A DNA stretch of 64,000 bases from the NCBI RefSeq assembly GCF_019203985.1, contig NZ_JAGSPD010000002.1:248001-312000 (forward strand). Direction: 5' to 3'. The translations under genes and the position numbers were made by a program. Source of the DNA: Winogradskyella luteola (GTDB taxonomy: Bacteria > Bacteroidota > Bacteroidia > Flavobacteriales > Flavobacteriaceae). The number at the start of each line of letters is the position of its first letter. The stretch's first letter is position 1. A model generated the notes under the pieces. It made no database searches, was not told the origin of the DNA, and saw only the letters and a list, made by a program, of their open reading frames with translations. Shown in pieces: positions 1-64,000 of this stretch.

Positions 1-612
1 GAAAATAAATTCGAAGCATTGGCAGCACATGATGCTATTGTAGAAACCCACGGTGCTTTAAAGCAAATAGCTGTATCCCTTAATAAGATAGCCAATGATA
101 TTAGGATGATGGCTTCTGGACCACGCTCTGGTATAGGTGAGATTATCATACCTGCTAACGAGCCGGGAAGTTCTATTATGCCAGGAAAAGTAAACCCTAC
201 GCAATGTGAAGCGTTGACTATGGTATGTGCTCAAGTTATGGGTAATGATGTTGCTATTACTATTGCTGGTACTCAAGGTCATTATGAGCTTAATGTGTTT
301 AAGCCAATAATGGCAGCCAATATTTTACAATCTGCGCAATTAATCGGAGATGCATGTGTGAGTTTTGACGAAAACTGTGCACAAGGTATAGAGCCAAATC
401 ATGCTGTAATTAAGGAATTATTAAATAACTCTTTAATGCTAGTAACGGCATTAAATACAAAAATTGGTTATTATAAAGCTGCTGAAATTGCAAATACTGC
501 ACATAAAAACGGAACAACTTTAAAAGAAGAAGCCATTAATTTGGGTTATGTTTCTGAAGAAGATTATGACGAATGGGTAAAGCCTGAAGACATGGTTGGT
601 AGTTTGAAATAA
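1..612 (+). CDS. fumC: Fumarate hydratase class II, C-terminal part (cut by window start)
   Basis: The frame is open from the first base, so the start lies upstream of the window and about 203 C-terminal residues remain of a protein that is usually about 460 residues. It carries the fumarase/aspartase superfamily signature [11 protein letters not shown], which lines the active site, followed by a helical bundle and the small C-terminal domain typical of FumC (ends near [10 protein letters not shown]). Class II fumarase catalyses the reversible hydration of fumarate to malate in the TCA cycle, in the cytoplasm, without an iron-sulfur cluster. The sequence after the signature ([18 protein letters not shown]) fits fumarase better than aspartase or argininosuccinate lyase. 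No terminator was seen in the short gap before the next gene. Confidence 0.93.
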
Positions 613-666
613 TGTGAATACCCTGAAAACAACATATTTTACACATAAAATTCTAAAATCCCTCAT

Positions 667-2100
667 ATGAAAAGAACTTTACTTATCTTATTATTAATAA
701 TTTACACAACAGCAACCGTAAAATCGCAAACTGTTTGGTCTGCAAAAAATACTGTTGACGCCGATACTGGCAATAACCCTTACACCATTGCCTCAGGTTT
801 AATAGACGGAGATTCCAACTTAGATATTCTAGTGGGTACAGATGAAGATAATATCATTGTATGGTACAAAGGAAATGGTGATGGAACATTTGTAAAGCAA
901 ACTGCCGTGGCCAATACTATAGTTAATGTTGTTGGATTGAAATTAATTGATTTAAATACGGATGGGGATTTGGATATTTTAGCTGTAGGCTTTGGAAATT
1001 ATGCAGCAGGTTATGGTCAAAATTCTAAACTGGTTTGGTTTGAAAATGATGGCAATGGCACTTTTGGTGCAGAACAGTTAATTACTGATGTTTATGATGG
1101 TATGAGTGGTGTTTTTGCTGGTACTATAGATGGTGATGCCACAATTGATATCGCTGTAACATCTTTGGTCGGTAGCGAAGTTATTTGGTTTCCAAATAAT
1201 GGTTCTGGAGTTTTTGGATCTGCTGTTAGTATAGACCTAACGCTTAATTCGCCAGCGGTTATTAATATGAAAGATATAGATAGCGATGGAGATTTAGATG
1301 CAGTAATTGCAACTGCAAACTACGCTACAGATGTTATAGAGATATTTAGAAATAACTTGGTTCCAAGTGGAACAGCTACTTTTACCAAAGATGCTACCTC
1401 AGTAGCAACAGGTAAAAAAGGGATTTTCAATGCCACTTTCGAAGATTTGGATGGAGACTCAAATTTAGATATCCTAGCCACCGAAGTATCATGTGGTGCT
1501 TTTTGTGGTAACACACCTGGCAACTTATTTTGGTACGAAGATAATGGCTCTGGTTTTACTGAAACAACGTTTACCACAACCATCACCAATCCTTCTGTTG
1601 CCCAATTTATAGATATTGATGAAGATGGTGTAAACGATATTATCCTTAGCAGTGGCACTTCTGGTGGCGGTAATGATTTAGTTTGGTTTAAAAACAACGG
1701 CTCAGGAAGTTTTGATGGTGAGACGGTTATAGATGCTACACAAAGTCAAGCTTTTGTTTATTCAGTAAATGACTTTGACGATGATGGAGATATGGATATA
1801 GCGAGTTGTGCATACAATGAGGATGATTTAAATTATTTTGAAAATTTATTTGAAACCTTAGATGTAGATAATTTAGATTTTAGTAGTATAAAGATATTTC
1901 CTAACCCGACAAAAGATGTATTAAATTTTGAAGGTTTTACTAGCTCAACTATTAAGGTTTCAATCTTCGATCTACAAGGAAAACGTATTTTGAAGCAATC
2001 GCATAACACCGATGAGCTACTTGATGTTTCAGGTTTGGCAAATGGGCTTTACACCATAAATATAAATAGTACATTTGCTTCAAAATTTATAAAAGAATAA
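667..2100 (+). CDS. Secreted FG-GAP/VCBS-repeat protein with T9SS sorting domain
   Basis: The product has 477 residues. It starts with a Sec signal peptide (MKRTLLILLLIIYTTATVKS). About 380 residues of repeated beta-propeller blades follow, each with an Asp-rich calcium-loop-like motif such as DLDGDSNLDIL, DIDSDGDLDAV and DFDDDGDMDIA, as in FG-GAP/VCBS repeats of integrin-alpha-like propellers. The last ~75 residues begin with IFPNPTKDVLNFEG and end with GLYTININ..., which is a type A T9SS C-terminal sorting domain. The protein is therefore predicted to cross the outer membrane through the type IX system and to be released or surface-anchored. No catalytic domain is visible, so adhesion or ligand binding is an inference. 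It is followed at once by a strong terminator. Confidence 0.85.
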   Translation: MKRTLLILLLIIYTTATVKSQTVWSAKNTVDADTGNNPYTIASGLIDGDSNLDILVGTDEDNIIVWYKGNGDGTFVKQTAVANTIVNVVGLKLIDLNTDGDLDILAVGFGNYAAGYGQNSKLVWFENDGNGTFGAEQLITDVYDGMSGVFAGTIDGDATIDIAVTSLVGSEVIWFPNNGSGVFGSAVSIDLTLNSPAVINMKDIDSDGDLDAVIATANYATDVIEIFRNNLVPSGTATFTKDATSVATGKKGIFNATFEDLDGDSNLDILATEVSCGAFCGNTPGNLFWYEDNGSGFTETTFTTTITNPSVAQFIDIDEDGVNDIILSSGTSGGGNDLVWFKNNGSGSFDGETVIDATQSQAFVYSVNDFDDDGDMDIASCAYNEDDLNYFENLFETLDVDNLDFSSIKIFPNPTKDVLNFEGFTSSTIKVSIFDLQGKRILKQSHNTDELLDVSGLANGLYTININSTFASKFIKE

Positions 2101-2126
2101 TATTCTAAATCAATAGTAATATCCTT

Positions 2127-2158
2127 AACGCTAGTCATTTTGTCTAGCGTTTTTTTTA
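2127..2158 (+). terminator. Rho-independent terminator after the FG-GAP gene
   Basis: Perfect 8-bp stem AACGCTAG (2127-2134) and CTAGCGTT (2144-2151) with a 9-base loop, running into a T tract. Confidence 0.9.
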
Positions 2159-2196
2159 TTCAAAAAAAATAGAGAACTTTACAAAAAGCCAACAAC

Positions 2197-3465
2197 ATGT
2201 CTATTCTTATTACTAATATTAAGCAGTTATTGCAAGTTCACGACTCTAATGTCACTATTGTTAAGGGTGAAGCCATGAAGACGCTGCCCGTATTGGAAAA
2301 TGCCTACTTATATGTTGAACATGACACTATAATTGAGTTTGGTGAAATGAAAGACTGTGAAGGTATTGAAGCAGAAACTGTCATTGATGCCACAGGAAAA
2401 ATTGTTTTGCCTTCTTGGTGCGATTCCCACACACATATTGTTTATGCTGGTGATAGAACATCTGAGTTTGTAGATCGTATTAATGGGCTGACTTATACAG
2501 AAATCGCAAATAAAGGAGGTGGTATTTTAAACTCTGCCAAATTACTTCAAGAAACAGCTGAAGAAGATTTATACGAACAATCCATGAATAGATTAGATGA
2601 GCTCATAAAAATGGGAACTGGAGCGTTTGAAATTAAAACAGGTTACGGTTTAACGGTTGAAGCAGAATTAAAAATGCTACGCGTTATAAAACGAATTAAA
2701 CAAGAGAGCTTAGCTAAGATAACTCCTACTCTTTTGGCTGCTCATGCCATTCCCAAGGCTTACAGAGATAAGAAACAAGATTATATTGAATACATTACTA
2801 AAGATTTAATACCAAAAGCAGTAGCATTGAACATTGCTCATTACATCGATGTATTTTGTGAAGAGGGTTATTTTGATATTAAGGATACTGAGGCTATTCT
2901 AAAAGCTGGAAAACAATATAAGCTAAAACCAAAAACACACGTTAACCAATTTAATGTTCTCGGTGGTGTGGCATTGAGCGTAAAATATGATGCGCTCTCA
3001 GTAGATCATCTCGAAGAATTGAACGAAGCTGATATTGAAGCTTTAAAAGGAAGCAATACCATTCCTGTAGCGTTACCTGGTTGTTCATATTTTTTAAGTA
3101 TCCCCTATACACCAGCCAGAAAACTTATAGATGCTGGATTACCATTAGCAATTGCCACTGACTACAATCCTGGCTCTGCCCCAAGTGGTAACATGAATTT
3201 TGTGGTAAGCGCTGCTTGTGTTAAATTAAAAATGACTCCTGAAGAAGCTATTAATGCAGCAACCATAAACGGAGCTTATGCTATGGGAATTAGCAATATG
3301 TATGGTAGCATAACTAGAGGGAAAAAAGCCAATCTCATCATTACAAAACCTCTAAACCATTACAGCCAAATTCCGTATGCTTTTGCCCACAATCCTGTTG
3401 AACAGGTCATTATCAATGGGCAATTAAAGGACATAAAAAATCCGGAAGAAAACTTCCGGATTTAA
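2197..3465 (+). CDS. hutI: Imidazolonepropionase
   Basis: This 422-residue amidohydrolase-fold enzyme opens the ring of imidazolone-5-propionate to formiminoglutamate, step three of histidine degradation, in the cytoplasm. The metal site motif DSHTHIVYAGDR is present with His78 and His80, followed by HVNQFNVLGG, SVDHLEELNEAD and IATDYNPGSAPSGNM, which match HutI in order. Length is normal for the family (about 400-420). The next enzyme of the pathway, a formimidoylglutamase, is encoded 1 kb downstream on the same strand, with an unrelated gene facing the other way in between. hutH and hutU are not in this window. The last eight codons double as a terminator hairpin for the facing gene. Confidence 0.95.
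   Translation: MSILITNIKQLLQVHDSNVTIVKGEAMKTLPVLENAYLYVEHDTIIEFGEMKDCEGIEAETVIDATGKIVLPSWCDSHTHIVYAGDRTSEFVDRINGLTYTEIANKGGGILNSAKLLQETAEEDLYEQSMNRLDELIKMGTGAFEIKTGYGLTVEAELKMLRVIKRIKQESLAKITPTLLAAHAIPKAYRDKKQDYIEYITKDLIPKAVALNIAHYIDVFCEEGYFDIKDTEAILKAGKQYKLKPKTHVNQFNVLGGVALSVKYDALSVDHLEELNEADIEALKGSNTIPVALPGCSYFLSIPYTPARKLIDAGLPLAIATDYNPGSAPSGNMNFVVSAACVKLKMTPEEAINAATINGAYAMGISNMYGSITRGKKANLIITKPLNHYSQIPYAFAHNPVEQVIINGQLKDIKNPEENFRI
3433..3463 (-). terminator. Terminator of the coiled-coil gene, embedded in the hutI 3' coding end
   Basis: An 11-bp perfect stem, AAATCCGGAAG (3438-3448) and CTTCCGGATTT (3453-3463), has a four-base loop. Read on the minus strand it runs straight into six T residues, so it terminates the gene ending at 3492. 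The same bases encode the C-terminal residues and the first base of the stop codon of HutI. Confidence 0.85.
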
Positions 3466-3491
3466 CTATCAATCAATCAAATTATCAATTC

Positions 3492-4379
3492 TTATTTCAG
3501 AACGAATTCTGAAGACGAAATCAATGCTTTATCGTTAAATACGTTTACTTTATAACGTCCTTTTTCAAACTTAGAATCCTTATCCTGAGATATGTACTCA
3601 CAAATAGCAAGGTTTCTATTTTCGTAATTAAAACGGCTTATTAAACTATAATTCAATACTTGGTCTTCAAACTCAATCTGATCATTAGATCCAAGTACAT
3701 TATTTTTAGGATCGATTACCTGTACATACAATTCCTTATCTCCAGCCTCAGTCAATGTATTTTTTGCTACAGTAAAGCAAACCTTAACTTTATCACTTCT
3801 ACTTGCACGCTCTGTTGGTATTTGTCTTCCGTTTCTTCTCTCAATTACTCCCATACCTACAAGTCCAACAGTTTGTAAAGCTGCAGCATCTTCTACAACA
3901 TTAGCCAATTCTGTGTTTTGTACTAAAAGAGAGTCTGTAAATATAGTACGCTCTGCTAATTGTACTTGAGTGCTATCTAAAGATGATGCCAAGTATTCGT
4001 TTTCCACTTTTAGCTTGTCATTTTCTACCATTAGCACATCCATTTCTTCTTGTAAAGCCAAGAACTTCTTTTTATATCTCCATAAGCTATTTACACTATT
4101 TTGAGAGACTTTAAGAGAATCCATTAAACCTTGTATACGGTCTCTTGCGGCTATTAAATCTTGATTTTTGATTTCGCTCTCAGCAATGGCTTCATCGTAT
4201 TGCATTGCCATATTGTTTAAGTCGTTCATCACTTGTTGCTTTTCTGTTACAAGTGTTTTTTCGGTTTCTTTTTTGTCTGTGTAAAGTTTAGAAGCATAAA
4301 ATGCTGTTACCAAAAATAAAACCAATAAAATTCCTAATCCTACTTTTAATCCTGTACTTGTTTTTTGCGAACTTTCCAT
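3492..4379 (-). CDS. Single-pass membrane coiled-coil protein, function unknown
   Basis: This is a 295-residue protein of no recognised family. Residues about 13-30 form one transmembrane segment (GLGILLVLFLVTAFYASKL). A predicted coiled coil of about 130 residues follows (repeated Glu/Leu/Lys heptads up to about residue 165). The C-terminal ~100 residues look beta-rich and soluble, with phrases like VKVCFTVAKNTLTEAG and ELYVQVIDPKNNVLGS resembling an Ig-like fold. The topology suggests a short cytoplasmic tail and a periplasmic coiled coil carrying a beta domain. It lies antisense between hutI and hutG, shares a terminator with hutI and has no visible link to histidine use. Role unknown. Confidence 0.8.
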   Translation of the reverse strand: MESSQKTSTGLKVGLGILLVLFLVTAFYASKLYTDKKETEKTLVTEKQQVMNDLNNMAMQYDEAIAESEIKNQDLIAARDRIQGLMDSLKVSQNSVNSLWRYKKKFLALQEEMDVLMVENDKLKVENEYLASSLDSTQVQLAERTIFTDSLLVQNTELANVVEDAAALQTVGLVGMGVIERRNGRQIPTERASRSDKVKVCFTVAKNTLTEAGDKELYVQVIDPKNNVLGSNDQIEFEDQVLNYSLISRFNYENRNLAICEYISQDKDSKFEKGRYKVNVFNDKALISSSEFVLK

Positions 4380-4486
4380 AAATCTTTTGTTTTAAGTTAT
4401 TGTTAATTCTAGTTTTTAAAATCTAATTTAAGGGTCATTATAATTAAATAAAACTGTACTTTTATTTTGCTAAACATCAACTCCAA

Positions 4487-5500
4487 ATGGAAAATCTCAC
4501 ATTATTTACTTCAAAAGACCGCGATACACTTTTAAAGCCTCGTAAAGGAGAATCAAAATTCGGAGAACATATTCAGTTATTATCTAACCTCACTAACATA
4601 TACGATGACATTGTTGATTTAGATGTTGACTATGTAATTTTTGGTATTTCCGAAGATATTGGAGTTTATGCAAATTACGGGAAAACAGGCACTTATAAAG
4701 CTTGGGAGGCTACACTTAAAATTTTGTTAAACATACAAAGTAATCGTTTCACGAAAGCAAAACGTGTTCTCATTTTGGGTCATTTAGATTATAAAAAGGA
4801 ACGTGATATCACAACACAGAAGCCTACCAAAAAAGTGATTTCCAAAGCCCGAAAATTGGTTGAAACCATAGATAAAGATGTCGCCTATATAGTATCTTCT
4901 ATTGTTAGAGCAGGAAAAACACCAATAATCATTGGTGGCGGACACAATAATGCTTACGGAAATATAAAAGGCCTAGCGTTAAGTACCAATAATAAAGTTA
5001 ATGTTGTAAATTTTGATGCGCATACCGATTTTAGGCCAGAAGAAGGTAGACACAGCGGAAATGGTTTCAGTTATGCCTATGCTGAAGGCTTTTTGGAAAA
5101 TTATTTCATTTTTGGTTTGCATGAAAACTATACTTCAGAAAAATTGCTTAAAACATTAAAAAAGGTAAAACATATAAAGCATAATACCTACGAAGCATTG
5201 GATGTTAGAAATGAATTAGATTTTAATACTGAACTAGAGGCAGCATTAAATCATGTTTCAGGTACAAATTTTGGTATAGAAATAGATTGTGATGCTGTTG
5301 AAAATATACCAAGCAGTGCTATGACACCAAGTGGTTTCAATACAAAACAAGCACGACAGTTTGTAAACTATTTAGGAAAGCATAAAAATGCAAGTTACCT
5401 TCACATTTGTGAAGCTGCACCAACAAAAAAGACAAAAACCAAGGTCGGAAAGTTCATTACCTATCTCATCACTGATTTTATTAAAGCAGAAAAAAATTGA
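4487..5500 (+). CDS. hutG: Formimidoylglutamase (ureohydrolase family)
   Basis: This 337-residue arginase-fold enzyme has all the binuclear manganese ligand motifs: GGGHNNA (His153), FDAHTDF (Asp177, His179, Asp181) and EIDCD (Asp267, Asp269). In this family the reaction is hydrolysis of a guanidino or formimino group. Next to hutI, the expected substrate is N-formimino-L-glutamate, giving glutamate and formamide, the last step of histidine degradation. Arginase or agmatinase activity is less likely from context but is not excluded by sequence alone. The substrate loop after the third metal motif (NIPSSAMTPSGF) ends with the Pro-Ser-Gly pattern seen across ureohydrolases. Confidence 0.85.
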   Translation: MENLTLFTSKDRDTLLKPRKGESKFGEHIQLLSNLTNIYDDIVDLDVDYVIFGISEDIGVYANYGKTGTYKAWEATLKILLNIQSNRFTKAKRVLILGHLDYKKERDITTQKPTKKVISKARKLVETIDKDVAYIVSSIVRAGKTPIIIGGGHNNAYGNIKGLALSTNNKVNVVNFDAHTDFRPEEGRHSGNGFSYAYAEGFLENYFIFGLHENYTSEKLLKTLKKVKHIKHNTYEALDVRNELDFNTELEAALNHVSGTNFGIEIDCDAVENIPSSAMTPSGFNTKQARQFVNYLGKHKNASYLHICEAAPTKKTKTKVGKFITYLITDFIKAEKN

Positions 5501-5536
5501 GTAAGATAGGCTTAAAATTATTTCATTTATATTATA

Positions 5537-5558
5537 TTTACATAAGTACTTATATAAA
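5537..5558. promoter_or_regulatory. 22-bp palindrome at the start of the MarR-GNAT gene, probable autoregulatory operator
   Basis: The core ATAAGTACTTAT (5542-5553) is a perfect 12-bp palindrome. It extends to 22 bp (TTTA at 5537-5540 pairing with TAAA at 5555-5558) with only one mismatched pair. It ends at the first ATG of the gene, the typical place for a MarR-type operator. Function is inferred from position and symmetry. Confidence 0.5.
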
Positions 5559-5569
5559 TGTTTATTATT

Positions 5570-6520
5570 ATGGATTCATTAAGAGGTTATGGCTATTTGG
5601 GCATTGGATCGAGATTGAAAAGAATTAGTGACTATATGATGCGCGAAACGCAAATTGTCTATGATACTTACAACATTGATTTTGATCCTTACCTATTCCC
5701 TATTTTTAAGACAATTAGCAACTATGATGGCATAACAAATACGGAGCTGGTTGAGCAACTAAAATTTACACAGCCAGCAATAACACAGTTTGTAAACAAA
5801 TTAAACAAAAAAGGATATGTAACACAGTGCAGTGATAAAATTGATAAACGAAAAAAAACTATTCTTTTAACTCATAAAGGCGAAAATTTATTGCGTACCA
5901 TTAAGCCTATATGGAATGCTATAGAAAAGACAATAAAGCAAGTGACAATATATAAATCTGATACGCTACTAGATCACGTAAATCAATTGGAAGATACTTT
6001 TAATCAAACCGATTTTAGCCAGCTGATTTTAAATAATATGCATTCTAGCATGAAGGGTTCATTAACACTAATTGATTATAAAACCGAGTATAAAAATGCG
6101 TTTTATAATTTAAATATTGAATGGCTGAAAACCCATTTTTATGTGGAACCTTACGATGAAGAAGTCTTAAGCCAGCCAGATAAATACATAATAGATAAAG
6201 GTGGCCATATATTCTTCGCTTTAAAGAACGAAACTATTGTTGGTACCGTTGCTTTAATGCCTACGGAAGAAAGCGGCATTTTAGAACTCACAAAAATGGC
6301 TGTTCTACCTGAAGAACGTGGGCAAAAAATAGGTCAGAAATTGTTACAACATTGTATAGATTTTGGTAAGGCACAACAATTAAAAGGACTACTGCTCTAC
6401 TCTAATACCGAATTAGAAAATGCTATCTATTTATATAGAAAGTATGGTTTTAAAGAATTGGAACTCGAACAAAATAGTCCTTATAAACGTTCTGATATAA
6501 AGATGTTGTTAGAATTTTAA
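5570..6520 (+). CDS. MarR-type regulator fused to a GNAT acetyltransferase
   Basis: The protein has two domains. Residues about 1-145 form a MarR winged helix (helix-turn-helix around NTELVEQLKFTQPAITQFVNKL and a wing near KIDKRKKTILLTHKG). Residues about 160-315 form a GCN5-type acetyltransferase with the acetyl-CoA loop VLPEERGQKIGQKLL. Such fusions are a known family, but the acetyl acceptor is not known in most. I place the start at 5570, giving 316 residues beginning MDSLRGYGYLGIGSRLK, because homologues begin this way and an upstream ATG at 5558 overlaps a palindromic operator candidate. It could bind DNA and acetylate a small molecule or protein in response to the same ligand. No partner gene is obvious. 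Confidence 0.85.
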   Translation: MDSLRGYGYLGIGSRLKRISDYMMRETQIVYDTYNIDFDPYLFPIFKTISNYDGITNTELVEQLKFTQPAITQFVNKLNKKGYVTQCSDKIDKRKKTILLTHKGENLLRTIKPIWNAIEKTIKQVTIYKSDTLLDHVNQLEDTFNQTDFSQLILNNMHSSMKGSLTLIDYKTEYKNAFYNLNIEWLKTHFYVEPYDEEVLSQPDKYIIDKGGHIFFALKNETIVGTVALMPTEESGILELTKMAVLPEERGQKIGQKLLQHCIDFGKAQQLKGLLLYSNTELENAIYLYRKYGFKELELEQNSPYKRSDIKMLLEF

Positions 6521-6573
6521 GCTTTTATATTTATTACAATATAAGTAGTTTGCCAATCAAAAAGTTACAAAAA

Positions 6574-8229
6574 TTAAATCTTAAGAGTCGTTTTTAAATA
6601 ATCGAAAGCCTCTTGTATATTATCAAAAATATGAGCTTCAGATATTAAATCCGGTACAATATCTATTGAAATGAGCTTGTCTTTAGGTTGCTCTTGTACA
6701 GCGGTTAATAAAACCTGAACACCTTTCTTCTCTAAATCCATAACGGCATTTTCTAAAGCATACAAGCCCGATTGATCTATATATGGTACGCGATCCATAC
6801 GAATGATTAAAGCTTTGATTTGCTCTGGAATATTTTTTATTTCATTCTGAAAGTGAGAGGTAAATCCAAAAAACAACGGTCCATATAAGTGCTTTATATA
6901 GACTTTATCTTTGTAGGAGTTATAAAACTCAACTTCATCTTGCCATGGTTTTTCTCCATCAAAACCTGCTAAAGTGCCAACTTTCATGCCTTCTTCTCCA
7001 ATATCACTTGATCGCTTCATAAATAGTAATGATGCCAACAACAAACCAATACCAACGGCTTGTATTAAGCTACCAAAAGTAGTCATCAGCAATACCAATA
7101 TTAGAACAATAGCGTCTGCTCTAGGTACTGCAAATAAATGTTTTAAGCCTTTGGTATCTACAATTTTAAATCCAATAGGAATTAACAATCCTGCTAAAAC
7201 CGATAACGGAATATAACCCGCCAACTTACCCAAACCGAGTAAAACAGCTAATAAAAACAAACCGTGTATAGTTCCTGAAACTCTTGTACGTCCACCAGCA
7301 TTGATATTTACAACCGTTCCTTTTGTAGCACCTGCACCAGGAATTCCCCCAAAAATTGCTGATATGGTATTACCTATACCTTGTCCGATAAGCTCACGGT
7401 TACTGTTATGCTTTGTCTTGGTCATGTTGTCCGCAATAACAGAAGTCAATAAAGAATCTATGGATCCTAAAATGGCCAAAATTGTAGCGTATTCACCAAT
7501 TAAAACATAAGCACTAGAGTCTATTGAGAAAAAACCATCGACTTTTAAAGAAGGCAATCCCGATGGTATTTCTCCAATAATAGGCACATCCCAGTTTAGA
7601 AAATATCCAGCTATAGATGCAACTACCAACGCCACCAAAGCGCTTGGAATTGCTTTAGTTATATAAGGAAACACATAATAAATTAAAACCGTTAATAAAC
7701 CCAATGTTAGAGCTTGCCAGTTAAAATCAGTAAATAAACGTGGTAAATCTTGCATAACCAACCATGTAGATTTTGCAGATCCCAACCCTACAAATGGAAA
7801 GATTTGAAGAATTACAATAATAAGTCCGACACCACTCATAAAACCAGAAACTACGGGATACGGAAAATACTTTACGTAATTGGCAATGTTGAGAAACCCA
7901 AATACAATTTGAAAAATACCACCAAATAGAAAGGTTAAAATAATTATTGGCATTGCAGTTTCTAGACTACCTGTAAACTCAATAGCGGCAGCAACCAAAG
8001 CCGCTGAAACGACTGTCATAGGTCCTGTTGGCCCACTTGCTTGTGTAGCTGTCCCTCCGAAAATTGCAGCAAAAATACCAACAGCTATAGCTCCATAAAG
8101 TCCAGCTATGGCACCTAAACCAGATTGTACACCAAAAGCTAAGGCCAAAGGTAAGGCTACCACACCAGCAACTAAACCACCTGTTAAATCCCCTTTTAAA
8201 TATTTAAAATCGTAAAATTTTGAATTCAT
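6574..8229 (-). CDS. SulP family inorganic anion transporter with STAS domain
   Basis: The product has 551 residues. About 400 N-terminal residues hold a dense run of hydrophobic segments with SulP landmarks (GLYGAIAVGIFAAIFGGT, ASGPTGPMTVV, YFPYPVVSGFMSGVG, DSLLTSVIADNMT). The last ~110 residues are a STAS domain (MDRVPYIDQSGLYALENAV). SulP proteins move sulfate, bicarbonate or other anions across the inner membrane; several marine members are sodium-dependent bicarbonate carriers. The substrate cannot be read from the sequence, and no carbonic anhydrase or sulfate assimilation gene is adjacent. The gene is single and has a repeated upstream motif (8255-8295). Confidence 0.9.
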   Translation of the reverse strand: MNSKFYDFKYLKGDLTGGLVAGVVALPLALAFGVQSGLGAIAGLYGAIAVGIFAAIFGGTATQASGPTGPMTVVSAALVAAAIEFTGSLETAMPIIILTFLFGGIFQIVFGFLNIANYVKYFPYPVVSGFMSGVGLIIVILQIFPFVGLGSAKSTWLVMQDLPRLFTDFNWQALTLGLLTVLIYYVFPYITKAIPSALVALVVASIAGYFLNWDVPIIGEIPSGLPSLKVDGFFSIDSSAYVLIGEYATILAILGSIDSLLTSVIADNMTKTKHNSNRELIGQGIGNTISAIFGGIPGAGATKGTVVNINAGGRTRVSGTIHGLFLLAVLLGLGKLAGYIPLSVLAGLLIPIGFKIVDTKGLKHLFAVPRADAIVLILVLLMTTFGSLIQAVGIGLLLASLLFMKRSSDIGEEGMKVGTLAGFDGEKPWQDEVEFYNSYKDKVYIKHLYGPLFFGFTSHFQNEIKNIPEQIKALIIRMDRVPYIDQSGLYALENAVMDLEKKGVQVLLTAVQEQPKDKLISIDIVPDLISEAHIFDNIQEAFDYLKTTLKI

Positions 8230-8254
8230 AATTTGTTTTGATTTAAACGTTTAT

Positions 8255-8295
8255 AAATATAAAACAATCGTAAACGAAATATAAAATATCGTAAA
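8255..8295. promoter_or_regulatory. Tandem ~20-bp direct repeat upstream of the SulP gene
   Basis: Two near-identical units lie 26-66 bases upstream of the SulP start: AAATATAAAACAATCGTAAA (8255-8274) and AAATATAAAATATCGTAAA (8277-8295). Their start-to-start spacing is 22 bases, close to two helical turns, as expected for a direct-repeat regulator site. This is a candidate only. Confidence 0.35.
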
Positions 8296-8334
8296 GATAA
8301 TTTATACGACTTGTATTTCCGTTATTCAACATTT

Positions 8335-8838
8335 CTAATTGTGATAATTTCTATCTTTAACAATAGCATCTTCAGGTACTAGATAGTCTTTTACAGTACG
8401 CTCTTTATTTCCAAATTGTTTATGCTTAAAGCTTACTACCAATAGTGTATCAGATAATGCTTCAATCTTAAAAAACTTGTAATCCTTCTCTTGTTTGAGT
8501 AATACTTTTACTTTTTCACCTTTTAATTTAATGTAAGCTCCATCATCATTAGTATAGAACGTCCAGTTGGCTTCAAGGGATTCGCCACAATTTTCATTTT
8601 GATAATTATTATCAACGGTTGTTCCATCAGAATTATAGGTTATGCGATAAGAAAGAAAACAATCCCCCATGTTCATACGATAGCCATCGTTATAACGCTT
8701 GGCGAGCATCCAGGTTTTGGATGAATCATTAGTAAGTAATTTAGGGGCATTTTCAGGAAGTTCAAACTTCTCAGAAGCGCAAGAGGTAATGATTACGAAA
8801 AGTATTAATCTAAAAAGAATACTATTACCGACTTTCAT
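8335..8838 (-). CDS. Small lipoprotein, lipocalin-like
   Basis: The product has 167 residues. The N-terminus is a lipoprotein signal peptide with lipobox ITSC (Cys20 as the lipidated residue). The mature part starts with Ser-Glu-Lys and has a WMLAKRYNDG...YNSDGT...ANWTFY pattern similar to the lipocalin-like lipoproteins common in Bacteroidota. No catalytic residues are evident. It is the last gene of the minus-strand cluster and starts one base after the stop codon of the 564-residue membrane protein, so translation of the two is probably coupled. I infer an envelope-located partner of that protein. Confidence 0.75.
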   Translation of the reverse strand: MKVGNSILFRLILFVIITSCASEKFELPENAPKLLTNDSSKTWMLAKRYNDGYRMNMGDCFLSYRITYNSDGTTVDNNYQNENCGESLEANWTFYTNDDGAYIKLKGEKVKVLLKQEKDYKFFKIEALSDTLLVVSFKHKQFGNKERTVKDYLVPEDAIVKDRNYHN

Positions 8839-8839
8839 A

Positions 8840-10534
8840 TTAATTCCCTACAGCTTTTAAAGAATCGATTTGTCTTTGTAAGGCTTCAATTTGTTCAGAG
8901 TTATCTTCTACTTTAGGAATAGTTTTAAGTGAATCTAAAACCTGTTCAATGATATCTTCATCTTTTGGTTGCTCATTATAATAATACCCAATACCTTCCT
9001 CAGATCTCCAAGCTTCATTCAACTGATTATAAACTGCTTCATCCCATGAGCTAGGATGCTTAACGTCTATCCAAACCACATCGCGGTATTCACTATCTAT
9101 CAGTACCAAATCTGGTGTAGCAGACCCATCGAATTGTTGTACATTTTCTGAACTTATTGAAGAAATTGTACCCAAGAAAAACATACGTTTTCTACCGGCA
9201 ATATCCTTTATGCATGGTCTAAATTCTACTGGTGTACTGGCATTCCAATCGTATTCTTTACGAGATTCCTTGACTTTTAGCGGCATGGCAGATACGCCTG
9301 CATAGCCTTGTTTTTTAGTGGCATGATCGTAATAATATAATCGATCTGTTCCGTCTGCAGGTACAAATACACTGTAGCTTAAACTGGTACGTTCATTTCC
9401 TACGGGCTCTAATCCAAACCAATGATATAAACCACTATATGCATCGGAATTACTGCCTGCGAAATCAAAATCCGTAACGTATGGTTGTTGATTCTGGTCT
9501 TTTGGCATTAACGGGATTTTAACCGCAGTCTCCATATTCCAAGGTAAAGGATCGCTAAATCCGCCTAAAAACTTTAAGGATTCTGCTTGAAGTTGCGATA
9601 CTTCTTCCGCTAAGGTGTTTTGCTTATTTAAAAACGGGTAATTTTTAATCTCATCTGGGCTTACAAAAGTGCCCTTACCAATAGCAACACGCTCAAAATA
9701 ATCGTTTATATCGTGCTCGCCGTTATCAATAATCATAACGCCTCCAAACGATGGATATGGAAAGAAAAAGCCTTTCCACTTTATGAGGCTTACCACTTGT
9801 ACCCAAGCACCTTGATCATTCTTCATGTAAAAGGTATCGCTTGGCTCATAATTAAACAACATCCATGGGTTGAAACGTTGCACAACAGCATTATAAGTGT
9901 TTCTGCTAAACTTTAGAGATTCGCCAATTGAAAAGGTTACATCTATTCGGTTTTCATTAGAAAATCTAGGAAATGGTGTTGTACTGCTTACAGCAAAAAT
10001 CTCTTCAGTATTATCGCTAATGCGTTGCATTATATATTTTTCGCTAGGTTGGATGGCCATGGTCCATTTATTCTCTGTACCAATTCTTACCAAATGCGGT
10101 AGCGAAACATCCTTAGTCTCACCGACACTTTCGTTAGCCATTGAGAATATATTTCGTAAGGGCTGAATGCGTTCATTCTGTGTTAGCGGCAATTCGTCAA
10201 TTTCAACTTTATTAAGGCTGTTAAACACGTTATAGGTTTTCATGTAGTCATATAAACCTTGATTCCAACCTAAAAAATATAAAAGTCCGAAAAACACAAT
10301 TAATAAACCTAAAATACCAAGTCGACCTCCTGTGCTCGCTGTTTTTCTAAATTTCCTTAAGCCCAATATTAATACCAAAAGGCTTATTAGAATTACAAAA
10401 ATGTATTTTCTTATGAATAGTAGAACAGGTTGGTAATCGTCTCTAAAAAAGAATAGTATAATAAGTAACAATAATGCTACGAAAATTGTAATTCGTTTTT
10501 GCTTTGGGCCTTTATTCCAATAGTTTTTAATCAT
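8840..10534 (-). CDS. Large membrane protein of the AAA+ cluster, unknown function
   Basis: The product has 564 residues. Three transmembrane segments fill the first ~115 residues (ITIFVALLLLIILFFF, YIFVILISLLVLILGL, LGILGLLIVFFGLLYFLGW). The rest is a large soluble domain without a recognised fold, rich in Trp/Tyr. The last ~25 residues form a short coiled coil (EQIEALQRQIDSLKAV). The hydrophobic N-terminus lacks a cleavage site, so the big domain is anchored and probably periplasmic. It is followed directly by a lipoprotein gene and lies downstream of a second small membrane protein. It may be the envelope-side component of the cluster. I do not recognise the family. Confidence 0.75.
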   Translation of the reverse strand: MIKNYWNKGPKQKRITIFVALLLLIILFFFRDDYQPVLLFIRKYIFVILISLLVLILGLRKFRKTASTGGRLGILGLLIVFFGLLYFLGWNQGLYDYMKTYNVFNSLNKVEIDELPLTQNERIQPLRNIFSMANESVGETKDVSLPHLVRIGTENKWTMAIQPSEKYIMQRISDNTEEIFAVSSTTPFPRFSNENRIDVTFSIGESLKFSRNTYNAVVQRFNPWMLFNYEPSDTFYMKNDQGAWVQVVSLIKWKGFFFPYPSFGGVMIIDNGEHDINDYFERVAIGKGTFVSPDEIKNYPFLNKQNTLAEEVSQLQAESLKFLGGFSDPLPWNMETAVKIPLMPKDQNQQPYVTDFDFAGSNSDAYSGLYHWFGLEPVGNERTSLSYSVFVPADGTDRLYYYDHATKKQGYAGVSAMPLKVKESRKEYDWNASTPVEFRPCIKDIAGRKRMFFLGTISSISSENVQQFDGSATPDLVLIDSEYRDVVWIDVKHPSSWDEAVYNQLNEAWRSEEGIGYYYNEQPKDEDIIEQVLDSLKTIPKVEDNSEQIEALQRQIDSLKAVGN

Positions 10535-10545
10535 GTTTTGCTTTT

Positions 10546-10660
10546 TGTCATTCTGAACTTGGTTCAGAATCTTGAATGTTATATTAGCTTAATGTGGATT
10601 CCGCATCAAGTGCGGAATGACAAATATTAGATGACATCCTGAAGTAAATTCAGAATGACA
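10546..10660. repeat. Three copies of a short palindromic intergenic repeat
   Basis: Copy 1 (10546-10575) has arms ATTCTGAAC (10550-10558) and GTTCAGAAT (10562-10570). Copy 2, reversed (10596-10622), has arms ATTCCGCA (10598-10605) and TGCGGAAT (10611-10618). Copy 3, reversed and degenerate (10632-10660), ends CAGAATGACA. All share the outer pattern TGTCATTC...GAATCT or its complement. They fill the gap between two genes transcribed in the same direction. The same family recurs at 12661, 62393, 62443 and 63313. Confidence 0.75.
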
Positions 10661-10667
10661 CCCCAAA

Positions 10668-11216
10668 TTACATCAATCCCTTATCCTTCAATCTATCTCG
10701 TGCAGATTTTTTATCTACCTCTGGTTCTGGGTCATTTTTTATTTCCTCTTTAGCTACTTCAACGGCCTTGTTGTCTTTATTTTTTAAATCTTCAATAAAA
10801 TCTTTTCCCTTTTCTACGGCACCTTCAACCATATCACCAATAGAATCACTCTTTTCCTCTACAACTTCTGTAGTTTTAATAACAAAATTAGCTAGGTATG
10901 TACCAATTAGCGTTCCTGTAGCAAATGTTGCAAAGCCAGATAGAGCAAAATAGTTGGTAAATACTTCAATAGGTGTTAAAAATTGTAATATCAATCCGAT
11001 CACTAAAAGAAAAAAGACAATGAACAACAACCTTGGTATGAAGGGTTGTTTATAGATAAAGCCCTTTGGATTATCTGCACTCATCTGAAGCTCTTTGCTA
11101 TTCATCATTTTATTGACAAACCGATAAGCGCCATTGCCATTGGATTCTCTCCAATACAGGAAAATTCCAAATAATATGGCTGTTATAAAAATTATAATAT
11201 CTGGTCCTAATCCCAT
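10668..11216 (-). CDS. Small membrane protein with charged C-terminal tail
   Basis: The product has 182 residues. There is one N-terminal hydrophobic segment (IIIFITAILFGIFLYW), then two more around residues 65-105 (LLFIVFFLLVIGLIL and FATFATGTLIGTYLANFVI). A long Lys/Glu-rich tail follows, from about residue 115 to the end, with amphipathic repeats (KSDSIGDMVEGAVEKGKDFIEDLKN) reminiscent of YtxH-type stress proteins. The gene lies in the AAA+ cluster, separated from the next gene by a repeat-filled gap. Its function is unknown; the tail may reach into the cytoplasm to contact the cytosolic members. Confidence 0.7.
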   Translation of the reverse strand: MGLGPDIIIFITAILFGIFLYWRESNGNGAYRFVNKMMNSKELQMSADNPKGFIYKQPFIPRLLFIVFFLLVIGLILQFLTPIEVFTNYFALSGFATFATGTLIGTYLANFVIKTTEVVEEKSDSIGDMVEGAVEKGKDFIEDLKNKDNKAVEVAKEEIKNDPEPEVDKKSARDRLKDKGLM

Positions 11217-11374
11217 GGTGCTTATAAATTATAAGTTGGTACAGCGTTTGAAGCACAAACCAACTTAATTAATATTTTACTATTTACTGTTCTTTTAAAT
11301 TCCATATTCTACTTAGACTAAGTTCAGTATAACAGTACGAAATAACGGTCAACTATAAAATTAGTCTAAATTTC

Positions 11375-12610
11375 TTAAATATTGTTACTAATCGTTTCTA
11401 TTACCCAATCCCTAAAGGAATCGTCCCAAGTATCATAACTGTTATAAAACTGTTCTTTATCATACCAATACAAAAACAACACATCTTTTGGTGAGATGTT
11501 GACCAAAAGCTTATGAATTAAATCACGATGCTCTGCTGAGAGTGATGAATGTGGATGATGCAGAGCAAAATACATAGATTGGTCCACCATATCTTCAATT
11601 TTATATGCATTGCTTCGTTCAAGCTTATCGAGATATAACTCTACTCCCATAACTTGTTTACGTGCCTTAATATCGATTTTATTCAAATAGCTTTTAAACA
11701 ATGGTTTACTATTCAGAATTTCTTTGATTGGGTGTTCGGTTTCCTTTAGCGACCGGTATAGTTCAAACTTTTTAATACGTTCATAATTTGGTGTTTTTAC
11801 CATATACTCTAAATCGCATTCTATGATGATATGATCTTTGAGTTTATGTACTAGCTCTGGTTGTGATATATGATAGATCAACACATCGTGAACAGTATCT
11901 TTTATTGCTTCTTTATAAGCTTCTTTACTTTCAAAAACCACAATCGGTTTTATAAAATCCCTTAATAAATATACTCCATCAAAAGCACGTGTATAAAAAG
12001 AACCTGTGGTGAAATGCAATGGATGTAAATTTAAATCCCTATTACGTAAATCGCCATAAGTTTTAGCTGAGTCTAATAATTCCTGATGAATATTTTCGTC
12101 TATAAAATTATTGCCTGTTCTAAATTTATCGACCAATCGTAATTGTTCCTTTTGCTTTTCTCCTAGATTATCTATAAGCCTGAATGTAATGCTAACATCA
12201 TCATATTTTAATATATCTAGCGGTTCGTAAAATACATCTATATCCTGATCGAAATCGATACATATTGCAGAATCTCTGGTAATGTCATTAATCTTTCTAC
12301 CATGGGTTCTAAAAATATGCTGCATCATTTCCCTATCAAAAGAATGGAACGGCAAATACACAGGTTTTCCTTTTTGCAATGGAGAAATAATAATACCATG
12401 AGGATTGGCATCACCGTGATTAAGATACTGAACGTCTTTTTTCTCCTCAGCAACCTCGGGACTCCAACCTACTCCATCAATGGAAAACGACTTAAGCTTT
12501 GTTTGCTTAAATCCTAAAGTTTTCAGGCACTTATTATAACGCTCTACTAACTTGCCACTTACGGGGATAAGTTCGCTTCTGTATAGATTTGCTTGTTTTA
12601 GTTTGTCCAT
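11375..12610 (-). CDS. Unrecognised 411-residue cytoplasmic protein of the AAA+ cluster
   Basis: There is no signal peptide and no transmembrane segment. The protein looks globular and mixed alpha/beta, with many charged residues. Conserved-looking stretches include DGVGWSPEVAEEKKDVQYLNHG and HPLHFTTGSFYTRAFDGVYL. I do not recognise a family or catalytic motif. It sits between the Nudix gene and a small membrane protein, all on the minus strand. The intact 411-codon frame and the cluster context argue that it is a real gene. A role as a cytosolic adaptor of the AAA+ ATPase is only a guess from neighbourhood. Confidence 0.75.
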   Translation of the reverse strand: MDKLKQANLYRSELIPVSGKLVERYNKCLKTLGFKQTKLKSFSIDGVGWSPEVAEEKKDVQYLNHGDANPHGIIISPLQKGKPVYLPFHSFDREMMQHIFRTHGRKINDITRDSAICIDFDQDIDVFYEPLDILKYDDVSITFRLIDNLGEKQKEQLRLVDKFRTGNNFIDENIHQELLDSAKTYGDLRNRDLNLHPLHFTTGSFYTRAFDGVYLLRDFIKPIVVFESKEAYKEAIKDTVHDVLIYHISQPELVHKLKDHIIIECDLEYMVKTPNYERIKKFELYRSLKETEHPIKEILNSKPLFKSYLNKIDIKARKQVMGVELYLDKLERSNAYKIEDMVDQSMYFALHHPHSSLSAEHRDLIHKLLVNISPKDVLFLYWYDKEQFYNSYDTWDDSFRDWVIETISNNI

Positions 12611-12660
12611 TTTATTGTCGCAAAGGCGGTAATCTTAATAATTCAAAAACTTTGTTCAAT

Positions 12661-12699
12661 GAGATTCCTTATCACCTGTTTCTCACTCTATCGGAATGA
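12661..12699. repeat. Long-loop variant of the palindromic repeat
   Basis: The element begins GAGATTCC (12661-12668) and ends CGGAATGA (12692-12699) around a longer loop. It is the reverse orientation of the TCATTC...GAATCTC pattern found at 10.6 kb and 62.4 kb. It lies just downstream of the Nudix gene stop and upstream of the next gene. Confidence 0.5.
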
Positions 12700-12702
12700 A
12701 AA

Positions 12703-13284
12703 TTATTTTACCAATTTATTAATTAGGGCATATTGCAAAAGCATTATAGTTTTTGCATCAATAATCTCCTCATTTTGTACCATTTGTATAGCTGTATAAA
12801 AAGGAATCTCTAAAATTTCTATTTCTTCATCTTCGCTGTCTAATCCACCACCATCATTGATTTTCATTGTGTCTCTATATTCAGTTACAAATAAGTACAT
12901 CTTTTCTGTTAATGCACCTGGTGACGTATAAGCTGTTAATACGTGTTTTGCATCACTAATGCTGTAACCCACTTCCTCTTCTGTCTCTCTTATAATGGTT
13001 TCTAATGGTGTATCATCTTTATCAATAGCGCCTGCACAAGCTTCGATTGACATACTATCATTTTTATCATTTTCATATATGGGCATTCTAAACTGTTTCG
13101 TTAAAATAACAGTCCCTTTCTCTTTATTGTACAACAATATTGCTGCACCATTTCCACGATTATAGGTTTCGCGAGATAAGCGTTTCCATTCACCATTTTT
13201 GAACTTAAAATCATAGTCAATTCTATTTAATTTTGCCCAAGCATTAGAAAGATTGATATGTTCTATGTTTTTTAAATTTTTCAT
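12703..13284 (-). CDS. Nudix hydrolase, NudK-like
   Basis: The product has 193 residues. The Nudix box spans Gly85 to Tyr107 (GAIDKDDTPLETIIRETEE and the next three residues), with the RE-T-E-E-E-V-G catalytic core intact and Asp91 where the consensus has Glu. Length and the flanking VILTKQFRMPIY segment resemble GDP-mannose/ADP-ribose pyrophosphatases of the NudK type. The enzyme hydrolyses a nucleoside diphosphate linked to another moiety, with magnesium, in the cytoplasm. Its stop is close to the start of the 411-residue gene, and its start is 5 bases after the AAA+ gene stop. This suggests co-expression and a nucleotide-related role in the cluster. The substrate is not predictable. Confidence 0.88.
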   Translation of the reverse strand: MKNLKNIEHINLSNAWAKLNRIDYDFKFKNGEWKRLSRETYNRGNGAAILLYNKEKGTVILTKQFRMPIYENDKNDSMSIEACAGAIDKDDTPLETIIRETEEEVGYSISDAKHVLTAYTSPGALTEKMYLFVTEYRDTMKINDGGGLDSEDEEIEILEIPFYTAIQMVQNEEIIDAKTIMLLQYALINKLVK

Positions 13285-13289
13285 CAGAG

Positions 13290-15251
13290 CTAATCACGAT
13301 TTCCAAACTGCTCTCTCGCTTCAGTCTCAATATTCAATTGATCAATCCTTGCATCTACTTTACGCTTAAAGTCTGTATCCGCTATGGTTGCCACATTATC
13401 TAAATAGCGTACAACTTCTTGCCGTCTTATGTCGCTAAAATCGAGTCCTTTCATATTAGCACGCATCAATTCTTGTAACATCCCATATTTAGTGTCGTAA
13501 TCTTTTTTGAAATACACTTCAGGGTTTTCGAACCAATCTTGTTCTAAATCAAAATCTGTTAACCTAAGTGAAACTGCTTTCTGAATATTACGCACATCAC
13601 GAGATGAAAAGAATGGAAATATCTTCTGAATCTCCGTATACAAATGTGCATAGAACATATGTTCGTTATCTTTGTACTTCGTCGATACTCTTTCAAAAGT
13701 ATCAAGAACACGCTCTTCAGTTGGTTTATCTACCTTATCTAAAATTTCACCTAAATTTTTAGCCACTTGTTGTGCATCCAAATAGTTGTAATTATCAGGA
13801 TTGCTCATATTAATAAACTCTGGCATGGTATTTTCAAGTTTTTTCCACCACAAATAATCTTGATCTACAAAATCTTTTTCGTTACGTGCTCCATCAATCT
13901 TAAAGCGTCCTTGTACACGAGAAATTACAGCTTTATCTAGCATTTCTGGTAAATTGGTAAACAAACCAATAGAACTATTACCATAATTAACGGCATAAGC
14001 ACCTTCGGTATATCTTAAAAACACACCTATAACCTCTTTTACACCAGCTGAAACCCCTTGTGCTGTTCGTTCTTGGAGATTGTTTTCAGCATCATCTATT
14101 GGTGCAAAAATTAAGCGTGTTGGGTCTTGTAATGGTTTCATCCACTCTACCATTTTTTCCGCAGAACCACCTTGAAACGTACTTACAATGGTATCTGGCA
14201 TAGGGTGAAACAAAAATGGAATCTCTAAATTTTCACTATACTCTTTAAGTCGTGTAGCAATTGCGGCTATAAGCATACTTTTACCTGTACCCGGAATTCC
14301 ATAGCCCATAAATACAGGCATAAAACCTCCCAATTCTTGAAATGGGTTTTTTTGGACTTCAAAATCATAGCTTAAGATGCGTTCGGTTAAACGTCTCGCA
14401 AAGTGTTTGGCATCCTTGTTTCCTACGATTTGTTCAAACTTAACCTTATTGAACTCTACACTAACAGCTGTACCCGCGAACACGTTATTCCAACCATCAA
14501 CTGTAAAATCTGAATTTTCTAGTTTATAAGTTCTGTCCTCTATCGTTTCTGTGTATTCAAGTGTGCTTTTACGTAATTGTATTTCATCAATCAAAGCTTC
14601 AAAATAAACAACCGTGAAGTCAGTAACATCCTTATCTGATTTAATAATATCTGGGTGACCTAAATATTTATCGTAATAAAATAATTGACAAGAAATACCT
14701 TTTAATGGTGACATAAATGATACCTCAGGAATACCTGCAAACTTTTGTTTCATTACAGATAAATCATCTGATGCATGTGGTTTTAAGTCATGTAATATTT
14801 TGTAGGCAGTTGCAAACAACATAAATGCTGTTGCGGTTTGCATTTTACTTTCATATTCGCGTTTTCCTGTGCTATCTAACGCAGATCTGTTTTCGTACAA
14901 GGTAGATAATCCCGATGCATCATAGTAGCTATCCTTAACCCAAATACCCAAAGTTAAACCTTCTTGAACTGCATATAACGTGTGATTCAAATGAATAGGA
15001 ATTGCCACCGACTCAGGTAGCAAACGTTTTTTTAGAGCCAAAATAGTTTTAGATACCGAAGTGACAGAAACATTGCTCCCATTATTTGCCCTAGATAAAT
15101 ACAACAAAATAGATTCATCTTTACCATTACTGTCTTTATTCTTCGCACGTTGGCTTTGTTCCCATTGTATAGATTTTAAATAGGATGTCGCTTCATCACG
15201 AAGCATATCGAGTTCATTTTGTTTAATAGGAAAGGTAGAATTGTGTTGCAT
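13290..15251 (-). CDS. AAA+ ATPase with unrecognised N-terminal domain
   Basis: The product has 653 residues. The first ~280 belong to no domain I recognise. An AAA+ module then begins: Walker A GIPGTGKS at 318-325, Walker B-like LIFAPIDDAE with acidic pair Asp386-Asp387, a sensor-1-like region (SSIGLFTNLPEM), and an arginine-containing VISRVQGRF that could supply the arginine finger. A helical C-terminal region of ~180 residues follows. The SAEKMVEWMKPL segment after Walker A resembles the pore or second-region-of-homology area of classic AAA remodelers. No protease domain or DNA-binding motif is seen. It is the only evident motor of the nine-gene cluster. I infer a protein-remodelling role with the coiled-coil and 348-residue proteins as likely partners. 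Confidence 0.88.
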   Translation of the reverse strand: MQHNSTFPIKQNELDMLRDEATSYLKSIQWEQSQRAKNKDSNGKDESILLYLSRANNGSNVSVTSVSKTILALKKRLLPESVAIPIHLNHTLYAVQEGLTLGIWVKDSYYDASGLSTLYENRSALDSTGKREYESKMQTATAFMLFATAYKILHDLKPHASDDLSVMKQKFAGIPEVSFMSPLKGISCQLFYYDKYLGHPDIIKSDKDVTDFTVVYFEALIDEIQLRKSTLEYTETIEDRTYKLENSDFTVDGWNNVFAGTAVSVEFNKVKFEQIVGNKDAKHFARRLTERILSYDFEVQKNPFQELGGFMPVFMGYGIPGTGKSMLIAAIATRLKEYSENLEIPFLFHPMPDTIVSTFQGGSAEKMVEWMKPLQDPTRLIFAPIDDAENNLQERTAQGVSAGVKEVIGVFLRYTEGAYAVNYGNSSIGLFTNLPEMLDKAVISRVQGRFKIDGARNEKDFVDQDYLWWKKLENTMPEFINMSNPDNYNYLDAQQVAKNLGEILDKVDKPTEERVLDTFERVSTKYKDNEHMFYAHLYTEIQKIFPFFSSRDVRNIQKAVSLRLTDFDLEQDWFENPEVYFKKDYDTKYGMLQELMRANMKGLDFSDIRRQEVVRYLDNVATIADTDFKRKVDARIDQLNIETEAREQFGNRD

Positions 15252-15284
15252 TTAGATTTATGTAATTATATTGAAAGAATAGAC

Positions 15285-15839
15285 TTATTCCCAAGATTCG
15301 AAAAACTCGGTTATATCCGTTCCATTGTTGTCTATATAAATATTATCCCAGTATAAGCTTTGGTTAGTTTTAATGAATACCCGATAGTAGCCTGTATTAA
15401 AACCATCTAGATTTAAAGTAATATTGGTATTTGACAGGTCATTAAAAGCTAGCACAGAAGCTTGGGAAATTTCGTTTACCGTATAAGTGTTCTCATTTAG
15501 GATTTCGTCAAAATCGATATCCTGATAAATTTGCTGAGCATTTGCATTAACTAACCAAACATCGGTCATAACTTCATTGGTCTGCGAAATCTCTATAGTT
15601 AGAGCACTAATTACGGGATTGGGGTAGGCTATTATAGCTACTGAAGATAGGCCGATTGGCATTCTTACGTTTGGATTGCCCAACCTAAAAATATTATTCA
15701 CACCTGATTTTGCATTCATACCAGTTACAAGATTAATGGCCGTTGTGTTATTTGACGAACTATTATCATCATCATTTGAACAACCAAAAACAATGGGTAT
15801 CCAGAGCAAAAGTGCGTAAAACTTTAGTTTGTTTTTCAT
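15285..15839 (-). CDS. Surface lipoprotein of the AAA+ cluster
   Basis: The product has 184 residues. The signal peptide ends in lipobox VFGC (Cys20) followed by SNDDDNSSSN. That acidic stretch directly after the cysteine matches the Bacteroidota lipoprotein export signal, so the protein is predicted to be displayed on the cell surface. The mature part (about 140 residues) is beta-rich and of unknown fold; it includes IAYPNPVISALTIEISQ, which looks like a short relative of T9SS-type beta domains. It lies between the AAA+ and 348-residue genes with short gaps, so a member of the same transcript is exported while its neighbours are cytosolic. Confidence 0.75.
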   Translation of the reverse strand: MKNKLKFYALLLWIPIVFGCSNDDDNSSSNNTTAINLVTGMNAKSGVNNIFRLGNPNVRMPIGLSSVAIIAYPNPVISALTIEISQTNEVMTDVWLVNANAQQIYQDIDFDEILNENTYTVNEISQASVLAFNDLSNTNITLNLDGFNTGYYRVFIKTNQSLYWDNIYIDNNGTDITEFFESWE

Positions 15840-15847
15840 AATAAATT

Positions 15848-16894
15848 TTAATCCTTAATTTTTAAATTAGAGACCTGAACAGGCGGAATAGCCAACTTAT
15901 TCATAATTTCTGGTGTTTTGTTGTGCAACAGCTGTATAATACGATGTGGCGCAAAAATATAACGCTGCCTAAAAGTATTATCCCATTTTTGAAAGGTTTG
16001 CTTACTAAAAAAGCTACCTTCTTTAAATTCACTTTTAGAAGTGAGTTCGTCCATTTTGAGTGATATAGCGTAAGATTCCAATGGAATTATTTTCTTAGCT
16101 ACACCATCTAATATGGCATGTGTTACTTCATTTTCATCTTTTGCAAAAATATTATGAATTGGCCCTAAATCAATACGTTTTATCAGCTTTGGTAAAACTT
16201 TTGGCAAACGTTTGTCTATGGCATAACCCATAGTATCTAAAGCCATTTCTCGGTCAGAGGTGTTTTTTAAAACCGTATAAATTTCATCTTTATAATCTTG
16301 CACATCTCTACCATCATAGTTAAAATACAAATAACATATAAACGGTCTGTTGTGTGTTACATCATAGAAACTCCAACTCACTAAATGCGCTGCAGGTGAA
16401 CCTTTTGGTGCAGGAATTATTTTTCCCTGTACAAAACGATTAAAAATGTATTCTTTTTTAGCCGATGTATAGTAAACAATAGATGAAGCTTGAAATAATT
16501 TTCGTTTGGAAATTGGTTGCTTTTTACGCATCAACGTATCTAAGAATTCATCTTTTAAAACATCAATATCCGTAAGTTTACTCAAGAATTCTTCTCTTAA
16601 TTCCAAATCATTAAAAAGATAACGAAACTCAAGATAATTTGGAAAGCTAGAATCTGTTAGATCAACTTTCATGTTATCTTCATCATCATACATATACTTT
16701 ACACGCATAGCCTCAATAGAGTACAACAACAAATCGGTATATTGCTTAAACAATAGTATTTCTTGTTGATTTAGTATTTGCTTCTGTTGTACAGCAGTAA
16801 TTAACTCTTTGAGTGTAAAATCTATCATCTTGTGATAGAATACATATTGCTCTTTAGAGTCTAATACTGCTGAATCTAATGGTGTAACAATCAT
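15848..16894 (-). CDS. Unrecognised 348-residue cytoplasmic protein of the AAA+ cluster
   Basis: There is no signal peptide or transmembrane segment. The N-terminal ~150 residues are largely helical (KMIDFTLKELITAVQQKQIL). The remainder is mixed, with a distinctive stretch GSPAAHLVSWSFYDVTHNRP and a C-terminal FRQRYIFAPHRIIQLLH. No family or catalytic motif is recognised. Its stop is 9 bases from the lipoprotein gene start, and it is preceded by the coiled-coil gene. Context suggests that it works with the AAA+ ATPase, but nothing in the sequence proves this. Confidence 0.75.
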   Translation of the reverse strand: MIVTPLDSAVLDSKEQYVFYHKMIDFTLKELITAVQQKQILNQQEILLFKQYTDLLLYSIEAMRVKYMYDDEDNMKVDLTDSSFPNYLEFRYLFNDLELREEFLSKLTDIDVLKDEFLDTLMRKKQPISKRKLFQASSIVYYTSAKKEYIFNRFVQGKIIPAPKGSPAAHLVSWSFYDVTHNRPFICYLYFNYDGRDVQDYKDEIYTVLKNTSDREMALDTMGYAIDKRLPKVLPKLIKRIDLGPIHNIFAKDENEVTHAILDGVAKKIIPLESYAISLKMDELTSKSEFKEGSFFSKQTFQKWDNTFRQRYIFAPHRIIQLLHNKTPEIMNKLAIPPVQVSNLKIKD

Positions 16895-16899
16895 TTTTT

Positions 16900-16972
16900 A
16901 GTAACAAGTATTAAGTACGAAGTGTAAAGTGAACAAGCTATATTAGAAACTTAAAACTAATGACTTGTTACT
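16900..16972. repeat. Inverted repeat between coiled-coil and 348-residue genes
   Basis: Ten-base arms AGTAACAAGT (16900-16909) and ACTTGTTACT (16963-16972) bracket 53 bases. The inside is built from degenerate short units (AAGTATTAAGTACGAAGTG). No T tract follows, so this is not a classic terminator. It may be an mRNA structure within the operon or decayed repeat sequence. Confidence 0.5.
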
Positions 16973-16984
16973 TTATACTCATTA

Positions 16985-18325
16985 CTATCCAAGTAAATCA
17001 TCCTCATTAACCTCTGGTTTTGGCTCGCCAACAGGTTCACCACCATTTGATGGAGCATTAGGATCTGCTTTATAGTACTCATCAAAAATCTCTTTCATGT
17101 CAATGCCATAACGGTCTGCAAAGTTTTTCTGAATTTCTGCATCTTTAGATCGGATATCTTTTAAAGCTTCAGCATAACTTCCATATACACCTTGCATCAC
17201 TTTTTCATGAACTGGTATGTTATCCATCATCTCCTGACGCGCTTTGGCGCTAGCTGTATGCATCGCGGCAAGTGTTTCTCCAATATGCTCGTCTGTTTTA
17301 ACACCCAAATGTTCTAATATTGCAGCAAACTCTTGATCTGTACGTGCTTTTAAAGCTACCACATAACCATCGTAATATTTTAGACGCTCGTCCGTGTCTG
17401 ATTTTAATTTAGCACGGTGGGTCTGTAAATTACTTCTCAAAGAGGTCAATACCTTAATCGTTAAGTTATGTTTATGCACAAAACTATCTTTTGAAGCCGC
17501 TAAAGTGGTGTAGGCATTTTTAAGACCTTCTAGCTCTTCAACCTTCTGTTCTAATTGTGTTACTTTTTCCAAAGCTTCAGAATATTCGGTAGACTGCTTG
17601 TCTGCAACTTCTTCTAAAGCTTGGCGTGCTTGTTTTAACAGAGCATATTGCTCTTCAAGCTTTGCTTCTACTTCTTTTTTCTTCTGTAACGCTTTTGTGT
17701 GGTTGTTACTCGCTTCTACAATAGCCGTTTTAAGACTCTCTTCAACCTCTTTAATTTCAAGCTCCCTATCTTTTAATCGTTTAATAGCAGCCTGACTTTT
17801 AAAAGACAATTCGTTTAGCAAGGTTTGTACATCTGCAGTCTCTATACGTTGCTGAAACATGGCCTTAGCTTTATTGTCTGCTCCATCACGTTGCTTTTGA
17901 GCTGTAGCTAATTCTTGCTCGGCATCTCTGATCTTTCCTTTACGTCCCCAGAGATTATTCCACCAAGTGTCTGGTTTATTTTTAGCATCTTCTAGCTCAA
18001 CTTTTGCACGTTCTAGACGTTTTACAGCATCATCTATGATTTTTTGCTCTGCCGCATTAAGTGCTGAAAAGCCTTCGAACATAATACCAACTTCATCTTG
18101 ATAGTCGGTTAAATCCTTAATGGCATCAAGAAGTGTCGTTCTATCTTTCTCTGCCATGTCCACAACATTATCTAATGTGGCATTTAAAATTTTCTGACGA
18201 CTTTCTGGATCATCCTCTTGAGCAAGCTTAGACTTCATTTGGTCTATGGCTTTACCCCAGTTTACATCTACTTTTTCAGCTTTTTCTTGTGAATTAGTTT
18301 CTAATAAATCAAAATCATCAGACAT
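16985..18325 (-). CDS. Long coiled-coil protein heading the AAA+ cluster
   Basis: The product has 446 residues and no signal peptide or membrane segment. Residues about 75-330 are strongly predicted coiled coil (long Glu/Lys/Leu/Ala stretches such as KKKEVEAKLEEQYALLKQAR). It has an acidic N-terminus (MSDDFDLLE) and an acidic, Pro-rich C-terminal tail ending EVNEDDLLG. Acidic ends of this kind can act as docking peptides. A break with Trp residues (KPDTWWNNLWGRKGK) near residue 118 is the only non-coiled signature. It is the first gene of the minus-strand run and so probably sets expression of the rest. Relatives may be labelled as microtubule-binding by generic coiled-coil similarity; that name should not be trusted. 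Confidence 0.8.
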   Translation of the reverse strand: MSDDFDLLETNSQEKAEKVDVNWGKAIDQMKSKLAQEDDPESRQKILNATLDNVVDMAEKDRTTLLDAIKDLTDYQDEVGIMFEGFSALNAAEQKIIDDAVKRLERAKVELEDAKNKPDTWWNNLWGRKGKIRDAEQELATAQKQRDGADNKAKAMFQQRIETADVQTLLNELSFKSQAAIKRLKDRELEIKEVEESLKTAIVEASNNHTKALQKKKEVEAKLEEQYALLKQARQALEEVADKQSTEYSEALEKVTQLEQKVEELEGLKNAYTTLAASKDSFVHKHNLTIKVLTSLRSNLQTHRAKLKSDTDERLKYYDGYVVALKARTDQEFAAILEHLGVKTDEHIGETLAAMHTASAKARQEMMDNIPVHEKVMQGVYGSYAEALKDIRSKDAEIQKNFADRYGIDMKEIFDEYYKADPNAPSNGGEPVGEPKPEVNEDDLLG

Positions 18326-18491
18326 ATTGTTTAGTGTTATTTAGTTGAACAATTTTTCGGATAAGCAATTTCGGTAATTTTTTAAGACTATAAAAGCTTT
18401 ACCTGCAAATTATATGTAGCATTTGTAATAAAAATGTTACAATATTTTATATCTAACCAAATGTTGAATACCTTTATAGAAAATCAAAAAA

Positions 18492-19262
18492 ATGAAATCC
18501 ATAAAATCTGCATTGATCTTATTGCTTGTAGTGACTGTACTTTGCTGTAAAAAGGAAAAAGAAAATACAGCCATTATCGAAAAAGAAGGAGAAGTCGTTA
18601 CTGACGAGTCTGTAAACGTCATTCCTATTACTCATGGCACATTAATTCTCGAAACTGAGAATGATGTTATATACATAGACCCCACAGGTGGTTTAAAAGC
18701 CTTTAAGAATCAAAAAGCGCCAACATTGGTTTTGGTTACAGACATTCACGGAGATCATTTAAGCAAAAACACCCTAGAGTCATTAAATCTCAATACCACA
18801 ACACTAATTGGACCTAAAGCAGTAACCGATAAAATCCCAAGTACCATAAGTAAAACCATAATCACCTTAAATAATGGAGATACTTATATGCATGGTGATA
18901 TGAAGATTGAGGCTATTCCGATGTACAACTTAAGAGAGGAGGCTTTGCAGTATCACACAAAAGGAAGAGGTAATGGCTATGTATTGGATATTAAAACAGA
19001 ACGTATCTATATTTCTGGTGATACTGAAGATATTGCTGAAATGAGAAATCTAAAACATATCGATAAAGCTTTTGTTTGTATGAACTTACCCTGGACCATG
19101 ACTGTTGAAAGTGCCGCAAACGCTGTCCTAGAATTTAAGCCTAAAACTGTTTACCCCTACCATTACAGAGGATCTGATGGTATGAGTGATGTAAATAAGT
19201 TTAAGAAAATTGTCGTTAAGGGAAATGACTCAATTAATGTTAAACTATTAGACTGGTATTAA
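18492..19262 (+). CDS. Lipoprotein metallo-beta-lactamase-fold hydrolase
   Basis: The product has 256 residues. The hydrophobic N-terminus ends in a lipobox-like VLCC, so the mature protein is probably a lipoprotein of the envelope. The rest is an MBL fold of the UlaG-like type: GTLILETENDVIYIDPTGG, the metal loop VTDIHGDHLS, GNGYVLDIKTERIYISGDTE and a late YPYHYRGSDG. The first His of the usual HxHxDH is replaced by Asp (DIHGDH), a pattern I believe recurs in this subfamily. The other ligands (His, Asp, His and the Asp of GDTE) are present. The substrate is unknown. The gene is divergent from the coiled-coil gene. Confidence 0.8.
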   Translation: MKSIKSALILLLVVTVLCCKKEKENTAIIEKEGEVVTDESVNVIPITHGTLILETENDVIYIDPTGGLKAFKNQKAPTLVLVTDIHGDHLSKNTLESLNLNTTTLIGPKAVTDKIPSTISKTIITLNNGDTYMHGDMKIEAIPMYNLREEALQYHTKGRGNGYVLDIKTERIYISGDTEDIAEMRNLKHIDKAFVCMNLPWTMTVESAANAVLEFKPKTVYPYHYRGSDGMSDVNKFKKIVVKGNDSINVKLLDWY

Positions 19263-19467
19263 TGAATAAATATGTTAAATTTTTACATTGTTAACAAGTT
19301 AAAAAACCATGTTCCCTAGCCTAGAATAGTGCGTTTCGTAGCATTATACCTCCCTTTCATCGGTAAAATTGTTGAAAACAATATTCTAAATAATTTAAAA
19401 TTAAGCATTTAGATTAGGATTTTTTACTATATTAGCCCAGTAGAACCCAAATCTAACTATTCCGATC

Positions 19468-19695
19468 ATGCTTAACAATATGCTTTTCAAGGCTTTAGTT
19501 GTGACTACAGAGCAACTTACCATCATTTTAATAGCTGTTGCTTCAATATTCCTTGTTTTCATTATTCATGCTATAATTAAGATGTATAAATTGAAAGCTG
19601 AAAACAAAAAATTAATGGAGACAAATGCGTTTCGTGATGCTGATGATTCCTATAAGGATTTTACCAGTAGTCATCTTTATGATGTTGACAATTAA
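19468..19695 (+). CDS. Small single-pass membrane protein
   Basis: The product has 75 residues. One transmembrane segment (LTIILIAVASIFLVFIIHAII) is followed by a charged helix (KLKAENKKLMETN) and a polar tail rich in Asp, Ser and Tyr. An internal ATG five codons in is an alternative start. A strong terminator immediately downstream and a 206-base leader support a real transcript. No family is recognised. The 206 bases upstream hold a 10-bp palindrome TTGTTAACAA (19288-19297) but no promoter I can name. Confidence 0.65.
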   Translation: MLNNMLFKALVVTTEQLTIILIAVASIFLVFIIHAIIKMYKLKAENKKLMETNAFRDADDSYKDFTSSHLYDVDN

Positions 19696-19713
19696 TAATT
19701 AAATAGTAAAACA

Positions 19714-19742
19714 AAAAAAGCCTGCAAAAGCAGGCTTTTTTT
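19714..19742. terminator. Bidirectional terminator between the small membrane gene and ettA
   Basis: The stem GCCTGC (19720-19725) and GCAGGC (19730-19735) has an AAAA loop and is extended by an A tract on the left and a T tract on the right. It can stop transcription from both sides, matching the two convergent genes. Confidence 0.92.
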
Positions 19743-19759
19743 GTACAGCTATCTAAGCT

Positions 19760-21451
19760 TTATCTTACTAACTTTTTATATTTTATACGTTTTGGTATTA
19801 AATCACCACCTAAACGTTTTTTCTTATTTTCTTCATAATCGCTAAAGCCACCTTCGAAGAAATACACTTGACTATCACCTTCAAAAGCTAATATATGCGT
19901 ACAGATTCTATCTAAAAACCATCTATCGTGACTAATCACTACAGCACAACCTGCAAAGTTTTCCAAGCCTTCTTCTAGTGCTCGTAGTGTATTGACATCT
20001 AAATCATTAGTAGGCTCATCTAAAAGTAACACATTACCTTCTTCTTTAAGTGTCATTGCCAAGTGCAAACGGTTACGCTCCCCACCTGATAATAGCTTTA
20101 CTTTTTTATTCTGTTCGCTTCCTGAGAAATTAAATCGACTTAAATACGCTCTAGAGTTAACTTGTCTTCCACCCATCATCACCAGTTCTTGCTCGTCACT
20201 AAAATTCTGCCATATCGATTTTTCGGGATCAATATTTGAATGCTTTTGGTCTACGTATGCAATCTCGGCAGTTTCACCTACTCTAAATTCTCCTTTATCA
20301 GGAGTTTCCTCTCCCATTATCATTCTAAAAATTGTCGTTTTACCAGCTCCGTTGGGACCAATAACACCAACAATACCTGCTTGTGGAAGATTAAAATTTA
20401 AGTCATCATATAATAATTTATCATCATAACCTTTGGCTACACCAATGGCTTCAATTACGTTTGTTCCTAAACGCGGTCCATTTGGTATGTATATTTCAAG
20501 TTTTTCGTCAAGTTGTTTTTGATCTTGACTCATCAATTTATCGTAATTCTTTAAACGCGCCTTTTGTTTCGTTTGCCGTCCTTTAGCACCTTGCCTCACC
20601 CATTCCAATTCACGCTCTAATGTTTTCTGACGCTTAGATGCCGATTTGCTTTCTTGTGCCAAACGTTTAGATTTTTGATCTAACCAAGACGAATAATTGC
20701 CTTTCCACGGTATACCTTCTCCTCTATCGAGTTCTAGTATCCAACCTGCCACATTATCCAAGAAGTACCTATCGTGGGTTACAGCGATGACTGTGCCTTT
20801 ATATTGTGCCAAATGATGCTCTAGCCAATGAACAGACTCAGCATCTAAATGGTTGGTTGGCTCATCTAATAGTAATACGTCTGGTTCTTTAAGCAGTAAA
20901 CGGCATAATGCTACACGACGACGCTCTCCTCCGGATAATACACCAATCTTTTTGTCTCCATCTGGTGTACGCAAAGCATCCATGGCTATTTCAAGCTTAG
21001 TGTCAAGTTCCCATGCATTGGTTGCATCAATTTGATCTTGTAATTCAGCTTGACGATTCATAAGTTTTTCCATCTTATCCGGATCACTATAAACCTCTTC
21101 TAAACCAAACTGATCATTAATACTGTTGTATTCATCGAGTATGGCAACTGTTTCTGCAGCACCTTCTCGCACAACTTCCATTACGGTTTTATTATCGTCT
21201 AACTGAGGTTCTTGTTCTAAATAACCAACAGTATAACCAGGTTTAAACACCACGTCACCTTGGTAATTCTTATCAACACCTGCGATAATCTTTAAAAGTG
21301 TTGATTTACCTGATCCGTTAAGACCTAAGATTCCTATCTTAGCACCATAAAAGAAGCTTAAGTAGATGTTTTTTAAAACTGGTGTATTGGCTGATTGAAA
21401 TGTCTTGGTAACACCAGACATTGAAAAAATTATTTGTTTATCGTCACTCAT
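19760..21451 (-). CDS. ettA: ABC-F protein, energy-dependent translational throttle EttA
   Basis: The product has 563 residues and no membrane segment. It carries two ABC ATPase cassettes. The first has Walker A GLNGSGKST, signature LSGGERRR and Walker B LLLDEPTNHLD. The second has GPNGAGKTT, LSGGERNR and LLLDEPTNDLD. The linker between them (about residues 240-320) is basic and helical, the P-site tRNA interaction motif of ABC-F factors. The overall length and the EttA-type arm insertion (DEYNSINDQFGLEEVYSD) in the first cassette match EttA rather than Uup or antibiotic-resistance ABC-Fs. It binds the ribosome E site and gates the first elongation steps according to ATP/ADP. It is monocistronic in appearance. 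Confidence 0.93.
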   Translation of the reverse strand: MSDDKQIIFSMSGVTKTFQSANTPVLKNIYLSFFYGAKIGILGLNGSGKSTLLKIIAGVDKNYQGDVVFKPGYTVGYLEQEPQLDDNKTVMEVVREGAAETVAILDEYNSINDQFGLEEVYSDPDKMEKLMNRQAELQDQIDATNAWELDTKLEIAMDALRTPDGDKKIGVLSGGERRRVALCRLLLKEPDVLLLDEPTNHLDAESVHWLEHHLAQYKGTVIAVTHDRYFLDNVAGWILELDRGEGIPWKGNYSSWLDQKSKRLAQESKSASKRQKTLERELEWVRQGAKGRQTKQKARLKNYDKLMSQDQKQLDEKLEIYIPNGPRLGTNVIEAIGVAKGYDDKLLYDDLNFNLPQAGIVGVIGPNGAGKTTIFRMIMGEETPDKGEFRVGETAEIAYVDQKHSNIDPEKSIWQNFSDEQELVMMGGRQVNSRAYLSRFNFSGSEQNKKVKLLSGGERNRLHLAMTLKEEGNVLLLDEPTNDLDVNTLRALEEGLENFAGCAVVISHDRWFLDRICTHILAFEGDSQVYFFEGGFSDYEENKKKRLGGDLIPKRIKYKKLVR

Positions 21452-21542
21452 GTAGTAATTAGTCTTTAGTAAAAAGTATTTAGTCTTGAATTTTTTATAT
21501 TAATCTATTAGGGTACAGTAAAAGTAGAAACAATAATGATTT

Positions 21543-21725
21543 TTAAACTCTCCCTTTTAAAGCGTTAAACACCCAAGCAATAGCAAAAAAGCCAAACCCT
21601 ACCGTTGCAAAACCCCAGCCTGCAACATCATCGTATTTATATGCACCCATTAATATTAGTATCACCCCCATTATCAACATGAGAACCGTAGCCCAAGCTA
21701 ATACTGTATTTTTATTCATCGCCAT
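21543..21725 (-). CDS. Small two-segment membrane protein of Flavobacteriaceae
   Basis: The product has 60 residues and two transmembrane segments (VLAWATVLMLIMGVILILMG and GWGFATVGFGFFAIAWVF), separated by a short charged turn KYDDVA. It is compact and nearly all membrane. I recall a flavobacterial family of small membrane proteins with this pattern, but its function is not known to me. It lies between ettA and a pirin gene, on the same strand. MAMNK and MNK are both possible starts. Confidence 0.7.
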   Translation of the reverse strand: MAMNKNTVLAWATVLMLIMGVILILMGAYKYDDVAGWGFATVGFGFFAIAWVFNALKGRV

Positions 21726-21780
21726 AATCGTATTCTTAGTTTTAGATCGTTAGTTAAAAACAAATATCGTGAAATAAACT

Positions 21781-21811
21781 AAAAAAGCATTCTAAAATTA
21801 GAATGCTTTTT
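21781..21811 (-). terminator. Terminator of the YhaK-type pirin gene
   Basis: A 14-bp stem, AAAAAGCATTCTAA (21782-21795) and TTAGAATGCTTTTT (21798-21811), is followed on the minus strand by T residues. It lies just beyond the pirin stop at 21837 and closes the stress regulon. Confidence 0.9.
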
Positions 21812-21836
21812 CTGCTATTAACCAATTGTTGTTAAT

Positions 21837-22553
21837 CTAGTTCATTGGAACTTCAATGATTATCAATTCTGAATTGGCAGTAGATTTAATTGATACTCGA
21901 TCTGTTTCTGAAACCCCTATGGCATCTCTTTTAGTTAAAGAATTACTTTCTACATCTACCTCACCATCAGCAACAAAAACATAGATGCCGTTATTTTTAG
22001 ATTTAGGGTTTATATCTATTGACTTATCAACATCTAAATGAGTTCTGTATATATAAGCTTGTTGACTAATCGGTAAAGCATCACCTTCTAATTTATCTTT
22101 AGGTGCAACAACAGTCTGAATTTTATTTCGTTTTCCTTCATCAGAAAATCGCTTTTGCTCATAATTAGGTTCTACACTCTTTTCTTCTGGAAGAATCCAT
22201 AATTGAAGAAAATTAACTTCATCGGTTTTACTGTCATTAAATTCAGAATGTGTTAGGCCTGTTCCTGCACTCATCACCTGTACTTCACCAACTTCAATAG
22301 CACGCTTATTTCCCATACTATCTTTATGTGACAATGCGCCTTTTAGTGGAATTGAAATGATTTCCATATTTTGGTGCGGATGAGTACCAAATCCCATTTT
22401 AGGTTGTACCACATCATCATTTAAAACGCGTAACATACCAAAACTCATTCGCTCTGGGTTTTGATAGCCAGCAAAACTGAATGTATGGTGTGATTTTAAC
22501 CAACCGTGATCTGCATAACCTCTTGTATCTGCTTTGTGAATTATAGTTTTCAT
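21837..22553 (-). CDS. Pirin family protein, YhaK type
   Basis: This 238-residue bicupin protein has the pirin N-terminal signature WLKSHHTFSFAGYQNPERMSFG and the metal-ligand region GTHPHQNMEIISIPLKG...HKDSMGN...MSAGTGLTHSE. Enzymatically characterised pirins oxidise quercetin or sense redox state through a bound metal; YhaK itself responds to oxidants. It is the last member of a run with an FMN reductase, a GNAT and a MarR regulator, and a second pirin is the next gene upstream. A role in detoxifying quinone-like or aromatic electrophiles is inferred from this context. Confidence 0.9.
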   Translation of the reverse strand: MKTIIHKADTRGYADHGWLKSHHTFSFAGYQNPERMSFGMLRVLNDDVVQPKMGFGTHPHQNMEIISIPLKGALSHKDSMGNKRAIEVGEVQVMSAGTGLTHSEFNDSKTDEVNFLQLWILPEEKSVEPNYEQKRFSDEGKRNKIQTVVAPKDKLEGDALPISQQAYIYRTHLDVDKSIDINPKSKNNGIYVFVADGEVDVESNSLTKRDAIGVSETDRVSIKSTANSELIIIEVPMN

Positions 22554-22570
22554 AATATTTTGTTTTAATT

Positions 22571-22592
22571 TATATTCCCAATAAAATGGGAA
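22571..22592. promoter_or_regulatory. Inverted repeat upstream of the YhaK-type pirin
   Basis: TTCCCA (22575-22580) and TGGGAA (22587-22592) form arms with a 6-base spacer, preceded by TATATTCC (22571-22578). The latter is identical to the left arm of the operator candidate at 24893. The spacing differs from the other two sites, so this is a weak third member. Confidence 0.3.
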
Positions 22593-22658
22593 AACTTGTT
22601 ATACTTAATTTAAATTTTTACTTATAATTAACTTTGACTGCACTCAATTTAGCAATCA

Positions 22659-23531
22659 TTAACTTGCTGGAAGAAATCCCATTTTACCCATTTGGTAATC
22701 TCGCATTGCTTCCATTAATTCTGTTTGATTATTCATTACATAAGGACCATAGGTCGCTACAGGTTCATTAAACGGATCGCCAGATAGAAACAACAATAAG
22801 CTATCCGATGAAGCTTCAATTGTAAAACCATCTCCATCCTGATTAAACTGAATAAGTTGATTTTTATCTAACTCTAAAGTCGTCTCTCCGTTAATCTTTA
22901 CTTTACCTTTTAATAGATATAATAAACTTTGATGTGAATTAGAAAATGAAATAGACTCTAGTCCACCCGCTTTGGTCTTTATAATGAAAGTATTTACAGA
23001 CGTCTGAGTTGCTATCCTCCCATAGGTATTGTTTAATTCGCCAGAAATAATTCTTGTTTCTACATTACCATCTTCAGAATTAACAACTCTAAAATCTTTA
23101 TACTTTGCATGCTGATAGTTGGGTTGCATCATCTTCTTTTCAGCTGGAAGGTTTAACCATAATTGAATTCCTTCTATAGTTCCACCTCGACTAACAAATT
23201 TCTTTGTTGGACCTTCAGCATGGATAATTCCGCGACCAGCTGTAGTCCATTGTACATCGCCTGCTTCAACGACACTTTCATTACCTAGCGAATCTCGATG
23301 TAATTGTTCCCCTTGTACTAAAAAGGTTATAGGCTCAAAACCTCTATGAGGATGAGGTCCTAAATCGAATGGATTACTTTTTTCATTAATTTCATAAGGA
23401 CCGTAGTGATGTAATAGAATAAACGGGTCTATCATATCTATACCTTGCGTTGGCAATGGTTGACGCAAACGTATTGGCCCCATATTAACGAAATCACTTC
23501 GTCCTACTCTTTTTATTGAATTTAATTTCAT
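22659..23531 (-). CDS. Pirin family protein
   Basis: The product has 290 residues. Pirin motifs are present: FILLHHYGPYEIN, LGPHPHRGFEPITFLVQGE, HRDSLGNESVVEAGDVQWTT and GIIHAEGP; the His residues of the first cupin would bind iron. I start it at 23531 (MKLNSIKRVGR) because an AAGGAAAA sequence lies 7-14 bases upstream, unusually SD-like for this phylum, and because the alternative ATG at 23564 lies inside a perfect 24-bp palindrome. The C-terminal cupin ends KMGFLPAS. The gene sits directly downstream of marR with the palindrome in the gap, so it is probably a MarR target together with the flanking genes. Confidence 0.9.
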   Translation of the reverse strand: MKLNSIKRVGRSDFVNMGPIRLRQPLPTQGIDMIDPFILLHHYGPYEINEKSNPFDLGPHPHRGFEPITFLVQGEQLHRDSLGNESVVEAGDVQWTTAGRGIIHAEGPTKKFVSRGGTIEGIQLWLNLPAEKKMMQPNYQHAKYKDFRVVNSEDGNVETRIISGELNNTYGRIATQTSVNTFIIKTKAGGLESISFSNSHQSLLYLLKGKVKINGETTLELDKNQLIQFNQDGDGFTIEASSDSLLLFLSGDPFNEPVATYGPYVMNNQTELMEAMRDYQMGKMGFLPAS

Positions 23532-23551
23532 TTTAATTTTCCTTTTATTTA

Positions 23552-23575
23552 AAATATTTTCCATGGAAAATATTT
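23552..23575. promoter_or_regulatory. Perfect 24-bp palindrome, probable MarR operator before pirin
   Basis: The left half AAATATTTTCCA (23552-23563) is the exact reverse complement of the right half TGGAAAATATTT (23564-23575). It lies between the marR stop and the pirin start. The core TTCC-nn-GGAA is shared with the site at 24893-24910. Confidence 0.65.
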
Positions 23576-23591
23576 AGTTAAAAAAATACGA

Positions 23592-24029
23592 CTAGCGCAT
23601 CTTATCTAATAAATCACTTAATTGTTCTGCTTCTTCTTCGTTTAGGTTTTTTAGCAATTCTTTATTTAAATTTTTAGGTATTGAATCTAACAAGTCCTTA
23701 CCTTCTTGGGTTATAGCAATCTTTACCACGCGCCTGTCATGCTCAGACGGTAAACGCTCTATATAATTTTTAGCACAAAGTTTATCCATTAACCTGGTGG
23801 CATTAGGTGAACGTTCTAACATTCTGTCTTTTATAGTTTGAACTTTTAATGGCTCACCAGCACCGCGTAATATCCTCAAAATATTGTATTGTTGAGGGCT
23901 AATTCCATATACCTTAAAGAATTCGTTTTGGCAACTGTTGATCCAGTTGGCCGTGTAAACAATATTAAGCAATGCCTTTATTTTATTGTTCTCAAACTTT
24001 GAATTGATATCTTTTGCTAAATCACCCAT
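23592..24029 (-). CDS. MarR family transcriptional regulator
   Basis: This 145-residue winged-helix protein has a recognition helix within LKVQTIKDRMLERSPNATRLMDKL and a wing LPSEHDRRVVKIAIT, which is the classic DxRxxxxxxT MarR signature. It contains Cys34 (WINSCQNEF) and Cys85 (MDKLCAKNY). Cys34 is in the N-terminal helix, where redox-sensing MarR/OhrR/QorR types carry their sensor residue. It lies in a tight run after an FMN reductase and a GNAT gene (gaps of 1-2 bases) and upstream of two pirins. I infer that it represses this set and is released by oxidants or quinones. Confidence 0.88.
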   Translation of the reverse strand: MGDLAKDINSKFENNKIKALLNIVYTANWINSCQNEFFKVYGISPQQYNILRILRGAGEPLKVQTIKDRMLERSPNATRLMDKLCAKNYIERLPSEHDRRVVKIAITQEGKDLLDSIPKNLNKELLKNLNEEEAEQLSDLLDKMR

Positions 24030-24030
24030 A

Positions 24031-24312
24031 TTAAAATCTTACATCATTATATTCACTTCGCTTCTTAAAAACTGCATTGGCGAAAGGGCAAAGCGGCATA
24101 ATTTTAAGATTGTTTTCTCTGGCGTAAATTACAGAAGCTTCTACTAATTTATAGCCTACACCTTGTCCTTTAAGAGATTCATCAACCTCTGTATGGTCAA
24201 TTATTATTTTATCAGCACCAGCATGGCTATAAGTCATTAACCCAAGCTTTTTTCCGTCTACTTCATAAAAGAATTCTCCTTTCTTTTCGTTGTCGTTTTG
24301 TTGAATTTCCAT
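24031..24312 (-). CDS. Small GNAT-family N-acetyltransferase (YjdJ-like)
   Basis: The product has 93 residues, the short acetyltransferase type. The acetyl-CoA loop is SLKGQGVGYKLVEASVIYA, and the C-terminal CPFANAVFKKRSEY is the hallmark of the small YjdJ-like branch. The substrate is unknown in most members. It is flanked by only 2 bases from the FMN reductase stop and 1 base from marR, so co-translation is likely. Confidence 0.85.
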   Translation of the reverse strand: MEIQQNDNEKKGEFFYEVDGKKLGLMTYSHAGADKIIIDHTEVDESLKGQGVGYKLVEASVIYARENNLKIMPLCPFANAVFKKRSEYNDVRF

Positions 24313-24314
24313 AT

Positions 24315-24845
24315 TTATAAGCTTGCTTTAAATTGTTTTACTTCTTCTAACAATTCATTGTTCAATTCTTCATTAATAATTTTTCCATTTTCAAAATTTT
24401 TATGAAAACCAGGTAATGAGAACTTACCGACAATATTGGCTTCGTGCCTTGGAAAACGGTCTGAAGCTATCCCTAAAACCGAAAGCCCACCTCTTTGGCC
24501 TGGTGAAGTTGCCATAAGCAACATTGATTTTCCCAAAAAGGTTTTTTGTTCTACTCTACTCGCCCAATCAAAGATATTCTTAAAAGCACCAGAATAAGCA
24601 CCATTATATTCAGCTAAAGAAATGATAATGCCATTAGCGTTTCTAATTTCATCTACAAAAGCCAGAGCTTCTTTTGGATAGCCCGATTCTTTTTCTCTGT
24701 CCGAGCTATAGATAGGCATTTCATAATTATTTAAATCTAAAACTTTAACTTCTACTCCGTCGACCAATGATGCCGCATAGGTTGCCAATTGTTTGTTTAT
24801 AGAAGTGCTACTATTACTTCCTGCAAGTGCTATTATTTTTTTCAT
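24315..24845 (-). CDS. NADPH-dependent FMN reductase / quinone reductase
   Basis: This 176-residue flavodoxin-like protein begins with a phosphate-binding loop GSNSSTSINKQLA. It contains the flavin-site motif SLAEYNGAYSGAFKNIFDW and a later TSPGQRGG. It belongs to the NAD(P)H-dependent FMN reductase family (ArsH/YieF/azoreductase relatives), which reduce flavins, quinones or azo dyes by two electrons and so avoid semiquinones. It is the first gene of the MarR-pirin run and has its own promoter with an overlapping operator candidate. A detoxification role fits the whole operon. Confidence 0.9.
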   Translation of the reverse strand: MKKIIALAGSNSSTSINKQLATYAASLVDGVEVKVLDLNNYEMPIYSSDREKESGYPKEALAFVDEIRNANGIIISLAEYNGAYSGAFKNIFDWASRVEQKTFLGKSMLLMATSPGQRGGLSVLGIASDRFPRHEANIVGKFSLPGFHKNFENGKIINEELNNELLEEVKQFKASL

Positions 24846-24871
24846 TTATATATACGATTAATTTTATAGTA

Positions 24872-24902
24872 CAAATATATAATAAAAATATTTATATTCC
24901 AA
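24872..24902 (-). promoter_or_regulatory. Bacteroidota promoter of the FMN reductase operon
   Basis: On the minus strand TTG (24902-24900), a 20-base spacer, then TATATTTG (24879-24872) match the -33/-7 consensus TTG...TAnnTTTG. Transcription would start about 25 bases before the gene start. Confidence 0.7.
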
Positions 24903-24910
24903 GGAATATA
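24893..24910. promoter_or_regulatory. Operator candidate over the -33 element of the FMN reductase promoter
   Basis: Arms TATATTCC (24893-24900) and GGAATATA (24903-24910) are separated by two bases. The site covers the TTG of the promoter, the expected position for a repressor. The same TTCC-nn-GGAA core occurs in the palindrome at 23552-23575. Confidence 0.55.
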
Positions 24911-25032
24911 TTTCCGTGTTATGTATTTTAACAAAGTATTCACTTTTTATACATCGATTGGTTTTGTAAATTCGTGGAAATCAAATTTGAAAATTACTAA
25001 TTTTAAAGATACCCAATTTCTGGGCAATTCAT

Positions 25033-26676
25033 ATGGATATAAAATTCAATAAAAACGAAGACCACAATAAACTCTTAGTATCAGCACTAAAAAAACGCTT
25101 AACAAAAGTAAAACTTGGTGGTGGGCAAAAAAGTATTGACAAGCACCACAGCAAAGGTAAAATGACAGCCAGAGAGCGTGTAGATTACCTATTGGATCCA
25201 AAAGCCAAATCTATTGAGATTGGTGCTTTTGCAGGTGAAGATATGTACGAGCAGTATGGTGGTTGTCCATCAGGCGGAGTGGTCGTAAAAATTGGTTATG
25301 TAAAAGGCAAACAGTGTATTGTTGTTGCCAATGATGCTACAGTAAAGGCTGGAGCCTGGTTTCCTATAACAGGAAAGAAAAACCTCCGTGCTCAAGAAAT
25401 TGCCATAGAAAACAGACTCCCTATTATATATCTTGTTGATAGTGCTGGTGTTTTTCTACCTATGCAAGATGAAATCTTCCCTGATAAAGAACATTTTGGA
25501 CGCATCTTTAGAAACAATGCAGTAATGAGTAGTATGGGAATTACACAGATTGCTGCAGTAATGGGCAGTTGTGTTGCAGGTGGAGCTTATTTGCCCATTA
25601 TGAGTGATGAAGCACTTATTGTTGATAAAACTGGTAGCATTTTCCTGGCAGGCAGCTATTTGGTAAAGGCAGCTATTGGTGAAACCATAGATAATGAAAC
25701 CTTAGGCGGAGCCACTACACATTGTGAAATTTCTGGTGTAACGGATTATAAGGCTAAAGACGATAAAGATGCTCTAGATAAAATTAAAAACATAATTGAT
25801 AAAATTGGTGATTATGACAAAGCTGGTTTTAATCGCATAGCTTCAAAAAAGCCTACAGAAAACCCTGAAGATATTTATGGTATTTTACCAAAGAGTAGAG
25901 CTGACCAATACGATATGAAAGACATTATAAAACGTTTGGTCGACAATTCTGAATTTGAAGAATACAAGGAAGGCTATGGCAAAACCATTATTACAGCTTA
26001 TGCCAGGATTGATGGTTGGGCTGTTGGTATTGTTGCCAACCAACGTCATATTGTAAAAACTACTGGAGCAAAAACCAAGCCTAGTGAAATGCAGTTTGGT
26101 GGAGTAATATATAACGATTCAGCGGATAAAGCGACGCGATTTATTGCCAATTGCAACCAAAAGAAAATACCATTGGTGTTTTTACAAGATGTAACAGGCT
26201 TTATGGTTGGTAGCAAATCTGAGCATAGTGGCATTATTAAAGATGGTGCTAAAATGGTAAATGCAGTTAGTAATTCTGTTGTGCCAAAATTTACAATCGT
26301 TATTGGCAATAGCTATGGTGCAGGCAATTATGCCATGTGCGGAAAAGCTTATGACCCAAGATTGATCGCTGCTTGGCCAAGTGCTGAACTTGCCGTTATG
26401 AGTGGTAAATCTGCAGCTAAGGTTCTATTGCAAATAGAAACGGCCTCTCTTAAAAAGAAAGGGGAAACAATAACCAAAGAGAAAGAAGAGGAACTATTCA
26501 ATAAGATTAAGTCTAGATATGATAATCAAGTATCACCTTACTATGCCGCTGCAAGACTTTGGACAGATGCAGTTATAGATCCATTGGATACTAGAACATG
26601 GATTAGTATGGGTATTGAAGCGGCTGACCACTCACCTATTGAGAAACCTTTTAACTTAGGTGTGTTGCAAGTATAA
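25033..26676 (+). CDS. Acyl-CoA carboxylase beta subunit (methylcrotonyl-CoA carboxylase-like)
   Basis: This 547-residue carboxyltransferase has both crotonase-fold halves. Landmarks are KGKMTARERVDYLLDP, LPIIYLVDSAGVFLPMQDEIFPD, MGSCVAGGAYLPIMSDE, TGSIFLAGSYLVKAA and, in the second half, FLQDVTGFMVGS and GNSYGAGNYAMCGKAYDP. The phrase around the FPD/HFGR motif is nearest to the methylcrotonyl-CoA carboxylase branch (leucine degradation) rather than propionyl-CoA carboxylase. It would need a biotin-carrying alpha subunit, which is not in the window. It is followed one base later by an MFS carrier, an unusual partner for this enzyme. Confidence 0.88.
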   Translation: MDIKFNKNEDHNKLLVSALKKRLTKVKLGGGQKSIDKHHSKGKMTARERVDYLLDPKAKSIEIGAFAGEDMYEQYGGCPSGGVVVKIGYVKGKQCIVVANDATVKAGAWFPITGKKNLRAQEIAIENRLPIIYLVDSAGVFLPMQDEIFPDKEHFGRIFRNNAVMSSMGITQIAAVMGSCVAGGAYLPIMSDEALIVDKTGSIFLAGSYLVKAAIGETIDNETLGGATTHCEISGVTDYKAKDDKDALDKIKNIIDKIGDYDKAGFNRIASKKPTENPEDIYGILPKSRADQYDMKDIIKRLVDNSEFEEYKEGYGKTIITAYARIDGWAVGIVANQRHIVKTTGAKTKPSEMQFGGVIYNDSADKATRFIANCNQKKIPLVFLQDVTGFMVGSKSEHSGIIKDGAKMVNAVSNSVVPKFTIVIGNSYGAGNYAMCGKAYDPRLIAAWPSAELAVMSGKSAAKVLLQIETASLKKKGETITKEKEEELFNKIKSRYDNQVSPYYAAARLWTDAVIDPLDTRTWISMGIEAADHSPIEKPFNLGVLQV

Positions 26677-26677
26677 T

Positions 26678-27961
26678 ATGCAACAAGACACTGTAAATAA
26701 AAAACGACCTTTATATGTAATACTATTATTGATATTAGCCGCAGAGGCTGTTTTTATTTTACCCTTTGTTTTACAGCGCATTTTTAGAACTACTTTTCTA
26801 GAATCGTTTTCTATTACCGATACTGAAATAGGAAGTTGTTTTGCAGCTTATGGTACTGTGGCTTTAGTATCTTATCTTTTTGGCGGACCGCTAGCAGACA
26901 AGTTTAAACCCAACGTATTAATGTCAGTTGCGCTAATTTTAACAGCTTCAGGTGGATTCTACTTAGCGACATATCCTACACTTTATAATCTTCATATACT
27001 TTACGGTTTTTGGGGTTTTACAACTATTTTTCTGTTTTGGGCAGCAATGATAAAAGCCACAAGAATTTGGGGAGGATCTAATAAACAAGGCATAGCCTTT
27101 GGATTTTTGGATGGTGGCCGCGGTCTTGTCGCAGCTCTTTTTGGCTCAGCAGGAGTGGTTATCTTTTCATTATTTATTACAAAAGAGGTTGAACTTACAT
27201 CAATTGAAGAGCGTCGTATAGCTTTTAAACAAGTCATCACCTATACCTCTATTGCTGTAATGTGTATAGGTTTCATTGTTTTTTTCTTTTTAAAATTCTC
27301 TGAAACTGAAACTGTAGATTCTGATAAACCTTCAAAATTATTGACCTTAGAGAACCTTAAATCAGTTGTAAAATTTAAAGCCGTTTGGCTACTCATGATT
27401 ATTATTCTTTGTGCGTACTATGGCTATAAAATGACGGACCTTTTTAGTAAATATGCCGAACAGGTTATGAATTACAATAAAATTGAGGCTGCTAAAGTTG
27501 GCACTTATCTACTTTACATAAGACCCGTTATTGGTATTGTTATTGGTATATTGGCAGATAGAACAAAAGCCTCTTTATGGATTGTTATAGGTTTCTTATT
27601 AATGACGATTACAAGCTTAATTTTTTATTTAGGTATTATTGATGATTCTACAACACTTCTTTTTATTCTCTCCATAGGAACAATGGCATTAGGAGTATAT
27701 TCAGCTCGAGTATTATATTTTGCCACACTTGAAGAAGCGAAAATTCCATTAGCAGTAACAGGAACTGCTGTTGGTTTTATTTCTATAGTTGGTTATACAC
27801 CAGATATTTTTGCAGGTTTGTTAATGGGTTATTTTTTAGATGCAAATAAAGGTGCTATTGGTTTACAACATGCTTTTGGCGTAATGGGACTATTTACATT
27901 TGTGGGTTTAGTCGCTTCATTTTTGTTTTATAGGCAGGTTCAGAAGAATCATGTGAATTAG
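26678..27961 (+). CDS. MFS transporter
   Basis: The product has 427 residues, with the start at 26678, one base after the carboxylase stop; a longer GTG reading from 26660 would overlap the stop and is not needed. About 12 hydrophobic segments are arranged in two halves, with the loop-2 MFS motif GGPLADKFKPN after segment 2 and its second-half echo GILADRTKAS. The substrate is not predictable; coupling to the carboxylase suggests a carboxylate or an amino-acid breakdown product. The C-terminus is FYRQVQKNHVN. Confidence 0.88.
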   Translation: MQQDTVNKKRPLYVILLLILAAEAVFILPFVLQRIFRTTFLESFSITDTEIGSCFAAYGTVALVSYLFGGPLADKFKPNVLMSVALILTASGGFYLATYPTLYNLHILYGFWGFTTIFLFWAAMIKATRIWGGSNKQGIAFGFLDGGRGLVAALFGSAGVVIFSLFITKEVELTSIEERRIAFKQVITYTSIAVMCIGFIVFFFLKFSETETVDSDKPSKLLTLENLKSVVKFKAVWLLMIIILCAYYGYKMTDLFSKYAEQVMNYNKIEAAKVGTYLLYIRPVIGIVIGILADRTKASLWIVIGFLLMTITSLIFYLGIIDDSTTLLFILSIGTMALGVYSARVLYFATLEEAKIPLAVTGTAVGFISIVGYTPDIFAGLLMGYFLDANKGAIGLQHAFGVMGLFTFVGLVASFLFYRQVQKNHVN

Positions 27962-27983
27962 ATTACATCTAATAATTAGGCAT

Positions 27984-28010
27984 AAAAAAAGAGCACAAAA
28001 TGTGCTCTTT
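27984..28010 (-). terminator. Terminator of the 60-residue membrane protein gene (possibly bidirectional)
   Basis: The 10-bp perfect stem AAAGAGCACA (27988-27997) and TGTGCTCTTT (28001-28010) has a 3-base loop. The minus-strand side continues into seven T residues; the plus side has only TTT. Confidence 0.88.
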
Positions 28011-28029
28011 AAATTTTATATTTTAAAAC

Positions 28030-28212
28030 TTAGTGCGATGTATTTTCACGCTTAGCTTTCTTCTCTTCTCTAATCTCCTTAAAACGCTCTATTGCCGAAC
28101 CAAAGACCCAGTAAGGAATAACAAATGTTAAAAGGAATATCATTAACCAAAACCCAATAGTTAGTATGGTTAAAAAAGCTAAAAATCCTAAATACTGATC
28201 AAATTCGAACAT
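28030..28212 (-). CDS. Small membrane protein
   Basis: The product has 60 residues. Two adjacent hydrophobic stretches (YLGFLAFLTILTIGFW and MIFLLTFVIPYWVFGSA) are followed by a positively charged helix (ERFKEIREEKKAKREN). By the positive-inside rule the tail is cytoplasmic. A clear promoter upstream and terminator downstream mark it as an independent gene. No family is recognised. Confidence 0.75.
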   Translation of the reverse strand: MFEFDQYLGFLAFLTILTIGFWLMIFLLTFVIPYWVFGSAIERFKEIREEKKAKRENTSH

Positions 28213-28236
28213 AATTACGTTTAATTTTTACTTACG

Positions 28237-28267
28237 CAAAGATATAACCAAAATATAAGTTTTACAA
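28237..28267 (-). promoter_or_regulatory. Bacteroidota promoter of the 60-residue membrane protein gene
   Basis: On the minus strand TTG (28267-28265), a 20-base spacer, then TATCTTTG (28244-28237) match the -33/-7 consensus. The -7 box ends 24 bases before the start codon. Confidence 0.72.
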
Positions 28268-28307
28268 TAGCAAAATTGAGATTTATTAACATGAAATGAA
28301 CAGTGGG

Positions 28308-28670
28308 CTAAACTGCTTTAATTAATAATTCTGCAGTTGCTGGATTTGTCGCTAAAGGCACATCATGCACATCACAAAGTCTCATTAACATTAAAACATC
28401 TGGTTCATGAGGATGACGATCTAAAGGATCCCTAAAAAATAACACCATATTACATTTACCTTCTGCAACTCTAGAAGCTATTTGTGCATCACCTCCAAGT
28501 GGCCCAGAAAGAAGTGCATTAACTTTAAAGCCAGCTTTTAAAACTTTTTCACCTGTTGTACCAGTAGAAACCAGGGAAATTTGTTTCTGATGTAGTATAT
28601 CGCTATGCGCATTTAAAAACTGAACCATCTCAGCTTTTTTTCCATCATGAGCAATAATTGCAATTTCCAT
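28308..28670 (-). CDS. mgsA: Methylglyoxal synthase
   Basis: The product has 120 residues; it lacks the ~10-residue N-terminal and longer C-terminal extensions of the E. coli enzyme (152). All catalytic residues are present by alignment of motifs: Asp61 in GPLGGDAQIA, Asp81 in FFRDPLD, His88 and Asp91 in HPHEPDV. It converts dihydroxyacetone phosphate to methylglyoxal and phosphate, a phosphate-recovering bypass of lower glycolysis. It starts one base after the stop of a sugar kinase gene and lies 1.3 kb from gapA and pfkA, so the whole DHAP node is encoded together. Allosteric phosphate inhibition is expected for the family. Confidence 0.93.
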   Translation of the reverse strand: MEIAIIAHDGKKAEMVQFLNAHSDILHQKQISLVSTGTTGEKVLKAGFKVNALLSGPLGGDAQIASRVAEGKCNMVLFFRDPLDRHPHEPDVLMLMRLCDVHDVPLATNPATAELLIKAV

Positions 28671-29534
28671 TTATAAATTTTTAACGTGATACTCAACCAA
28701 ACCATCTATTGGTCGTCTTACAAAGTTACCTACCTTGTAATTATACTCTGCTGCAATTTCCTTAATTTCTTCTTGTGAAAAATAAGCTATAGATCCTGCA
28801 AAATGAACCGGAATCCCTGTACTCAATTCTTCTTTAAACTGAAGAATCATATGCTCAGTAAATTTTCGCAGCCCTCGTTTAATTAAATCTTTAATATAAT
28901 CTGAATCTTTATTCAAAAACATGAATTCTGCAAAATTTGCCAAATATGCATTGGGATTGGGTTGTTTATACAGATTATATTTTATGTAATCAGCTTCTAA
29001 ATCATATTTATGATCAAATGCCAACTTTAAATAATGAGGCATTACATCAAAGTAATAATCTCGAATCAATTCCTTACCGTAATAATTACCACTGGCTTCG
29101 TCCATTAAGGTATATCCCAAACTCAGTACTCGTTGATGGAGTTTTTCACCATCAAAATAACAACAATTAGATCCTGTACCCATTATACACACTACTGCTG
29201 CTTCGTCGTTAGTGTCGATACATGCTCTTACAGCCGCCATAGTATCTTCTTGAACTTCGACTTTTGCATTGGTGAAAATGTCTTCTAAGATGGTTTTTAG
29301 TATAAGTCTAGGATTTTCAGTTCCACATCCTGCACCATAGAAAAACACATGGGTTACTTCGTTACTCATCGCTAAGAGTTCATCACTCTTTCGTATAATT
29401 TTATCTAGCTTTTTCTCACTGAGTATTGCAGGATTTAAGCCTTTAGTCCTAATTTTTTGGGTAGCGAGATTTCCTTTTTCGTCAATTGCAATCCAATCGC
29501 ATTTTGTAGAACCGCCATCTGTAATTAAAATCAT
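28671..29534 (-). CDS. BadF/BcrA-type sugar kinase, N-acetylglucosamine kinase-like
   Basis: This 287-residue actin-fold ATPase has a phosphate-1 loop ITDGGSTKCDWIAID, a second glycine-rich loop GTGSNCCYFDG, and an adenosine-site-like HFAGSIAYF. It resembles bacterial N-acetylglucosamine/N-acetylmuramic acid kinases of the BadF/BadG family more than the benzoyl-CoA reductase activators. It probably phosphorylates an amino sugar from peptidoglycan recycling or chitin breakdown and so feeds glycolysis. It directly precedes mgsA (adjacent stop and start). The exact sugar is unknown. Confidence 0.85.
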   Translation of the reverse strand: MILITDGGSTKCDWIAIDEKGNLATQKIRTKGLNPAILSEKKLDKIIRKSDELLAMSNEVTHVFFYGAGCGTENPRLILKTILEDIFTNAKVEVQEDTMAAVRACIDTNDEAAVVCIMGTGSNCCYFDGEKLHQRVLSLGYTLMDEASGNYYGKELIRDYYFDVMPHYLKLAFDHKYDLEADYIKYNLYKQPNPNAYLANFAEFMFLNKDSDYIKDLIKRGLRKFTEHMILQFKEELSTGIPVHFAGSIAYFSQEEIKEIAAEYNYKVGNFVRRPIDGLVEYHVKNL

Positions 29535-29544
29535 AGTAATAAAA

Positions 29545-29590
29545 ATTAAAAATTCCGTAGGTATGATTAATTCATAATCCTACGGAATTT
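29545..29590 (-). terminator. Terminator-like hairpin after gapA
   Basis: The 12-bp stem AAATTCCGTAGG (29550-29561) and CCTACGGAATTT (29579-29590) has a 17-base loop that can itself pair. On the minus strand it continues into a T-rich run. It separates pfkA-gapA from the kinase-mgsA pair. Confidence 0.8.
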
Positions 29591-29611
29591 CTGAATTAAT
29601 GATGAATAATA

Positions 29612-30625
<1,014 letters not shown>

Positions 30626-30644
30626 TTAATTTAAGTGTTATCTT

Positions 30645-31631
30645 TCATATGGACATTATGTCCGAAACTCTTAAGAGTTCCATATTTATTTTTGACTTTC
30701 CTTTGACAGCTTGGTCAAATGGTGTTAAATCCATGATGTCGTTTTTAAGCCCTACCATGTAATTGCTTTTTCCTATAATTAGGCTTTCTACGGCTTTAAC
30801 TCCCATTCTACTTGCCAAAACCCGATCGAAACAAGATGGCGAACCTCCACGTTGCATGTGACCTAAAACAGATACTCGCACTTCATATTCTGTCATATTT
30901 TCTTCTACATAGTCTGCTAATTCAAATACGTTTTTACCAATTTTATCACCTTCAGCAACAACGACTATGCTCGAAGATTTACCTGATTGCTTACTACGTC
31001 TTAATGATTCCAACAAACGATCTAGACCCAAATCTTCCTCAGGAATTAAAATCTCTTCAGCACCAGCACCGACACCAACATTTAGAGCAATATGCCCCAC
31101 ATCACGCCCCATTACTTCAATAAAAAACAAACGGTTATGCGAACTTGCGGTATCTCTAATCTTATCTATAGCTTCTACAACTGTATTTAAAGCTGTATCA
31201 TAACCAAGTGTATGCGTTGTACCAAAAATATCGTTATCTATTGTGCCGGGAATACCCATTACAGGGAAACCAAACTCTTGATTAAATATCATGGCTCCAG
31301 TAAAACTTCCATCTCCTCCAACAACTACAAAAGCATCAATACCTGCTTTTTTTAATTGTTCGTGCGCTTTAGCTCTTCCTTCTTTAGTTCTAAATTCTTG
31401 TGAACGCGCTGATTTTAAAATTGTACCACCTTTATTGATGATACCTTTTACGCTACGCGCATCCATCTTTTCAAAATCGCCATCTATCATACCTTCATAA
31501 CCTCTGTAAATTCCATAACATTCTATATCGTGAAAAGCACAGGTTCTAACAACAGATCTAACAGCGGCATTCATTCCCGGAGAATCGCCTCCAGAAGTCA
31601 TTACACCTATTTTTTTTATTGTATGTAGCAT
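30645..31631 (-). CDS. pfkA: ATP-dependent 6-phosphofructokinase
   Basis: The product has 328 residues. Motifs in order are MTSGGDSPGMNAAVRS (ATP loop), VVGGDGSFTGA, the catalytic PGTIDNDI, and MGRDVGHIAL, followed by HMQRGGSPSCFDR of the effector/sugar site. The GGDGS sequence with Gly before the DGS is the ATP-type pattern, as opposed to pyrophosphate-dependent enzymes, which usually have Asp there. The enzyme commits fructose 6-phosphate to glycolysis. It leads the pfkA-gapA pair. The upstream 137 bases to tamB show no clear promoter match. Confidence 0.96.
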   Translation of the reverse strand: MLHTIKKIGVMTSGGDSPGMNAAVRSVVRTCAFHDIECYGIYRGYEGMIDGDFEKMDARSVKGIINKGGTILKSARSQEFRTKEGRAKAHEQLKKAGIDAFVVVGGDGSFTGAMIFNQEFGFPVMGIPGTIDNDIFGTTHTLGYDTALNTVVEAIDKIRDTASSHNRLFFIEVMGRDVGHIALNVGVGAGAEEILIPEEDLGLDRLLESLRRSKQSGKSSSIVVVAEGDKIGKNVFELADYVEENMTEYEVRVSVLGHMQRGGSPSCFDRVLASRMGVKAVESLIIGKSNYMVGLKNDIMDLTPFDQAVKGKSKINMELLRVSDIMSI

Positions 31632-31768
31632 TTTTTTGAATTCTTTACAGTAAAATTAATAAACAATACACAGTTAAATGTGACTATTGTCATAAAATAA
31701 CTGACCAATAATCAATTCAAACGTTTTCGTTAATAAATATTTTAATAAAATAAAAAATGATGTGATTT

Positions 31769-34700
31769 TTAAGACTTAGATTTTGTCTTTTTCTTTTTCA
31801 TTGACATATATTCTGGCATAAAACTATCTTCCTCTTCGTCTTTGTTTTCTTCTTCTTTTTCAACCTTTTTATCTTTCTTGTTTTTTCCTGAAAATACAAT
31901 ATCAAGTAATTCTTTAAAATCATTGAACTCTACATTATAGGATAATCCCACTCCTTGAGTATAGCCGATTTCCTCACCAAAGTTTCTAATTGTATTTTCT
32001 CGATTAAATACCTTGGCACGAAGTGTTCCATCATCATTGAGCAGCCAGTCAATCTGTACATCGCCAGTGATGGTAGTTTGTTGCGCTGTACCAAAAGGGA
32101 CACCAACCTTACCGTTTATCAAAATTTTATCTGATAATTTAGTTTGTAATGTTAAACCTACTCTACTATTGGTTTGTAATTCTGGGGTATCTTGACCTAA
32201 TTCTAAATCCACGCCTACTCGTAGGTCTTCGCTATCACCGCCCAAAAGATTATTAACTATTCCTGAGAGACGCTCTGCAATTGTTCCATTAAAGTCGAGC
32301 CCACTAACTCCACTTGCAAAACCACCAGTAGCTAAAAAAATCAGTGCTTGATTATCGCGCTCATCCTTTGAAGACAATCTATAATCTAGCTCCGACTTTA
32401 CAGTGGACGTTACAGTTGGAAATCTAAAATTAAACTCTGGATCTGGTTGTTCTAATTGACCTGTAAGTTGTATCTCTACTTCAACAGGTATACTTTGGTT
32501 TATTGGATTGTCCAATAAAACAGACGGATTGGCCAAACCTTTATAAACTGCTTTTATGTCTATTTGTGCTTTCAAAGGGTTTCCCTCCCATACAATACTA
32601 CTGCCCTGCTCTACATCAAATCGTTTTTCTACGAGTCCTCGATACTTAAAATTGTAAGTTCCTTCAAATACGGAAAAATCTCCCCACATATTAAAAGTAC
32701 CTTTGGTATTTATTAAAAAATTTAAGTTACCCTCACCTCTTCCTTTTATAGTGCTACCAGATTCTTTGTCTATTACAATTTCTATAGTAGCATTTTGATT
32801 TACATTTAAATCAAAGTCTAAGACCAAACCTTTTACTGCTATCTGCTCTTGTATTTCTCCATTTATTCTGGCTTCTTTTTCTTCTCGAGTTAAGAAATGG
32901 ATAAAAGAATTGTCTCCAAAACTTTCTGAATCATTAAGAGGGATAAAGAACTCTGTACCAGATTCAGTTCTTCCATCTTCTACCTTAATAACCAACTGGT
33001 CGGTTGGCCCGTTGATTTTTGCAGTTCCGGATATAAATCCTGTACCATAATACAGTTCGTCTTCAGATTCTTCTGTATTTAATACTAAAAGACGACTTGT
33101 GGAGAGGTCTAAGCCTAATTTCCAATCTGAAAAATTATTGTGTTCTATATAGCCATTCAATCTTCCTTGCGAGAAATATTTAGAATCTGTCATGGCAACG
33201 TTATTGAAAATAAAGCGTTGATCGCGGAGTGTTACTTTTGAGTCAAAATCAAAACCATAATCCACATTGAGATATGGAATGGACAAGCCTGCTCTATCTA
33301 GTAACAACTCTCCATCTATACTTGGCTTTTTAAGGCTGCCTGTTACCTTAGCATTACCAGAAACCAGCCCTCTTATATTACTAATAACTCCCTCACCTAA
33401 GGGATTTAAAGGATCTAGCAAAAATTCTTCAAAAGCAACATCTAAGTTAATTTTTGGGTTACGCTCTGCGACATCTATGTTACCCTTTGCCAATAAAGAG
33501 GTTAAGTTATCATTAATGAGTGATACATCTACCTTGTAATTTGTGATTGAATTATTGCCTTCTAACTTGGCCGTTAAGTTTCCTAAATCATAATCATTCA
33601 CAAAAAGATTACTAACCTCTATGTTAGATTTTGGCAAATACACTCCATTGGTTTGTATAATATCTACTTTACCACTAACGACTCCCTTTAATGCTAAACT
33701 ATCTATGCGAGGCGTAATTTTCACCAATTGTACATCCTTAAAATCAACTTTCAAATTCTTATTGGCTTTATCACTAATGTTGCCAGAGATTTCGATCTCT
33801 TCATCTCCTTGATTTATGGTAATAGGAAAAATATCGAAAGCCTTAAATTGCCTATCAAAACGTATTTTATTGAAAGTGTTTTTCTCAGAATTGATAAACC
33901 AGTCATAACCCTTGAATAAAATATCAGATTTTCTAAAGCCAACGATAGATTTATTGGCTTCATCTATAGTATAAAATAGATTGAGGTTAAATTCATCCTT
34001 ATTACCGACACCACCTTTAAACTCAGATTTAATTAGCAACGTATCTCTTTTAGTAACATTGATAAGACTAAAATCTGAAGCATTATAAACACCAGCACTT
34101 AAGCTATCTATTTCAATAAACGTGTTGTAAACAGGGTTCCTATTATCGATGGTGACATTGATATTATTCACAAAATACTCTTGAAACCTAATTTCTGGCG
34201 AATTGAATGTAAGTTCAAAGTCTTTTTCGTTGGTTTCGATACGACCTTCGATAAAGGTGTTACTTGCCAAGGTTAGATCTTTATAAAATACAGCAGCAAT
34301 TTTATTGTAAATGTTGAACTTAAAATTCATATACTGGCCTTCTTCCACTTCATTGGGTATGTAATTGGTATAAATACTTCCAATAGAATTCTCAACCAAT
34401 TTTAAAATATCCTTGGTTTTAAATTGCCCTGTAACCTTACCATTGATAATGTCGGGTGAATTCACAGAAATTGTACGCTCATTTCCATTGAAAGAAGATA
34501 CAATGTCAAAATCCTGAAACTCATAATCACTATCTTGATTTTTATAGGTGGTATTTTTAATATTTACAGCTCCACTGGCATTATCAAAAGTTGAACCTGT
34601 TGCGGTCATACTAACCAAGCCTCTGAATTCTGATATACTATCTCGGGTTACAAAATTTAAAACTTTAAGGTTGGCATACCCAACATTTGCTTTAAAATCG

Positions 34701-36193
34701 AATTTCTTTTCTTCTTCTGCGTAATCCACCAAGCCATTAAAGTCTATTTTAAGATTTGGATCATCAGCGTTTAATTTTCCATTAAAAATTTTATTACCTA
34801 AATCTCCTGAAACATTGATGCCTTCGTAAGTGTAGTCGTTATATTCCAAACTATACACATCACCTTTTACATCGGTTCGCAGGTTATCTAAGGTAAAGCC
34901 TTTGCCATCGACATCGACATTGGCCGACACATATTTAACCTTGGGATCTTCAATTAACTCACCAATATTGAATTCATTAAAAAAAATATTACCGATGTAA
35001 CTGGCATTATCAATATCATCAATCTCGGTAAGCTCTAAGTCAGATTTTACAAATCCCAAATCAGTATCAATTTCTATATCTGCATCAATGCGTTTTGCAG
35101 TAATATAAGATGTTCCGCTAATTTTAAAATTACCAACTTTAGATAATACTGTTGGAATAGACTTGCCAAGAATATTTGGAAGCAAAGCTACAAGGTCATT
35201 GTAATTAGATGCTAAATTTTGAAATCTACCATTTAAGGCAAAACTATCACCTTCTTTATTAAATAAGTTCTTAAAGGTAATATCACCAATAATTCTTGTG
35301 TTTCTCGTTGTACTAACATTTAGGTTTTTTGCCTCCAGATTGTTTAAAGTGCCAGATAAATCAGCATTTAGACTTGCACGTTGGTTGATGCCAAATTCGT
35401 CAAAGAATACATTAAGTTCAGTTAACGATACTTCAGAGTCCCTAAAACTAGCAGTCACATTTACCTTATTTGTAAAATCCTTTAAATCTTCGCGCTTATA
35501 ATCAAATCTTAAATCTCCTTTTAGTTCAGAACCCTTGGTTTTTATATTTAGGTCACCAAAATTCATATGGTCCAATGTGTATTCAAAATTTGCCATAAGG
35601 TTTTCTATAGCAATACCCCTACTATCCGTAAAACTGAACTTATTGATTCGCGAACTTACATCTGGCCCGTCAATTAAGAAATTAGTTGTATTGGCATTTA
35701 AATTACTAAACTCAAACACTTTTGGTATTTCTAAGTTTTCATCAATCAACCTAAAAGTTCCATTTTCTATGGATAGATCACTCGAAGAGAATAAGAATTT
35801 GCTCGGCCCTTGTCTTGGGTTATCATCATCGAACTTAGCAACAAAAACGTCTAGATTTGTATCCTCTTCACCTTTATAGGTTTTAAGGTTAAAAACTAAG
35901 TCTTCAATATCAATATCACCAAAGTTCAGCTTGCTATTATAAAGATTATTAAAACTAACAATAGAACTGTTTAACTCGCCAATGGCAATAAGCGTATCCT
36001 TTTTATAATCTCTGATAAGGATTTCCTTAAGTTCTATATCTCCATTAAGCTGAAGACCAACCTTACCGATATTAATGTCGGTTTTAAAATCTTCATTGAG
36101 TCGCTTTGTAGCATATTTACCAAGTTTGGTTTGTACGGCAGGAATACCAAGAATTAAAAAAACAATAAGGAAGAGCAGCAAAAATATGCCCAC
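31769..36193 (-). CDS. tamB: TamB-like translocation/assembly module protein
   Basis: The product has 1474 residues, the usual size for Bacteroidota TamB. An N-terminal signal anchor (FLLLFLIVFLILGIP) is followed by more than 1100 residues of amphipathic beta repeats forming the periplasm-spanning groove. The C-terminal TamB/DUF490 domain begins about residue 1050 (ARINGEIQEQIAVKGLVLDF...) and ends in a Lys-rich tail. AsmA/TamB-type proteins carry phospholipids toward, or help assemble proteins into, the outer membrane. The only in-frame start codon is GTG at 36193. The frame stays open for about 20 codons upstream with a basic, helical sequence typical of the family N-terminus, so a non-canonical start or a sequence error is possible. 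It is divergent from tsaD. Confidence 0.88.
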   Translation of the reverse strand: MGIFLLLFLIVFLILGIPAVQTKLGKYATKRLNEDFKTDINIGKVGLQLNGDIELKEILIRDYKKDTLIAIGELNSSIVSFNNLYNSKLNFGDIDIEDLVFNLKTYKGEEDTNLDVFVAKFDDDNPRQGPSKFLFSSSDLSIENGTFRLIDENLEIPKVFEFSNLNANTTNFLIDGPDVSSRINKFSFTDSRGIAIENLMANFEYTLDHMNFGDLNIKTKGSELKGDLRFDYKREDLKDFTNKVNVTASFRDSEVSLTELNVFFDEFGINQRASLNADLSGTLNNLEAKNLNVSTTRNTRIIGDITFKNLFNKEGDSFALNGRFQNLASNYNDLVALLPNILGKSIPTVLSKVGNFKISGTSYITAKRIDADIEIDTDLGFVKSDLELTEIDDIDNASYIGNIFFNEFNIGELIEDPKVKYVSANVDVDGKGFTLDNLRTDVKGDVYSLEYNDYTYEGINVSGDLGNKIFNGKLNADDPNLKIDFNGLVDYAEEEKKFDFKANVGYANLKVLNFVTRDSISEFRGLVSMTATGSTFDNASGAVNIKNTTYKNQDSDYEFQDFDIVSSFNGNERTISVNSPDIINGKVTGQFKTKDILKLVENSIGSIYTNYIPNEVEEGQYMNFKFNIYNKIAAVFYKDLTLASNTFIEGRIETNEKDFELTFNSPEIRFQEYFVNNINVTIDNRNPVYNTFIEIDSLSAGVYNASDFSLINVTKRDTLLIKSEFKGGVGNKDEFNLNLFYTIDEANKSIVGFRKSDILFKGYDWFINSEKNTFNKIRFDRQFKAFDIFPITINQGDEEIEISGNISDKANKNLKVDFKDVQLVKITPRIDSLALKGVVSGKVDIIQTNGVYLPKSNIEVSNLFVNDYDLGNLTAKLEGNNSITNYKVDVSLINDNLTSLLAKGNIDVAERNPKINLDVAFEEFLLDPLNPLGEGVISNIRGLVSGNAKVTGSLKKPSIDGELLLDRAGLSIPYLNVDYGFDFDSKVTLRDQRFIFNNVAMTDSKYFSQGRLNGYIEHNNFSDWKLGLDLSTSRLLVLNTEESEDELYYGTGFISGTAKINGPTDQLVIKVEDGRTESGTEFFIPLNDSESFGDNSFIHFLTREEKEARINGEIQEQIAVKGLVLDFDLNVNQNATIEIVIDKESGSTIKGRGEGNLNFLINTKGTFNMWGDFSVFEGTYNFKYRGLVEKRFDVEQGSSIVWEGNPLKAQIDIKAVYKGLANPSVLLDNPINQSIPVEVEIQLTGQLEQPDPEFNFRFPTVTSTVKSELDYRLSSKDERDNQALIFLATGGFASGVSGLDFNGTIAERLSGIVNNLLGGDSEDLRVGVDLELGQDTPELQTNSRVGLTLQTKLSDKILINGKVGVPFGTAQQTTITGDVQIDWLLNDDGTLRAKVFNRENTIRNFGEEIGYTQGVGLSYNVEFNDFKELLDIVFSGKNKKDKKVEKEEENKDEEEDSFMPEYMSMKKKKTKSKS

Positions 36194-36260
36194 TATTTTA
36201 CTTATTATTTTGAGTACTCTTTTGATAAGATTTACGCTTAAGAATTGATGAAATCTTCAT

Positions 36261-36268
36261 TACCTTTG
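36261..36268 (+). promoter_or_regulatory. Probable -7 element of the tsaD promoter
   Basis: TACCTTTG matches the Bacteroidota -7 consensus TAnnTTTG exactly. A TTG at 36245-36247 is only 13 bases away, short of the usual 17-23, so the -33 element is uncertain. It lies in the 136-base divergent region between tamB and tsaD. Confidence 0.4.
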
Positions 36269-36344
36269 CATGTAATAATACGTTGTTGCGTAAGGTATTG
36301 GATTATATACTGTAAAATTAACAATTATAGTGCCATCATCGACT

Positions 36345-37367
36345 ATGGAAAAAGAAAATATTTATATTCTCGGAATTGAATCCTCTTGCGATGATACTTC
36401 GGCTGCTGTATTATGTAACGATAGAATTTTAAGCAATGTTGTAGCGGATCAAAGAATACATGCGGAATATGGTGGTGTTGTGCCCGAGTTAGCCTCTAGG
36501 GCGCATCAGCAAAACATAGTTCCCGTGGTTCATCAAGCACTGGAAAAAGCTAACATTACCAAAGAACAATTGAGCGCAATTGCCTTTACCCGTGGACCAG
36601 GTCTAATGGGTTCACTTCTTGTTGGCACTTCGTTTGCTAAATCCTTAGCTTATGGTTTAGGTATTCCATTAATTGATGTTAACCATATGCAAGCGCACAT
36701 TCTTGCGCATTTTATTGATGAAGATAATCACAAAAAGCCGCTATTCCCATTTTTGGCCCTGACCATTTCTGGCGGACATACTCAAATTGTAAAGGTGAGC
36801 CATCATTTTGAAATGGAAGTTTTAGGCGAAACCATTGACGATGCTGTTGGTGAAGCCTACGACAAAAGCGGAAAAGTATTAGGGCTGGGCTATCCTGCAG
36901 GCCCAGAAATTGACCGACGTGCACAATTGGGAAACCCTAAAGCTTATAAATTTACCAAGCCCAAAGTTGATGGTCTTAAATTTAGTTTTTCAGGATTAAA
37001 AACCGGAATCCTCTACTTTGTACAACGAGAAACCAAAGCCAATCCTAATTTTGTTGAAGAAAATCTTAATGATATTTGTGCCTCAATTCAGTATACAATT
37101 ATTGGTATTTTAATGGATAAACTGAAACTCGCCGTAAAACAAACCGGTATAAAGCATATTGCTATTGGCGGAGGCGTTTCTGCGAATTCGGGAATTAGAA
37201 AAGCACTAAAGGATGCCGAAAACAAACATGGCTGGACCACCTATATTCCAAAATTTGAATACACAACAGACAACGCAGCTATGATTGCTATTGTTGGTTA
37301 TTTAAAGTATTTGAAAAAAGATTTTTCGTATTTTGATGTTATGGCTACGGCTCGGTTGAAGATATGA
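36345..37367 (+). CDS. tsaD: tRNA N6-threonylcarbamoyladenosine transferase TsaD
   Basis: The product has 340 residues from the ATG at 36345 (MEKENIYILGIESSCDDTSA); an ATG five codons earlier (36330) is possible. ASKHA-fold motifs are present: GIESSCDDTSAAV, the metal-binding HMQAHILAHF, SGGHTQIV, and AIGGGVSANSGIRKAL with a late DNAAMI. TsaD transfers the threonylcarbamoyl group from TC-AMP to A37 of ANN-decoding tRNAs, with TsaB and TsaE. The divergent tamB-tsaD arrangement is common in this phylum. Confidence 0.95.
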   Translation: MEKENIYILGIESSCDDTSAAVLCNDRILSNVVADQRIHAEYGGVVPELASRAHQQNIVPVVHQALEKANITKEQLSAIAFTRGPGLMGSLLVGTSFAKSLAYGLGIPLIDVNHMQAHILAHFIDEDNHKKPLFPFLALTISGGHTQIVKVSHHFEMEVLGETIDDAVGEAYDKSGKVLGLGYPAGPEIDRRAQLGNPKAYKFTKPKVDGLKFSFSGLKTGILYFVQRETKANPNFVEENLNDICASIQYTIIGILMDKLKLAVKQTGIKHIAIGGGVSANSGIRKALKDAENKHGWTTYIPKFEYTTDNAAMIAIVGYLKYLKKDFSYFDVMATARLKI

Positions 37368-37460
37368 TTGTTAAAACATCTGTTGATAAGCAAAACTGTA
37401 TTTCTTCAATTTAAAACTAAAAATTAGTTGTTTTGTGATACAATCAATCTCGAAATAAAA

Positions 37461-38090
37461 ATGAAACAACTTTTTGTACTGTTATTAGTTTTTCCAATAA
37501 TCGGTTTTTCCCAAGAAACCTTAGAACAAGAACTAGATTCCATAAGCACCGCAGAAGAAGCCAAAACATTTGCAAAAGCGCATAAAAAAGCGAATAAGAG
37601 TAAACTCTTTACCTTTAATAAAGAAAAGCACAAAACACGTTTAGCTGACGATCTTTTTAAACTTGTAAAAGGTGGGAAACAAGTCGTAAAGACAGATTAC
37701 AAAAAAACATATTATAAGGTTATTGACAAAAATAAAGTAACACACTACAGGGTAAGCTATATTTATTTTGATGGGAGCAAAATGACACTAGAGGAAATTA
37801 ATGACAAAAGAAACAAAATACTGGGACAATACAGTGATGGGTATAAATTTGACGCACTAGCTAAATTGCATTCTATGGATCTCAATGCAAAACGTGGTGG
37901 TGATTTGGGCTGGTTTCCCGAAGGGCAAATGCATCCAGAATTTGAAGACGCTGTAAAACAGCATAACACCAACGACATTTTCACCTTAGATATTGCTGAC
38001 AAAAATTGGTCTTACATTGTTTTAAAAACTTTTGATGCCAAACCCATTGAAGAAATAACGGTTTTAAAATATACTGAAGCTGTTGAGTAA
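37461..38090 (+). CDS. Secreted parvulin-type peptidyl-prolyl isomerase
   Basis: The product has 209 residues, starting at ATG 37461 (signal peptide MKQLFVLLLVFPIIGFSQ); a longer TTG reading from 37428 would put a hydrophilic tail before the signal and is rejected. The parvulin domain occupies about residues 100-195, with the family hallmarks LHSMD...AKRGGDLGWF and MHPEFEDAV followed by FTLDIADKNWSYIVLKT. It is predicted to be periplasmic and to help folding of exported proteins. Its stop overlaps the rsmE start by one base (TAATG), so the two are coupled. Confidence 0.9.
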   Translation: MKQLFVLLLVFPIIGFSQETLEQELDSISTAEEAKTFAKAHKKANKSKLFTFNKEKHKTRLADDLFKLVKGGKQVVKTDYKKTYYKVIDKNKVTHYRVSYIYFDGSKMTLEEINDKRNKILGQYSDGYKFDALAKLHSMDLNAKRGGDLGWFPEGQMHPEFEDAVKQHNTNDIFTLDIADKNWSYIVLKTFDAKPIEEITVLKYTEAVE

Positions 38091-38794
38091 TGCAACTATT
38101 CTACAACCCAAATATAACCGAAAACGATACAACGTTTAACTTTAATAAAGATGAAAGTCGGCACATCGTAAAAGTGCTCCGCAAAACAGTAGGTGACCAA
38201 TTTTATATTACCAATGGAAAAGGTTGGCTATTTAAGGCCGAATTGACTCTGACCGACATAAAGCATTGTACTGTTAAGATCTTATCACAGAATTTAAAAT
38301 CCAAACGGAATTACAGTCTACACTTAGCCGTTGCCCCAACTAAAATGAATGATCGTTATGAGTGGTTTTTAGAAAAGGCAACAGAAATTGGTATTGAAGA
38401 AATTACGCCCATAATCTGTGATAATAGTGAGCGCAAAGTCGTAAAACTAGAACGTTTTGAAAAGATTATTCAATCCGCCATGAAACAATCTTTACAATGT
38501 TATTTGCCAAAACTCAATCCACCGGTTTCCTTTAAAGATTTTGTAAATCAAGATGTTACTTATCAAAAATTTATAGCACATTGTGAGGACATCGATAAAA
38601 AATCTTTAAAGTCGCAACTCAAAGCAAACGAGAATTGTACCATTTTAATTGGCCCTGAAGGAGACTTTAGCGTTAAAGAAATTAAAATGGCTTTGGCTGA
38701 TAACTATATTCCTGTAACTTTGGGTGATACACGCTTACGGACTGAAACTGCTGCAATAGTTGCTTGTCACTCCGTAGCATTTACCAATGAATAA
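38090..38794 (+). CDS. rsmE: 16S rRNA (uracil-1498-N3)-methyltransferase
   Basis: The product has 234 residues. It has an N-terminal PUA-like domain (DESRHIVKVLRKTVGDQFYI) and a C-terminal SPOUT fold with the knot region CTILIGPEGDFSVKEI and LGDTRLRTETAAIVA, both diagnostic for RsmE. It uses S-adenosylmethionine to methylate U1498 of 16S rRNA in the assembled small subunit. It is coupled to the parvulin gene and followed three bases later by the DUF4159 gene. Confidence 0.95.
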   Translation: MQLFYNPNITENDTTFNFNKDESRHIVKVLRKTVGDQFYITNGKGWLFKAELTLTDIKHCTVKILSQNLKSKRNYSLHLAVAPTKMNDRYEWFLEKATEIGIEEITPIICDNSERKVVKLERFEKIIQSAMKQSLQCYLPKLNPPVSFKDFVNQDVTYQKFIAHCEDIDKKSLKSQLKANENCTILIGPEGDFSVKEIKMALADNYIPVTLGDTRLRTETAAIVACHSVAFTNE

Positions 38795-38797
38795 TGC

Positions 38798-39439
38798 ATG
38801 AAATACTTAATCACATTATACTTAACCTTTTTTACGTGTTTACTTTTTTCTCAAGATGTTGCAATACTAAAATATAAAGGTGGAGGCGATTGGTACAGTA
38901 ATCCAACAGCAATGCCAAATTTGGTGAAATATTGTAATGATAATATTGATACCAACATCAATGAAAACATTCAAACGGTAGAAGTTGGTAGTACTGATAT
39001 TTTTCAGTTTCCTTTATTGCACATGACAGGTCATGGTAATGTTTTCTTTGACGATGACGATGCCAAAAATCTAAGAAACTATTTAATATCTGGTGGTTTT
39101 CTTCATATTGATGATAACTATGGTATGGAACCCTACATTACCAAAGAGCTCAAAAAAGTGTTTCCGAACAACGAATTGAAAGAAATCCCAAAAGATCACA
39201 AAATTTTTAATTCGGCATACAGTTTTCCTAACGGTTTACCAAAAATACATGAGCACGATGGCAAAGCACCACAAGCTTTTGGTATTTTTCACGAAGGAAG
39301 ACTCGTATTACTTTTTACTTTTGAGAGTGACTTAGGTGATGGCTGGGAAGATCAGGAAGTACACAATGATCCAGAAGAAATACGCGAAAAAGCTCTAAAA
39401 ATGGGAGCTAATATTGTTAAGTATGCCTTTACCAATTAA
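38798..39439 (+). CDS. DUF4159 domain secreted protein
   Basis: The product has 213 residues: signal peptide (ITLYLTFFTCLLFSQ), then a single globular domain. The layout (DWYSNPTAMPNLVKYCN, FPLLHMTGHGNVFF, LRNYLISGGFLHIDDNYG) matches DUF4159, a Rossmann-like domain related to the N-terminal part of glutamine amidotransferase-like proteins but without their catalytic Cys. In other bacteria such proteins accompany MoxR/VWA clusters; here it stands alone with rsmE. The function is unknown; it is predicted to be periplasmic. Confidence 0.8.
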   Translation: MKYLITLYLTFFTCLLFSQDVAILKYKGGGDWYSNPTAMPNLVKYCNDNIDTNINENIQTVEVGSTDIFQFPLLHMTGHGNVFFDDDDAKNLRNYLISGGFLHIDDNYGMEPYITKELKKVFPNNELKEIPKDHKIFNSAYSFPNGLPKIHEHDGKAPQAFGIFHEGRLVLLFTFESDLGDGWEDQEVHNDPEEIREKALKMGANIVKYAFTN

Positions 39440-39492
39440 TGGTTTTATGGTTAATGAATCATAAATTGTAATTCATATATCTAAAAATCGAC

Positions 39493-39996
39493 TTGCAACT
39501 CACACACTACACTTCGAACTTTAAAAAGCAAACGCATCCCATAACTTTGATTTGCGATAATATAAGTAACGCTCCAAATATTGGAAGCCTATTTCGTATT
39601 GCTGATGCTTTTGGTGTTGAAGAAATCATTTTCTGTGGCAACCACGTTCCATTGGGAAAACGCATGACCAAAACATCGCGCTCTACTGAAAACTATGTAA
39701 AACACAGAATTGAAACTGAAATCTATACGGTTATAGAAAAATTAAAAGCAGACGACAATTATCTAATCGCCCTAGAAATTACAGAGAACAGTATAGAGCT
39801 TAATAATTTTAAACTCAATACAAATCGCCCCATAGTATTGATTCTTGGTGATGAAAATTTTGGTGTATCTGAAGCTATTCTTAAACATTGTGATGCCATT
39901 TTACATATTAATATGTATGGTAATAATAGTAGTATGAACGTAGTGCAAGCCACAGGTATCACGTTATACGAACTTACAAAACAACTCAACTCTTAA
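39493..39996 (+). CDS. SpoU/TrmH-family RNA 2'-O-methyltransferase
   Basis: The product has 167 residues with a TTG start at 39493 (no ATG upstream in frame). The SPOUT motifs are NIGSLFRIADAFGVEEII, LILGDENFGVSEAIL and NMYGNNSSMNVVQATGITLYEL, matching the three SpoU motifs. It lacks the N-terminal substrate-binding extension, like the short TrmL/TrmH types, so it modifies a tRNA or rRNA ribose. Which nucleotide it modifies cannot be inferred. The 53-base gap upstream has no promoter match. Confidence 0.88.
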   Translation: MQLTHYTSNFKKQTHPITLICDNISNAPNIGSLFRIADAFGVEEIIFCGNHVPLGKRMTKTSRSTENYVKHRIETEIYTVIEKLKADDNYLIALEITENSIELNNFKLNTNRPIVLILGDENFGVSEAILKHCDAILHINMYGNNSSMNVVQATGITLYELTKQLNS

Positions 39997-40022
39997 ACCA
40001 AAAATTAGTTTATATTTAAACC

Positions 40023-41111
40023 ATGAATTCAAAAATAATAGCAAACGGTATTTTAAGAGCGTTAGGGATTTTACTTGCCATAGCATCAGTACTCTTCTTC
40101 CTTTACAAAATACAATCCGTTATTGTTTACATTGCCATTGCCGCAGTAATCTCGTTAATTGGAAGACCAATCATCTTGTTTTTAAGACGTAAATTAAGAT
40201 TTAATAATACAGTCGCTGTTGTGGTCACTATGGTTGTGTTTGTAATTTTATTATTGGGATTGATTAGTATGTTTATCCCATTGATAGCAGATCAGGGTCA
40301 GAAATTATCACTTGTTGATCTTAAACAGCTAGAAATCAATGTTGAAAATCTATACAATGAGATTCTAACTTATTTCGAATTGAAAAACATTGATGTAGAA
40401 CAATCCATAAAAGATTCAAACCTATTATCGGAATTGGATTTCTCATTAATTCCCAACTTCTTCAATGGTCTAATCACTGGTTTTGGTAGTTTTAGTATGG
40501 GGCTATTTTCGGTTTTGTTCATCTCTTTTTTCTTTCTTAAAGATAGCCGCTTATTTGAAGATGGTATTATGACCTTTATACCTAGTGGAAACGAAACACG
40601 CACCAAACGCTCTTTCGCTAAAATAAAAGATCTATTATCGCGCTACTTTGTAGGTTTAATTTTTCAAATATTAATTCTATTTGTCATTTACACTATCGTG
40701 CTTCTCATCTTTGGAATAGACAATGCCGTAGTCATTGCATTTTTATGTGCATTACTGAACCTTGTACCATATGTTGGGCCATTAATTAGTGGTTTTTTAA
40801 TGCTATTATTAAGCATGTCCAGTAATTTAGGAGAAAGCTTTAGTGAAGTCATTTTGCCAAAAACTACCTATGTAATGATAGGTTTTATCATCGCTCAATT
40901 AGTGGATAATTTCTTTAGCCAGCCATTTATATTTTCAAAAAGTGTAAAATCCCATCCTTTAGAAATCTTTTTAGTAATTATTATTGCTGGTATTTTATTC
41001 GGTATTGTAGGTATGATTGTAGCTGTACCGGCTTATACCGCAATTAAAGTAATTCTAAAAGAATTTCTATCAGAGTATAAGGTCGTTGGCAAACTCACAA
41101 AAGATTTATAA
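40023..41111 (+). CDS. AI-2E transporter family membrane protein
   Basis: The product has 362 residues and about eight transmembrane segments in the PerM/YdiK/TqsA arrangement: two N-terminal segments, a charged stretch (about 90-145), then five or more C-terminal segments containing the family block LLNLVPYVGPLISGFLMLL and DNFFSQPFIFSKSVKSHPLEIF. Members export autoinducer-2 or act as Na+/H+-type carriers; AI-2 transport should not be assumed. The next gene begins 8 bases after its stop. Confidence 0.88.
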   Translation: MNSKIIANGILRALGILLAIASVLFFLYKIQSVIVYIAIAAVISLIGRPIILFLRRKLRFNNTVAVVVTMVVFVILLLGLISMFIPLIADQGQKLSLVDLKQLEINVENLYNEILTYFELKNIDVEQSIKDSNLLSELDFSLIPNFFNGLITGFGSFSMGLFSVLFISFFFLKDSRLFEDGIMTFIPSGNETRTKRSFAKIKDLLSRYFVGLIFQILILFVIYTIVLLIFGIDNAVVIAFLCALLNLVPYVGPLISGFLMLLLSMSSNLGESFSEVILPKTTYVMIGFIIAQLVDNFFSQPFIFSKSVKSHPLEIFLVIIIAGILFGIVGMIVAVPAYTAIKVILKEFLSEYKVVGKLTKDL

Positions 41112-41118
41112 TCTGCAT

Positions 41119-42297
41119 TTGAATACTTCAATTTTAAATATTGAAATTCAAGAATTTATAAACTCCAATCTCAACACTGATATCGCGAGTTTGTTATTAA
41201 AAGGAATTCCTTTTGATGATGTAAACCCTAAAGACATAGTTGAGCAAATTGAAGCTAAGAAATCTTGCGAAAAAAAACTACCAACATGGTTTAATGCCAA
41301 GAACATTTACTATCCTAACAGGTTAAATATTGAGCAAACCTCTTCTGAAGTTACTGCAGAATATAAAGCCAATTTGGTTATAGGGAAATCGTTAATCGAT
41401 TTAACTGGTGGTTTTGGTGTAGACGCCTATTTTTTTTCAAAACGCACTGAGACAACAATTTATTGTGAGATAAATACTGAATTATCACAAATTGTAAAGC
41501 ATAATTACAAAGCCTTAAATGTTTCCAATATCGAATGCTTTAACGAAAATGGAATTGATGCTTTAAAATGTATCGATAAAGAATTCGATTGGATTTATAT
41601 CGATCCTTCTCGACGAGATGACACTAAGAAAAAAGTGTTTTTACTATCTGATTGTACACCAAATGTAAAAACATTTCAAGGGTTGTTTGTAAAGTATGCC
41701 AAGCATATAATGATAAAAACATCCCCATTGTTAGATATTAAAGCTACAAAGACTGATTTAAAGCATGTAAAAACATTACATGTTATAGCGGTAAATAATG
41801 AGGTAAAAGAATTACTTTGGATTTTAGAGCGCAATTCTAATTTGGACTTTAAAATTAGGACTACAAACATTTTAAAATTCAGTAAGCAAGTATTTGAATT
41901 TCTTTTCGATGAAGAGTCTAATGCTAAAGTAAACTATTCAGAGCCACTTACCTATTTATACGAACCCAATGCTGCCTTACTTAAAGCTGGTGCGTTTAAT
42001 TCTATTGGCAATCAATTAAAGATTTCTAAACTACACAAACACTCTCATTTATATACTTCTGACCAGCTATTGGATTTTCCAGGAAGACGTTTTAAAATTG
42101 AAAAAACTATAGCTTTTAACAAGAAAGTGTTTGCAAAAGAAGGTATTAATAAGGCCAATGTAACGACACGAAACTTTCCTTTATCTGTAAGTGATATTAG
42201 AAAAAAACTAAAAATTAAGGATGGTGGAAATGTCTATTTGTTTTTTACCACAAACGAAACTAACGATAAGATTATTATTATGTGTTCTAAAATTTAA
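41119..42297 (+). CDS. THUMP-like class I methyltransferase
   Basis: The product has 392 residues from a TTG start at 41119, which gives MNTSILNIEIQEFI, the usual beginning of homologues; a TTG further up (41086) would overlap the previous gene. The SAM-binding Rossmann loop is IDLTGGFGVDAYFFSK, with acidic turn YCEINTELS, motif IV YIDPSRRD and a C-terminal THUMP-like region (about 280-392). It is probably an RNA or protein methyltransferase; the substrate is unknown. Its 3' end overlaps that of the convergent pdeM gene by 11 bases. Confidence 0.85.
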   Translation: MNTSILNIEIQEFINSNLNTDIASLLLKGIPFDDVNPKDIVEQIEAKKSCEKKLPTWFNAKNIYYPNRLNIEQTSSEVTAEYKANLVIGKSLIDLTGGFGVDAYFFSKRTETTIYCEINTELSQIVKHNYKALNVSNIECFNENGIDALKCIDKEFDWIYIDPSRRDDTKKKVFLLSDCTPNVKTFQGLFVKYAKHIMIKTSPLLDIKATKTDLKHVKTLHVIAVNNEVKELLWILERNSNLDFKIRTTNILKFSKQVFEFLFDEESNAKVNYSEPLTYLYEPNAALLKAGAFNSIGNQLKISKLHKHSHLYTSDQLLDFPGRRFKIEKTIAFNKKVFAKEGINKANVTTRNFPLSVSDIRKKLKIKDGGNVYLFFTTNETNDKIIIMCSKI

Positions 42298-42934
42298 AAA
42301 TTGACGTTTCGGTAAACGCATAGCTGATGGCGTCCTTAGGTTTTGAGCGTGTATTTAGCCCTGTAAACAAGCTAAATGCAGGCAGTACAATCTGGTTTTT
42401 AGTAACTTGATAACATGGTAATTTAAGACGTTGTTTACCTTTTCCCTTTAACATAACCCCAGGATGCGTATGTCCAGAAATGGTGAAGCTATTGCTATGA
42501 ACTTTTAAATGTTCATGGACAAATGTCAATTCATTTATTTTAACTTCAGTTTCGAGCTTAATATTAAAATCAGTTATTAGGTGCTTAGAAACCCTATCGT
42601 GATTACCTTTAATAAGGTGAATTTGTAAATCTTCAAACTGTGCTAACCAAAACTTAAACGTATTAAAATCTATATTAGCTTCAGCATGAAATAAATCGCC
42701 AACAATTAATAATGTCTTAGCCTTAAAATGATTTATCAGTATTTTTAACCGCTCTAAATCCTTTTGAAATATATCATCTGGTACGGGAATACCATGCTTT
42801 CTAAAATGTGCAGTTTTACCAATGTGCAAATCAGATAAAATGAGGGTATTTTCTTTTTCCCAATATATAGCACGATGATTTGTTAACACTAAGTCTTCAT
42901 TTTTAAAATTTATATGTTGTTTTGCTATTTGCAC
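42287..42934 (-). CDS. pdeM: Ligase-associated DNA damage response endonuclease PdeM
   Basis: This 215-residue calcineurin-type metallophosphoesterase has the five motifs in order: LSDLHIGKTAHF (Asp35, His37), VGDLFHAE, KGNHDRVS, and SGHTHPGVML. In the conserved cluster of Lhr-type helicase, ligase, exonuclease and this phosphoesterase, it is thought to cleave nucleic acid ends. It is the last gene of the cluster and begins the base before the helicase stop. The DNA substrate is not defined by the sequence. Confidence 0.92.
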   Translation of the reverse strand: MQIAKQHINFKNEDLVLTNHRAIYWEKENTLILSDLHIGKTAHFRKHGIPVPDDIFQKDLERLKILINHFKAKTLLIVGDLFHAEANIDFNTFKFWLAQFEDLQIHLIKGNHDRVSKHLITDFNIKLETEVKINELTFVHEHLKVHSNSFTISGHTHPGVMLKGKGKQRLKLPCYQVTKNQIVLPAFSLFTGLNTRSKPKDAISYAFTETSIFKF

Positions 42935-45388
42935 TTAATCAACTTTAAGAGCTTGTGCTTTAATTCTTTGAATTCGCTTATCTAAATTTTCGTTACTCAT
43001 TGTACCACGAAGACTATCAACTTTTAGCGGAAAACTCAATGGTGTAAACGATTTTGCGTGTTTTATTATAATTTTGCTTTTAGCGATACGCTCAAAAGCA
43101 GATTGTAATCTGGCCTCTTCCAACTGTTGATTAAACACTTCTGTATAAGCTTGTCTTAGCAACAAGTTTTCTGGTTCATAATCTTCTAGAACTCTAAATA
43201 TCAATCCAGATGAGGATTGTAAACTTTTATTATTTTTTCGAGTTCCAGGCTGCGATTGCACTACCAAACCTGCAATAACTGCAATATCCCTAAACTTTCG
43301 TGATGCCATTTCTGAGGCGTTTATACTTGCCACTACATCATTCATTAAGTTATCTCGACTCAATAATTGCTTTACATTTTCTTCTGAAATTGGAATGGGC
43401 TGATCACTCAACAGCTCAAAACCATAATCGTTCATAGCTATTGTAAACGTTAAAGGTTTTAATTTACTAATTCTATAAGCTATTAATGCAGAAAACACTT
43501 CGTGTACCAAACGGCCTTCAAACGGATACATAAAAAGATGATGACCATCTTTGGTTTCTATAAGTTCTATTAAGAATTCATCTGCTTTTGGGATATGGGA
43601 ATGTTCATCTTGTTTAGAAATCAGAGGATTTAGAAACCGTAGCTCTTTCTCCAAACGCCCAGGTTCTAGAGCATCAGATAACTTCAATCGCATAAAATGA
43701 CTTAAATGTGAGGTCAATGGCAATCGGCCACCCAACCAACTTGGTGTTACAGCTTTTTTAGCCTTACTGCGACGCACTAAGACTTTCATATCTTTTATAT
43801 GTACCAATTCTAAAACACGACCAGCCAAAATAAAACTATCACCTGGTTTTAATTTAGAAATAAAGAATTCTTCAATCATGCCAATATAACCGCCAGAAAA
43901 GAACTTTACCATCAACATGGCTTCACTAACAATTGCTCCAATATTCATACGATGCAACATACTAATACGCCGGCTTTTTACTTTGTACAAGCCATTATCA
44001 TCTTTTATCACTTTATGAAATTCCTCATAGGAGCTTAATGTTTTTCCTCCTTTAGTAATAAAATGTACACACCATCTCCAATCATCTTCAGTAAGATAAC
44101 TAAACACATGCGTTTCTTTAACTTGTTTAAACAACTTATTAGAATCAAATCCTTCGCCAACAGCAAGTGTAACCATAAATTGCACCAATACATCATAGGT
44201 TAAAACCATAGGATCTCTAGTTTCGATCTGTTGTTGTTTTACTGCTTCTTTTAAAGCCGAAACCTCAACCAATTCCAAAGAATGTGTTGGTATAAAATAA
44301 ATCTTAGAACGTTCATAAGGTGAATGGCCACTGCGACCTGCGCGTTGCATAAACCTTGCTATACCTTTGGCAGACCCAATCTGAATAACACAATCTACGG
44401 GTTTAAAATCGACGCCTAAATCTAATGACGACGTACAAACTACTGCCTTAAGATAGCCATTGGAAATATTATCTTCAATCCAATTGCGCAATTTTTTATC
44501 TATGGAACCGTGATGGATAGCCAATAAACCCGCTAATTCGGAATTTGCAGTGAGCAATAATTGATACCATAATTCAGCTTGACCTCTTGTATTTGTGAAA
44601 ATTAACGTTGTGGTATTCGCTTTAATGATAGGTAGAATTTTATCAACCATTTTACCACCTAAATGACCAGCCCAGGGCAAAACTTCAATTTCATTCGGTA
44701 ATACTGAAATAATATCAATTTTCTTTTTTTGTCTGGCTTTAATTTGTGTGACCTTAATATCTGAATAAGGTAGCAATACATTTTTTGCCTCTTCCAAATT
44801 GCCAATAGTTGCCGTAATTCCCCAGATTTGAAGTTTCTTAGAATATTGGCGCAGTTGAGAAATTGCTAATTCAGTTAAAACACCTCTTTTGTTACCTAAC
44901 AACTCGTGCCATTCATCTATAGCAACACATTTTACACTTTTAAAAAATTTAGAACTTTTCTTTTGAGAAAACATTACATGCATCGTTTCTGGGGTGGTCA
45001 ACAATACATCTGGCATTAACCTCTCTTGCTTACGTCTTATTGCTGTTGGGGTATCGCCATTTCTCACTTGTACTGACCAATCCAGCCCAATGTCTTCCAC
45101 AGCTTCGGTCATAGCTTTTGCCAAATCTTTTGCTAAAGACCTCAAAGGACTAATCCATAACAATTTTAACCCTTTGGGATACTTTTCTGGATGATTAAGA
45201 TAATCGATAACCACTGCCAAAAACACAGAAAATGTTTTACCGAAACCCGTTGGTGCCACAACCATACCACTATAACCATTGGCATAACGTTGCCAGGTCT
45301 GCATCTGAAATGGAAAAGGTGCTTGTGCTTTCTCTGCCATCCAACTATTAATAATTCGTAAACCTTCGCTGTTTTTAAATGAACTCAA
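42935..45388 (-). CDS. Ligase-associated DEXH-box helicase (Lhr-like)
   Basis: The product has 817 residues. Superfamily 2 motifs are Walker A APTGFGKT (45-52), Walker B DEWH (158-161), IWGITATIG, TLIFTNTRGQAELWY, TSSLDLGVDFK and QRAGRSGHSP. The C-terminal ~350 residues form the Lhr-core winged-helix/beta region. Lhr-type enzymes translocate 3' to 5' on single-stranded DNA and unwind RNA:DNA hybrids. The start overlaps the ligase stop by four bases (ATGA), and pdeM follows without a gap, so these are co-translated. The cluster is known to be linked to DNA damage tolerance. Confidence 0.95.
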   Translation of the reverse strand: MSSFKNSEGLRIINSWMAEKAQAPFPFQMQTWQRYANGYSGMVVAPTGFGKTFSVFLAVVIDYLNHPEKYPKGLKLLWISPLRSLAKDLAKAMTEAVEDIGLDWSVQVRNGDTPTAIRRKQERLMPDVLLTTPETMHVMFSQKKSSKFFKSVKCVAIDEWHELLGNKRGVLTELAISQLRQYSKKLQIWGITATIGNLEEAKNVLLPYSDIKVTQIKARQKKKIDIISVLPNEIEVLPWAGHLGGKMVDKILPIIKANTTTLIFTNTRGQAELWYQLLLTANSELAGLLAIHHGSIDKKLRNWIEDNISNGYLKAVVCTSSLDLGVDFKPVDCVIQIGSAKGIARFMQRAGRSGHSPYERSKIYFIPTHSLELVEVSALKEAVKQQQIETRDPMVLTYDVLVQFMVTLAVGEGFDSNKLFKQVKETHVFSYLTEDDWRWCVHFITKGGKTLSSYEEFHKVIKDDNGLYKVKSRRISMLHRMNIGAIVSEAMLMVKFFSGGYIGMIEEFFISKLKPGDSFILAGRVLELVHIKDMKVLVRRSKAKKAVTPSWLGGRLPLTSHLSHFMRLKLSDALEPGRLEKELRFLNPLISKQDEHSHIPKADEFLIELIETKDGHHLFMYPFEGRLVHEVFSALIAYRISKLKPLTFTIAMNDYGFELLSDQPIPISEENVKQLLSRDNLMNDVVASINASEMASRKFRDIAVIAGLVVQSQPGTRKNNKSLQSSSGLIFRVLEDYEPENLLLRQAYTEVFNQQLEEARLQSAFERIAKSKIIIKHAKSFTPLSFPLKVDSLRGTMSNENLDKRIQRIKAQALKVD

Positions 45389-46974
45389 GGTGCTGTGATT
45401 AATTGTTTTACAGTTTCAATGGTATCTATTTCTTCTACGGGTTTATCGCGCCTCCATCTGGAAATTCTGGGAAAACGTAATGCAACACCAGATTTATGTC
45501 TGTTGCTTAGTGCAATGCCTTCGAAAGCAATTTCGAAAACAAGTTCTGGCTTTACCGTACGCACCGGTCCAAATTTTTCTATTGCATTTTTATTTACCCA
45601 GCGCGAAATCTCAGTAATTTCTTTGTCTGTTAATCCAGAATATGCCTTTGCTACAGTGACCAATGCGTCCTCTTTTTTTACGGCAAATGTATAATCCGTG
45701 TATTTAGAACTTCGACGACCACTACCCTTTTGGGCATAAATCATAACAGCATCAATGGTTAAAGGGTCTACTTTCCATTTCCACCAATCTCCTTTTTTCC
45801 GACCTGTGTGATAAGGAGATACTTTCTGTTTAAGCATTAAGCCTTCACTATTTATAGCTCTTGAATTTTCCCTGATGGCATGGAGTTCTTCCCATTCTGT
45901 AAATTCAACTAAAAATGATAGCTTTAACTGTTCTGGCAATACTACTGAATTGAATATTTTTTCTAAAAGCGTTCGCCTCTCTTCAAAAGATTGTGATCTG
46001 ATATCCTCTCCGTTAAATTCTAATATATCATACGCATAGAAGCCTATAGGTACATCCTCGAGCAATTTTTTAGTTACACTCTTACGATTGAGACGTTTTT
46101 GAAGATCGTTAAAAAGTAAAACAGCACTGTCTTTCATCGCTAAAATTTCACCATCAATTACAAAATCGTCTTTAAAATTGGACACAGCTTCTACCAACTC
46201 AGGAAATTGGGTCGTTACCAGTTCTTCTCCTCTCGACCAGATGTAAATTTCATTATTGCGCTTTACAATTTGCCCTCTGATGCCATCCCATTTTTGCTCA
46301 ACCATCCAATCGTTTGCCTTACCAAGTTCAGGTAGATTTTTCTCTAATGCATAAGCCAGACAAAATGGATATGGCTTGGAATTATCGTAATTAATATGTG
46401 ATCCATTAATTAATTCTTCAAAAGAAATGGTATCGATATCCCACTTACCAATAATACTGTGCATAAGTTGATTGGCATCTATATTGGTTAACTTAGCTAG
46501 GGAGTTCACTAAAGTTTTTTTGGAAACACCAATTCTAAAGCTCCCACCAATGAGCTTATTGAAAATAAGTCGCTCTTGTTGATGAAGTCCTGACCATGCT
46601 TCCAATACAAAAGCTTTCTTTTCTGAATCAGATTTTGGCTTTAAAGCTTTGAGCTCTGTCATCCATTCGTTTAATGATAAATCTAACTGATGTGTTGGTT
46701 TAGGCAATAAAAGTGCTATGGTCTCACCTAAATCTCCGACGGTGCTATAACTTTCAAGAAATAACCATTCTGGCAGTTCAGTAAGCTCCATACACCATTG
46801 CTTCATTAAGGTAGTTTTTACAGGTCGCGATGGTCTTTTTCCTGTGAATAATGCAATGAGCCAAAGTTTGTCTTTTTCTGGTGCAGTCTTAAAATAATCA
46901 ACTAAAGCAGCAATTTTAGCATTAGTTTTATTAGTGATTTCTATGGCACTGATTAATTCTGAAAATTGCTTCAT
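45385..46974 (-). CDS. ATP-dependent DNA ligase of the ligase-associated cluster
   Basis: The product has 529 residues. It has an N-terminal helical DNA-binding domain, then the nucleotidyltransferase with adenylated Lys228 in EQKWDGIRGQ (motif I), YDILEFNGEDIR (motif III region), SEGLMLKQ (motif IV) and GDWWKWKVDPLTIDAV (motif V), then an OB fold with ARVRP-type end ALRFPRISRWRRDKP. It seals nicked DNA using ATP, separate from the essential NAD ligase LigA. It overlaps the exonuclease gene by one base and the helicase gene by four. Confidence 0.95.
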   Translation of the reverse strand: MKQFSELISAIEITNKTNAKIAALVDYFKTAPEKDKLWLIALFTGKRPSRPVKTTLMKQWCMELTELPEWLFLESYSTVGDLGETIALLLPKPTHQLDLSLNEWMTELKALKPKSDSEKKAFVLEAWSGLHQQERLIFNKLIGGSFRIGVSKKTLVNSLAKLTNIDANQLMHSIIGKWDIDTISFEELINGSHINYDNSKPYPFCLAYALEKNLPELGKANDWMVEQKWDGIRGQIVKRNNEIYIWSRGEELVTTQFPELVEAVSNFKDDFVIDGEILAMKDSAVLLFNDLQKRLNRKSVTKKLLEDVPIGFYAYDILEFNGEDIRSQSFEERRTLLEKIFNSVVLPEQLKLSFLVEFTEWEELHAIRENSRAINSEGLMLKQKVSPYHTGRKKGDWWKWKVDPLTIDAVMIYAQKGSGRRSSKYTDYTFAVKKEDALVTVAKAYSGLTDKEITEISRWVNKNAIEKFGPVRTVKPELVFEIAFEGIALSNRHKSGVALRFPRISRWRRDKPVEEIDTIETVKQLITAP

Positions 46975-48008
46975 TATTGGATAAGAGTTTCAGATTCTTG
47001 TTCCGCTTCAGCCATTGCATCTTCTCCATATTCAGTTTTTAGCTCATCGGCTTTAATACCTATTTCGTTTAAATATTTTGAAAATACCGCTTGCGAACCA
47101 TGTGTAACATAAACCTGCTCAGCTTCTGAAGCCTTAACTGCCATAATTAAACCATCCCAATCTGCATGGTCACTTACCGTAAAGCCAGCATCTACAGCTT
47201 GCCAACGCCTATTACCACGAATCTGCATCCAACCTGAGCAAATTGCTGTTGCAGCATTTGGCACACGTTTTAACATCCTTGATCCCAAAAGTGCAGGCGG
47301 CGCAATTATAATCTTATTCTGAAGTTCTTTTTTATCTAAATCTGCTGACCACAATTGGGTTTCTGGTAATTGTAGTCCCGAATTTGAAATAGCCTCGTTT
47401 AAATTATGGATAGCGCGATGCACAAAAATATCATCAGTTTCCTCTAAAAGCGACATTAAACGTTGCGCTTTGCCCAAAGAGTAACCTAAAAAAACTGAAG
47501 TTCTATGATTGGCTTGATTGGTTTTTACCCAGTGCTGTAATTGATTCTGAAGTTCTTTTTCTGATTTCCACTTATATATTGGTAATCCGAATGTACTTTC
47601 TGTAATGAAGGTATGACACTTTACAGATTCAAAAGGTGTACTTATAAAATCAGGCTGCGTTTTATAATCTCCTGAAAAAACAACAATATAGCCTTGATAT
47701 TCTAATCTAATTTGTGCAGAACCAATAACATGACCTGCAGGGTGAAAGCTCACTTTAACATCATTAATAGTTATGGATTTGTTGTAGGCAACACTTTCAA
47801 TTTTAATATCTCTACCTATACGATGTTGCAGTATGGGCTTAGAGTTGTGTTGACATAAATAGCGTTTCATTCCCCAGCGTGCATGATCTGCGTGTCCATG
47901 GGAAATTACAGCATAATCAACAGGGTACCACGGATCTAAATAAAATTTACCCTGTGGACAATAGATACCTTTCTTAGTAAATTTAATGAGTTGCTTTTCT
48001 TTTGACAT
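46974..48008 (-). CDS. Ligase-associated DNA exonuclease (MBL fold, SNM1-like)
   Basis: The product has 344 residues. The metallo-beta-lactamase core has SHGHADHARWG (His37, His39, Asp41, His42), SFHPAGHVIGSAQIRLEYQG, VVFSGDYK and a beta-CASP-like segment ending VSDHADWDGL. It is expected to digest DNA ends before ligation. It is the first gene of the four-gene repair run, overlapping the ligase gene by one base. The closeness of the unrecognised 197-residue gene upstream (gap 60 bases) suggests a common transcript. Confidence 0.93.
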   Translation of the reverse strand: MSKEKQLIKFTKKGIYCPQGKFYLDPWYPVDYAVISHGHADHARWGMKRYLCQHNSKPILQHRIGRDIKIESVAYNKSITINDVKVSFHPAGHVIGSAQIRLEYQGYIVVFSGDYKTQPDFISTPFESVKCHTFITESTFGLPIYKWKSEKELQNQLQHWVKTNQANHRTSVFLGYSLGKAQRLMSLLEETDDIFVHRAIHNLNEAISNSGLQLPETQLWSADLDKKELQNKIIIAPPALLGSRMLKRVPNAATAICSGWMQIRGNRRWQAVDAGFTVSDHADWDGLIMAVKASEAEQVYVTHGSQAVFSKYLNEIGIKADELKTEYGEDAMAEAEQESETLIQ

Positions 48009-48068
48009 AGCACGTGAAGCTATAAAAAATGCAGAAAATTTAATAGCAAAATAAAGTTAAATTTTGGC

Positions 48069-48662
48069 TTAATAGAAGCCTTTTTGAGCTACAATCATGT
48101 CTTTGCCCCAAAGTTGTATTAAATATGCTATATCAATTGGAAAAAAAGATGAAGAGCCATCGGTGTTGTACTTCACAGGGCATTCAATTCGATTTCCATC
48201 TACAATCTCACATGTGTTCTTTCTATTATCTGAAACAAAGATGGCTTTTGAATCCAGTTTTTCGTAAACCTTTTTTAGGTTGATTATTGCATATTTAATG
48301 AAGTCTGTAGAATTTTCAACTTTGTGTTTTGAACTATTAATGATTCCATAAGTAAAATAATGTGCTTTCATTTTATAATACTCAGATTCGTGACGTTCTT
48401 TAAGCGTATTGTTGTCTCTGCGATATCTAATCGTAAAATCTGAATAATCCTTATACTTGGATTCTCTGAACCGTTCTTGTACACTCATAATTGCATTACC
48501 ATTTCTAAAAACGTAGTCTATGCCATCCATCATATCAATATATTTGGCGTAATCTTTTCGTAATTGGACTTCAGTCCATTGTAAAGGTTTGTAAATTATA
48601 GGTAGAGCGAGACTTTTATGTACATAATCCGTAAAAGCTTTATCATTATTATATTTAGACAT
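48069..48662 (-). CDS. Unrecognised protein upstream of the DNA-repair operon, possibly nuclease-like
   Basis: The product has 197 residues from ATG 48662; a longer reading to 48701 would run through a terminator hairpin. No family is recognised with certainty. A patch GIDYVF (Asp49) followed by MSVQERFR (Gln62, Arg64) and then DYSDFTIRY has the spacing of the D...(E/Q)xK core of PD-(D/E)xK-type nucleases, with Arg in place of Lys. It lies 60 bases upstream of the ligase-associated exonuclease, same strand. That the gene is real is likely; the nuclease reading is a weak hypothesis. Confidence 0.65.
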   Translation of the reverse strand: MSKYNNDKAFTDYVHKSLALPIIYKPLQWTEVQLRKDYAKYIDMMDGIDYVFRNGNAIMSVQERFRESKYKDYSDFTIRYRRDNNTLKERHESEYYKMKAHYFTYGIINSSKHKVENSTDFIKYAIINLKKVYEKLDSKAIFVSDNRKNTCEIVDGNRIECPVKYNTDGSSSFFPIDIAYLIQLWGKDMIVAQKGFY

Positions 48663-48678
48663 ATTACTTAAAAGTAAT

Positions 48679-48715
48679 AAAATAAAAAATGCCACTATCA
48701 TTATGATAATGGCAT
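48679..48715 (-). terminator. Terminator of the cold-shock-domain gene
   Basis: Arms of 13 bases, ATGCCACTATCAT (48689-48701) and ATGATAATGGCAT (48703-48715), pair with one wobble and a single-base loop. On the minus strand they run into T-rich sequence. Confidence 0.85.
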
Positions 48716-48746
48716 AGTATAATTATATAATATTAGAGATCCTCTT

Positions 48747-49202
48747 TTAGGCTTTTTTCACTTTAACAGCATTCATGCCACGTTGACCTTTTTCAAGCTC
48801 GAAAGTGACTTTGTCGTTTTCCATAATTTCATCAATGATACCACTAACATGGGTAAAATGCTTTTCGTTAGTTTCTGTATCGATGATAAAACCAAATCCT
48901 TTTGAGCTATCGTAGAACGAAACTTTACCTTTTCTAATTGGGTCAAATTCCTCATCGTTATCTTCCTTTTGAGGAATACCAAGAACAATATTCTTAGCTT
49001 TAACCTTAATCTTCATTGAAGGGTCTGGTGGTGTATCTGTAAGGTTTCCGTTATGGTCTACATAAGCCATAGGGATACCCGCTGAACCATTTTCTTCTTT
49101 TTCGAGCTTACGCGCTTCCATCTTCTTACGTTTATCCTCTTTTTTCTTTAATCTTTTTTTTTCTTTTTCGCTTTTGCTAAATGTCTGTTGTGATCTACCC
49201 AC
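48747..49202 (-). CDS. Cold-shock-domain protein with Lys-rich N-terminal extension
   Basis: The product has 151 residues. The N-terminal ~38 are extremely basic (SEKEKKRLKKKEDKRKKMEA). A linker with a GIPMAYVDHNG patch follows, and residues about 91-150 are a cold-shock fold with nucleic-acid motifs KGFGFI (101-106) and KHFTHVS (114-120). It differs from the usual ~65-residue CspA type by doubling in length with a flexible basic tail, as in some Bacteroidota RNA chaperones. It should bind single-stranded RNA, the tail adding affinity. The gene is monocistronic with its own terminator. Confidence 0.9.
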   Translation of the reverse strand: MGRSQQTFSKSEKEKKRLKKKEDKRKKMEARKLEKEENGSAGIPMAYVDHNGNLTDTPPDPSMKIKVKAKNIVLGIPQKEDNDEEFDPIRKGKVSFYDSSKGFGFIIDTETNEKHFTHVSGIIDEIMENDKVTFELEKGQRGMNAVKVKKA

Positions 49203-49363
49203 TTCGTTGTTTTAAAATTAATACTGATGCTTATGAAAATATTGATAATGCAGACAAGTTAACTTTAATTAACAATGAATAAATTTCAACCTAAAAATAA
49301 TCTCAGGATAAGACTATAAGTGTAGTTATCTTCAATAAACTTATGGCAAAGATACAATTAATT

Positions 49364-49822
49364 TTATATGCTTTTCAACTTTCCTCGCTGTGTAATCTTA
49401 TTAACAGTACCTTTAACAGTTAAAAAGGCATTTCCGTTTGGTTTTATATCGATATATATCTCCATATTATTTACACTAAACTGAACTGATATTTGCTGTG
49501 AATCATCATTAAAATCAATTATATAATTTGAAATTTCACCATCAACCTGGATTCCTTTAGTTATAGAATCTAATGTAGATAAACTTCCAGAGCTGTAGGC
49601 TTGATTTACCGTTAGTATATTCGTTGTACTATCTAACATTTGTCTTTTATCAGCTTTAAAAACAACCTCACCTACATATTTAAATTCTTTTGCTTTCACT
49701 AAAGCTTTCATAGCATTGTAGGTGGACTGAAATTGCTCTTTTTGTGTTTCTTTAGATTGGGCACTGACAAGGTTTGTCGCCGAAAAACTGAATAGCAGTA
49801 TTAGTATAATTAAATATTTCAT
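49364..49822 (-). CDS. DUF4251-like secreted protein
   Basis: The product has 152 residues from ATG 49822 (the longer TTG reading is unnecessary). A Sec signal peptide (MKYLIILILLFSFSATNLVS) precedes a beta-rich domain (FKYVGEVVFKADKR...GEISNYIIDF...INNMEIYIDIKP-like) consistent with DUF4251, which is periplasmic and of unknown function. The assignment rests on general pattern and length. The 162 bases between this and the cold-shock gene and the 234 bases upstream hold no recognisable gene; a possible -7 box TATTTTTG lies at 49976-49969 on the minus strand. Confidence 0.7.
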   Translation of the reverse strand: MKYLIILILLFSFSATNLVSAQSKETQKEQFQSTYNAMKALVKAKEFKYVGEVVFKADKRQMLDSTTNILTVNQAYSSGSLSTLDSITKGIQVDGEISNYIIDFNDDSQQISVQFSVNNMEIYIDIKPNGNAFLTVKGTVNKITQRGKLKSI

Positions 49823-50034
49823 TTGCAAATTTTTATTGTTTTTTTTAAAGTCAAATGGAACATCTAAAGTGTCTTTTCAGTATCACTCAGAAACTAAAGA
49901 ACGGATGTTTCATTTGTTACTAATATTTATTTTGGGTCTAAGATAACATTTATTCTTTCAATATACTCCAAAAATAATTTGTGCGTAACCTTTAAAAGCT
50001 GTTAAAATCGTATGGCTATTCCTTAATTCTAAAG

Positions 50035-50042
50035 TACTTTTG
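50035..50042 (+). promoter_or_regulatory. Probable -7 element upstream of the DUF3817 gene
   Basis: TACTTTTG matches TAnnTTTG and ends 14 bases before the start codon. No TTG at the correct distance is visible, so this is partial support. Confidence 0.4.
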
Positions 50043-50056
50043 CAAAAAATAGTTTT

Positions 50057-50350
50057 ATGTCTAAAATGCTTCCTACATTTAGAATTGTTGCTCTATTAGA
50101 AGGAGTGTCGTATATTCTTTTGTTATTTATTGCTACACCTATAAAGTATTTTGGTGATGATCCTCAGTATGTAAAAATGCTTGGTATGCCACACGGCATT
50201 TTATTTATGGCTTATGTAGTGATAGCGGTTTTGATAAGTAAGGATATGAAATGGGCAACAAGAACCTTATGGGTTGTGTTGATAGCTTCAGTGATACCTT
50301 TCGGTACATTTTATATCGATAAAAAATATTTAAAAAAGTCTCATGTTTAA
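50057..50350 (+). CDS. DUF3817 family integral membrane protein
   Basis: The product has 97 residues and three transmembrane segments (FRIVALLEGVSYILLLF, GILFMAYVVIAVLI, LWVVLIASVIPFGTFYI). The EGxSYILLL...PLKYF-like entry and the HGILFMAY block are typical of DUF3817/YdzA proteins. The function is unknown. Its last codons overlap the following MscS gene by 8 bases, so the two are co-translated. Confidence 0.85.
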   Translation: MSKMLPTFRIVALLEGVSYILLLFIATPIKYFGDDPQYVKMLGMPHGILFMAYVVIAVLISKDMKWATRTLWVVLIASVIPFGTFYIDKKYLKKSHV

Positions 50351-51590
50351 TATAAGGCATTATATATACGATTTACTTGTAGAGCAAGGTGTTTCTGAAA
50401 CTACAGCAGAGTATCTTAATATGCTTGCGCTTTTATTGGCATTAATGGTAATTGCGTTCATTGTAGACTTTATCACTAAGCGTTTACTTTGGCGATTTTC
50501 TGCCGGAATCGCCAAACGTACCAAAAGCAGCTTTGACGATATTCTTATACAGAACAAGTTACCCAGAAATGTTGCGCATATTATTCCTTTGATATTGTTG
50601 ATTGAATTTGTGCCCCAAGTTTTTTCTGATTTTGATTATGCAGAAGATATCATAGAAAAGACGTTAAAAGTTATTGCAATACTTCTCACACTCCGCATTT
50701 TAAGAAGTTTTTTCCATTCTATAAGAGATTATTTAAAAACTCTGCCGAGATATAAGGATAAGCCTATTCATAGCTATTTACAGGTATTTATGATCTTTGC
50801 TTGGCTTTTGGGTATTTTTTCAATATTCGCCATAATGACTGGTATTACATTTTGGAAATTCGCTACCTCGTTAGGTGCAGCTTCTGCAATTATAGTTTTA
50901 GTGTTTAAAGATAGTATTTTGGGCTTTGTAGCTAGTATACAAGTCGCTGTAAACGATATGGTGCGTATTGGTGACTGGATTTCGTTTGAAAAGTTTGGTG
51001 CAGATGGAGATGTAATCGAAATTACGTTAGCGACGGTTAAAGTACAGAATTGGGATAAGACCATAACGACCATACCGACTTACGCTCTAATTTCGGATTC
51101 CTTTAAGAACTGGCGAGGCATGTCCAATTCTGGCGGAAGACGCATTAAACGCTCTGTCATTATTAAAGCATCATCTATAAAATTTTTGGATGATTCTGAT
51201 GTAAAACGCTTTAAAAACATTGAATTGGTTTCAAGTTATTTAGAAAGTCGCTCCAATGAAATCAAAAAATACAATATTGATAATGAAATTGATAAGTCCG
51301 TTTTAATCAACGGTAGAAATCTAACCAACTTTGGTGTCTTTAGGAAGTACCTTCAAAATTATATGGAAAATCACTCTGCCATTAATAAAGACATGACATT
51401 AATGGTACGACAGCTAGAGCCAACTCCTCAGGGTATTCCCATGGAAATATATGCGTTTAGTAGCGATATTCGTTGGCAGAATTACGAGTATATTATGGGA
51501 GATATTTTCGACCATGTTTTGGCTTCCGTAACGTTTTTTGATTTAGAAATATTTGAATACCCTACAAACTTCAACCTTAAGTCCAACTAA
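50343..51590 (+). CDS. MscS-family mechanosensitive channel (larger type)
   Basis: The product has 415 residues. Several transmembrane segments lie in the first ~190 residues, then the pore-lining helix TSLGAASAIIVLVFKDSILGF and the MscS beta domain (VNDMVRIGDWISFEKF...GDVIEITLATVKVQNWDKT...IPTYALISDSFKNW). The C-terminal ~150 residues form an extended cytoplasmic domain longer than in E. coli MscS. It opens under membrane tension to release solutes in hypo-osmotic shock. It forms a two-gene unit with the DUF3817 gene. Confidence 0.92.
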   Translation: MFNIRHYIYDLLVEQGVSETTAEYLNMLALLLALMVIAFIVDFITKRLLWRFSAGIAKRTKSSFDDILIQNKLPRNVAHIIPLILLIEFVPQVFSDFDYAEDIIEKTLKVIAILLTLRILRSFFHSIRDYLKTLPRYKDKPIHSYLQVFMIFAWLLGIFSIFAIMTGITFWKFATSLGAASAIIVLVFKDSILGFVASIQVAVNDMVRIGDWISFEKFGADGDVIEITLATVKVQNWDKTITTIPTYALISDSFKNWRGMSNSGGRRIKRSVIIKASSIKFLDDSDVKRFKNIELVSSYLESRSNEIKKYNIDNEIDKSVLINGRNLTNFGVFRKYLQNYMENHSAINKDMTLMVRQLEPTPQGIPMEIYAFSSDIRWQNYEYIMGDIFDHVLASVTFFDLEIFEYPTNFNLKSN

Positions 51591-51620
51591 AAAAGGCTAA
51601 TTGTTAATTCCAATTAGCCT
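51589..51620 (-). terminator. Terminator of the T9SS protein gene
   Basis: The 10-bp stem AGGCTAATTG (51594-51603) and CAATTAGCCT (51611-51620) has a 7-base loop. The minus-strand side ends in T residues; the plus side does not, so it mainly serves the minus gene. Confidence 0.75.
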
Positions 51621-51642
51621 GTGGTACGGAATAAAAATAGTG

Positions 51643-52659
51643 CTATTTTACAATAAACTTTAATGTTTCTGTTTGCCCAGATTGTAAAACTGTCTTCGCA
51701 AAGTACAAACCGGTCTTTAGACTGGACAAATCAATACTATTTGTATCAACCATATTTGTATTTAATATGCGTTTCCCATCAATAGAATATACATTAAGTT
51801 CACCGTTTATAGTTGAACCAAATGATAAATTCTTTGTTGATGTTAAATAATTCATAGTAATTGAAGGTTCCCTAAAATCATTAATTGATAAATTTAAACT
51901 CTCCCAATTTACAGCAACACTAGGCAATCCGATATGACCACCAAATCTATTTGAAGGTGTTGCGTTCCAAGGAAAAGCCATACGATCTACACTTGTTGAA
52001 GCCTCAAACATTGGTAAGGGTGCAGATAATGTAGCTGTACCTGGTTCTCCATTAATATAATCTGGATCAACAAACAAGTCCAATTGATCATCATCCGAGT
52101 TTGGATTAATCGTATACTTTAAGACCACAAGATGATCTGTATCATAGTCATATTCACTAGCGGTAGTCGCACCATTATTTGAGGGATCCCCAGTTTTAAT
52201 TCCAAAATTAAAACCAGTACCTCCAGATTGCTCAACCCAAAGCCTTAATGTTGTAGAGAAGCTCGATCCACTCATTACACGTATAACATCGCGAACAGTT
52301 CCTGTCGATGAAGGTGCGCTAGATACGTTGATTACAAAACTAACATAGAATGTTCCAGAAGTTACTGCTGAATCAAATATGTGCCCCACACCATCGGTTT
52401 CTTGAGTATTATCTGCAAAAAGACTGTTTGGTGAACTTCCATAATCGGTATACGACAATGGAAAGCCTACAATTGGAGATAAAGGCCCACCACCAATTGA
52501 TGACCCAGTTCCTCCCATTGAGGTATCATTAGACCAACCACTTTGTCCATTTAATGGTTGGTTGATTGTTAAATCACTAAAGTCATCTTGAAAGACAACT
52601 TGAGCATTTGTGATATAAACAAATAAAAAACAGGTAATTAATAGAGTAATTTTTTTCAT
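51643..52659 (-). CDS. Secreted T9SS-exported protein with lectin-like domain
   Basis: The product has 338 residues from ATG 52659 (MKKITLLITCFLFVYITNAQ, a signal peptide); a longer reading to 52692 adds a hydrophilic prefix and is rejected. Residues about 20-255 look like a beta-sandwich of the concanavalin/LamG class (FQDDFSD, GTFYVSFVINVS, DHLVVLKYTINPNSDDDQLDLFVDP). The last ~75 residues (NLSFGSTINGELNVYSIDGK...GLYFAKTVL...TLKFIVK) form a T9SS sorting domain. It is predicted to act at or outside the cell surface, perhaps in glycan binding. No catalytic site is recognised. Confidence 0.83.
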   Translation of the reverse strand: MKKITLLITCFLFVYITNAQVVFQDDFSDLTINQPLNGQSGWSNDTSMGGTGSSIGGGPLSPIVGFPLSYTDYGSSPNSLFADNTQETDGVGHIFDSAVTSGTFYVSFVINVSSAPSSTGTVRDVIRVMSGSSFSTTLRLWVEQSGGTGFNFGIKTGDPSNNGATTASEYDYDTDHLVVLKYTINPNSDDDQLDLFVDPDYINGEPGTATLSAPLPMFEASTSVDRMAFPWNATPSNRFGGHIGLPSVAVNWESLNLSINDFREPSITMNYLTSTKNLSFGSTINGELNVYSIDGKRILNTNMVDTNSIDLSSLKTGLYFAKTVLQSGQTETLKFIVK

Positions 52660-52694
52660 ATGATTAATTTTTTCAGTTAACCAAATGTACAAAT

Positions 52695-53087
52695 TTATTT
52701 TTCCTCTAATCTATCCTTTACAAACTCCACTTCGGTTTTACCATGCGGTTTTGGTTTACCATCAGGACCAAGATTTACCATTATAATATTATCTACGGTA
52801 AGAATTGTTTCTCTGGTCATTTTGTTTCTGGCCTCACACTTCATGGTAATAGATGATTTGCCAAACTTGGTCACTTCAATACCAATCTCTACAATATCGC
52901 CTTTTTTGGCTGATGCCATAAAGTTAATTTCAGATATGTATTTTGTGACGATTTTAGAGTTTTCAAGTTGAATGATGGTATATAGCGCAGCTTCTTCATC
53001 AATCCAAGCTAATAATTGACCTCCGAAAAGTGTACCATTTGGATTTAAATCTTCGGGTTTTACCCATTTTCTAGTGTGGAATCTCAT
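52695..53087 (-). CDS. Acyl-CoA thioesterase (hotdog fold, YciA-like)
   Basis: This 130-residue hotdog enzyme has the catalytic/CoA pattern NPNGTLFGGQLLAWIDEEAA (Asn...Gly-Gly...Asp) and FMASAKKGDIVEIGIEVTKFGKSS, as in YciA/ACOT7-type thioesterases. It hydrolyses acyl-CoA to free acid and CoA. It lies 36 bases after the DUF72 gene on the same strand. Confidence 0.9.
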   Translation of the reverse strand: MRFHTRKWVKPEDLNPNGTLFGGQLLAWIDEEAALYTIIQLENSKIVTKYISEINFMASAKKGDIVEIGIEVTKFGKSSITMKCEARNKMTRETILTVDNIIMVNLGPDGKPKPHGKTEVEFVKDRLEEK

Positions 53088-53123
53088 CTAATGTTTATGT
53101 CTTTAGTTATTTGCTGTTAGTTG

Positions 53124-54011
53124 TTATAATAGTTTTTGTTGTAAATCTTCATTAGGAATTTTCAAGTCTGTACCCAATTCAGTATTTAATTGCTTTATCA
53201 AATAAGCCGAAAGCAAAGGAGACTCCTTTTCAATATTTTGGTGTACAAAGAAGTTGATGTCTTTTATACCATTGTTCTGCCAGTGTTTTAAACGCTCTAC
53301 CCAATCCTCTAAACGTGTATAATCACTTTGATGATTAGCACCAACATAACGCACAAAAGCTCTAGAATTGGTTAAACGCATGTGCATAATATCACGTCTT
53401 CCAGCACTATCTACTATTATGTTAGAGATATTATTTTCTTCTAAAAGTTGGTATAAATCTTCTGCAATCGTTTTGTCATTGTACCAGTCCGTATGCCTAA
53501 ATTCAACAGCAAGCGGAATTTCTTTTGGCCAACTTTCAGCAAAATTTATCACACGATCAAAATCTTTTGGTGCAAAATTGCTGTGCATCTGTAAAAATAT
53601 ACAGCCCAGTTTTTCTTTTAGATTAATGGCACTGTTAAGATAATTATCCACAACAGGATTAATATCATCATTTAAACGTTTCCAATGGCTAATTTCTTGA
53701 TTTAACTTTGGAAAAAACCGAAAGTTATCTGGTGTTTTATTATACCATTTTGCAAACTGTTCGGGTGGAAAAATCCTGTAAAACGTTGCATTTAATTCTA
53801 TGGAATTAAATTGGCGCGAATAATACTCTAATTCGTCCTTAGTCCCTCTTGGGTAAAAGCCTTTTAAATCAGCTCTGTTCCATTTTGCACAGCCAACAAA
53901 AACATTGGTCGTATCGCTAGGGCTTTTATGTAATACCTTAATGGTATCTGGATGATCTGGTGGTAAGGTAAAATCTATAGCTTCAGGGTTGTCTACGCTT
54001 CCGAATTTCAT
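53124..54011 (-). CDS. DUF72 family protein
   Basis: The product has 295 residues and a TIM-barrel-like DUF72 layout: VGCAKWNRADLKGFYPRGT, FNSIELNATFYRIFPPEQFAKWY, FRFFPKLNQEISHWKRL, LGCIFLQMHSNFAPKDF, PLAVEFRHTDWY and FVRYVGANHQS. The biochemical role of the family is not settled. It shares a transcript direction with the thioesterase and has a clear promoter upstream. Confidence 0.9.
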   Translation of the reverse strand: MKFGSVDNPEAIDFTLPPDHPDTIKVLHKSPSDTTNVFVGCAKWNRADLKGFYPRGTKDELEYYSRQFNSIELNATFYRIFPPEQFAKWYNKTPDNFRFFPKLNQEISHWKRLNDDINPVVDNYLNSAINLKEKLGCIFLQMHSNFAPKDFDRVINFAESWPKEIPLAVEFRHTDWYNDKTIAEDLYQLLEENNISNIIVDSAGRRDIMHMRLTNSRAFVRYVGANHQSDYTRLEDWVERLKHWQNNGIKDINFFVHQNIEKESPLLSAYLIKQLNTELGTDLKIPNEDLQQKLL

Positions 54012-54334
54012 GTATTTTTGTTTTAACCAAAGATAAGTATGTTGGTGGAAAAGACCAACAACATGAAGTAATCAATCGAAAGGAAACCGTCTAAAAAGTC
54101 CTTACATTTGCCATTTTGAGCACAATCGATAGTTAGAGCACTTGATTTTTAAATGCATTTCGACTGCAACCAGTATCTCCAATTCAACTTACAATATTGA
54201 GTTTATTGAAAGTCCTTATTAATATTTGGTTTCGCTAATGTTAATAAGACCGTTAACAACATATTTGAGCTTCAATGAAACGCTATGGTGTATTGTCTAA
54301 ATTTAATTCCGAATTAATCCTTAATCGCTTAACC
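54012..54334. other. 323-base gap between the DUF72 gene and the 138-residue gene
   Basis: Apart from the DUF72 promoter and its overlapping hairpin (54028-54060), I see no reading frame with coding character and no RNA gene. The decamer AAAGTCCTTA occurs twice (near 54094 and 54210). A near-consensus -7 box CATATTTG (54260-54267) precedes the next gene, one base off consensus. Confidence 0.5.
54028..54058 (-). promoter_or_regulatory. Bacteroidota promoter of the DUF72 gene
   Basis: On the minus strand TTG (54058-54056), 20 bases, then TATCTTTG (54035-54028) match the consensus. A hairpin TGTTGGT (54040-54046)/ACCAACA (54054-54060) overlaps the spacer and -33 region and could be an operator. 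Confidence 0.6.
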
Positions 54335-54751
54335 ATGACGACACGCACTGAAGATCTACTATCCATTAGACCAGTTATTACTTCTGCAAAAATTTATGAT
54401 ACCATGAGTTCTGAGGAGTTATTTCAGAACAAAACACTACGCCCAATTATAAAAATGCAGCACAATTTATGTATTGCTGTTTTTAAAAATTACATTTCCA
54501 AAAGAAAGAATGTGTTCTATGAATTAACATTGCCAAAGCAGTTGGCTTATATTGATAATGCGATTCATAAAGACATGAAATTTAGAAACTCGGTTAAAGG
54601 TATGATTATCGGCCAGTTTACTATTGAAGAATATGAGCTTTATATTCAAAATTCTTCTGCTTTAAATAAACGTATGATGAATATTGTGAAGGAACGCCTT
54701 ATCAATAGTATTCAGCTATTTACCAAACCACAGATATTAAAGGCCATTTAA
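54335..54751 (+). CDS. Unrecognised 138-residue protein
   Basis: Starts at ATG 54335 (MTTRTEDLLSIRPVITSAKI), because the earlier ATG at 54275 would sit only a few bases from the predicted transcription start. The predicted protein is soluble and helical, with an even charge distribution, no signal peptide and no cysteine-rich or metal motif (HNLCIAVFKNYISKRKNVF is the most distinctive segment). I do not recognise the family. It is followed by the TetR gene on the same strand, but an intervening TetR promoter makes the two independent. Confidence 0.65.
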   Translation: MTTRTEDLLSIRPVITSAKIYDTMSSEELFQNKTLRPIIKMQHNLCIAVFKNYISKRKNVFYELTLPKQLAYIDNAIHKDMKFRNSVKGMIIGQFTIEEYELYIQNSSALNKRMMNIVKERLINSIQLFTKPQILKAI

Positions 54752-54782
54752 GTTGATTTCAAATTTTATTAAAGTTTTAACA

Positions 54783-54811
54783 TTGATGTACTTTATAATT
54801 GTATAATTTTG
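54783..54811 (+). promoter_or_regulatory. Bacteroidota promoter of the TetR gene
   Basis: TTG (54783-54785), an 18-base spacer and TAATTTTG (54804-54811) fit the -33/-7 consensus. The -7 box is inside the operator candidate 54807-54828. Confidence 0.7.
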
Positions 54812-54828
54812 AAACGTTCATTTCAAAT
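54807..54828. promoter_or_regulatory. TetR operator candidate 1 (autoregulatory)
   Basis: The left TTTGAAAC (54808-54815) and right ATTTCAAA (54820-54827) give an imperfect inverted repeat covering the -7 box of the tetR promoter. It is identical at 18 of 22 positions to the site at 55427-55448. Confidence 0.65.
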
Positions 54829-54831
54829 AAA

Positions 54832-55413
54832 ATGCCAAAGACTGAAGTTTTTAATAGAGAAGACGTGCTAAAACAAGCTACGGAAGTATTCCATACTAAA
54901 GGTTACAATGCTACTTCAATGCAAGATTTAGTGGATGCGACAGGTCTTAACAGATCGAGTATCTACAATTCTTTTAAAAGTAAGCAAAACCTATATGTAA
55001 CGTGTTTAAAGGTATATGAAAACAAATACCAACGTATTATTTCTAAACTTTTATTAGAATCCAACAGTCCAATTAACGCAATTAAATCGTTATTTAATAT
55101 TTATCTAAAAGAATCACTGAGCGATAATACTAACAAAGGCTGTTTGATTATAAATTGCAAGTCTGAAATGGCCAATCAAGATATTGCAATTCACAAATTT
55201 TTGTTGAACAACCAAAAAGGAACATTACAGCTTTTAGAAGATTTAATTGAAAAAGGTCAGAAAGATAAAAGTATTAACAAAAATAAATCCAAGGAGGCAT
55301 ACGCTTTGTATTTATTTTCTTCAATGCAAGGATTTAGAATGACAAGTATTTTAGTGAATGACAAAAATCAATTGCAAGGTTTAATCCAAACAACTTTGCA
55401 AAATTTAAAATAA
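54832..55413 (+). CDS. TetR/AcrR family transcriptional regulator
   Basis: The product has 193 residues from ATG 54832 (MPKTEVFNREDVLKQATEVF). The N-terminal DNA-binding three-helix unit reads TEVFHTKGYNATSMQDLVD, then ATGLNRSSIYNSFKSKQNLY. The C-terminal ~130 residues are the helical ligand/dimer domain (NTNKGCLIINCKSEMANQD with two Cys). It is probably a repressor of itself and of the dehydrogenase gene downstream. The ligand is unknown. Confidence 0.9.
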   Translation: MPKTEVFNREDVLKQATEVFHTKGYNATSMQDLVDATGLNRSSIYNSFKSKQNLYVTCLKVYENKYQRIISKLLLESNSPINAIKSLFNIYLKESLSDNTNKGCLIINCKSEMANQDIAIHKFLLNNQKGTLQLLEDLIEKGQKDKSINKNKSKEAYALYLFSSMQGFRMTSILVNDKNQLQGLIQTTLQNLK

Positions 55414-55426
55414 TTTTTTTAATCTA

Positions 55427-55448
55427 ATTTGAAACGATTGTTTCAAAT
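55427..55448. promoter_or_regulatory. TetR operator candidate 2, upstream of the short-chain dehydrogenase
   Basis: Perfect 9-base arms ATTTGAAAC (55427-55435) and GTTTCAAAT (55440-55448) are separated by GATT. It ends 13 bases before the dehydrogenase start codon at 55462. Confidence 0.7.
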
Positions 55449-55461
55449 AAAAACACACATC

Positions 55462-56211
55462 ATGACTAAATTAAAAAACAAAGTAGCAGTAATAACAGGC
55501 GCTAACAGTGGTATAGGTTTAGCAACAGCAAAATTATACCTAAAAGAAGGTGCAAAAGTAGTATTGTCTGGAAGACGAAAAGAAGCTCTAGATGAAGTCG
55601 CCAAAGAATTAGACGGAGATTTTATTACAGTTGTAGCAGACGTTTCGAAAGATGAGGACAATAAAAACCTCATTGAACAAACTACAAATCATTATGGTAA
55701 TATTGACATCTTATTTCTAAATGCCGGCATTGCTCCACCTACTCCAACAACGGATATTACGGCTGAACACTACAATGAAATATTTGATATTAATGTAAAA
55801 GGCCCAATTATAGCAATAAAAGAGGCGTTACCACATATTAATGATGGTGGCACTATATTATTTACCAATTCTATTGTCCATAAAAAAGGATTTGATGGTT
55901 TAGGTATATACTCAGCAAGTAAAGGAGCATTAAGAGCTTATGCCAGAGTATTGACCTCTGAAGTTAAATCTAGAGGAATTAGAGTTAATTCTATTGCTCC
56001 AGGACCAATTGATACTCCTATTTATGGTAAAATGGGATTGCCAGAAGATGTTGTTGAGGAAATGGGTAAAGGATTTGCAGAATCTGTACCGTTAGGTCGT
56101 TTTGGTAAGTCTGAAGAAATCGCCAATGCAGCATTATTTTTGGCTTCGGACGATGCATCATATATTAATGGTGTAGAATTAGAAGTTGATGGTGGCTTGA
56201 GTCAGGTCTAA
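55462..56211 (+). CDS. Short-chain dehydrogenase/reductase
   Basis: The product has 249 residues from ATG 55462 (MTKLKNKVAVITGANSGIG); upstream in-frame codons would overlap the operator. It is a classical SDR: cofactor loop TGANSGIG (12-19), LNAGIA, the catalytic Tyr150 and Lys154 in YSASK, and an upstream Ser in FTNSIVHKKGF. The Arg-rich turn after the second strand (LSGRRKEAL) suggests NADP(H). It probably reduces or oxidises a small carbonyl/hydroxyl compound, regulated by the adjacent TetR protein. Confidence 0.92.
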   Translation: MTKLKNKVAVITGANSGIGLATAKLYLKEGAKVVLSGRRKEALDEVAKELDGDFITVVADVSKDEDNKNLIEQTTNHYGNIDILFLNAGIAPPTPTTDITAEHYNEIFDINVKGPIIAIKEALPHINDGGTILFTNSIVHKKGFDGLGIYSASKGALRAYARVLTSEVKSRGIRVNSIAPGPIDTPIYGKMGLPEDVVEEMGKGFAESVPLGRFGKSEEIANAALFLASDDASYINGVELEVDGGLSQV

Positions 56212-56227
56212 GTATTTCTCAATATTT

Positions 56228-56257
56228 AAAAAGGCCGAACATAACGTTCGGCTTTTA
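56228..56257. terminator. Convergent terminator between the dehydrogenase and the DUF2461 gene
   Basis: The stem GCCGAAC (56234-56240) and GTTCGGC (56246-56252), with 5-base loop, is flanked by A and T tracts. Confidence 0.82.
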
Positions 56258-56259
56258 TA

Positions 56260-56937
56260 CTATAATAAAGATTCACCATTGAGATTAGTTGTAAGCACGT
56301 CGCTCATGTAATTAAAGTAAGGTCTAATTGCTTTGAATGCGTCGTTTACATTTTTAAGAAAATCATCTGCAACGACTTCCTTATCTGTATATTTCTTAGT
56401 GAAGATAAATTGCTTCCTGCGTATTAAATCTATAGCAGGATGTTCTTTATCAAATCCTTTAGGTGCAGTTTTCAATTTATCACCGACAAATCCACCCCAA
56501 GTCGTTTTAAAAGTTTTATTATTTAAAATGTTTCGCATTTCACTATCGTTCATTTCAAACTCTTTACGTATTCTAAAAAGGTCTTCTTTATTGGGCTCCC
56601 AAAATCCTGTAGCTATAAAAGATTCATTATTAGGTTGAATATGTAAATAATAGCCGCCTCTTAGTTCTGGTTTTTTCCTAGCAAACGAACCACCAAAATG
56701 TGTTTTGTACGGTAACTTATTTTTAGAAAACCTAACATCTCTATAAATTCTAAAGATTTTAATTTTCTCTATTTGATCGTGAGCATTCATTAATTCACCT
56801 AAGTGATTATAAGCACTTTTTACTTTAGCTTCGATAGCTTTAAATTCTGGTTTGTGTTCATTAAACCAATCTCTGTCGTTATTCTCAGCCAGTTTTTTGA
56901 AAAATGTAAGAGTTTCTTTTGGGATCGTAGTGCTCAT
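56260..56937 (-). CDS. DUF2461 family protein
   Basis: The product has 225 residues from ATG 56937 (MSTTIPKETLTFFKKLAENN); an upstream ATG would lie inside a terminator hairpin. The family core is readable: NDRDWFNEHKPEFK, IFRIYRDVRFSKNKLPYKTHFGG, GGYYLHIQPNNESFIATGFW and FKTTWGGFVGD. The function of DUF2461 is unknown. No neighbour suggests a role. Confidence 0.88.
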   Translation of the reverse strand: MSTTIPKETLTFFKKLAENNDRDWFNEHKPEFKAIEAKVKSAYNHLGELMNAHDQIEKIKIFRIYRDVRFSKNKLPYKTHFGGSFARKKPELRGGYYLHIQPNNESFIATGFWEPNKEDLFRIRKEFEMNDSEMRNILNNKTFKTTWGGFVGDKLKTAPKGFDKEHPAIDLIRRKQFIFTKKYTDKEVVADDFLKNVNDAFKAIRPYFNYMSDVLTTNLNGESLL

Positions 56938-56961
56938 AAATTTTAAGATTTGCATAAAAAT

Positions 56962-56990
56962 AAAAAAAGCCATCGTAATTGATGGCTTTT
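56962..56990 (-). terminator. Terminator of the 179-residue secreted protein gene
   Basis: The 10-bp stem AAAAGCCATC (56965-56974) and GATGGCTTTT (56981-56990), with 6-base loop, is followed on the minus strand by T residues. It lies 22 bases beyond the stop at 57012. Confidence 0.88.
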
Positions 56991-57011
56991 AAAATATTAA
57001 ACTTATACAAA

Positions 57012-57551
57012 TTACAGTTTGCTATCATTAAATTTTTCAATGATCAGCGTACCTTCATCGTCATAATACTCTACGACAAACATATTGTTGTCAAAATATC
57101 CAATACCCGAATAATCTTTGGAATCTAAAATGTAGACTTCGGAATTTGCTGAGAATCTTGCATTTCCAATTGTTTTATTGGTTTTGCTATCCACAATTTC
57201 GAATCCTGAATTTGTCGGATTGAAATTATAAGTCATTCCGTCTTTTTTATAGTAAGTTACTCTGGTTTCCTTATCATAAAACGGGTCGTCGTCGTTGTCT
57301 ATGTAAATTACTTTTGAAACTTTCGTTGCTGGAAAAACCCTTGGTGCATCAATAGTTCCCTTATAATTAGGGTCAGTTTTAATCTCTTGCTCCTTGGTTG
57401 TTTTAACCATAACTTTTTTCTGTATCATTTCACCATCTTCCATGACGTTAATGATTCTTGTTTTGGTTTCTACAATCTTATCTTTGTTTTCTTCTTGTGC
57501 TTGTACACCTATAAATGCTACAAGTGCCAATGCGAATACTTTATATTTCAT
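57012..57551 (-). CDS. Secreted protein of unknown function
   Basis: The product has 179 residues. The Sec signal peptide (MKYKVFALALVAFIGVQA) has no lipobox, so it is exported and soluble. The mature chain is Lys/Glu-rich early (KDKIVETKTRIINVMEDG) and then beta-rich (VIYIDNDDDPFYDKETRVTYY, SGIGYFDNNMFVVEYYDDEG). No motif is recognised. Its own terminator follows. Confidence 0.75.
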   Translation of the reverse strand: MKYKVFALALVAFIGVQAQEENKDKIVETKTRIINVMEDGEMIQKKVMVKTTKEQEIKTDPNYKGTIDAPRVFPATKVSKVIYIDNDDDPFYDKETRVTYYKKDGMTYNFNPTNSGFEIVDSKTNKTIGNARFSANSEVYILDSKDYSGIGYFDNNMFVVEYYDDEGTLIIEKFNDSKL

Positions 57552-57605
57552 AATGTTTTGTTTTTTATTTTAATTAATTTGGATTAGAGCTAGTATGGAT
57601 AACTT

Positions 57606-57821
57606 TTAACCGTTATTTCCACTTTCTTCTTTAACCTCTTCTATTTCATCTTTTAGATCTTCAGCAGCATCTTTTACATCATCACTAGCATCTTCTAATT
57701 CTTCACTAATTTCATCTAATGCTTCTTCGACTTTTTCGTCTGCTGTTTTTTCTTCTCTACAGCTTGATACTATAATACTCAAGCTAAACAGTGCAAGAAA
57801 AATGTATGTGAACTTTTTCAT
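57606..57821 (-). CDS. Acidic mini-lipoprotein (copy 1)
   Basis: The product has 71 residues. The signal peptide with lipobox VSSC (Cys21) is followed by REEK, then about 40 residues of amphipathic acidic helix in 7/11-residue repeats (DEKVEEALDEISEELEDAS, then DDVKDAAEDLKDEIEEV). It is predicted to be anchored in a membrane by lipid. A paralogue is the next gene upstream (57835-58002), sharing the MKK-TY-F-ALFSLS start and SCREEK. Function is unknown; helical, highly acidic lipoproteins may brace or shield the envelope under stress. Confidence 0.78.
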   Translation of the reverse strand: MKKFTYIFLALFSLSIIVSSCREEKTADEKVEEALDEISEELEDASDDVKDAAEDLKDEIEEVKEESGNNG

Positions 57822-57834
57822 ATTTTTTTATTTA

Positions 57835-58002
57835 TTAATTATCAATTGCATCTTCTACATCGTCTGCAGCATCTTCTACTGCATCCCCTGCATCATCAAC
57901 AGCTTCCTCAATTTTATCTCCTGTAGATTTTTCTTCTCTACAACTTGTTGTCATTAAACTTAGACTAAACAGGGCTATAAATAAATATGTGAGTTTTTTC
58001 AT
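57835..58002 (-). CDS. Acidic mini-lipoprotein (copy 2), short
   Basis: The product has 55 residues. It begins MKKLTYLFIALFSLSLMTTS, then Cys21 with REEKSTGDK, then alternating Asp/Ala helix (IEEAVDDAGDAVEDAADD) to the stop. Signal, cysteine and REEK line up with copy 1, so this is a tandem duplication that has diverged in the tail. Its stop lies 14 bases before the start of copy 1. Confidence 0.78.
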   Translation of the reverse strand: MKKLTYLFIALFSLSLMTTSCREEKSTGDKIEEAVDDAGDAVEDAADDVEDAIDN

Positions 58003-58051
58003 TGTTATAATTTTTAATGGTTAGTAATTGTATTGTTTTAATCTCTTGAAT

Positions 58052-58216
58052 CTAGACCTTTCTTGTCGAGCCTCTAAAGAGAGAGATTACAAATAATATT
58101 AGAAATAAGAAAAAGCATACTTTAGCTATAGTAGCTGCTCCTCCGGCTATTCCACCAAATCCTAAGATCCCGGCAATTATTGCGATTATTACAAAAGTGA
58201 TTGTCCAACGTAACAT
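58052..58216 (-). CDS. DUF1328 family small membrane protein (YtjA-like)
   Basis: The product has 54 residues. The start [19 protein letters not shown] and the following [19 protein letters not shown] are characteristic of DUF1328, two-pass membrane proteins found next to stress genes. It ends GSTRKV. It lies in a same-strand run with mscS, dps and the mini-lipoproteins. The physiological role is unknown; stress-related expression is suggested by family context. The 155 bases upstream contain a near-consensus -7 box but no further gene. Confidence 0.88.
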
Positions 58217-58371
58217 AATATTTTAGCTTTTTAATGATTAATAATTATAAGATTTTGACTATCAAAACCCTTCGATACAAATATCGGAATGATATTGCGC
58301 ATTACTTTGCTCTTATCCTATAAGTCTTAACGCATTAGCAATAAAACTTATAAGAGTAGAACTGTATTATT

Positions 58372-59274
58372 TTAATTATCTGAAAACACTTCTTGGATAT
58401 CTGGCGCTTTAACATTGAGCTTATTATCAAATTGTAAAGTTCTGATTGGAAAAGGAATATTAATACCTTCTTTATCATAAGCTTTCTTAATTTCAATAAT
58501 GGCTTTAGTTTTGGCATTTAGCTTTTCTAGCATGCTTTCTGCATCAATCCAAAAACGACATAAGTAATTTATTGAACTGCCGCCAAATTCGGTATAGTAG
58601 AATTCTACTTCATCTTCAGATTTTACTTGGTCAAAAGTATTGGCAATAACGGATTTGGTCAATTGCTCCACTTTCTCCAAGTCGGACTCATAGCCTACTC
58701 CGCATTCTAAAAATACCCGCATTTTTGTGGTGAGCGAATAATTTTTAAGTGGATTGTTCAAAATAGTTTTATTGGGAATGATAACAATATTATTATCTGC
58801 TTCCTTGAGTGTAAAATCTTTTAAGTTAATATCCATAACTTCACCAGAAAATCCGGTAGTTTCTACCCAGTCACCTATTCTAATTTTCTTTCTAAATGAC
58901 AATAGCAATCCAGCAAAAGTGTTTGCCAATGTGCCTTGTAAAGCTAAACCTATAGCTAAACCAACAACACCTGCGCCTGCCAATAGCGATGTTAAAGCTT
59001 TACCAAGATTCATAACTCCTAAAGCCATAAAAAGGCCTAGAGCAACAACTACAACTGCAGTTACTCTTGATATAGCGTTGGATATTGAATCTTGCTCAAC
59101 TTTTTTAGATACTAACTTATTCACTAGCTTTCTTACGTATTTGGCAGCAAAATATGATGCTACCATAACTCCAATCGCCAATATAAAATTAGGTATATAT
59201 TCTATGGTTGTATTAAACCAGCCTTGTAATTTGTTTACTAGATTACCAAAGGCTTCACTAAATTGTTCTTTCAT
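58372..59274 (-). CDS. Small-conductance mechanosensitive channel, MscS type
   Basis: The product has 300 residues from ATG 59274 (MKEQFSEAFGN). The topology is that of compact MscS: three transmembrane helices with pore helix ALTSLLAGAGVVGLAIGLALQ and TLANTFAGLLLSF, then the beta domain (KIRIGDWVETTGFSGEVMDI, IVIIPNKTILNNPLKNYS) and C-terminal alpha/beta part. It acts as an emergency valve for osmotic downshock. It follows dps by about 50 bases on the same strand. A second MscS paralogue is at 50343-51590. Confidence 0.93.
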   Translation of the reverse strand: MKEQFSEAFGNLVNKLQGWFNTTIEYIPNFILAIGVMVASYFAAKYVRKLVNKLVSKKVEQDSISNAISRVTAVVVVALGLFMALGVMNLGKALTSLLAGAGVVGLAIGLALQGTLANTFAGLLLSFRKKIRIGDWVETTGFSGEVMDINLKDFTLKEADNNIVIIPNKTILNNPLKNYSLTTKMRVFLECGVGYESDLEKVEQLTKSVIANTFDQVKSEDEVEFYYTEFGGSSINYLCRFWIDAESMLEKLNAKTKAIIEIKKAYDKEGINIPFPIRTLQFDNKLNVKAPDIQEVFSDN

Positions 59275-59323
59275 AATTAATATTTTTACCAATTAAACTT
59301 TTATTTTAGAATTAGCTTAACGC

Positions 59324-59827
59324 TTATGCTTCTAAAATTGTCTCATTTAATTGCGATGCGGTTTCTTTTGAAAATGCATCTAACATCCAACTACTTTTTT
59401 CCAACTCTCTAATGTAAGCTCCAATCAAATCTATGGTACCTTCATCATTTGCCTTTTCTGCCTTATTTATAACTTTAGACATTTGCTTCAAAAGGTTAGA
59501 ATGATTATCCAATACTATGTTTACCATTTCTTTATCTGTTAATTTTGAAGCGGCTTCATCGATTGATGCGGTTCTAAGATAATCCTTTAGATTACTCATC
59601 GGGTGATAGCGCAAGGTTAAAATACGTTCTGCGATTTCATCTATTTTTACTCTGGCATCAGTATATAATTCTTCAAATTTTTCATGTAATTCAAAGAAAT
59701 TTTCTCCTAAAATATTCCAATGGAAATTTCTAAGGTTTTGATAATAAATGTGATAGTCTGCTAATAAAGTGTTCAGCTCTACAACAGTTGGTAATAATTT
59801 TTCGTCTTTAATATTTAAGTAACTCAT
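59324..59827 (-). CDS. dps: Dps-family DNA-binding ferritin
   Basis: The product has 167 residues. The four-helix ferritin fold with intersubunit ferroxidase ligands is intact: His36 (NFHW), His48, Asp63 and Glu67 in the HEKFEELYTDARVKIDEIAE segment, at the spacing of Listeria and E. coli Dps. It stores iron using hydrogen peroxide and can protect DNA; the short N-terminus lacks the Lys tail needed for strong DNA binding in E. coli Dps. It is followed by mscS, DUF1328 and mini-lipoprotein genes in the same direction, a stress-response group. Confidence 0.93.
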   Translation of the reverse strand: MSYLNIKDEKLLPTVVELNTLLADYHIYYQNLRNFHWNILGENFFELHEKFEELYTDARVKIDEIAERILTLRYHPMSNLKDYLRTASIDEAASKLTDKEMVNIVLDNHSNLLKQMSKVINKAEKANDEGTIDLIGAYIRELEKSSWMLDAFSKETASQLNETILEA

Positions 59828-59938
59828 AACTATTGTTCTAATTTTAATGGTTAATTTTCTATTTGTCTATTATCTAATATATATCTATAAGCAATTTTGT
59901 CAAGTGACTTAACAGGGTTTAACGACATCGTACGGACA

Positions 59939-59958
59939 TTAACATAAAATTATGTTAA
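59939..59958. promoter_or_regulatory. Inverted repeat in the dps upstream region
   Basis: Perfect 9-base arms TTAACATAA (59939-59947) and TTATGTTAA (59950-59958) lie 112-131 bases upstream of the dps start in the 256-base divergent gap with the 73-residue gene. No promoter consensus was found for either gene, so this is a candidate site only. Confidence 0.45.
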
Positions 59959-60083
59959 CAGAAACCTCAGATGTTAAATAATTTTAACGTGTTAATATTT
60001 TAGTTTAGAATAGTTAAAAATAAACTTGCGTGTTGACAGAATTTTCAGTATAATGCACAACTTTTAAAACACACACTAATTTT

Positions 60084-60305
60084 ATGGGTAGACCAGCAAC
60101 AAGACCAACGAAACTAAAAGATGGATTCTATATAGAAATCCGAAACAAGGGTTCAAAATCAGGTGTAAAACTTTATAGTGGCACCAAACTACAGATGCAC
60201 CGTGCAATAAAAATGTACGAACGTTCTAAAGAAGTCATCATATTAGGTGAATCTATAAACGGGAAATTTGTAGATAAAGAACCAAAATTACATGTAGTAG
60301 ATTAA
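60084..60305 (+). CDS. Small basic protein, function unknown
   Basis: The product has 73 residues and no signal or membrane segment. It is rich in Lys/Arg with an AT-hook-like start GRPATRPTK followed by LKDGFYIEIRNKGSKSGVK and a C-terminal IILGESINGKFVDKEPK. The beginning resembles minor-groove-binding Gly-Arg-Pro motifs, so DNA binding is possible. It is divergent from dps, with a strong terminator after it, which supports a real transcript. No family is recognised. Confidence 0.72.
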   Translation: MGRPATRPTKLKDGFYIEIRNKGSKSGVKLYSGTKLQMHRAIKMYERSKEVIILGESINGKFVDKEPKLHVVD

Positions 60306-60327
60306 CTATAAATAAATGAAATTTATA

Positions 60328-60356
60328 AAGGCGAAAACTTAGTTTTCGCCTTTTTT
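60328..60356 (+). terminator. Rho-independent terminator after the 73-residue gene
   Basis: The stem GGCGAAAAC (60330-60338) and GTTTTCGCC (60342-60350), with 3-base loop, is followed by six T residues. Confidence 0.94.
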
Positions 60357-60467
60357 ATTACATCACAATTTACCAATACGTAAGGATGTATTCATTTTTT
60401 TTATAAATTGTTAGTCTAAAGAGCAGTTAATTCTGCTAAAAACTAACTAAATTAAATCAACTTTATT

Positions 60468-60902
60468 ATGACAAATTCTTCAAACAAACCACCTGTTTGG
60501 TTTTGGATTGTAAGTGTGGTTGCACTTATTTGGAACGGAATGGGAGTGCATGGTTATTTAAGTCAGGCTTATAAAACCAGTGCTTACACTGAGGCTTACA
60601 CAACAGAACAACTCGAAGTAATGAACAATCTCCCTACGTGGTATACGGCATTGTTTGCCATTGCGGTATTTTCTGGTGCCATAGGTTGCTTGCTTCTGTT
60701 ATTCAGAAAGAAGGTTGCTAAATTACTTTTGGTAATATCTTTTATTGCCGCCACGATACAGATGCTCTATTTTTTGTTTATTGCCGATTTAAATGGTGTA
60801 GACTTTAGTGCTAACACAATAATGGCCTACATAATTATTGTTTTTGCTGGATTTTTAGTTTGGTTTTCTAACCATTCTGCAAAAAAAGGCTGGATCAATT
60901 AA
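60468..60902 (+). CDS. Four-segment integral membrane protein
   Basis: The product has 144 residues. The hydrophobic segments are VWFWIVSVVALIWNGMGVHG, WYTALFAIAVFSGAIGCLLLL, LLLVISFIAATIQMLYFLF and IMAYIIIVFAGFLVWFS. It has no catalytic signature and ends in a charged tail (NHSAKKGWIN). Size and layout match small transporter-like or DoxX-like proteins, but I make no family call. It is convergent with truA through a shared terminator. Confidence 0.78.
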   Translation: MTNSSNKPPVWFWIVSVVALIWNGMGVHGYLSQAYKTSAYTEAYTTEQLEVMNNLPTWYTALFAIAVFSGAIGCLLLLFRKKVAKLLLVISFIAATIQMLYFLFIADLNGVDFSANTIMAYIIIVFAGFLVWFSNHSAKKGWIN

Positions 60903-60921
60903 AAATTAACCAACCAATCTT

Positions 60922-60960
60922 AAAAAAGGTGTTAGAACAATTATCTAATGCCTTTTTTTT
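60922..60960. terminator. Shared convergent terminator overlapping the truA 3' end
   Basis: The left arm AAAAAAGGTGTTAGA (60922-60936) and the right arm TCTAATGCCTTTTTTTT (60944-60960) pair through the GG/CC core with two G-U pairs. The truA stop codon is at 60941-60943, so the right arm encodes the C-terminal residues of TruA. Confidence 0.85.
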
Positions 60961-61747
60961 GTTCAAAATCCAAAGCATGTAAAATTAGACCCGAAGCTGG
61001 TGCAATATAGTCCATTACTTCTACGCTATCTTCTTTTAAAGTATTCCTGATATACTCTAATGTGATTTCACCTCTACCCAATTTAATTAAACAACCAAAG
61101 ATTAAACGGATTTGATTTCGCATAAAACCTTTGCCCTTAACTTTGAACACATATGATGTTTCAGGAAAGAAATTTGCTGTGTAAATTGTATTGTCTACAA
61201 TTTCGGAAGATTCTATAGTTCTCACATACTCTCCCTTATCTGTGGCTTTGTAACAATAGGTCTTAAAATTATGAGTGCCCTGAAATAACTTTGCGCCTTC
61301 TTTCATCAACTCAACATTTAAAGGCTCTAAAATTGTAGCTAAAATTGGAGCGCAAAATGGATGATTCTTTTGTCCTTGAGAAAACACATAATGGTATTCC
61401 TTTAATTTAGAATCTTGGATGATATTGAAATCCTTATCCACTTCTTCAATAGATAACGCCCTTATGTCTTGTGGCAAGTTGTGATTGAATAGCTCTAAAA
61501 AATCTTCAAAATTTATGATAGGTTCATTATAAATAAACAGCTCCAAAGCCGCTTCATTGGCAGAAACCATCGCATCCGTTCTGCCAGATCCTAAAGTTTT
61601 AAAACGAATATCTCCAAGAATGTACTTTAAAGTTCTATCAATCATTAGGTGGATCGTTTTTACATCTGGTTGCTTTTGCCAACCATGAAAACGATACCCC
61701 AAATATTGAATTTTTATGAGATAATAGAAGCGTTTATCGAACATCAA
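60941..61747 (-). CDS. truA: tRNA pseudouridine synthase A
   Basis: The product has 268 residues. The TruA core is present: YLGYRFHGWQKQPDVKTI, catalytic Asp58 in LGSGRTDAMVSANEAAL, NHNLPQDIRALSIEEV and the C-terminal FMRNQIRLIFGCLIKLGRG. It isomerises uridines 38-40 of the anticodon loop. Compared with E. coli TruA (270) the length is normal. Its last codons contribute to the terminator with the convergent membrane gene. Confidence 0.92.
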   Translation of the reverse strand: MMFDKRFYYLIKIQYLGYRFHGWQKQPDVKTIHLMIDRTLKYILGDIRFKTLGSGRTDAMVSANEAALELFIYNEPIINFEDFLELFNHNLPQDIRALSIEEVDKDFNIIQDSKLKEYHYVFSQGQKNHPFCAPILATILEPLNVELMKEGAKLFQGTHNFKTYCYKATDKGEYVRTIESSEIVDNTIYTANFFPETSYVFKVKGKGFMRNQIRLIFGCLIKLGRGEITLEYIRNTLKEDSVEVMDYIAPASGLILHALDFEQKKGIR

Positions 61748-61780
61748 TAAAAGTGTGTTTTAAATGTGCTGGCAATATAA

Positions 61781-62380
61781 TTACTTTTCCCTAATCTTTA
61801 GGACATTGACTACATCGTTAAGCTCAAAACCTTTGGTCTGCAATAAAATTAAATAATGAAATAACAAATCTGCACTTTCTTCTAAGAACAAGTCGTCATT
61901 ATTATCTTTGGCCTCAATGACAACTTCAACAGCTTCCTCACCTACTTTTTGAGCCACTTTATTAATACCTTTTTCAAAAAGCGAAGCTACGTAAGAGTTT
62001 TGGACATCTGCGTTTTTAATCCTTGATGTAATTACATCTTCTAAGCTTGAAAGAAATCCGAAGGATTGAATATTAGGTTCATTCCAGCATGTGTCTGCCC
62101 CTTTATGACATGTTGGGCCAACTGGGTTTACAGAAATTAAAAGTGTGTCATTATCACAATCTAGTTTCATGTCTACAAGCTTTAACACATTACCGCTTTC
62201 TTCACCTTTAGTCCATAGTCTATTCTTTGTTCTACTAAAGAATGTCACCAATCCAGATAACTTTGTTTTTTCTAATGCTTTTTCATTCATGTAACCAAGC
62301 ATTAAAACATTTTTAGTAGCAGCATCTTGAATTATTGCTGGCACTAATCCGTCTGCATTTTTATTGAAATTTATGTTCAT
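61781..62380 (-). CDS. hisIE: Bifunctional phosphoribosyl-AMP cyclohydrolase / phosphoribosyl-ATP pyrophosphatase
   Basis: The product has 199 residues from ATG 62380 (MNINFNKNADGLVPAIIQ); an in-frame ATG at 62398 lies within a palindromic repeat and is less likely. The HisI domain occupies residues about 1-105, with MLGYMNEKALEKT, FFSRTKNRLWTKGEESGN and the zinc/cyclohydrolase LDCDNDTL...GPTCHKGADTCWN. The HisE domain (about 110-199) has GEEAVEVVIEAKDNND and ESADLLFHYLILLQ. It catalyses steps two and three of histidine synthesis. It is 3' to hisF and hisA on the same strand. Confidence 0.93.
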   Translation of the reverse strand: MNINFNKNADGLVPAIIQDAATKNVLMLGYMNEKALEKTKLSGLVTFFSRTKNRLWTKGEESGNVLKLVDMKLDCDNDTLLISVNPVGPTCHKGADTCWNEPNIQSFGFLSSLEDVITSRIKNADVQNSYVASLFEKGINKVAQKVGEEAVEVVIEAKDNNDDLFLEESADLLFHYLILLQTKGFELNDVVNVLKIREK

Positions 62381-62392
62381 TATAAACCTATT

Positions 62393-62420
62393 TGTCATTC
62401 CACACTTAATGCAGAATCGT
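62393..62420. repeat. Palindromic intergenic repeat upstream of hisIE
   Basis: TGTCATTCCACACTTAATGC continues into AGAATCGT. Arms around the CTTA centre pair imperfectly. It differs at few positions from the reverse of the 10596-10622 copy. The hisIE in-frame ATG at 62398 lies inside it. Confidence 0.7.
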
Positions 62421-62442
62421 ATTAACCTATCTTTATTTTGTT

Positions 62443-62469
62443 GAGATTCCTACTTCATCGGTAGTGACA
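62443..62469. repeat. Second, reversed repeat copy between hisF and hisIE
   Basis: The element starts GAGATTCC (62443-62450) and ends GTAGTGACA (62461-62469), the reversed form of the TGTCA...GGAATCTC pattern. A further decayed unit may lie at 62507-62540. Together they fill the 168-base gap between the hisF end and the hisIE start. Confidence 0.5.
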
Positions 62470-62548
62470 ATGAAATGTATCGAGAGCTTTTTTATGACTT
62501 CTCTATATAATTCTTCGTATCCCAGAATCACTCGAAGCGACATATTAT

Positions 62549-63304
62549 TTATAGTCTCACAGAAATTCCCTGCCTCTTTAATTCTTTCTTCAAATCTATG
62601 ATCGCAATTTCACCAAAATGAAAAACACTTGCAGCCAAGGCCGCATCAGCTTTTCCTTTCTTAAATGTATCTGCAAAGTGCTGAATCGTTCCTGCTCCGC
62701 CTGAAGCAATTATCGGAATATTAACCAACTCAGAGAGTTTTGCCAAAGCTTCATTTGCAAATCCTGCTTTTGTTCCATCATGATTCATGGAAGTAAATAA
62801 AATTTCACCTGCTCCACGTTCTTCGATTTCTTTTGCCCATTCAAATAATTTAATCTCTGTTGGAATAGTACCACCAGCCAAATGTACAAACCATTCACCT
62901 CCAATTTTTTTAGCATCAACAGCAACGACAACACATTGGCTGCCAAACTTTTCTGATAGTTCATTAATTAACACAGGACGCTTAACAGCTGACGAGTTTA
63001 TAGAGACTTTGTCTGCACCACAATGCAATAAATCATCAACATCCTCCACGGAAGAGATCCCACCACCTACAGTAAACGGAATATTAACTTGCTCAGCGAC
63101 CTTTAAAACCATGTCGTGCATGGTTTTTCGTTTCTCTTGTGTTGCAGAAATATCTAAAAAGACCAATTCATCTGCACCTAAATCTGCGTATTGCTTGGCA
63201 AGAACAACAGGATCACCAGCATCGCGCAAATCTACAAAGTTGACACCTTTTACGGTTCGACCGTCTTTTATATCCAAACAAGGAACAATTCGTTTTGTTA
63301 ACAT
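62549..63304 (-). CDS. hisF: Imidazole glycerol phosphate synthase subunit HisF
   Basis: This 251-residue TIM barrel has the two catalytic aspartates: Asp11 in [11 protein letters not shown] and Asp about 130 in [12 protein letters not shown]. Phosphate-binding loops [14 protein letters not shown] and [13 protein letters not shown] are present. It makes imidazole glycerol phosphate and AICAR from PRFAR with ammonia from HisH. hisH is not visible in the window and probably lies beyond hisA. Confidence 0.96.
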
Positions 63305-63312
63305 ATTTTTTT

Positions 63313-63340
63313 TGTCATTTCTGCCTTTGCAGGAATACTC
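63313..63340. repeat. Palindromic repeat between hisA and hisF
   Basis: TGTCATTTCTGCCTTTGCAG continues into GAATACTC. Arms TTTCTGC (63318-63324) and GCAGGAA (63329-63335) pair with one wobble. It is the fourth location of the repeat family and sits directly upstream of the hisF start. Confidence 0.6.
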
Positions 63341-63346
63341 TTTGAA

Positions 63347-64000
63347 TTAATTATTAATTATAAAGTTTTCTAATTGTTTTAAGCTAATTCTATTTTCATA
63401 TATAGCTTTACCTATTATTACGCCTTCGCAACCTAGTTCTGCCAATTGAGGTAACTCTTCATATTTTGAGATACCACCTGAAGCAATTAAATGAAGAGAT
63501 TCCTCTACTTGCTCTGAATAACATTCATTTAAAATACGTTTATACAAATCTAAAGAAGGACCTTCTAGCATACCATCTTTGGAAATATCTGTACAAATAA
63601 CATAATCAATACCTTTTGACTGATACTCTTTTATAAAAGAAATCACTTCTAAATCACTTTCCTCCTGCCAACCCGAAATCGCTATTTTTTCGTTGTTACA
63701 ATCTGCACCAAGGATTATCTTGTTGGGACCAAACTTAGAAATCCAGTTTTCAAAAACCTGAGGGTTTTTTACTGCAATACTTCCTCCTGTGATTTGGTTG
63801 GCTCCTGAATTGAATGCAATTTTTAAATCTTCATCAGACTTTAATCCACCTCCAAAATCTATTTTCAAATTGGTATTTGTAGCTATAGCTTCCAAAACCT
63901 TATAGTTAACGATATGGCTCGCTTTAGCACCATCTAGGTCAACAACATGCAAATATTCAATCCCTGATCCTTCAAAAGTCTTAGCAACTTCTACAGGGTT
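63347..64000 (-). CDS. hisA: HisA, phosphoribosyl isomerase (5' end cut by window end)
   Basis: About 217 residues are present; the frame is open to the last base, so the first ~25 residues are beyond the window. TIM barrel features are [28 protein letters not shown], the second catalytic Asp in [20 protein letters not shown] and the phosphate site [15 protein letters not shown]. It isomerises ProFAR to PRFAR, the step before HisF. A TTG at 63952 is only internal. The gene order hisA-hisF-hisIE is the common Bacteroidota histidine cluster end. Confidence 0.94.

Follow-up and report, generated by a model that had tools for sequence, protein, structure and literature searches.

A six-gene set around a classic-clade AAA ATPase, kept in order in Flavobacteriaceae, and its four-gene heart in Proteobacteria

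Which of nine genes that follow one another on one strand of a flavobacterial genome belong together, and what could the AAA ATPase in their midst be driving? The question is raised by positions 8335-18325 of the window (the whole 64,000-nucleotide stretch of DNA that was analysed), from Winogradskyella luteola, a marine flavobacterium. An ORF check of the window found nine minus-strand reading frames there, with the places and lengths that the original prediction had given them. Read from I downwards, and all on the minus strand, they are I, H, G, F, a Nudix hydrolase gene, D, C, B and A, separated by gaps of 90, 8, 33, 5, 92, 158, 133 and 1 bases. The consensus promoter pattern of Bacteroidota, applied strictly to the minus strand of this region, is matched nowhere, and in relaxed form it is matched once, within H; no Rfam match was obtained between positions 6000 and 22000 of the window.

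The six-gene core in Bacteroidota

All nine genes had been predicted to form one functional unit, a view that holds for six of them, both by their order and by a shared phyletic profile, and that fails for the lipoprotein genes G and A and in part for the Nudix gene. Two sets of related loci were compared, one of 80 loci (80 of 366 confirmed relatives from one scan of genome contigs, these 80 all labelled Winogradskyella or other Flavobacteriaceae/Bacteroidia) and one of 40; the two overlap, the AAA protein being identical to one of the 80 in nine of the 40. In both sets the core genes have the fixed order I-H-F-D-C-B. Every one of the 68 untruncated loci in the larger set carries all six in this order and on one strand, and in the smaller set all six are found in 37 of 40 loci, with the order of the genes present being kept in 40 of 40. 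When 120 genomes of the family were profiled, matches to H, D and B fell in the same 40 that have a strong match to the AAA protein F, and a match to the coiled-coil protein I was present in all 40 as well. Even in a single genome where the core genes are scattered over three places, all six are still present. Homologues of these genes thus usually occur together, and the original prediction had named the reverse, homologues usually lying apart, as the observation that would speak against it. We consider it almost certain, as far as comparison of genomes can tell, that the six genes are one co-inherited unit; its order and co-inheritance, the AAA motifs, the hydrophobic segments and a core common to two phyla are all observed features.

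The remaining three genes are of a different kind. The Nudix hydrolase (193 residues, 12703..13284), already recognised as such in the original prediction, is confirmed by PF00293 (6.3e-12) and belongs to the YffH/AdpP family (TIGR00052, 144.2 bits against a cut-off of 79.55), while scoring below the NudK equivalog cut-off (176 versus 234); its gene is a frequent insert, and is best called accessory because it is present in only 51 of 80 and 18 of 40 loci. Lipoprotein G (184 residues, 15285..15839) has a weak match to the T9SS sorting tail PF18962 (2.6e-4, under the cut-off of that family) and occurs in 8 of 80 and 1 of 40 loci; lipoprotein A (167 residues, 8335..8838), with a Lipocalin_4 domain (PF13648, 7.3e-7), occurs in 4 of 80 and 0 of 40. 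Judged by these counts, G and A are local additions and not conserved members, and the outer-surface component that had been expected on their account falls away with them. Genes inserted among the core genes, Nudix and G aside, gave no functional hint.

The four-gene heart in Proteobacteria

Outside Bacteroidota the search covered a plasmid collection, so that the spread seen there is a lower bound. In this collection the cytosolic four, I-H-F-D, recur with their order unchanged in Sinorhizobium, Shinella, Rhizobium and Vibrio, and homologues of D are found in 10 records; the coiled-coil homologues are weak by profile (0.0075 in Sinorhizobium, 0.0044 in Shinella). C and B were not found in these four loci. 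A DUF2333 gene lies directly after D in two of them (Sinorhizobium and Shinella), and no membrane gene adjoins D in the Vibrio and Rhizobium loci; the membrane role is therefore outside the shared core. A profile comparison of B with one DUF2333 protein revealed no similarity (probability 0.3). In Sinorhizobium the set is interrupted by a DUF559 endonuclease gene and a transposase, and the locus tag SMc02733 may belong to it, an unverified lead. A ChvI-bound DNA fragment within SMc02733 is recorded in a table row of one study (PMC3687685), and candidate Sinorhizobium locus tags brought up nothing else in the literature searched. DUF2333 is named there in a single paper, on Pseudomonas, which places the gene beside a T6SS hcp3 locus.

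The sharing of this four-gene heart between Bacteroidota and Proteobacteria matters: its presence in the tractable Sinorhizobium makes its role testable by gene removal, and DUF6638, the family of D, gains a genomic context. The set also hints at AAA-driven assembly machines in bacteria that go beyond the usual list.

The ATPase and its companions

F (653 residues, 13290..15251) is an AAA protein (PF00004, 2.4e-8, over the cut-off), as predicted, and its Walker A motif, GIPGTGKS, is found at residues 318-325, exactly where it had been placed. AAA proteins of the classic clade are defined by Walker A, a sensor-1 asparagine and the arginines of the second region of homology; F has the AAA module with all of these, together with an aromatic pore loop and a Walker B that reads Asp-Asp (motifs whose usual meaning, as pore loop, sensor 1 and classic-clade arginines, we take to apply here). 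They are kept across two phyla, in the window, in three further Bacteroidota loci and in the four proteobacterial ones. The closest solved relatives of the Vibrio homologue of F are VCP/Cdc48, i-AAA, Rpt and Vps4; the flavobacterial F profile found none among solved sequences at 0.01.

None of the other five core proteins (I, H, D, C and B) could be given a fold or a function in this analysis. H (cytosolic, 348 residues, 15848..16894) is present in 39 of the 40 loci of the smaller set, with homologues in Vibrio and the rhizobia, and Pfam offers no family for it at E values up to 1. D (411 residues, 11375..12610) is a DUF6638 protein (PF20343, 3e-33, 115.8 bits against a cut-off of 27), and its Vibrio homologue is annotated as DUF6638 in its own record; the list of nameable families, which the original prediction had limited to Nudix and AAA, is thus extended by D and by the lipocalin domain of A. 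The literature searched makes no mention of DUF6638, the predicted structure of D (pLDDT 78) has a best Foldseek E of 0.19 and a best Z of 4.8 (rmsd 1.9, 42 aligned), and its profile gives one chance-level match to solved sequences (0.28). C (182 residues, 10668..11216), present in 38 of the 40 loci, has two transmembrane segments by hydropathy and a conserved charged tail ending in KSARDRLKDKG. B (564 residues, 8840..10534) has, again by hydropathy, three N-terminal transmembrane segments followed by a large domain that is probably periplasmic (the side being deduced). The H and B profiles had no match to solved sequences at the limits used.

The coiled-coil protein I (446 residues, 16985..18325) is found in 39 of the 40 loci, at 75-94% identity. 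Its ends are variable and carry conserved acidic leucine motifs, FDLLE near the N-terminus and DDLL in the acidic tail, which are absent from all four proteobacterial homologues. Its model (pLDDT 65) consists of helices only, with a long hairpin, and at this confidence Foldseek matches it to nothing at 0.001, the best value being 9.4e-3; its profile has one chance-level match among solved sequences (0.32). TelA, the toxic anion resistance protein, is likewise a long helical cytosolic protein, and the resemblance is a general one: I has no Pfam TelA match (PF05816) and a profile probability of 0.1 against four TelA proteins, a weak negative because the set was small and had no positive control. 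TelA itself is matched nowhere in the host genome, in 4 of 61 genomes and in 3 of 14 controls.

A possible mechanism, its rivals and known systems

What might such a unit do? We read it, with a confidence that stops just short of even, as a remodelling machine that is driven by its AAA ATPase and docked at the inner membrane. We infer that F would form a ring and pull its substrate through the pore by the aromatic loop, that I, as an elongated helical protein, would most likely be the substrate or a scaffold, and that H and D would be dedicated cytosolic adaptors. C and B would tie the assembly to the membrane in Bacteroidota (a place that DUF2333 may take in some rhizobia), the large domain of B would sense or act in the periplasm, and the output would most likely be the upkeep or reshaping of something at the envelope.

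The same proteins could be arranged differently, with C and B as the client: F would then extract or assemble membrane proteins, much as FtsH or p97 do in quality control, with H and D as substrate adaptors and I as nothing but a scaffold. This agrees with the co-inheritance of C and B with F in the family and with the appearance of Cdc48 and an i-AAA protease domain among the solved relatives mentioned above, but Pfam finds no protease domain in the set and the proteobacterial loci keep I without C and B, so we think it unlikely, if by no means fanciful. A bacterial system of the ESCRT-III/Vps4 or PSP type is less probable still; in it, I would belong distantly to the PspA/Snf7 superfamily and F would be a Vps4. 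The helical model of I with its hairpin, the motifs on its flexible tails and the classic AAA character of F, with Vps4 among its relatives, would all suit this idea, as would the ESCRT-III filament that the model of I matches (Z 9.4, rmsd 9.8, 129 aligned), except that this Z lies inside the range of many unrelated helical proteins (up to Z 12.9, rmsd 6.2, 228 aligned), which is common for long helices. No PspA appears among the 50 structural matches listed for this model, which excludes nothing. In Pfam, I and three homologues have no Snf7 or PspA match up to E 1. Compared with three PspA proteins, the profile of I has a probability of 0.2, again a weak negative from a small set with no positive control; PspA (PF04012) is matched nowhere in the host genome, in 3 of 26 genomes and in 9 of 14 control genomes. 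An MIT domain on the ATPase, a criterion for Vps4/ESCRT-III (PMC11188069), is not among the Pfam matches, taken up to E 1, of F or of its homologues in Vibrio and Sinorhizobium.

A system of phage defence or conflict, built on an AAA core, might also be imagined, in the manner of IetAS, which combines the AAA protein IetA with the subtilase IetS. PADLOC IetA models do match F, weakly (3.7e-5), and the endonuclease and transposase inside the Sinorhizobium copy would not be out of place in such a system. Against it, none of the nine proteins has a subtilase or another effector domain by Pfam (IetAS and vWA-type readings were set aside for want of a partner domain), and the set has a fixed place by an ABC-F gene, which adjoins the core in 63 of the 68 untruncated loci of the 80-locus set. 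A scan of viral contigs with two peptide patterns turned up no relative (none encoded in 66 stretches), which speaks against a phage origin too, as a weak negative given the two patterns used. We hold a conflict system to be very improbable. The ABC-F gene also serves as a warning: at 85-96% identity it is as well conserved as I, so that high identity alone proves little, and the synteny of such flanking genes could favour the notion that the core genes are unrelated housekeeping genes, side by side by chance in Flavobacteriaceae. Several gaps in the window exceed 100 bases, and in the 80-locus set the gaps between core genes are often above 60; in a second clade they are short or overlapping. 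Chance neighbourhood is, however, largely contradicted by an order kept across two phyla and by a phyletic profile that stays the same even with the genes dispersed, and we find it scarcely credible.

Returning to the remodelling machine, a bolder version of it, which we regard as quite doubtful, would make I-H-F-D an undescribed ATPase-driven assembly system that parallels Vps4/ESCRT-III in its working and has a separate origin. F would recognise I by its terminal acidic leucine motifs and would disassemble or reshape a polymer of I on the inner membrane, at places decided by membrane modules that differ between lineages (C-B, DUF2333).

The literature searched contains nothing on the combination I-H-F-D-C-B, a sharply bounded, co-inherited set in which five genes without known fold or function surround a classic AAA motor. 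Among known systems, F resembles VCP/Cdc48, proteasomal Rpt, i-AAA and Vps4 in its Walker A, the position of its aromatic pore loop, sensor 1 and the two arginines, and differs from classic-clade AAA proteins in a Walker B that has Asp-Asp instead of Asp-Glu in every homologue compared, and in a large N-terminal part without recognised fold. The set as a whole is like ESCRT-III/Vps4 and the bacterial PSP system in placing an AAA motor beside a helical protein with conserved tail motifs, and unlike them in having no MIT, Snf7 or PspA match and in H, D, C and B, which are without counterpart there. The AAA genes of bacteria that Popp et al. describe (PMC11237479) lie close to PspA or are accompanied by TPR and 6TM proteins, and these gene sets differ from the present one.

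Six genes that stay together

The original prediction joined nine minus-strand genes of the window in a single envelope-spanning unit, and an ORF check found every one of them in place. Domain annotation bore out F (653 aa, 13290-15251) as an AAA protein and E (193 aa, 12703-13284) as a Nudix protein, and it identified D (411 aa, 11375-12610), which had been called unrecognised, as DUF6638; among the matches listed, the nearest named relatives of D come from Winogradskyella genomes, the best with 93% identity, which puts the window, part of a genome of 3.5 Mb, inside or very close to this genus. Annotation searches gave no convincing family match for H (348 aa, 15848-16894) or for the coiled-coil protein I (446 aa, 16985-18325). 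A simple hydropathy scan places three transmembrane segments near the start of B (564 aa, 8840-10534) and two in C (182 aa, 10668-11216), where a third, judged by eye, is possible; positive-inside reasoning on these segments suggests that the large domain of B is probably periplasmic. A (167 aa, 8335-8838, minus strand) is a Lipocalin_4 lipoprotein. The other lipoprotein, G (184 aa, 15285-15839), has a weak match to a T9SS sorting tail and begins with CSNDDDN after its lipobox, which we take to resemble a surface-export signal; two export signals make an odd pairing.

Two overlapping sets of loci bear on the claim of a single unit. The first comprises 40 stretches of up to 20 kb around the AAA gene, from 37 of the 40 Flavobacteriaceae genomes with a strong AAA match (sample of 120) and three genomes of a phylum draw, and was scored by tblastn with the window proteins as queries; in nine of the 40 the AAA protein is identical to one in the second set, the 80 named loci kept of 366 confirmed relatives. 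F was present in all 40 of the first set, I and H in 39, and D, C and B in 38 each; every core gene detected there lies on the strand of F in the order I-H-F-D-C-B, and the six are complete within the stretch in 37. The locus that lacks I and H ends at a contig edge, and the same genome carries both on another contig; in a second genome (G207) some 9 kb separate D, C and B from the rest, and in a third (G087; L077, L191 and C1:2678096-2679721) the six are scattered yet all retained, with I-H-F at 1.83 Mb, D-C at 2.58 Mb and B at 2.68 Mb. All 68 untruncated named loci have the complete six on one strand and in order, and three class-draw genomes from two other families carry all six. The other three genes behave differently: Nudix, G and A were found in 18, 1 and 0 of the 40 loci, in 44, 6 and 3 of the 68, and in 51, 8 and 4 of all 80 named loci. 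The proposed unit thus holds for I-H-F-D-C-B, by order, strand and co-presence, but not for Nudix, G and A, and we have very little doubt that the six-gene unit is real and conserved.

Median gaps in the named loci are 143 bases for I-H, 88 for H-F, 644 for F-D (inserts included), 48 for D-C and 98 for C-B; for a second flavobacterial clade (nine loci) they are 1 for H-F, -1 for F-D and -4 for D-C, as expected for coupled translation. No opposite-strand core pair occurs among those measured, and a single transcript for the core genes is plausible. The F-D gap is a common insertion site (L093-L172 and L044-L083; window counterpart 12611-13289), holding Nudix in 55 loci, a family of 210-212 aa in 7 and a membrane-like family of 442 aa in 6. 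In 20 loci a short helical family, which presumably resembles the 23S intervening-sequence type, occupies either the gap H-F or the gap D-C (window counterparts 15252-15847 and 11217-11374), and the C-B gap of the window (10535-10667) contains several direct and inverted repeats of the type GTCATTC...GAATGAC.

Distribution and a four-gene core in Proteobacteria

Profiles of B, D and H each matched 40 of the 120 family genomes, and list comparison shows that these coincide with the 40 strong AAA matches; a 41st AAA match (G025, 6.7e-4) covers the ATPase core only, in a genome from which D, B and H are all absent. The I profile was positive in 48 of 149 genomes of a larger draw, including all 40 AAA-strong ones. 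Full-length AAA was found in 4 of 296 genomes of a phylum draw (our own and three others, all Flavobacteriaceae), the AAA profile matched 4 of 149 in a class draw (our own and the three from two other families), and a phylum draw of 198 genomes had DUF6638 in three, our own counted. An AAA protein of the F type is rare outside the family.

In a plasmid collection, DUF6638 occurs in 10 records (four Sinorhizobium, four Vibrio, one Shinella and one Rhizobium), and the Sinorhizobium AAA protein as query retrieves the identical 10 accessions. Four records were examined in detail, and profile search of these stretches found I, H, AAA and DUF6638 in that order in all four. E-values, from a small database, are 1.6e-7, 3e-20, 8e-79 and 1e-22 for I, H, F and D in Vibrio, 0.0075, 5e-16, 1e-61 and 3e-49 in Sinorhizobium, and 0.0044 for I in Shinella; we accept the weak I matches of Sinorhizobium and Shinella because position and length support them. 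C and B had no match in the four stretches by profile search. The gene after D is DUF2333 in Sinorhizobium and Shinella, a sigma-70 gene in Rhizobium and mfd in Vibrio, and F and D of Sinorhizobium are separated by a DUF559 endonuclease gene and a transposase. One Sinorhizobium record (L173, CP090106.1 2659207-2678439) is 3.7 Mb long, is labelled pSymB and has cho, fhs and trpE genes; from its size and genes, we presume that it may be a mislabelled chromosome.

The ATPase and the coiled-coil protein

F proteins of both phyla have a Walker A GxPGTGK[ST], a S.[FY]QG beyond the next strand, IDD at Walker B, which in AAA proteins is usually DE, a sensor 1 [TS]N and two arginines (445 and 449). The meaning that we assign to these motifs follows general AAA background, and we take the position of S.[FY]QG to be the aromatic pore-loop site of the classic AAA proteins. 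The Vibrio homologue has its nearest solved sequences among VCP-like ATPases (9.5e-9), Cdc48, an i-AAA protease domain, proteasome Rpt subunits and Vps4; the flavobacterial profile found no relative at 0.01 among solved sequences.

I is among the most conserved members (identity 75-94%, mean column identity 86%), and the protein of the neighbouring ABC-F gene is equally conserved (85-96%). Its predicted structure (mean pLDDT 65) consists of helices only, those of 74 and 81 residues being the better-predicted part. FDLLE lies within the first 12 residues of 77 of the 78 named I proteins, and the last 8 residues of 74 contain two adjacent acidic residues and then LL, a tail type found in 1 of 58 window ORFs of at least 150 codons. 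In the I proteins of three loci from other Bacteroidota families the motifs read FDLLD and NDLM, and both are absent from all four proteobacterial ones. The linkers between motifs and helices vary in sequence, and since conserved motifs thus sit on variable tails, they look like binding sites, for which we would infer F, H or D to be the binder.

Putative mechanism, inheritance and known systems

In the mechanism that we infer for the six-gene unit, F would remodel a helical assembly built from I, H and D would serve as adaptors, and C and B would dock the assembly to the inner membrane; an output at the envelope is our guess from C, B and DUF2333. The unit looks vertically inherited, since an ABC-F gene lies upstream (19760-21451 in the window) in 63 of the 68 untruncated named loci and a limited scan found no viral relatives. 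Downstream (3492-6520 in the window), many loci have three further companions, named by sequence reading: an arginase-like gene, a fusion of MarR-like and GNAT-like parts, and a gene of 295 aa; two adjacent same-strand genes of the window (21837-23564; 238 and 301 aa) are a pair that we take to be pirin-like. A further lead is SMc02733, which may belong to the Sinorhizobium I-H-F-D locus. In PMC3687685 the regulator ChvI is reported to bind a DNA fragment inside this gene.

The literature searched held no description of the six-gene set, and within it the unit is undescribed. One defining feature each of ESCRT/Vps4, PSP, TelA and IetAS was checked and found lacking, and we therefore do not file the set under any of them. 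Structural comparison of the I model gave an ESCRT-III filament at Z 9.4, a value that unrelated helices reach as well, and I may or may not share that fold. Popp et al. (PMC11237479) describe AAA proteins of bacteria that occur close to PspA or else together with a TPR and 6TM protein; PspA and TPR are both absent here by Pfam, unlike in those neighbourhoods. The six-gene unit may work in the mode of a classic AAA remodelling pair.
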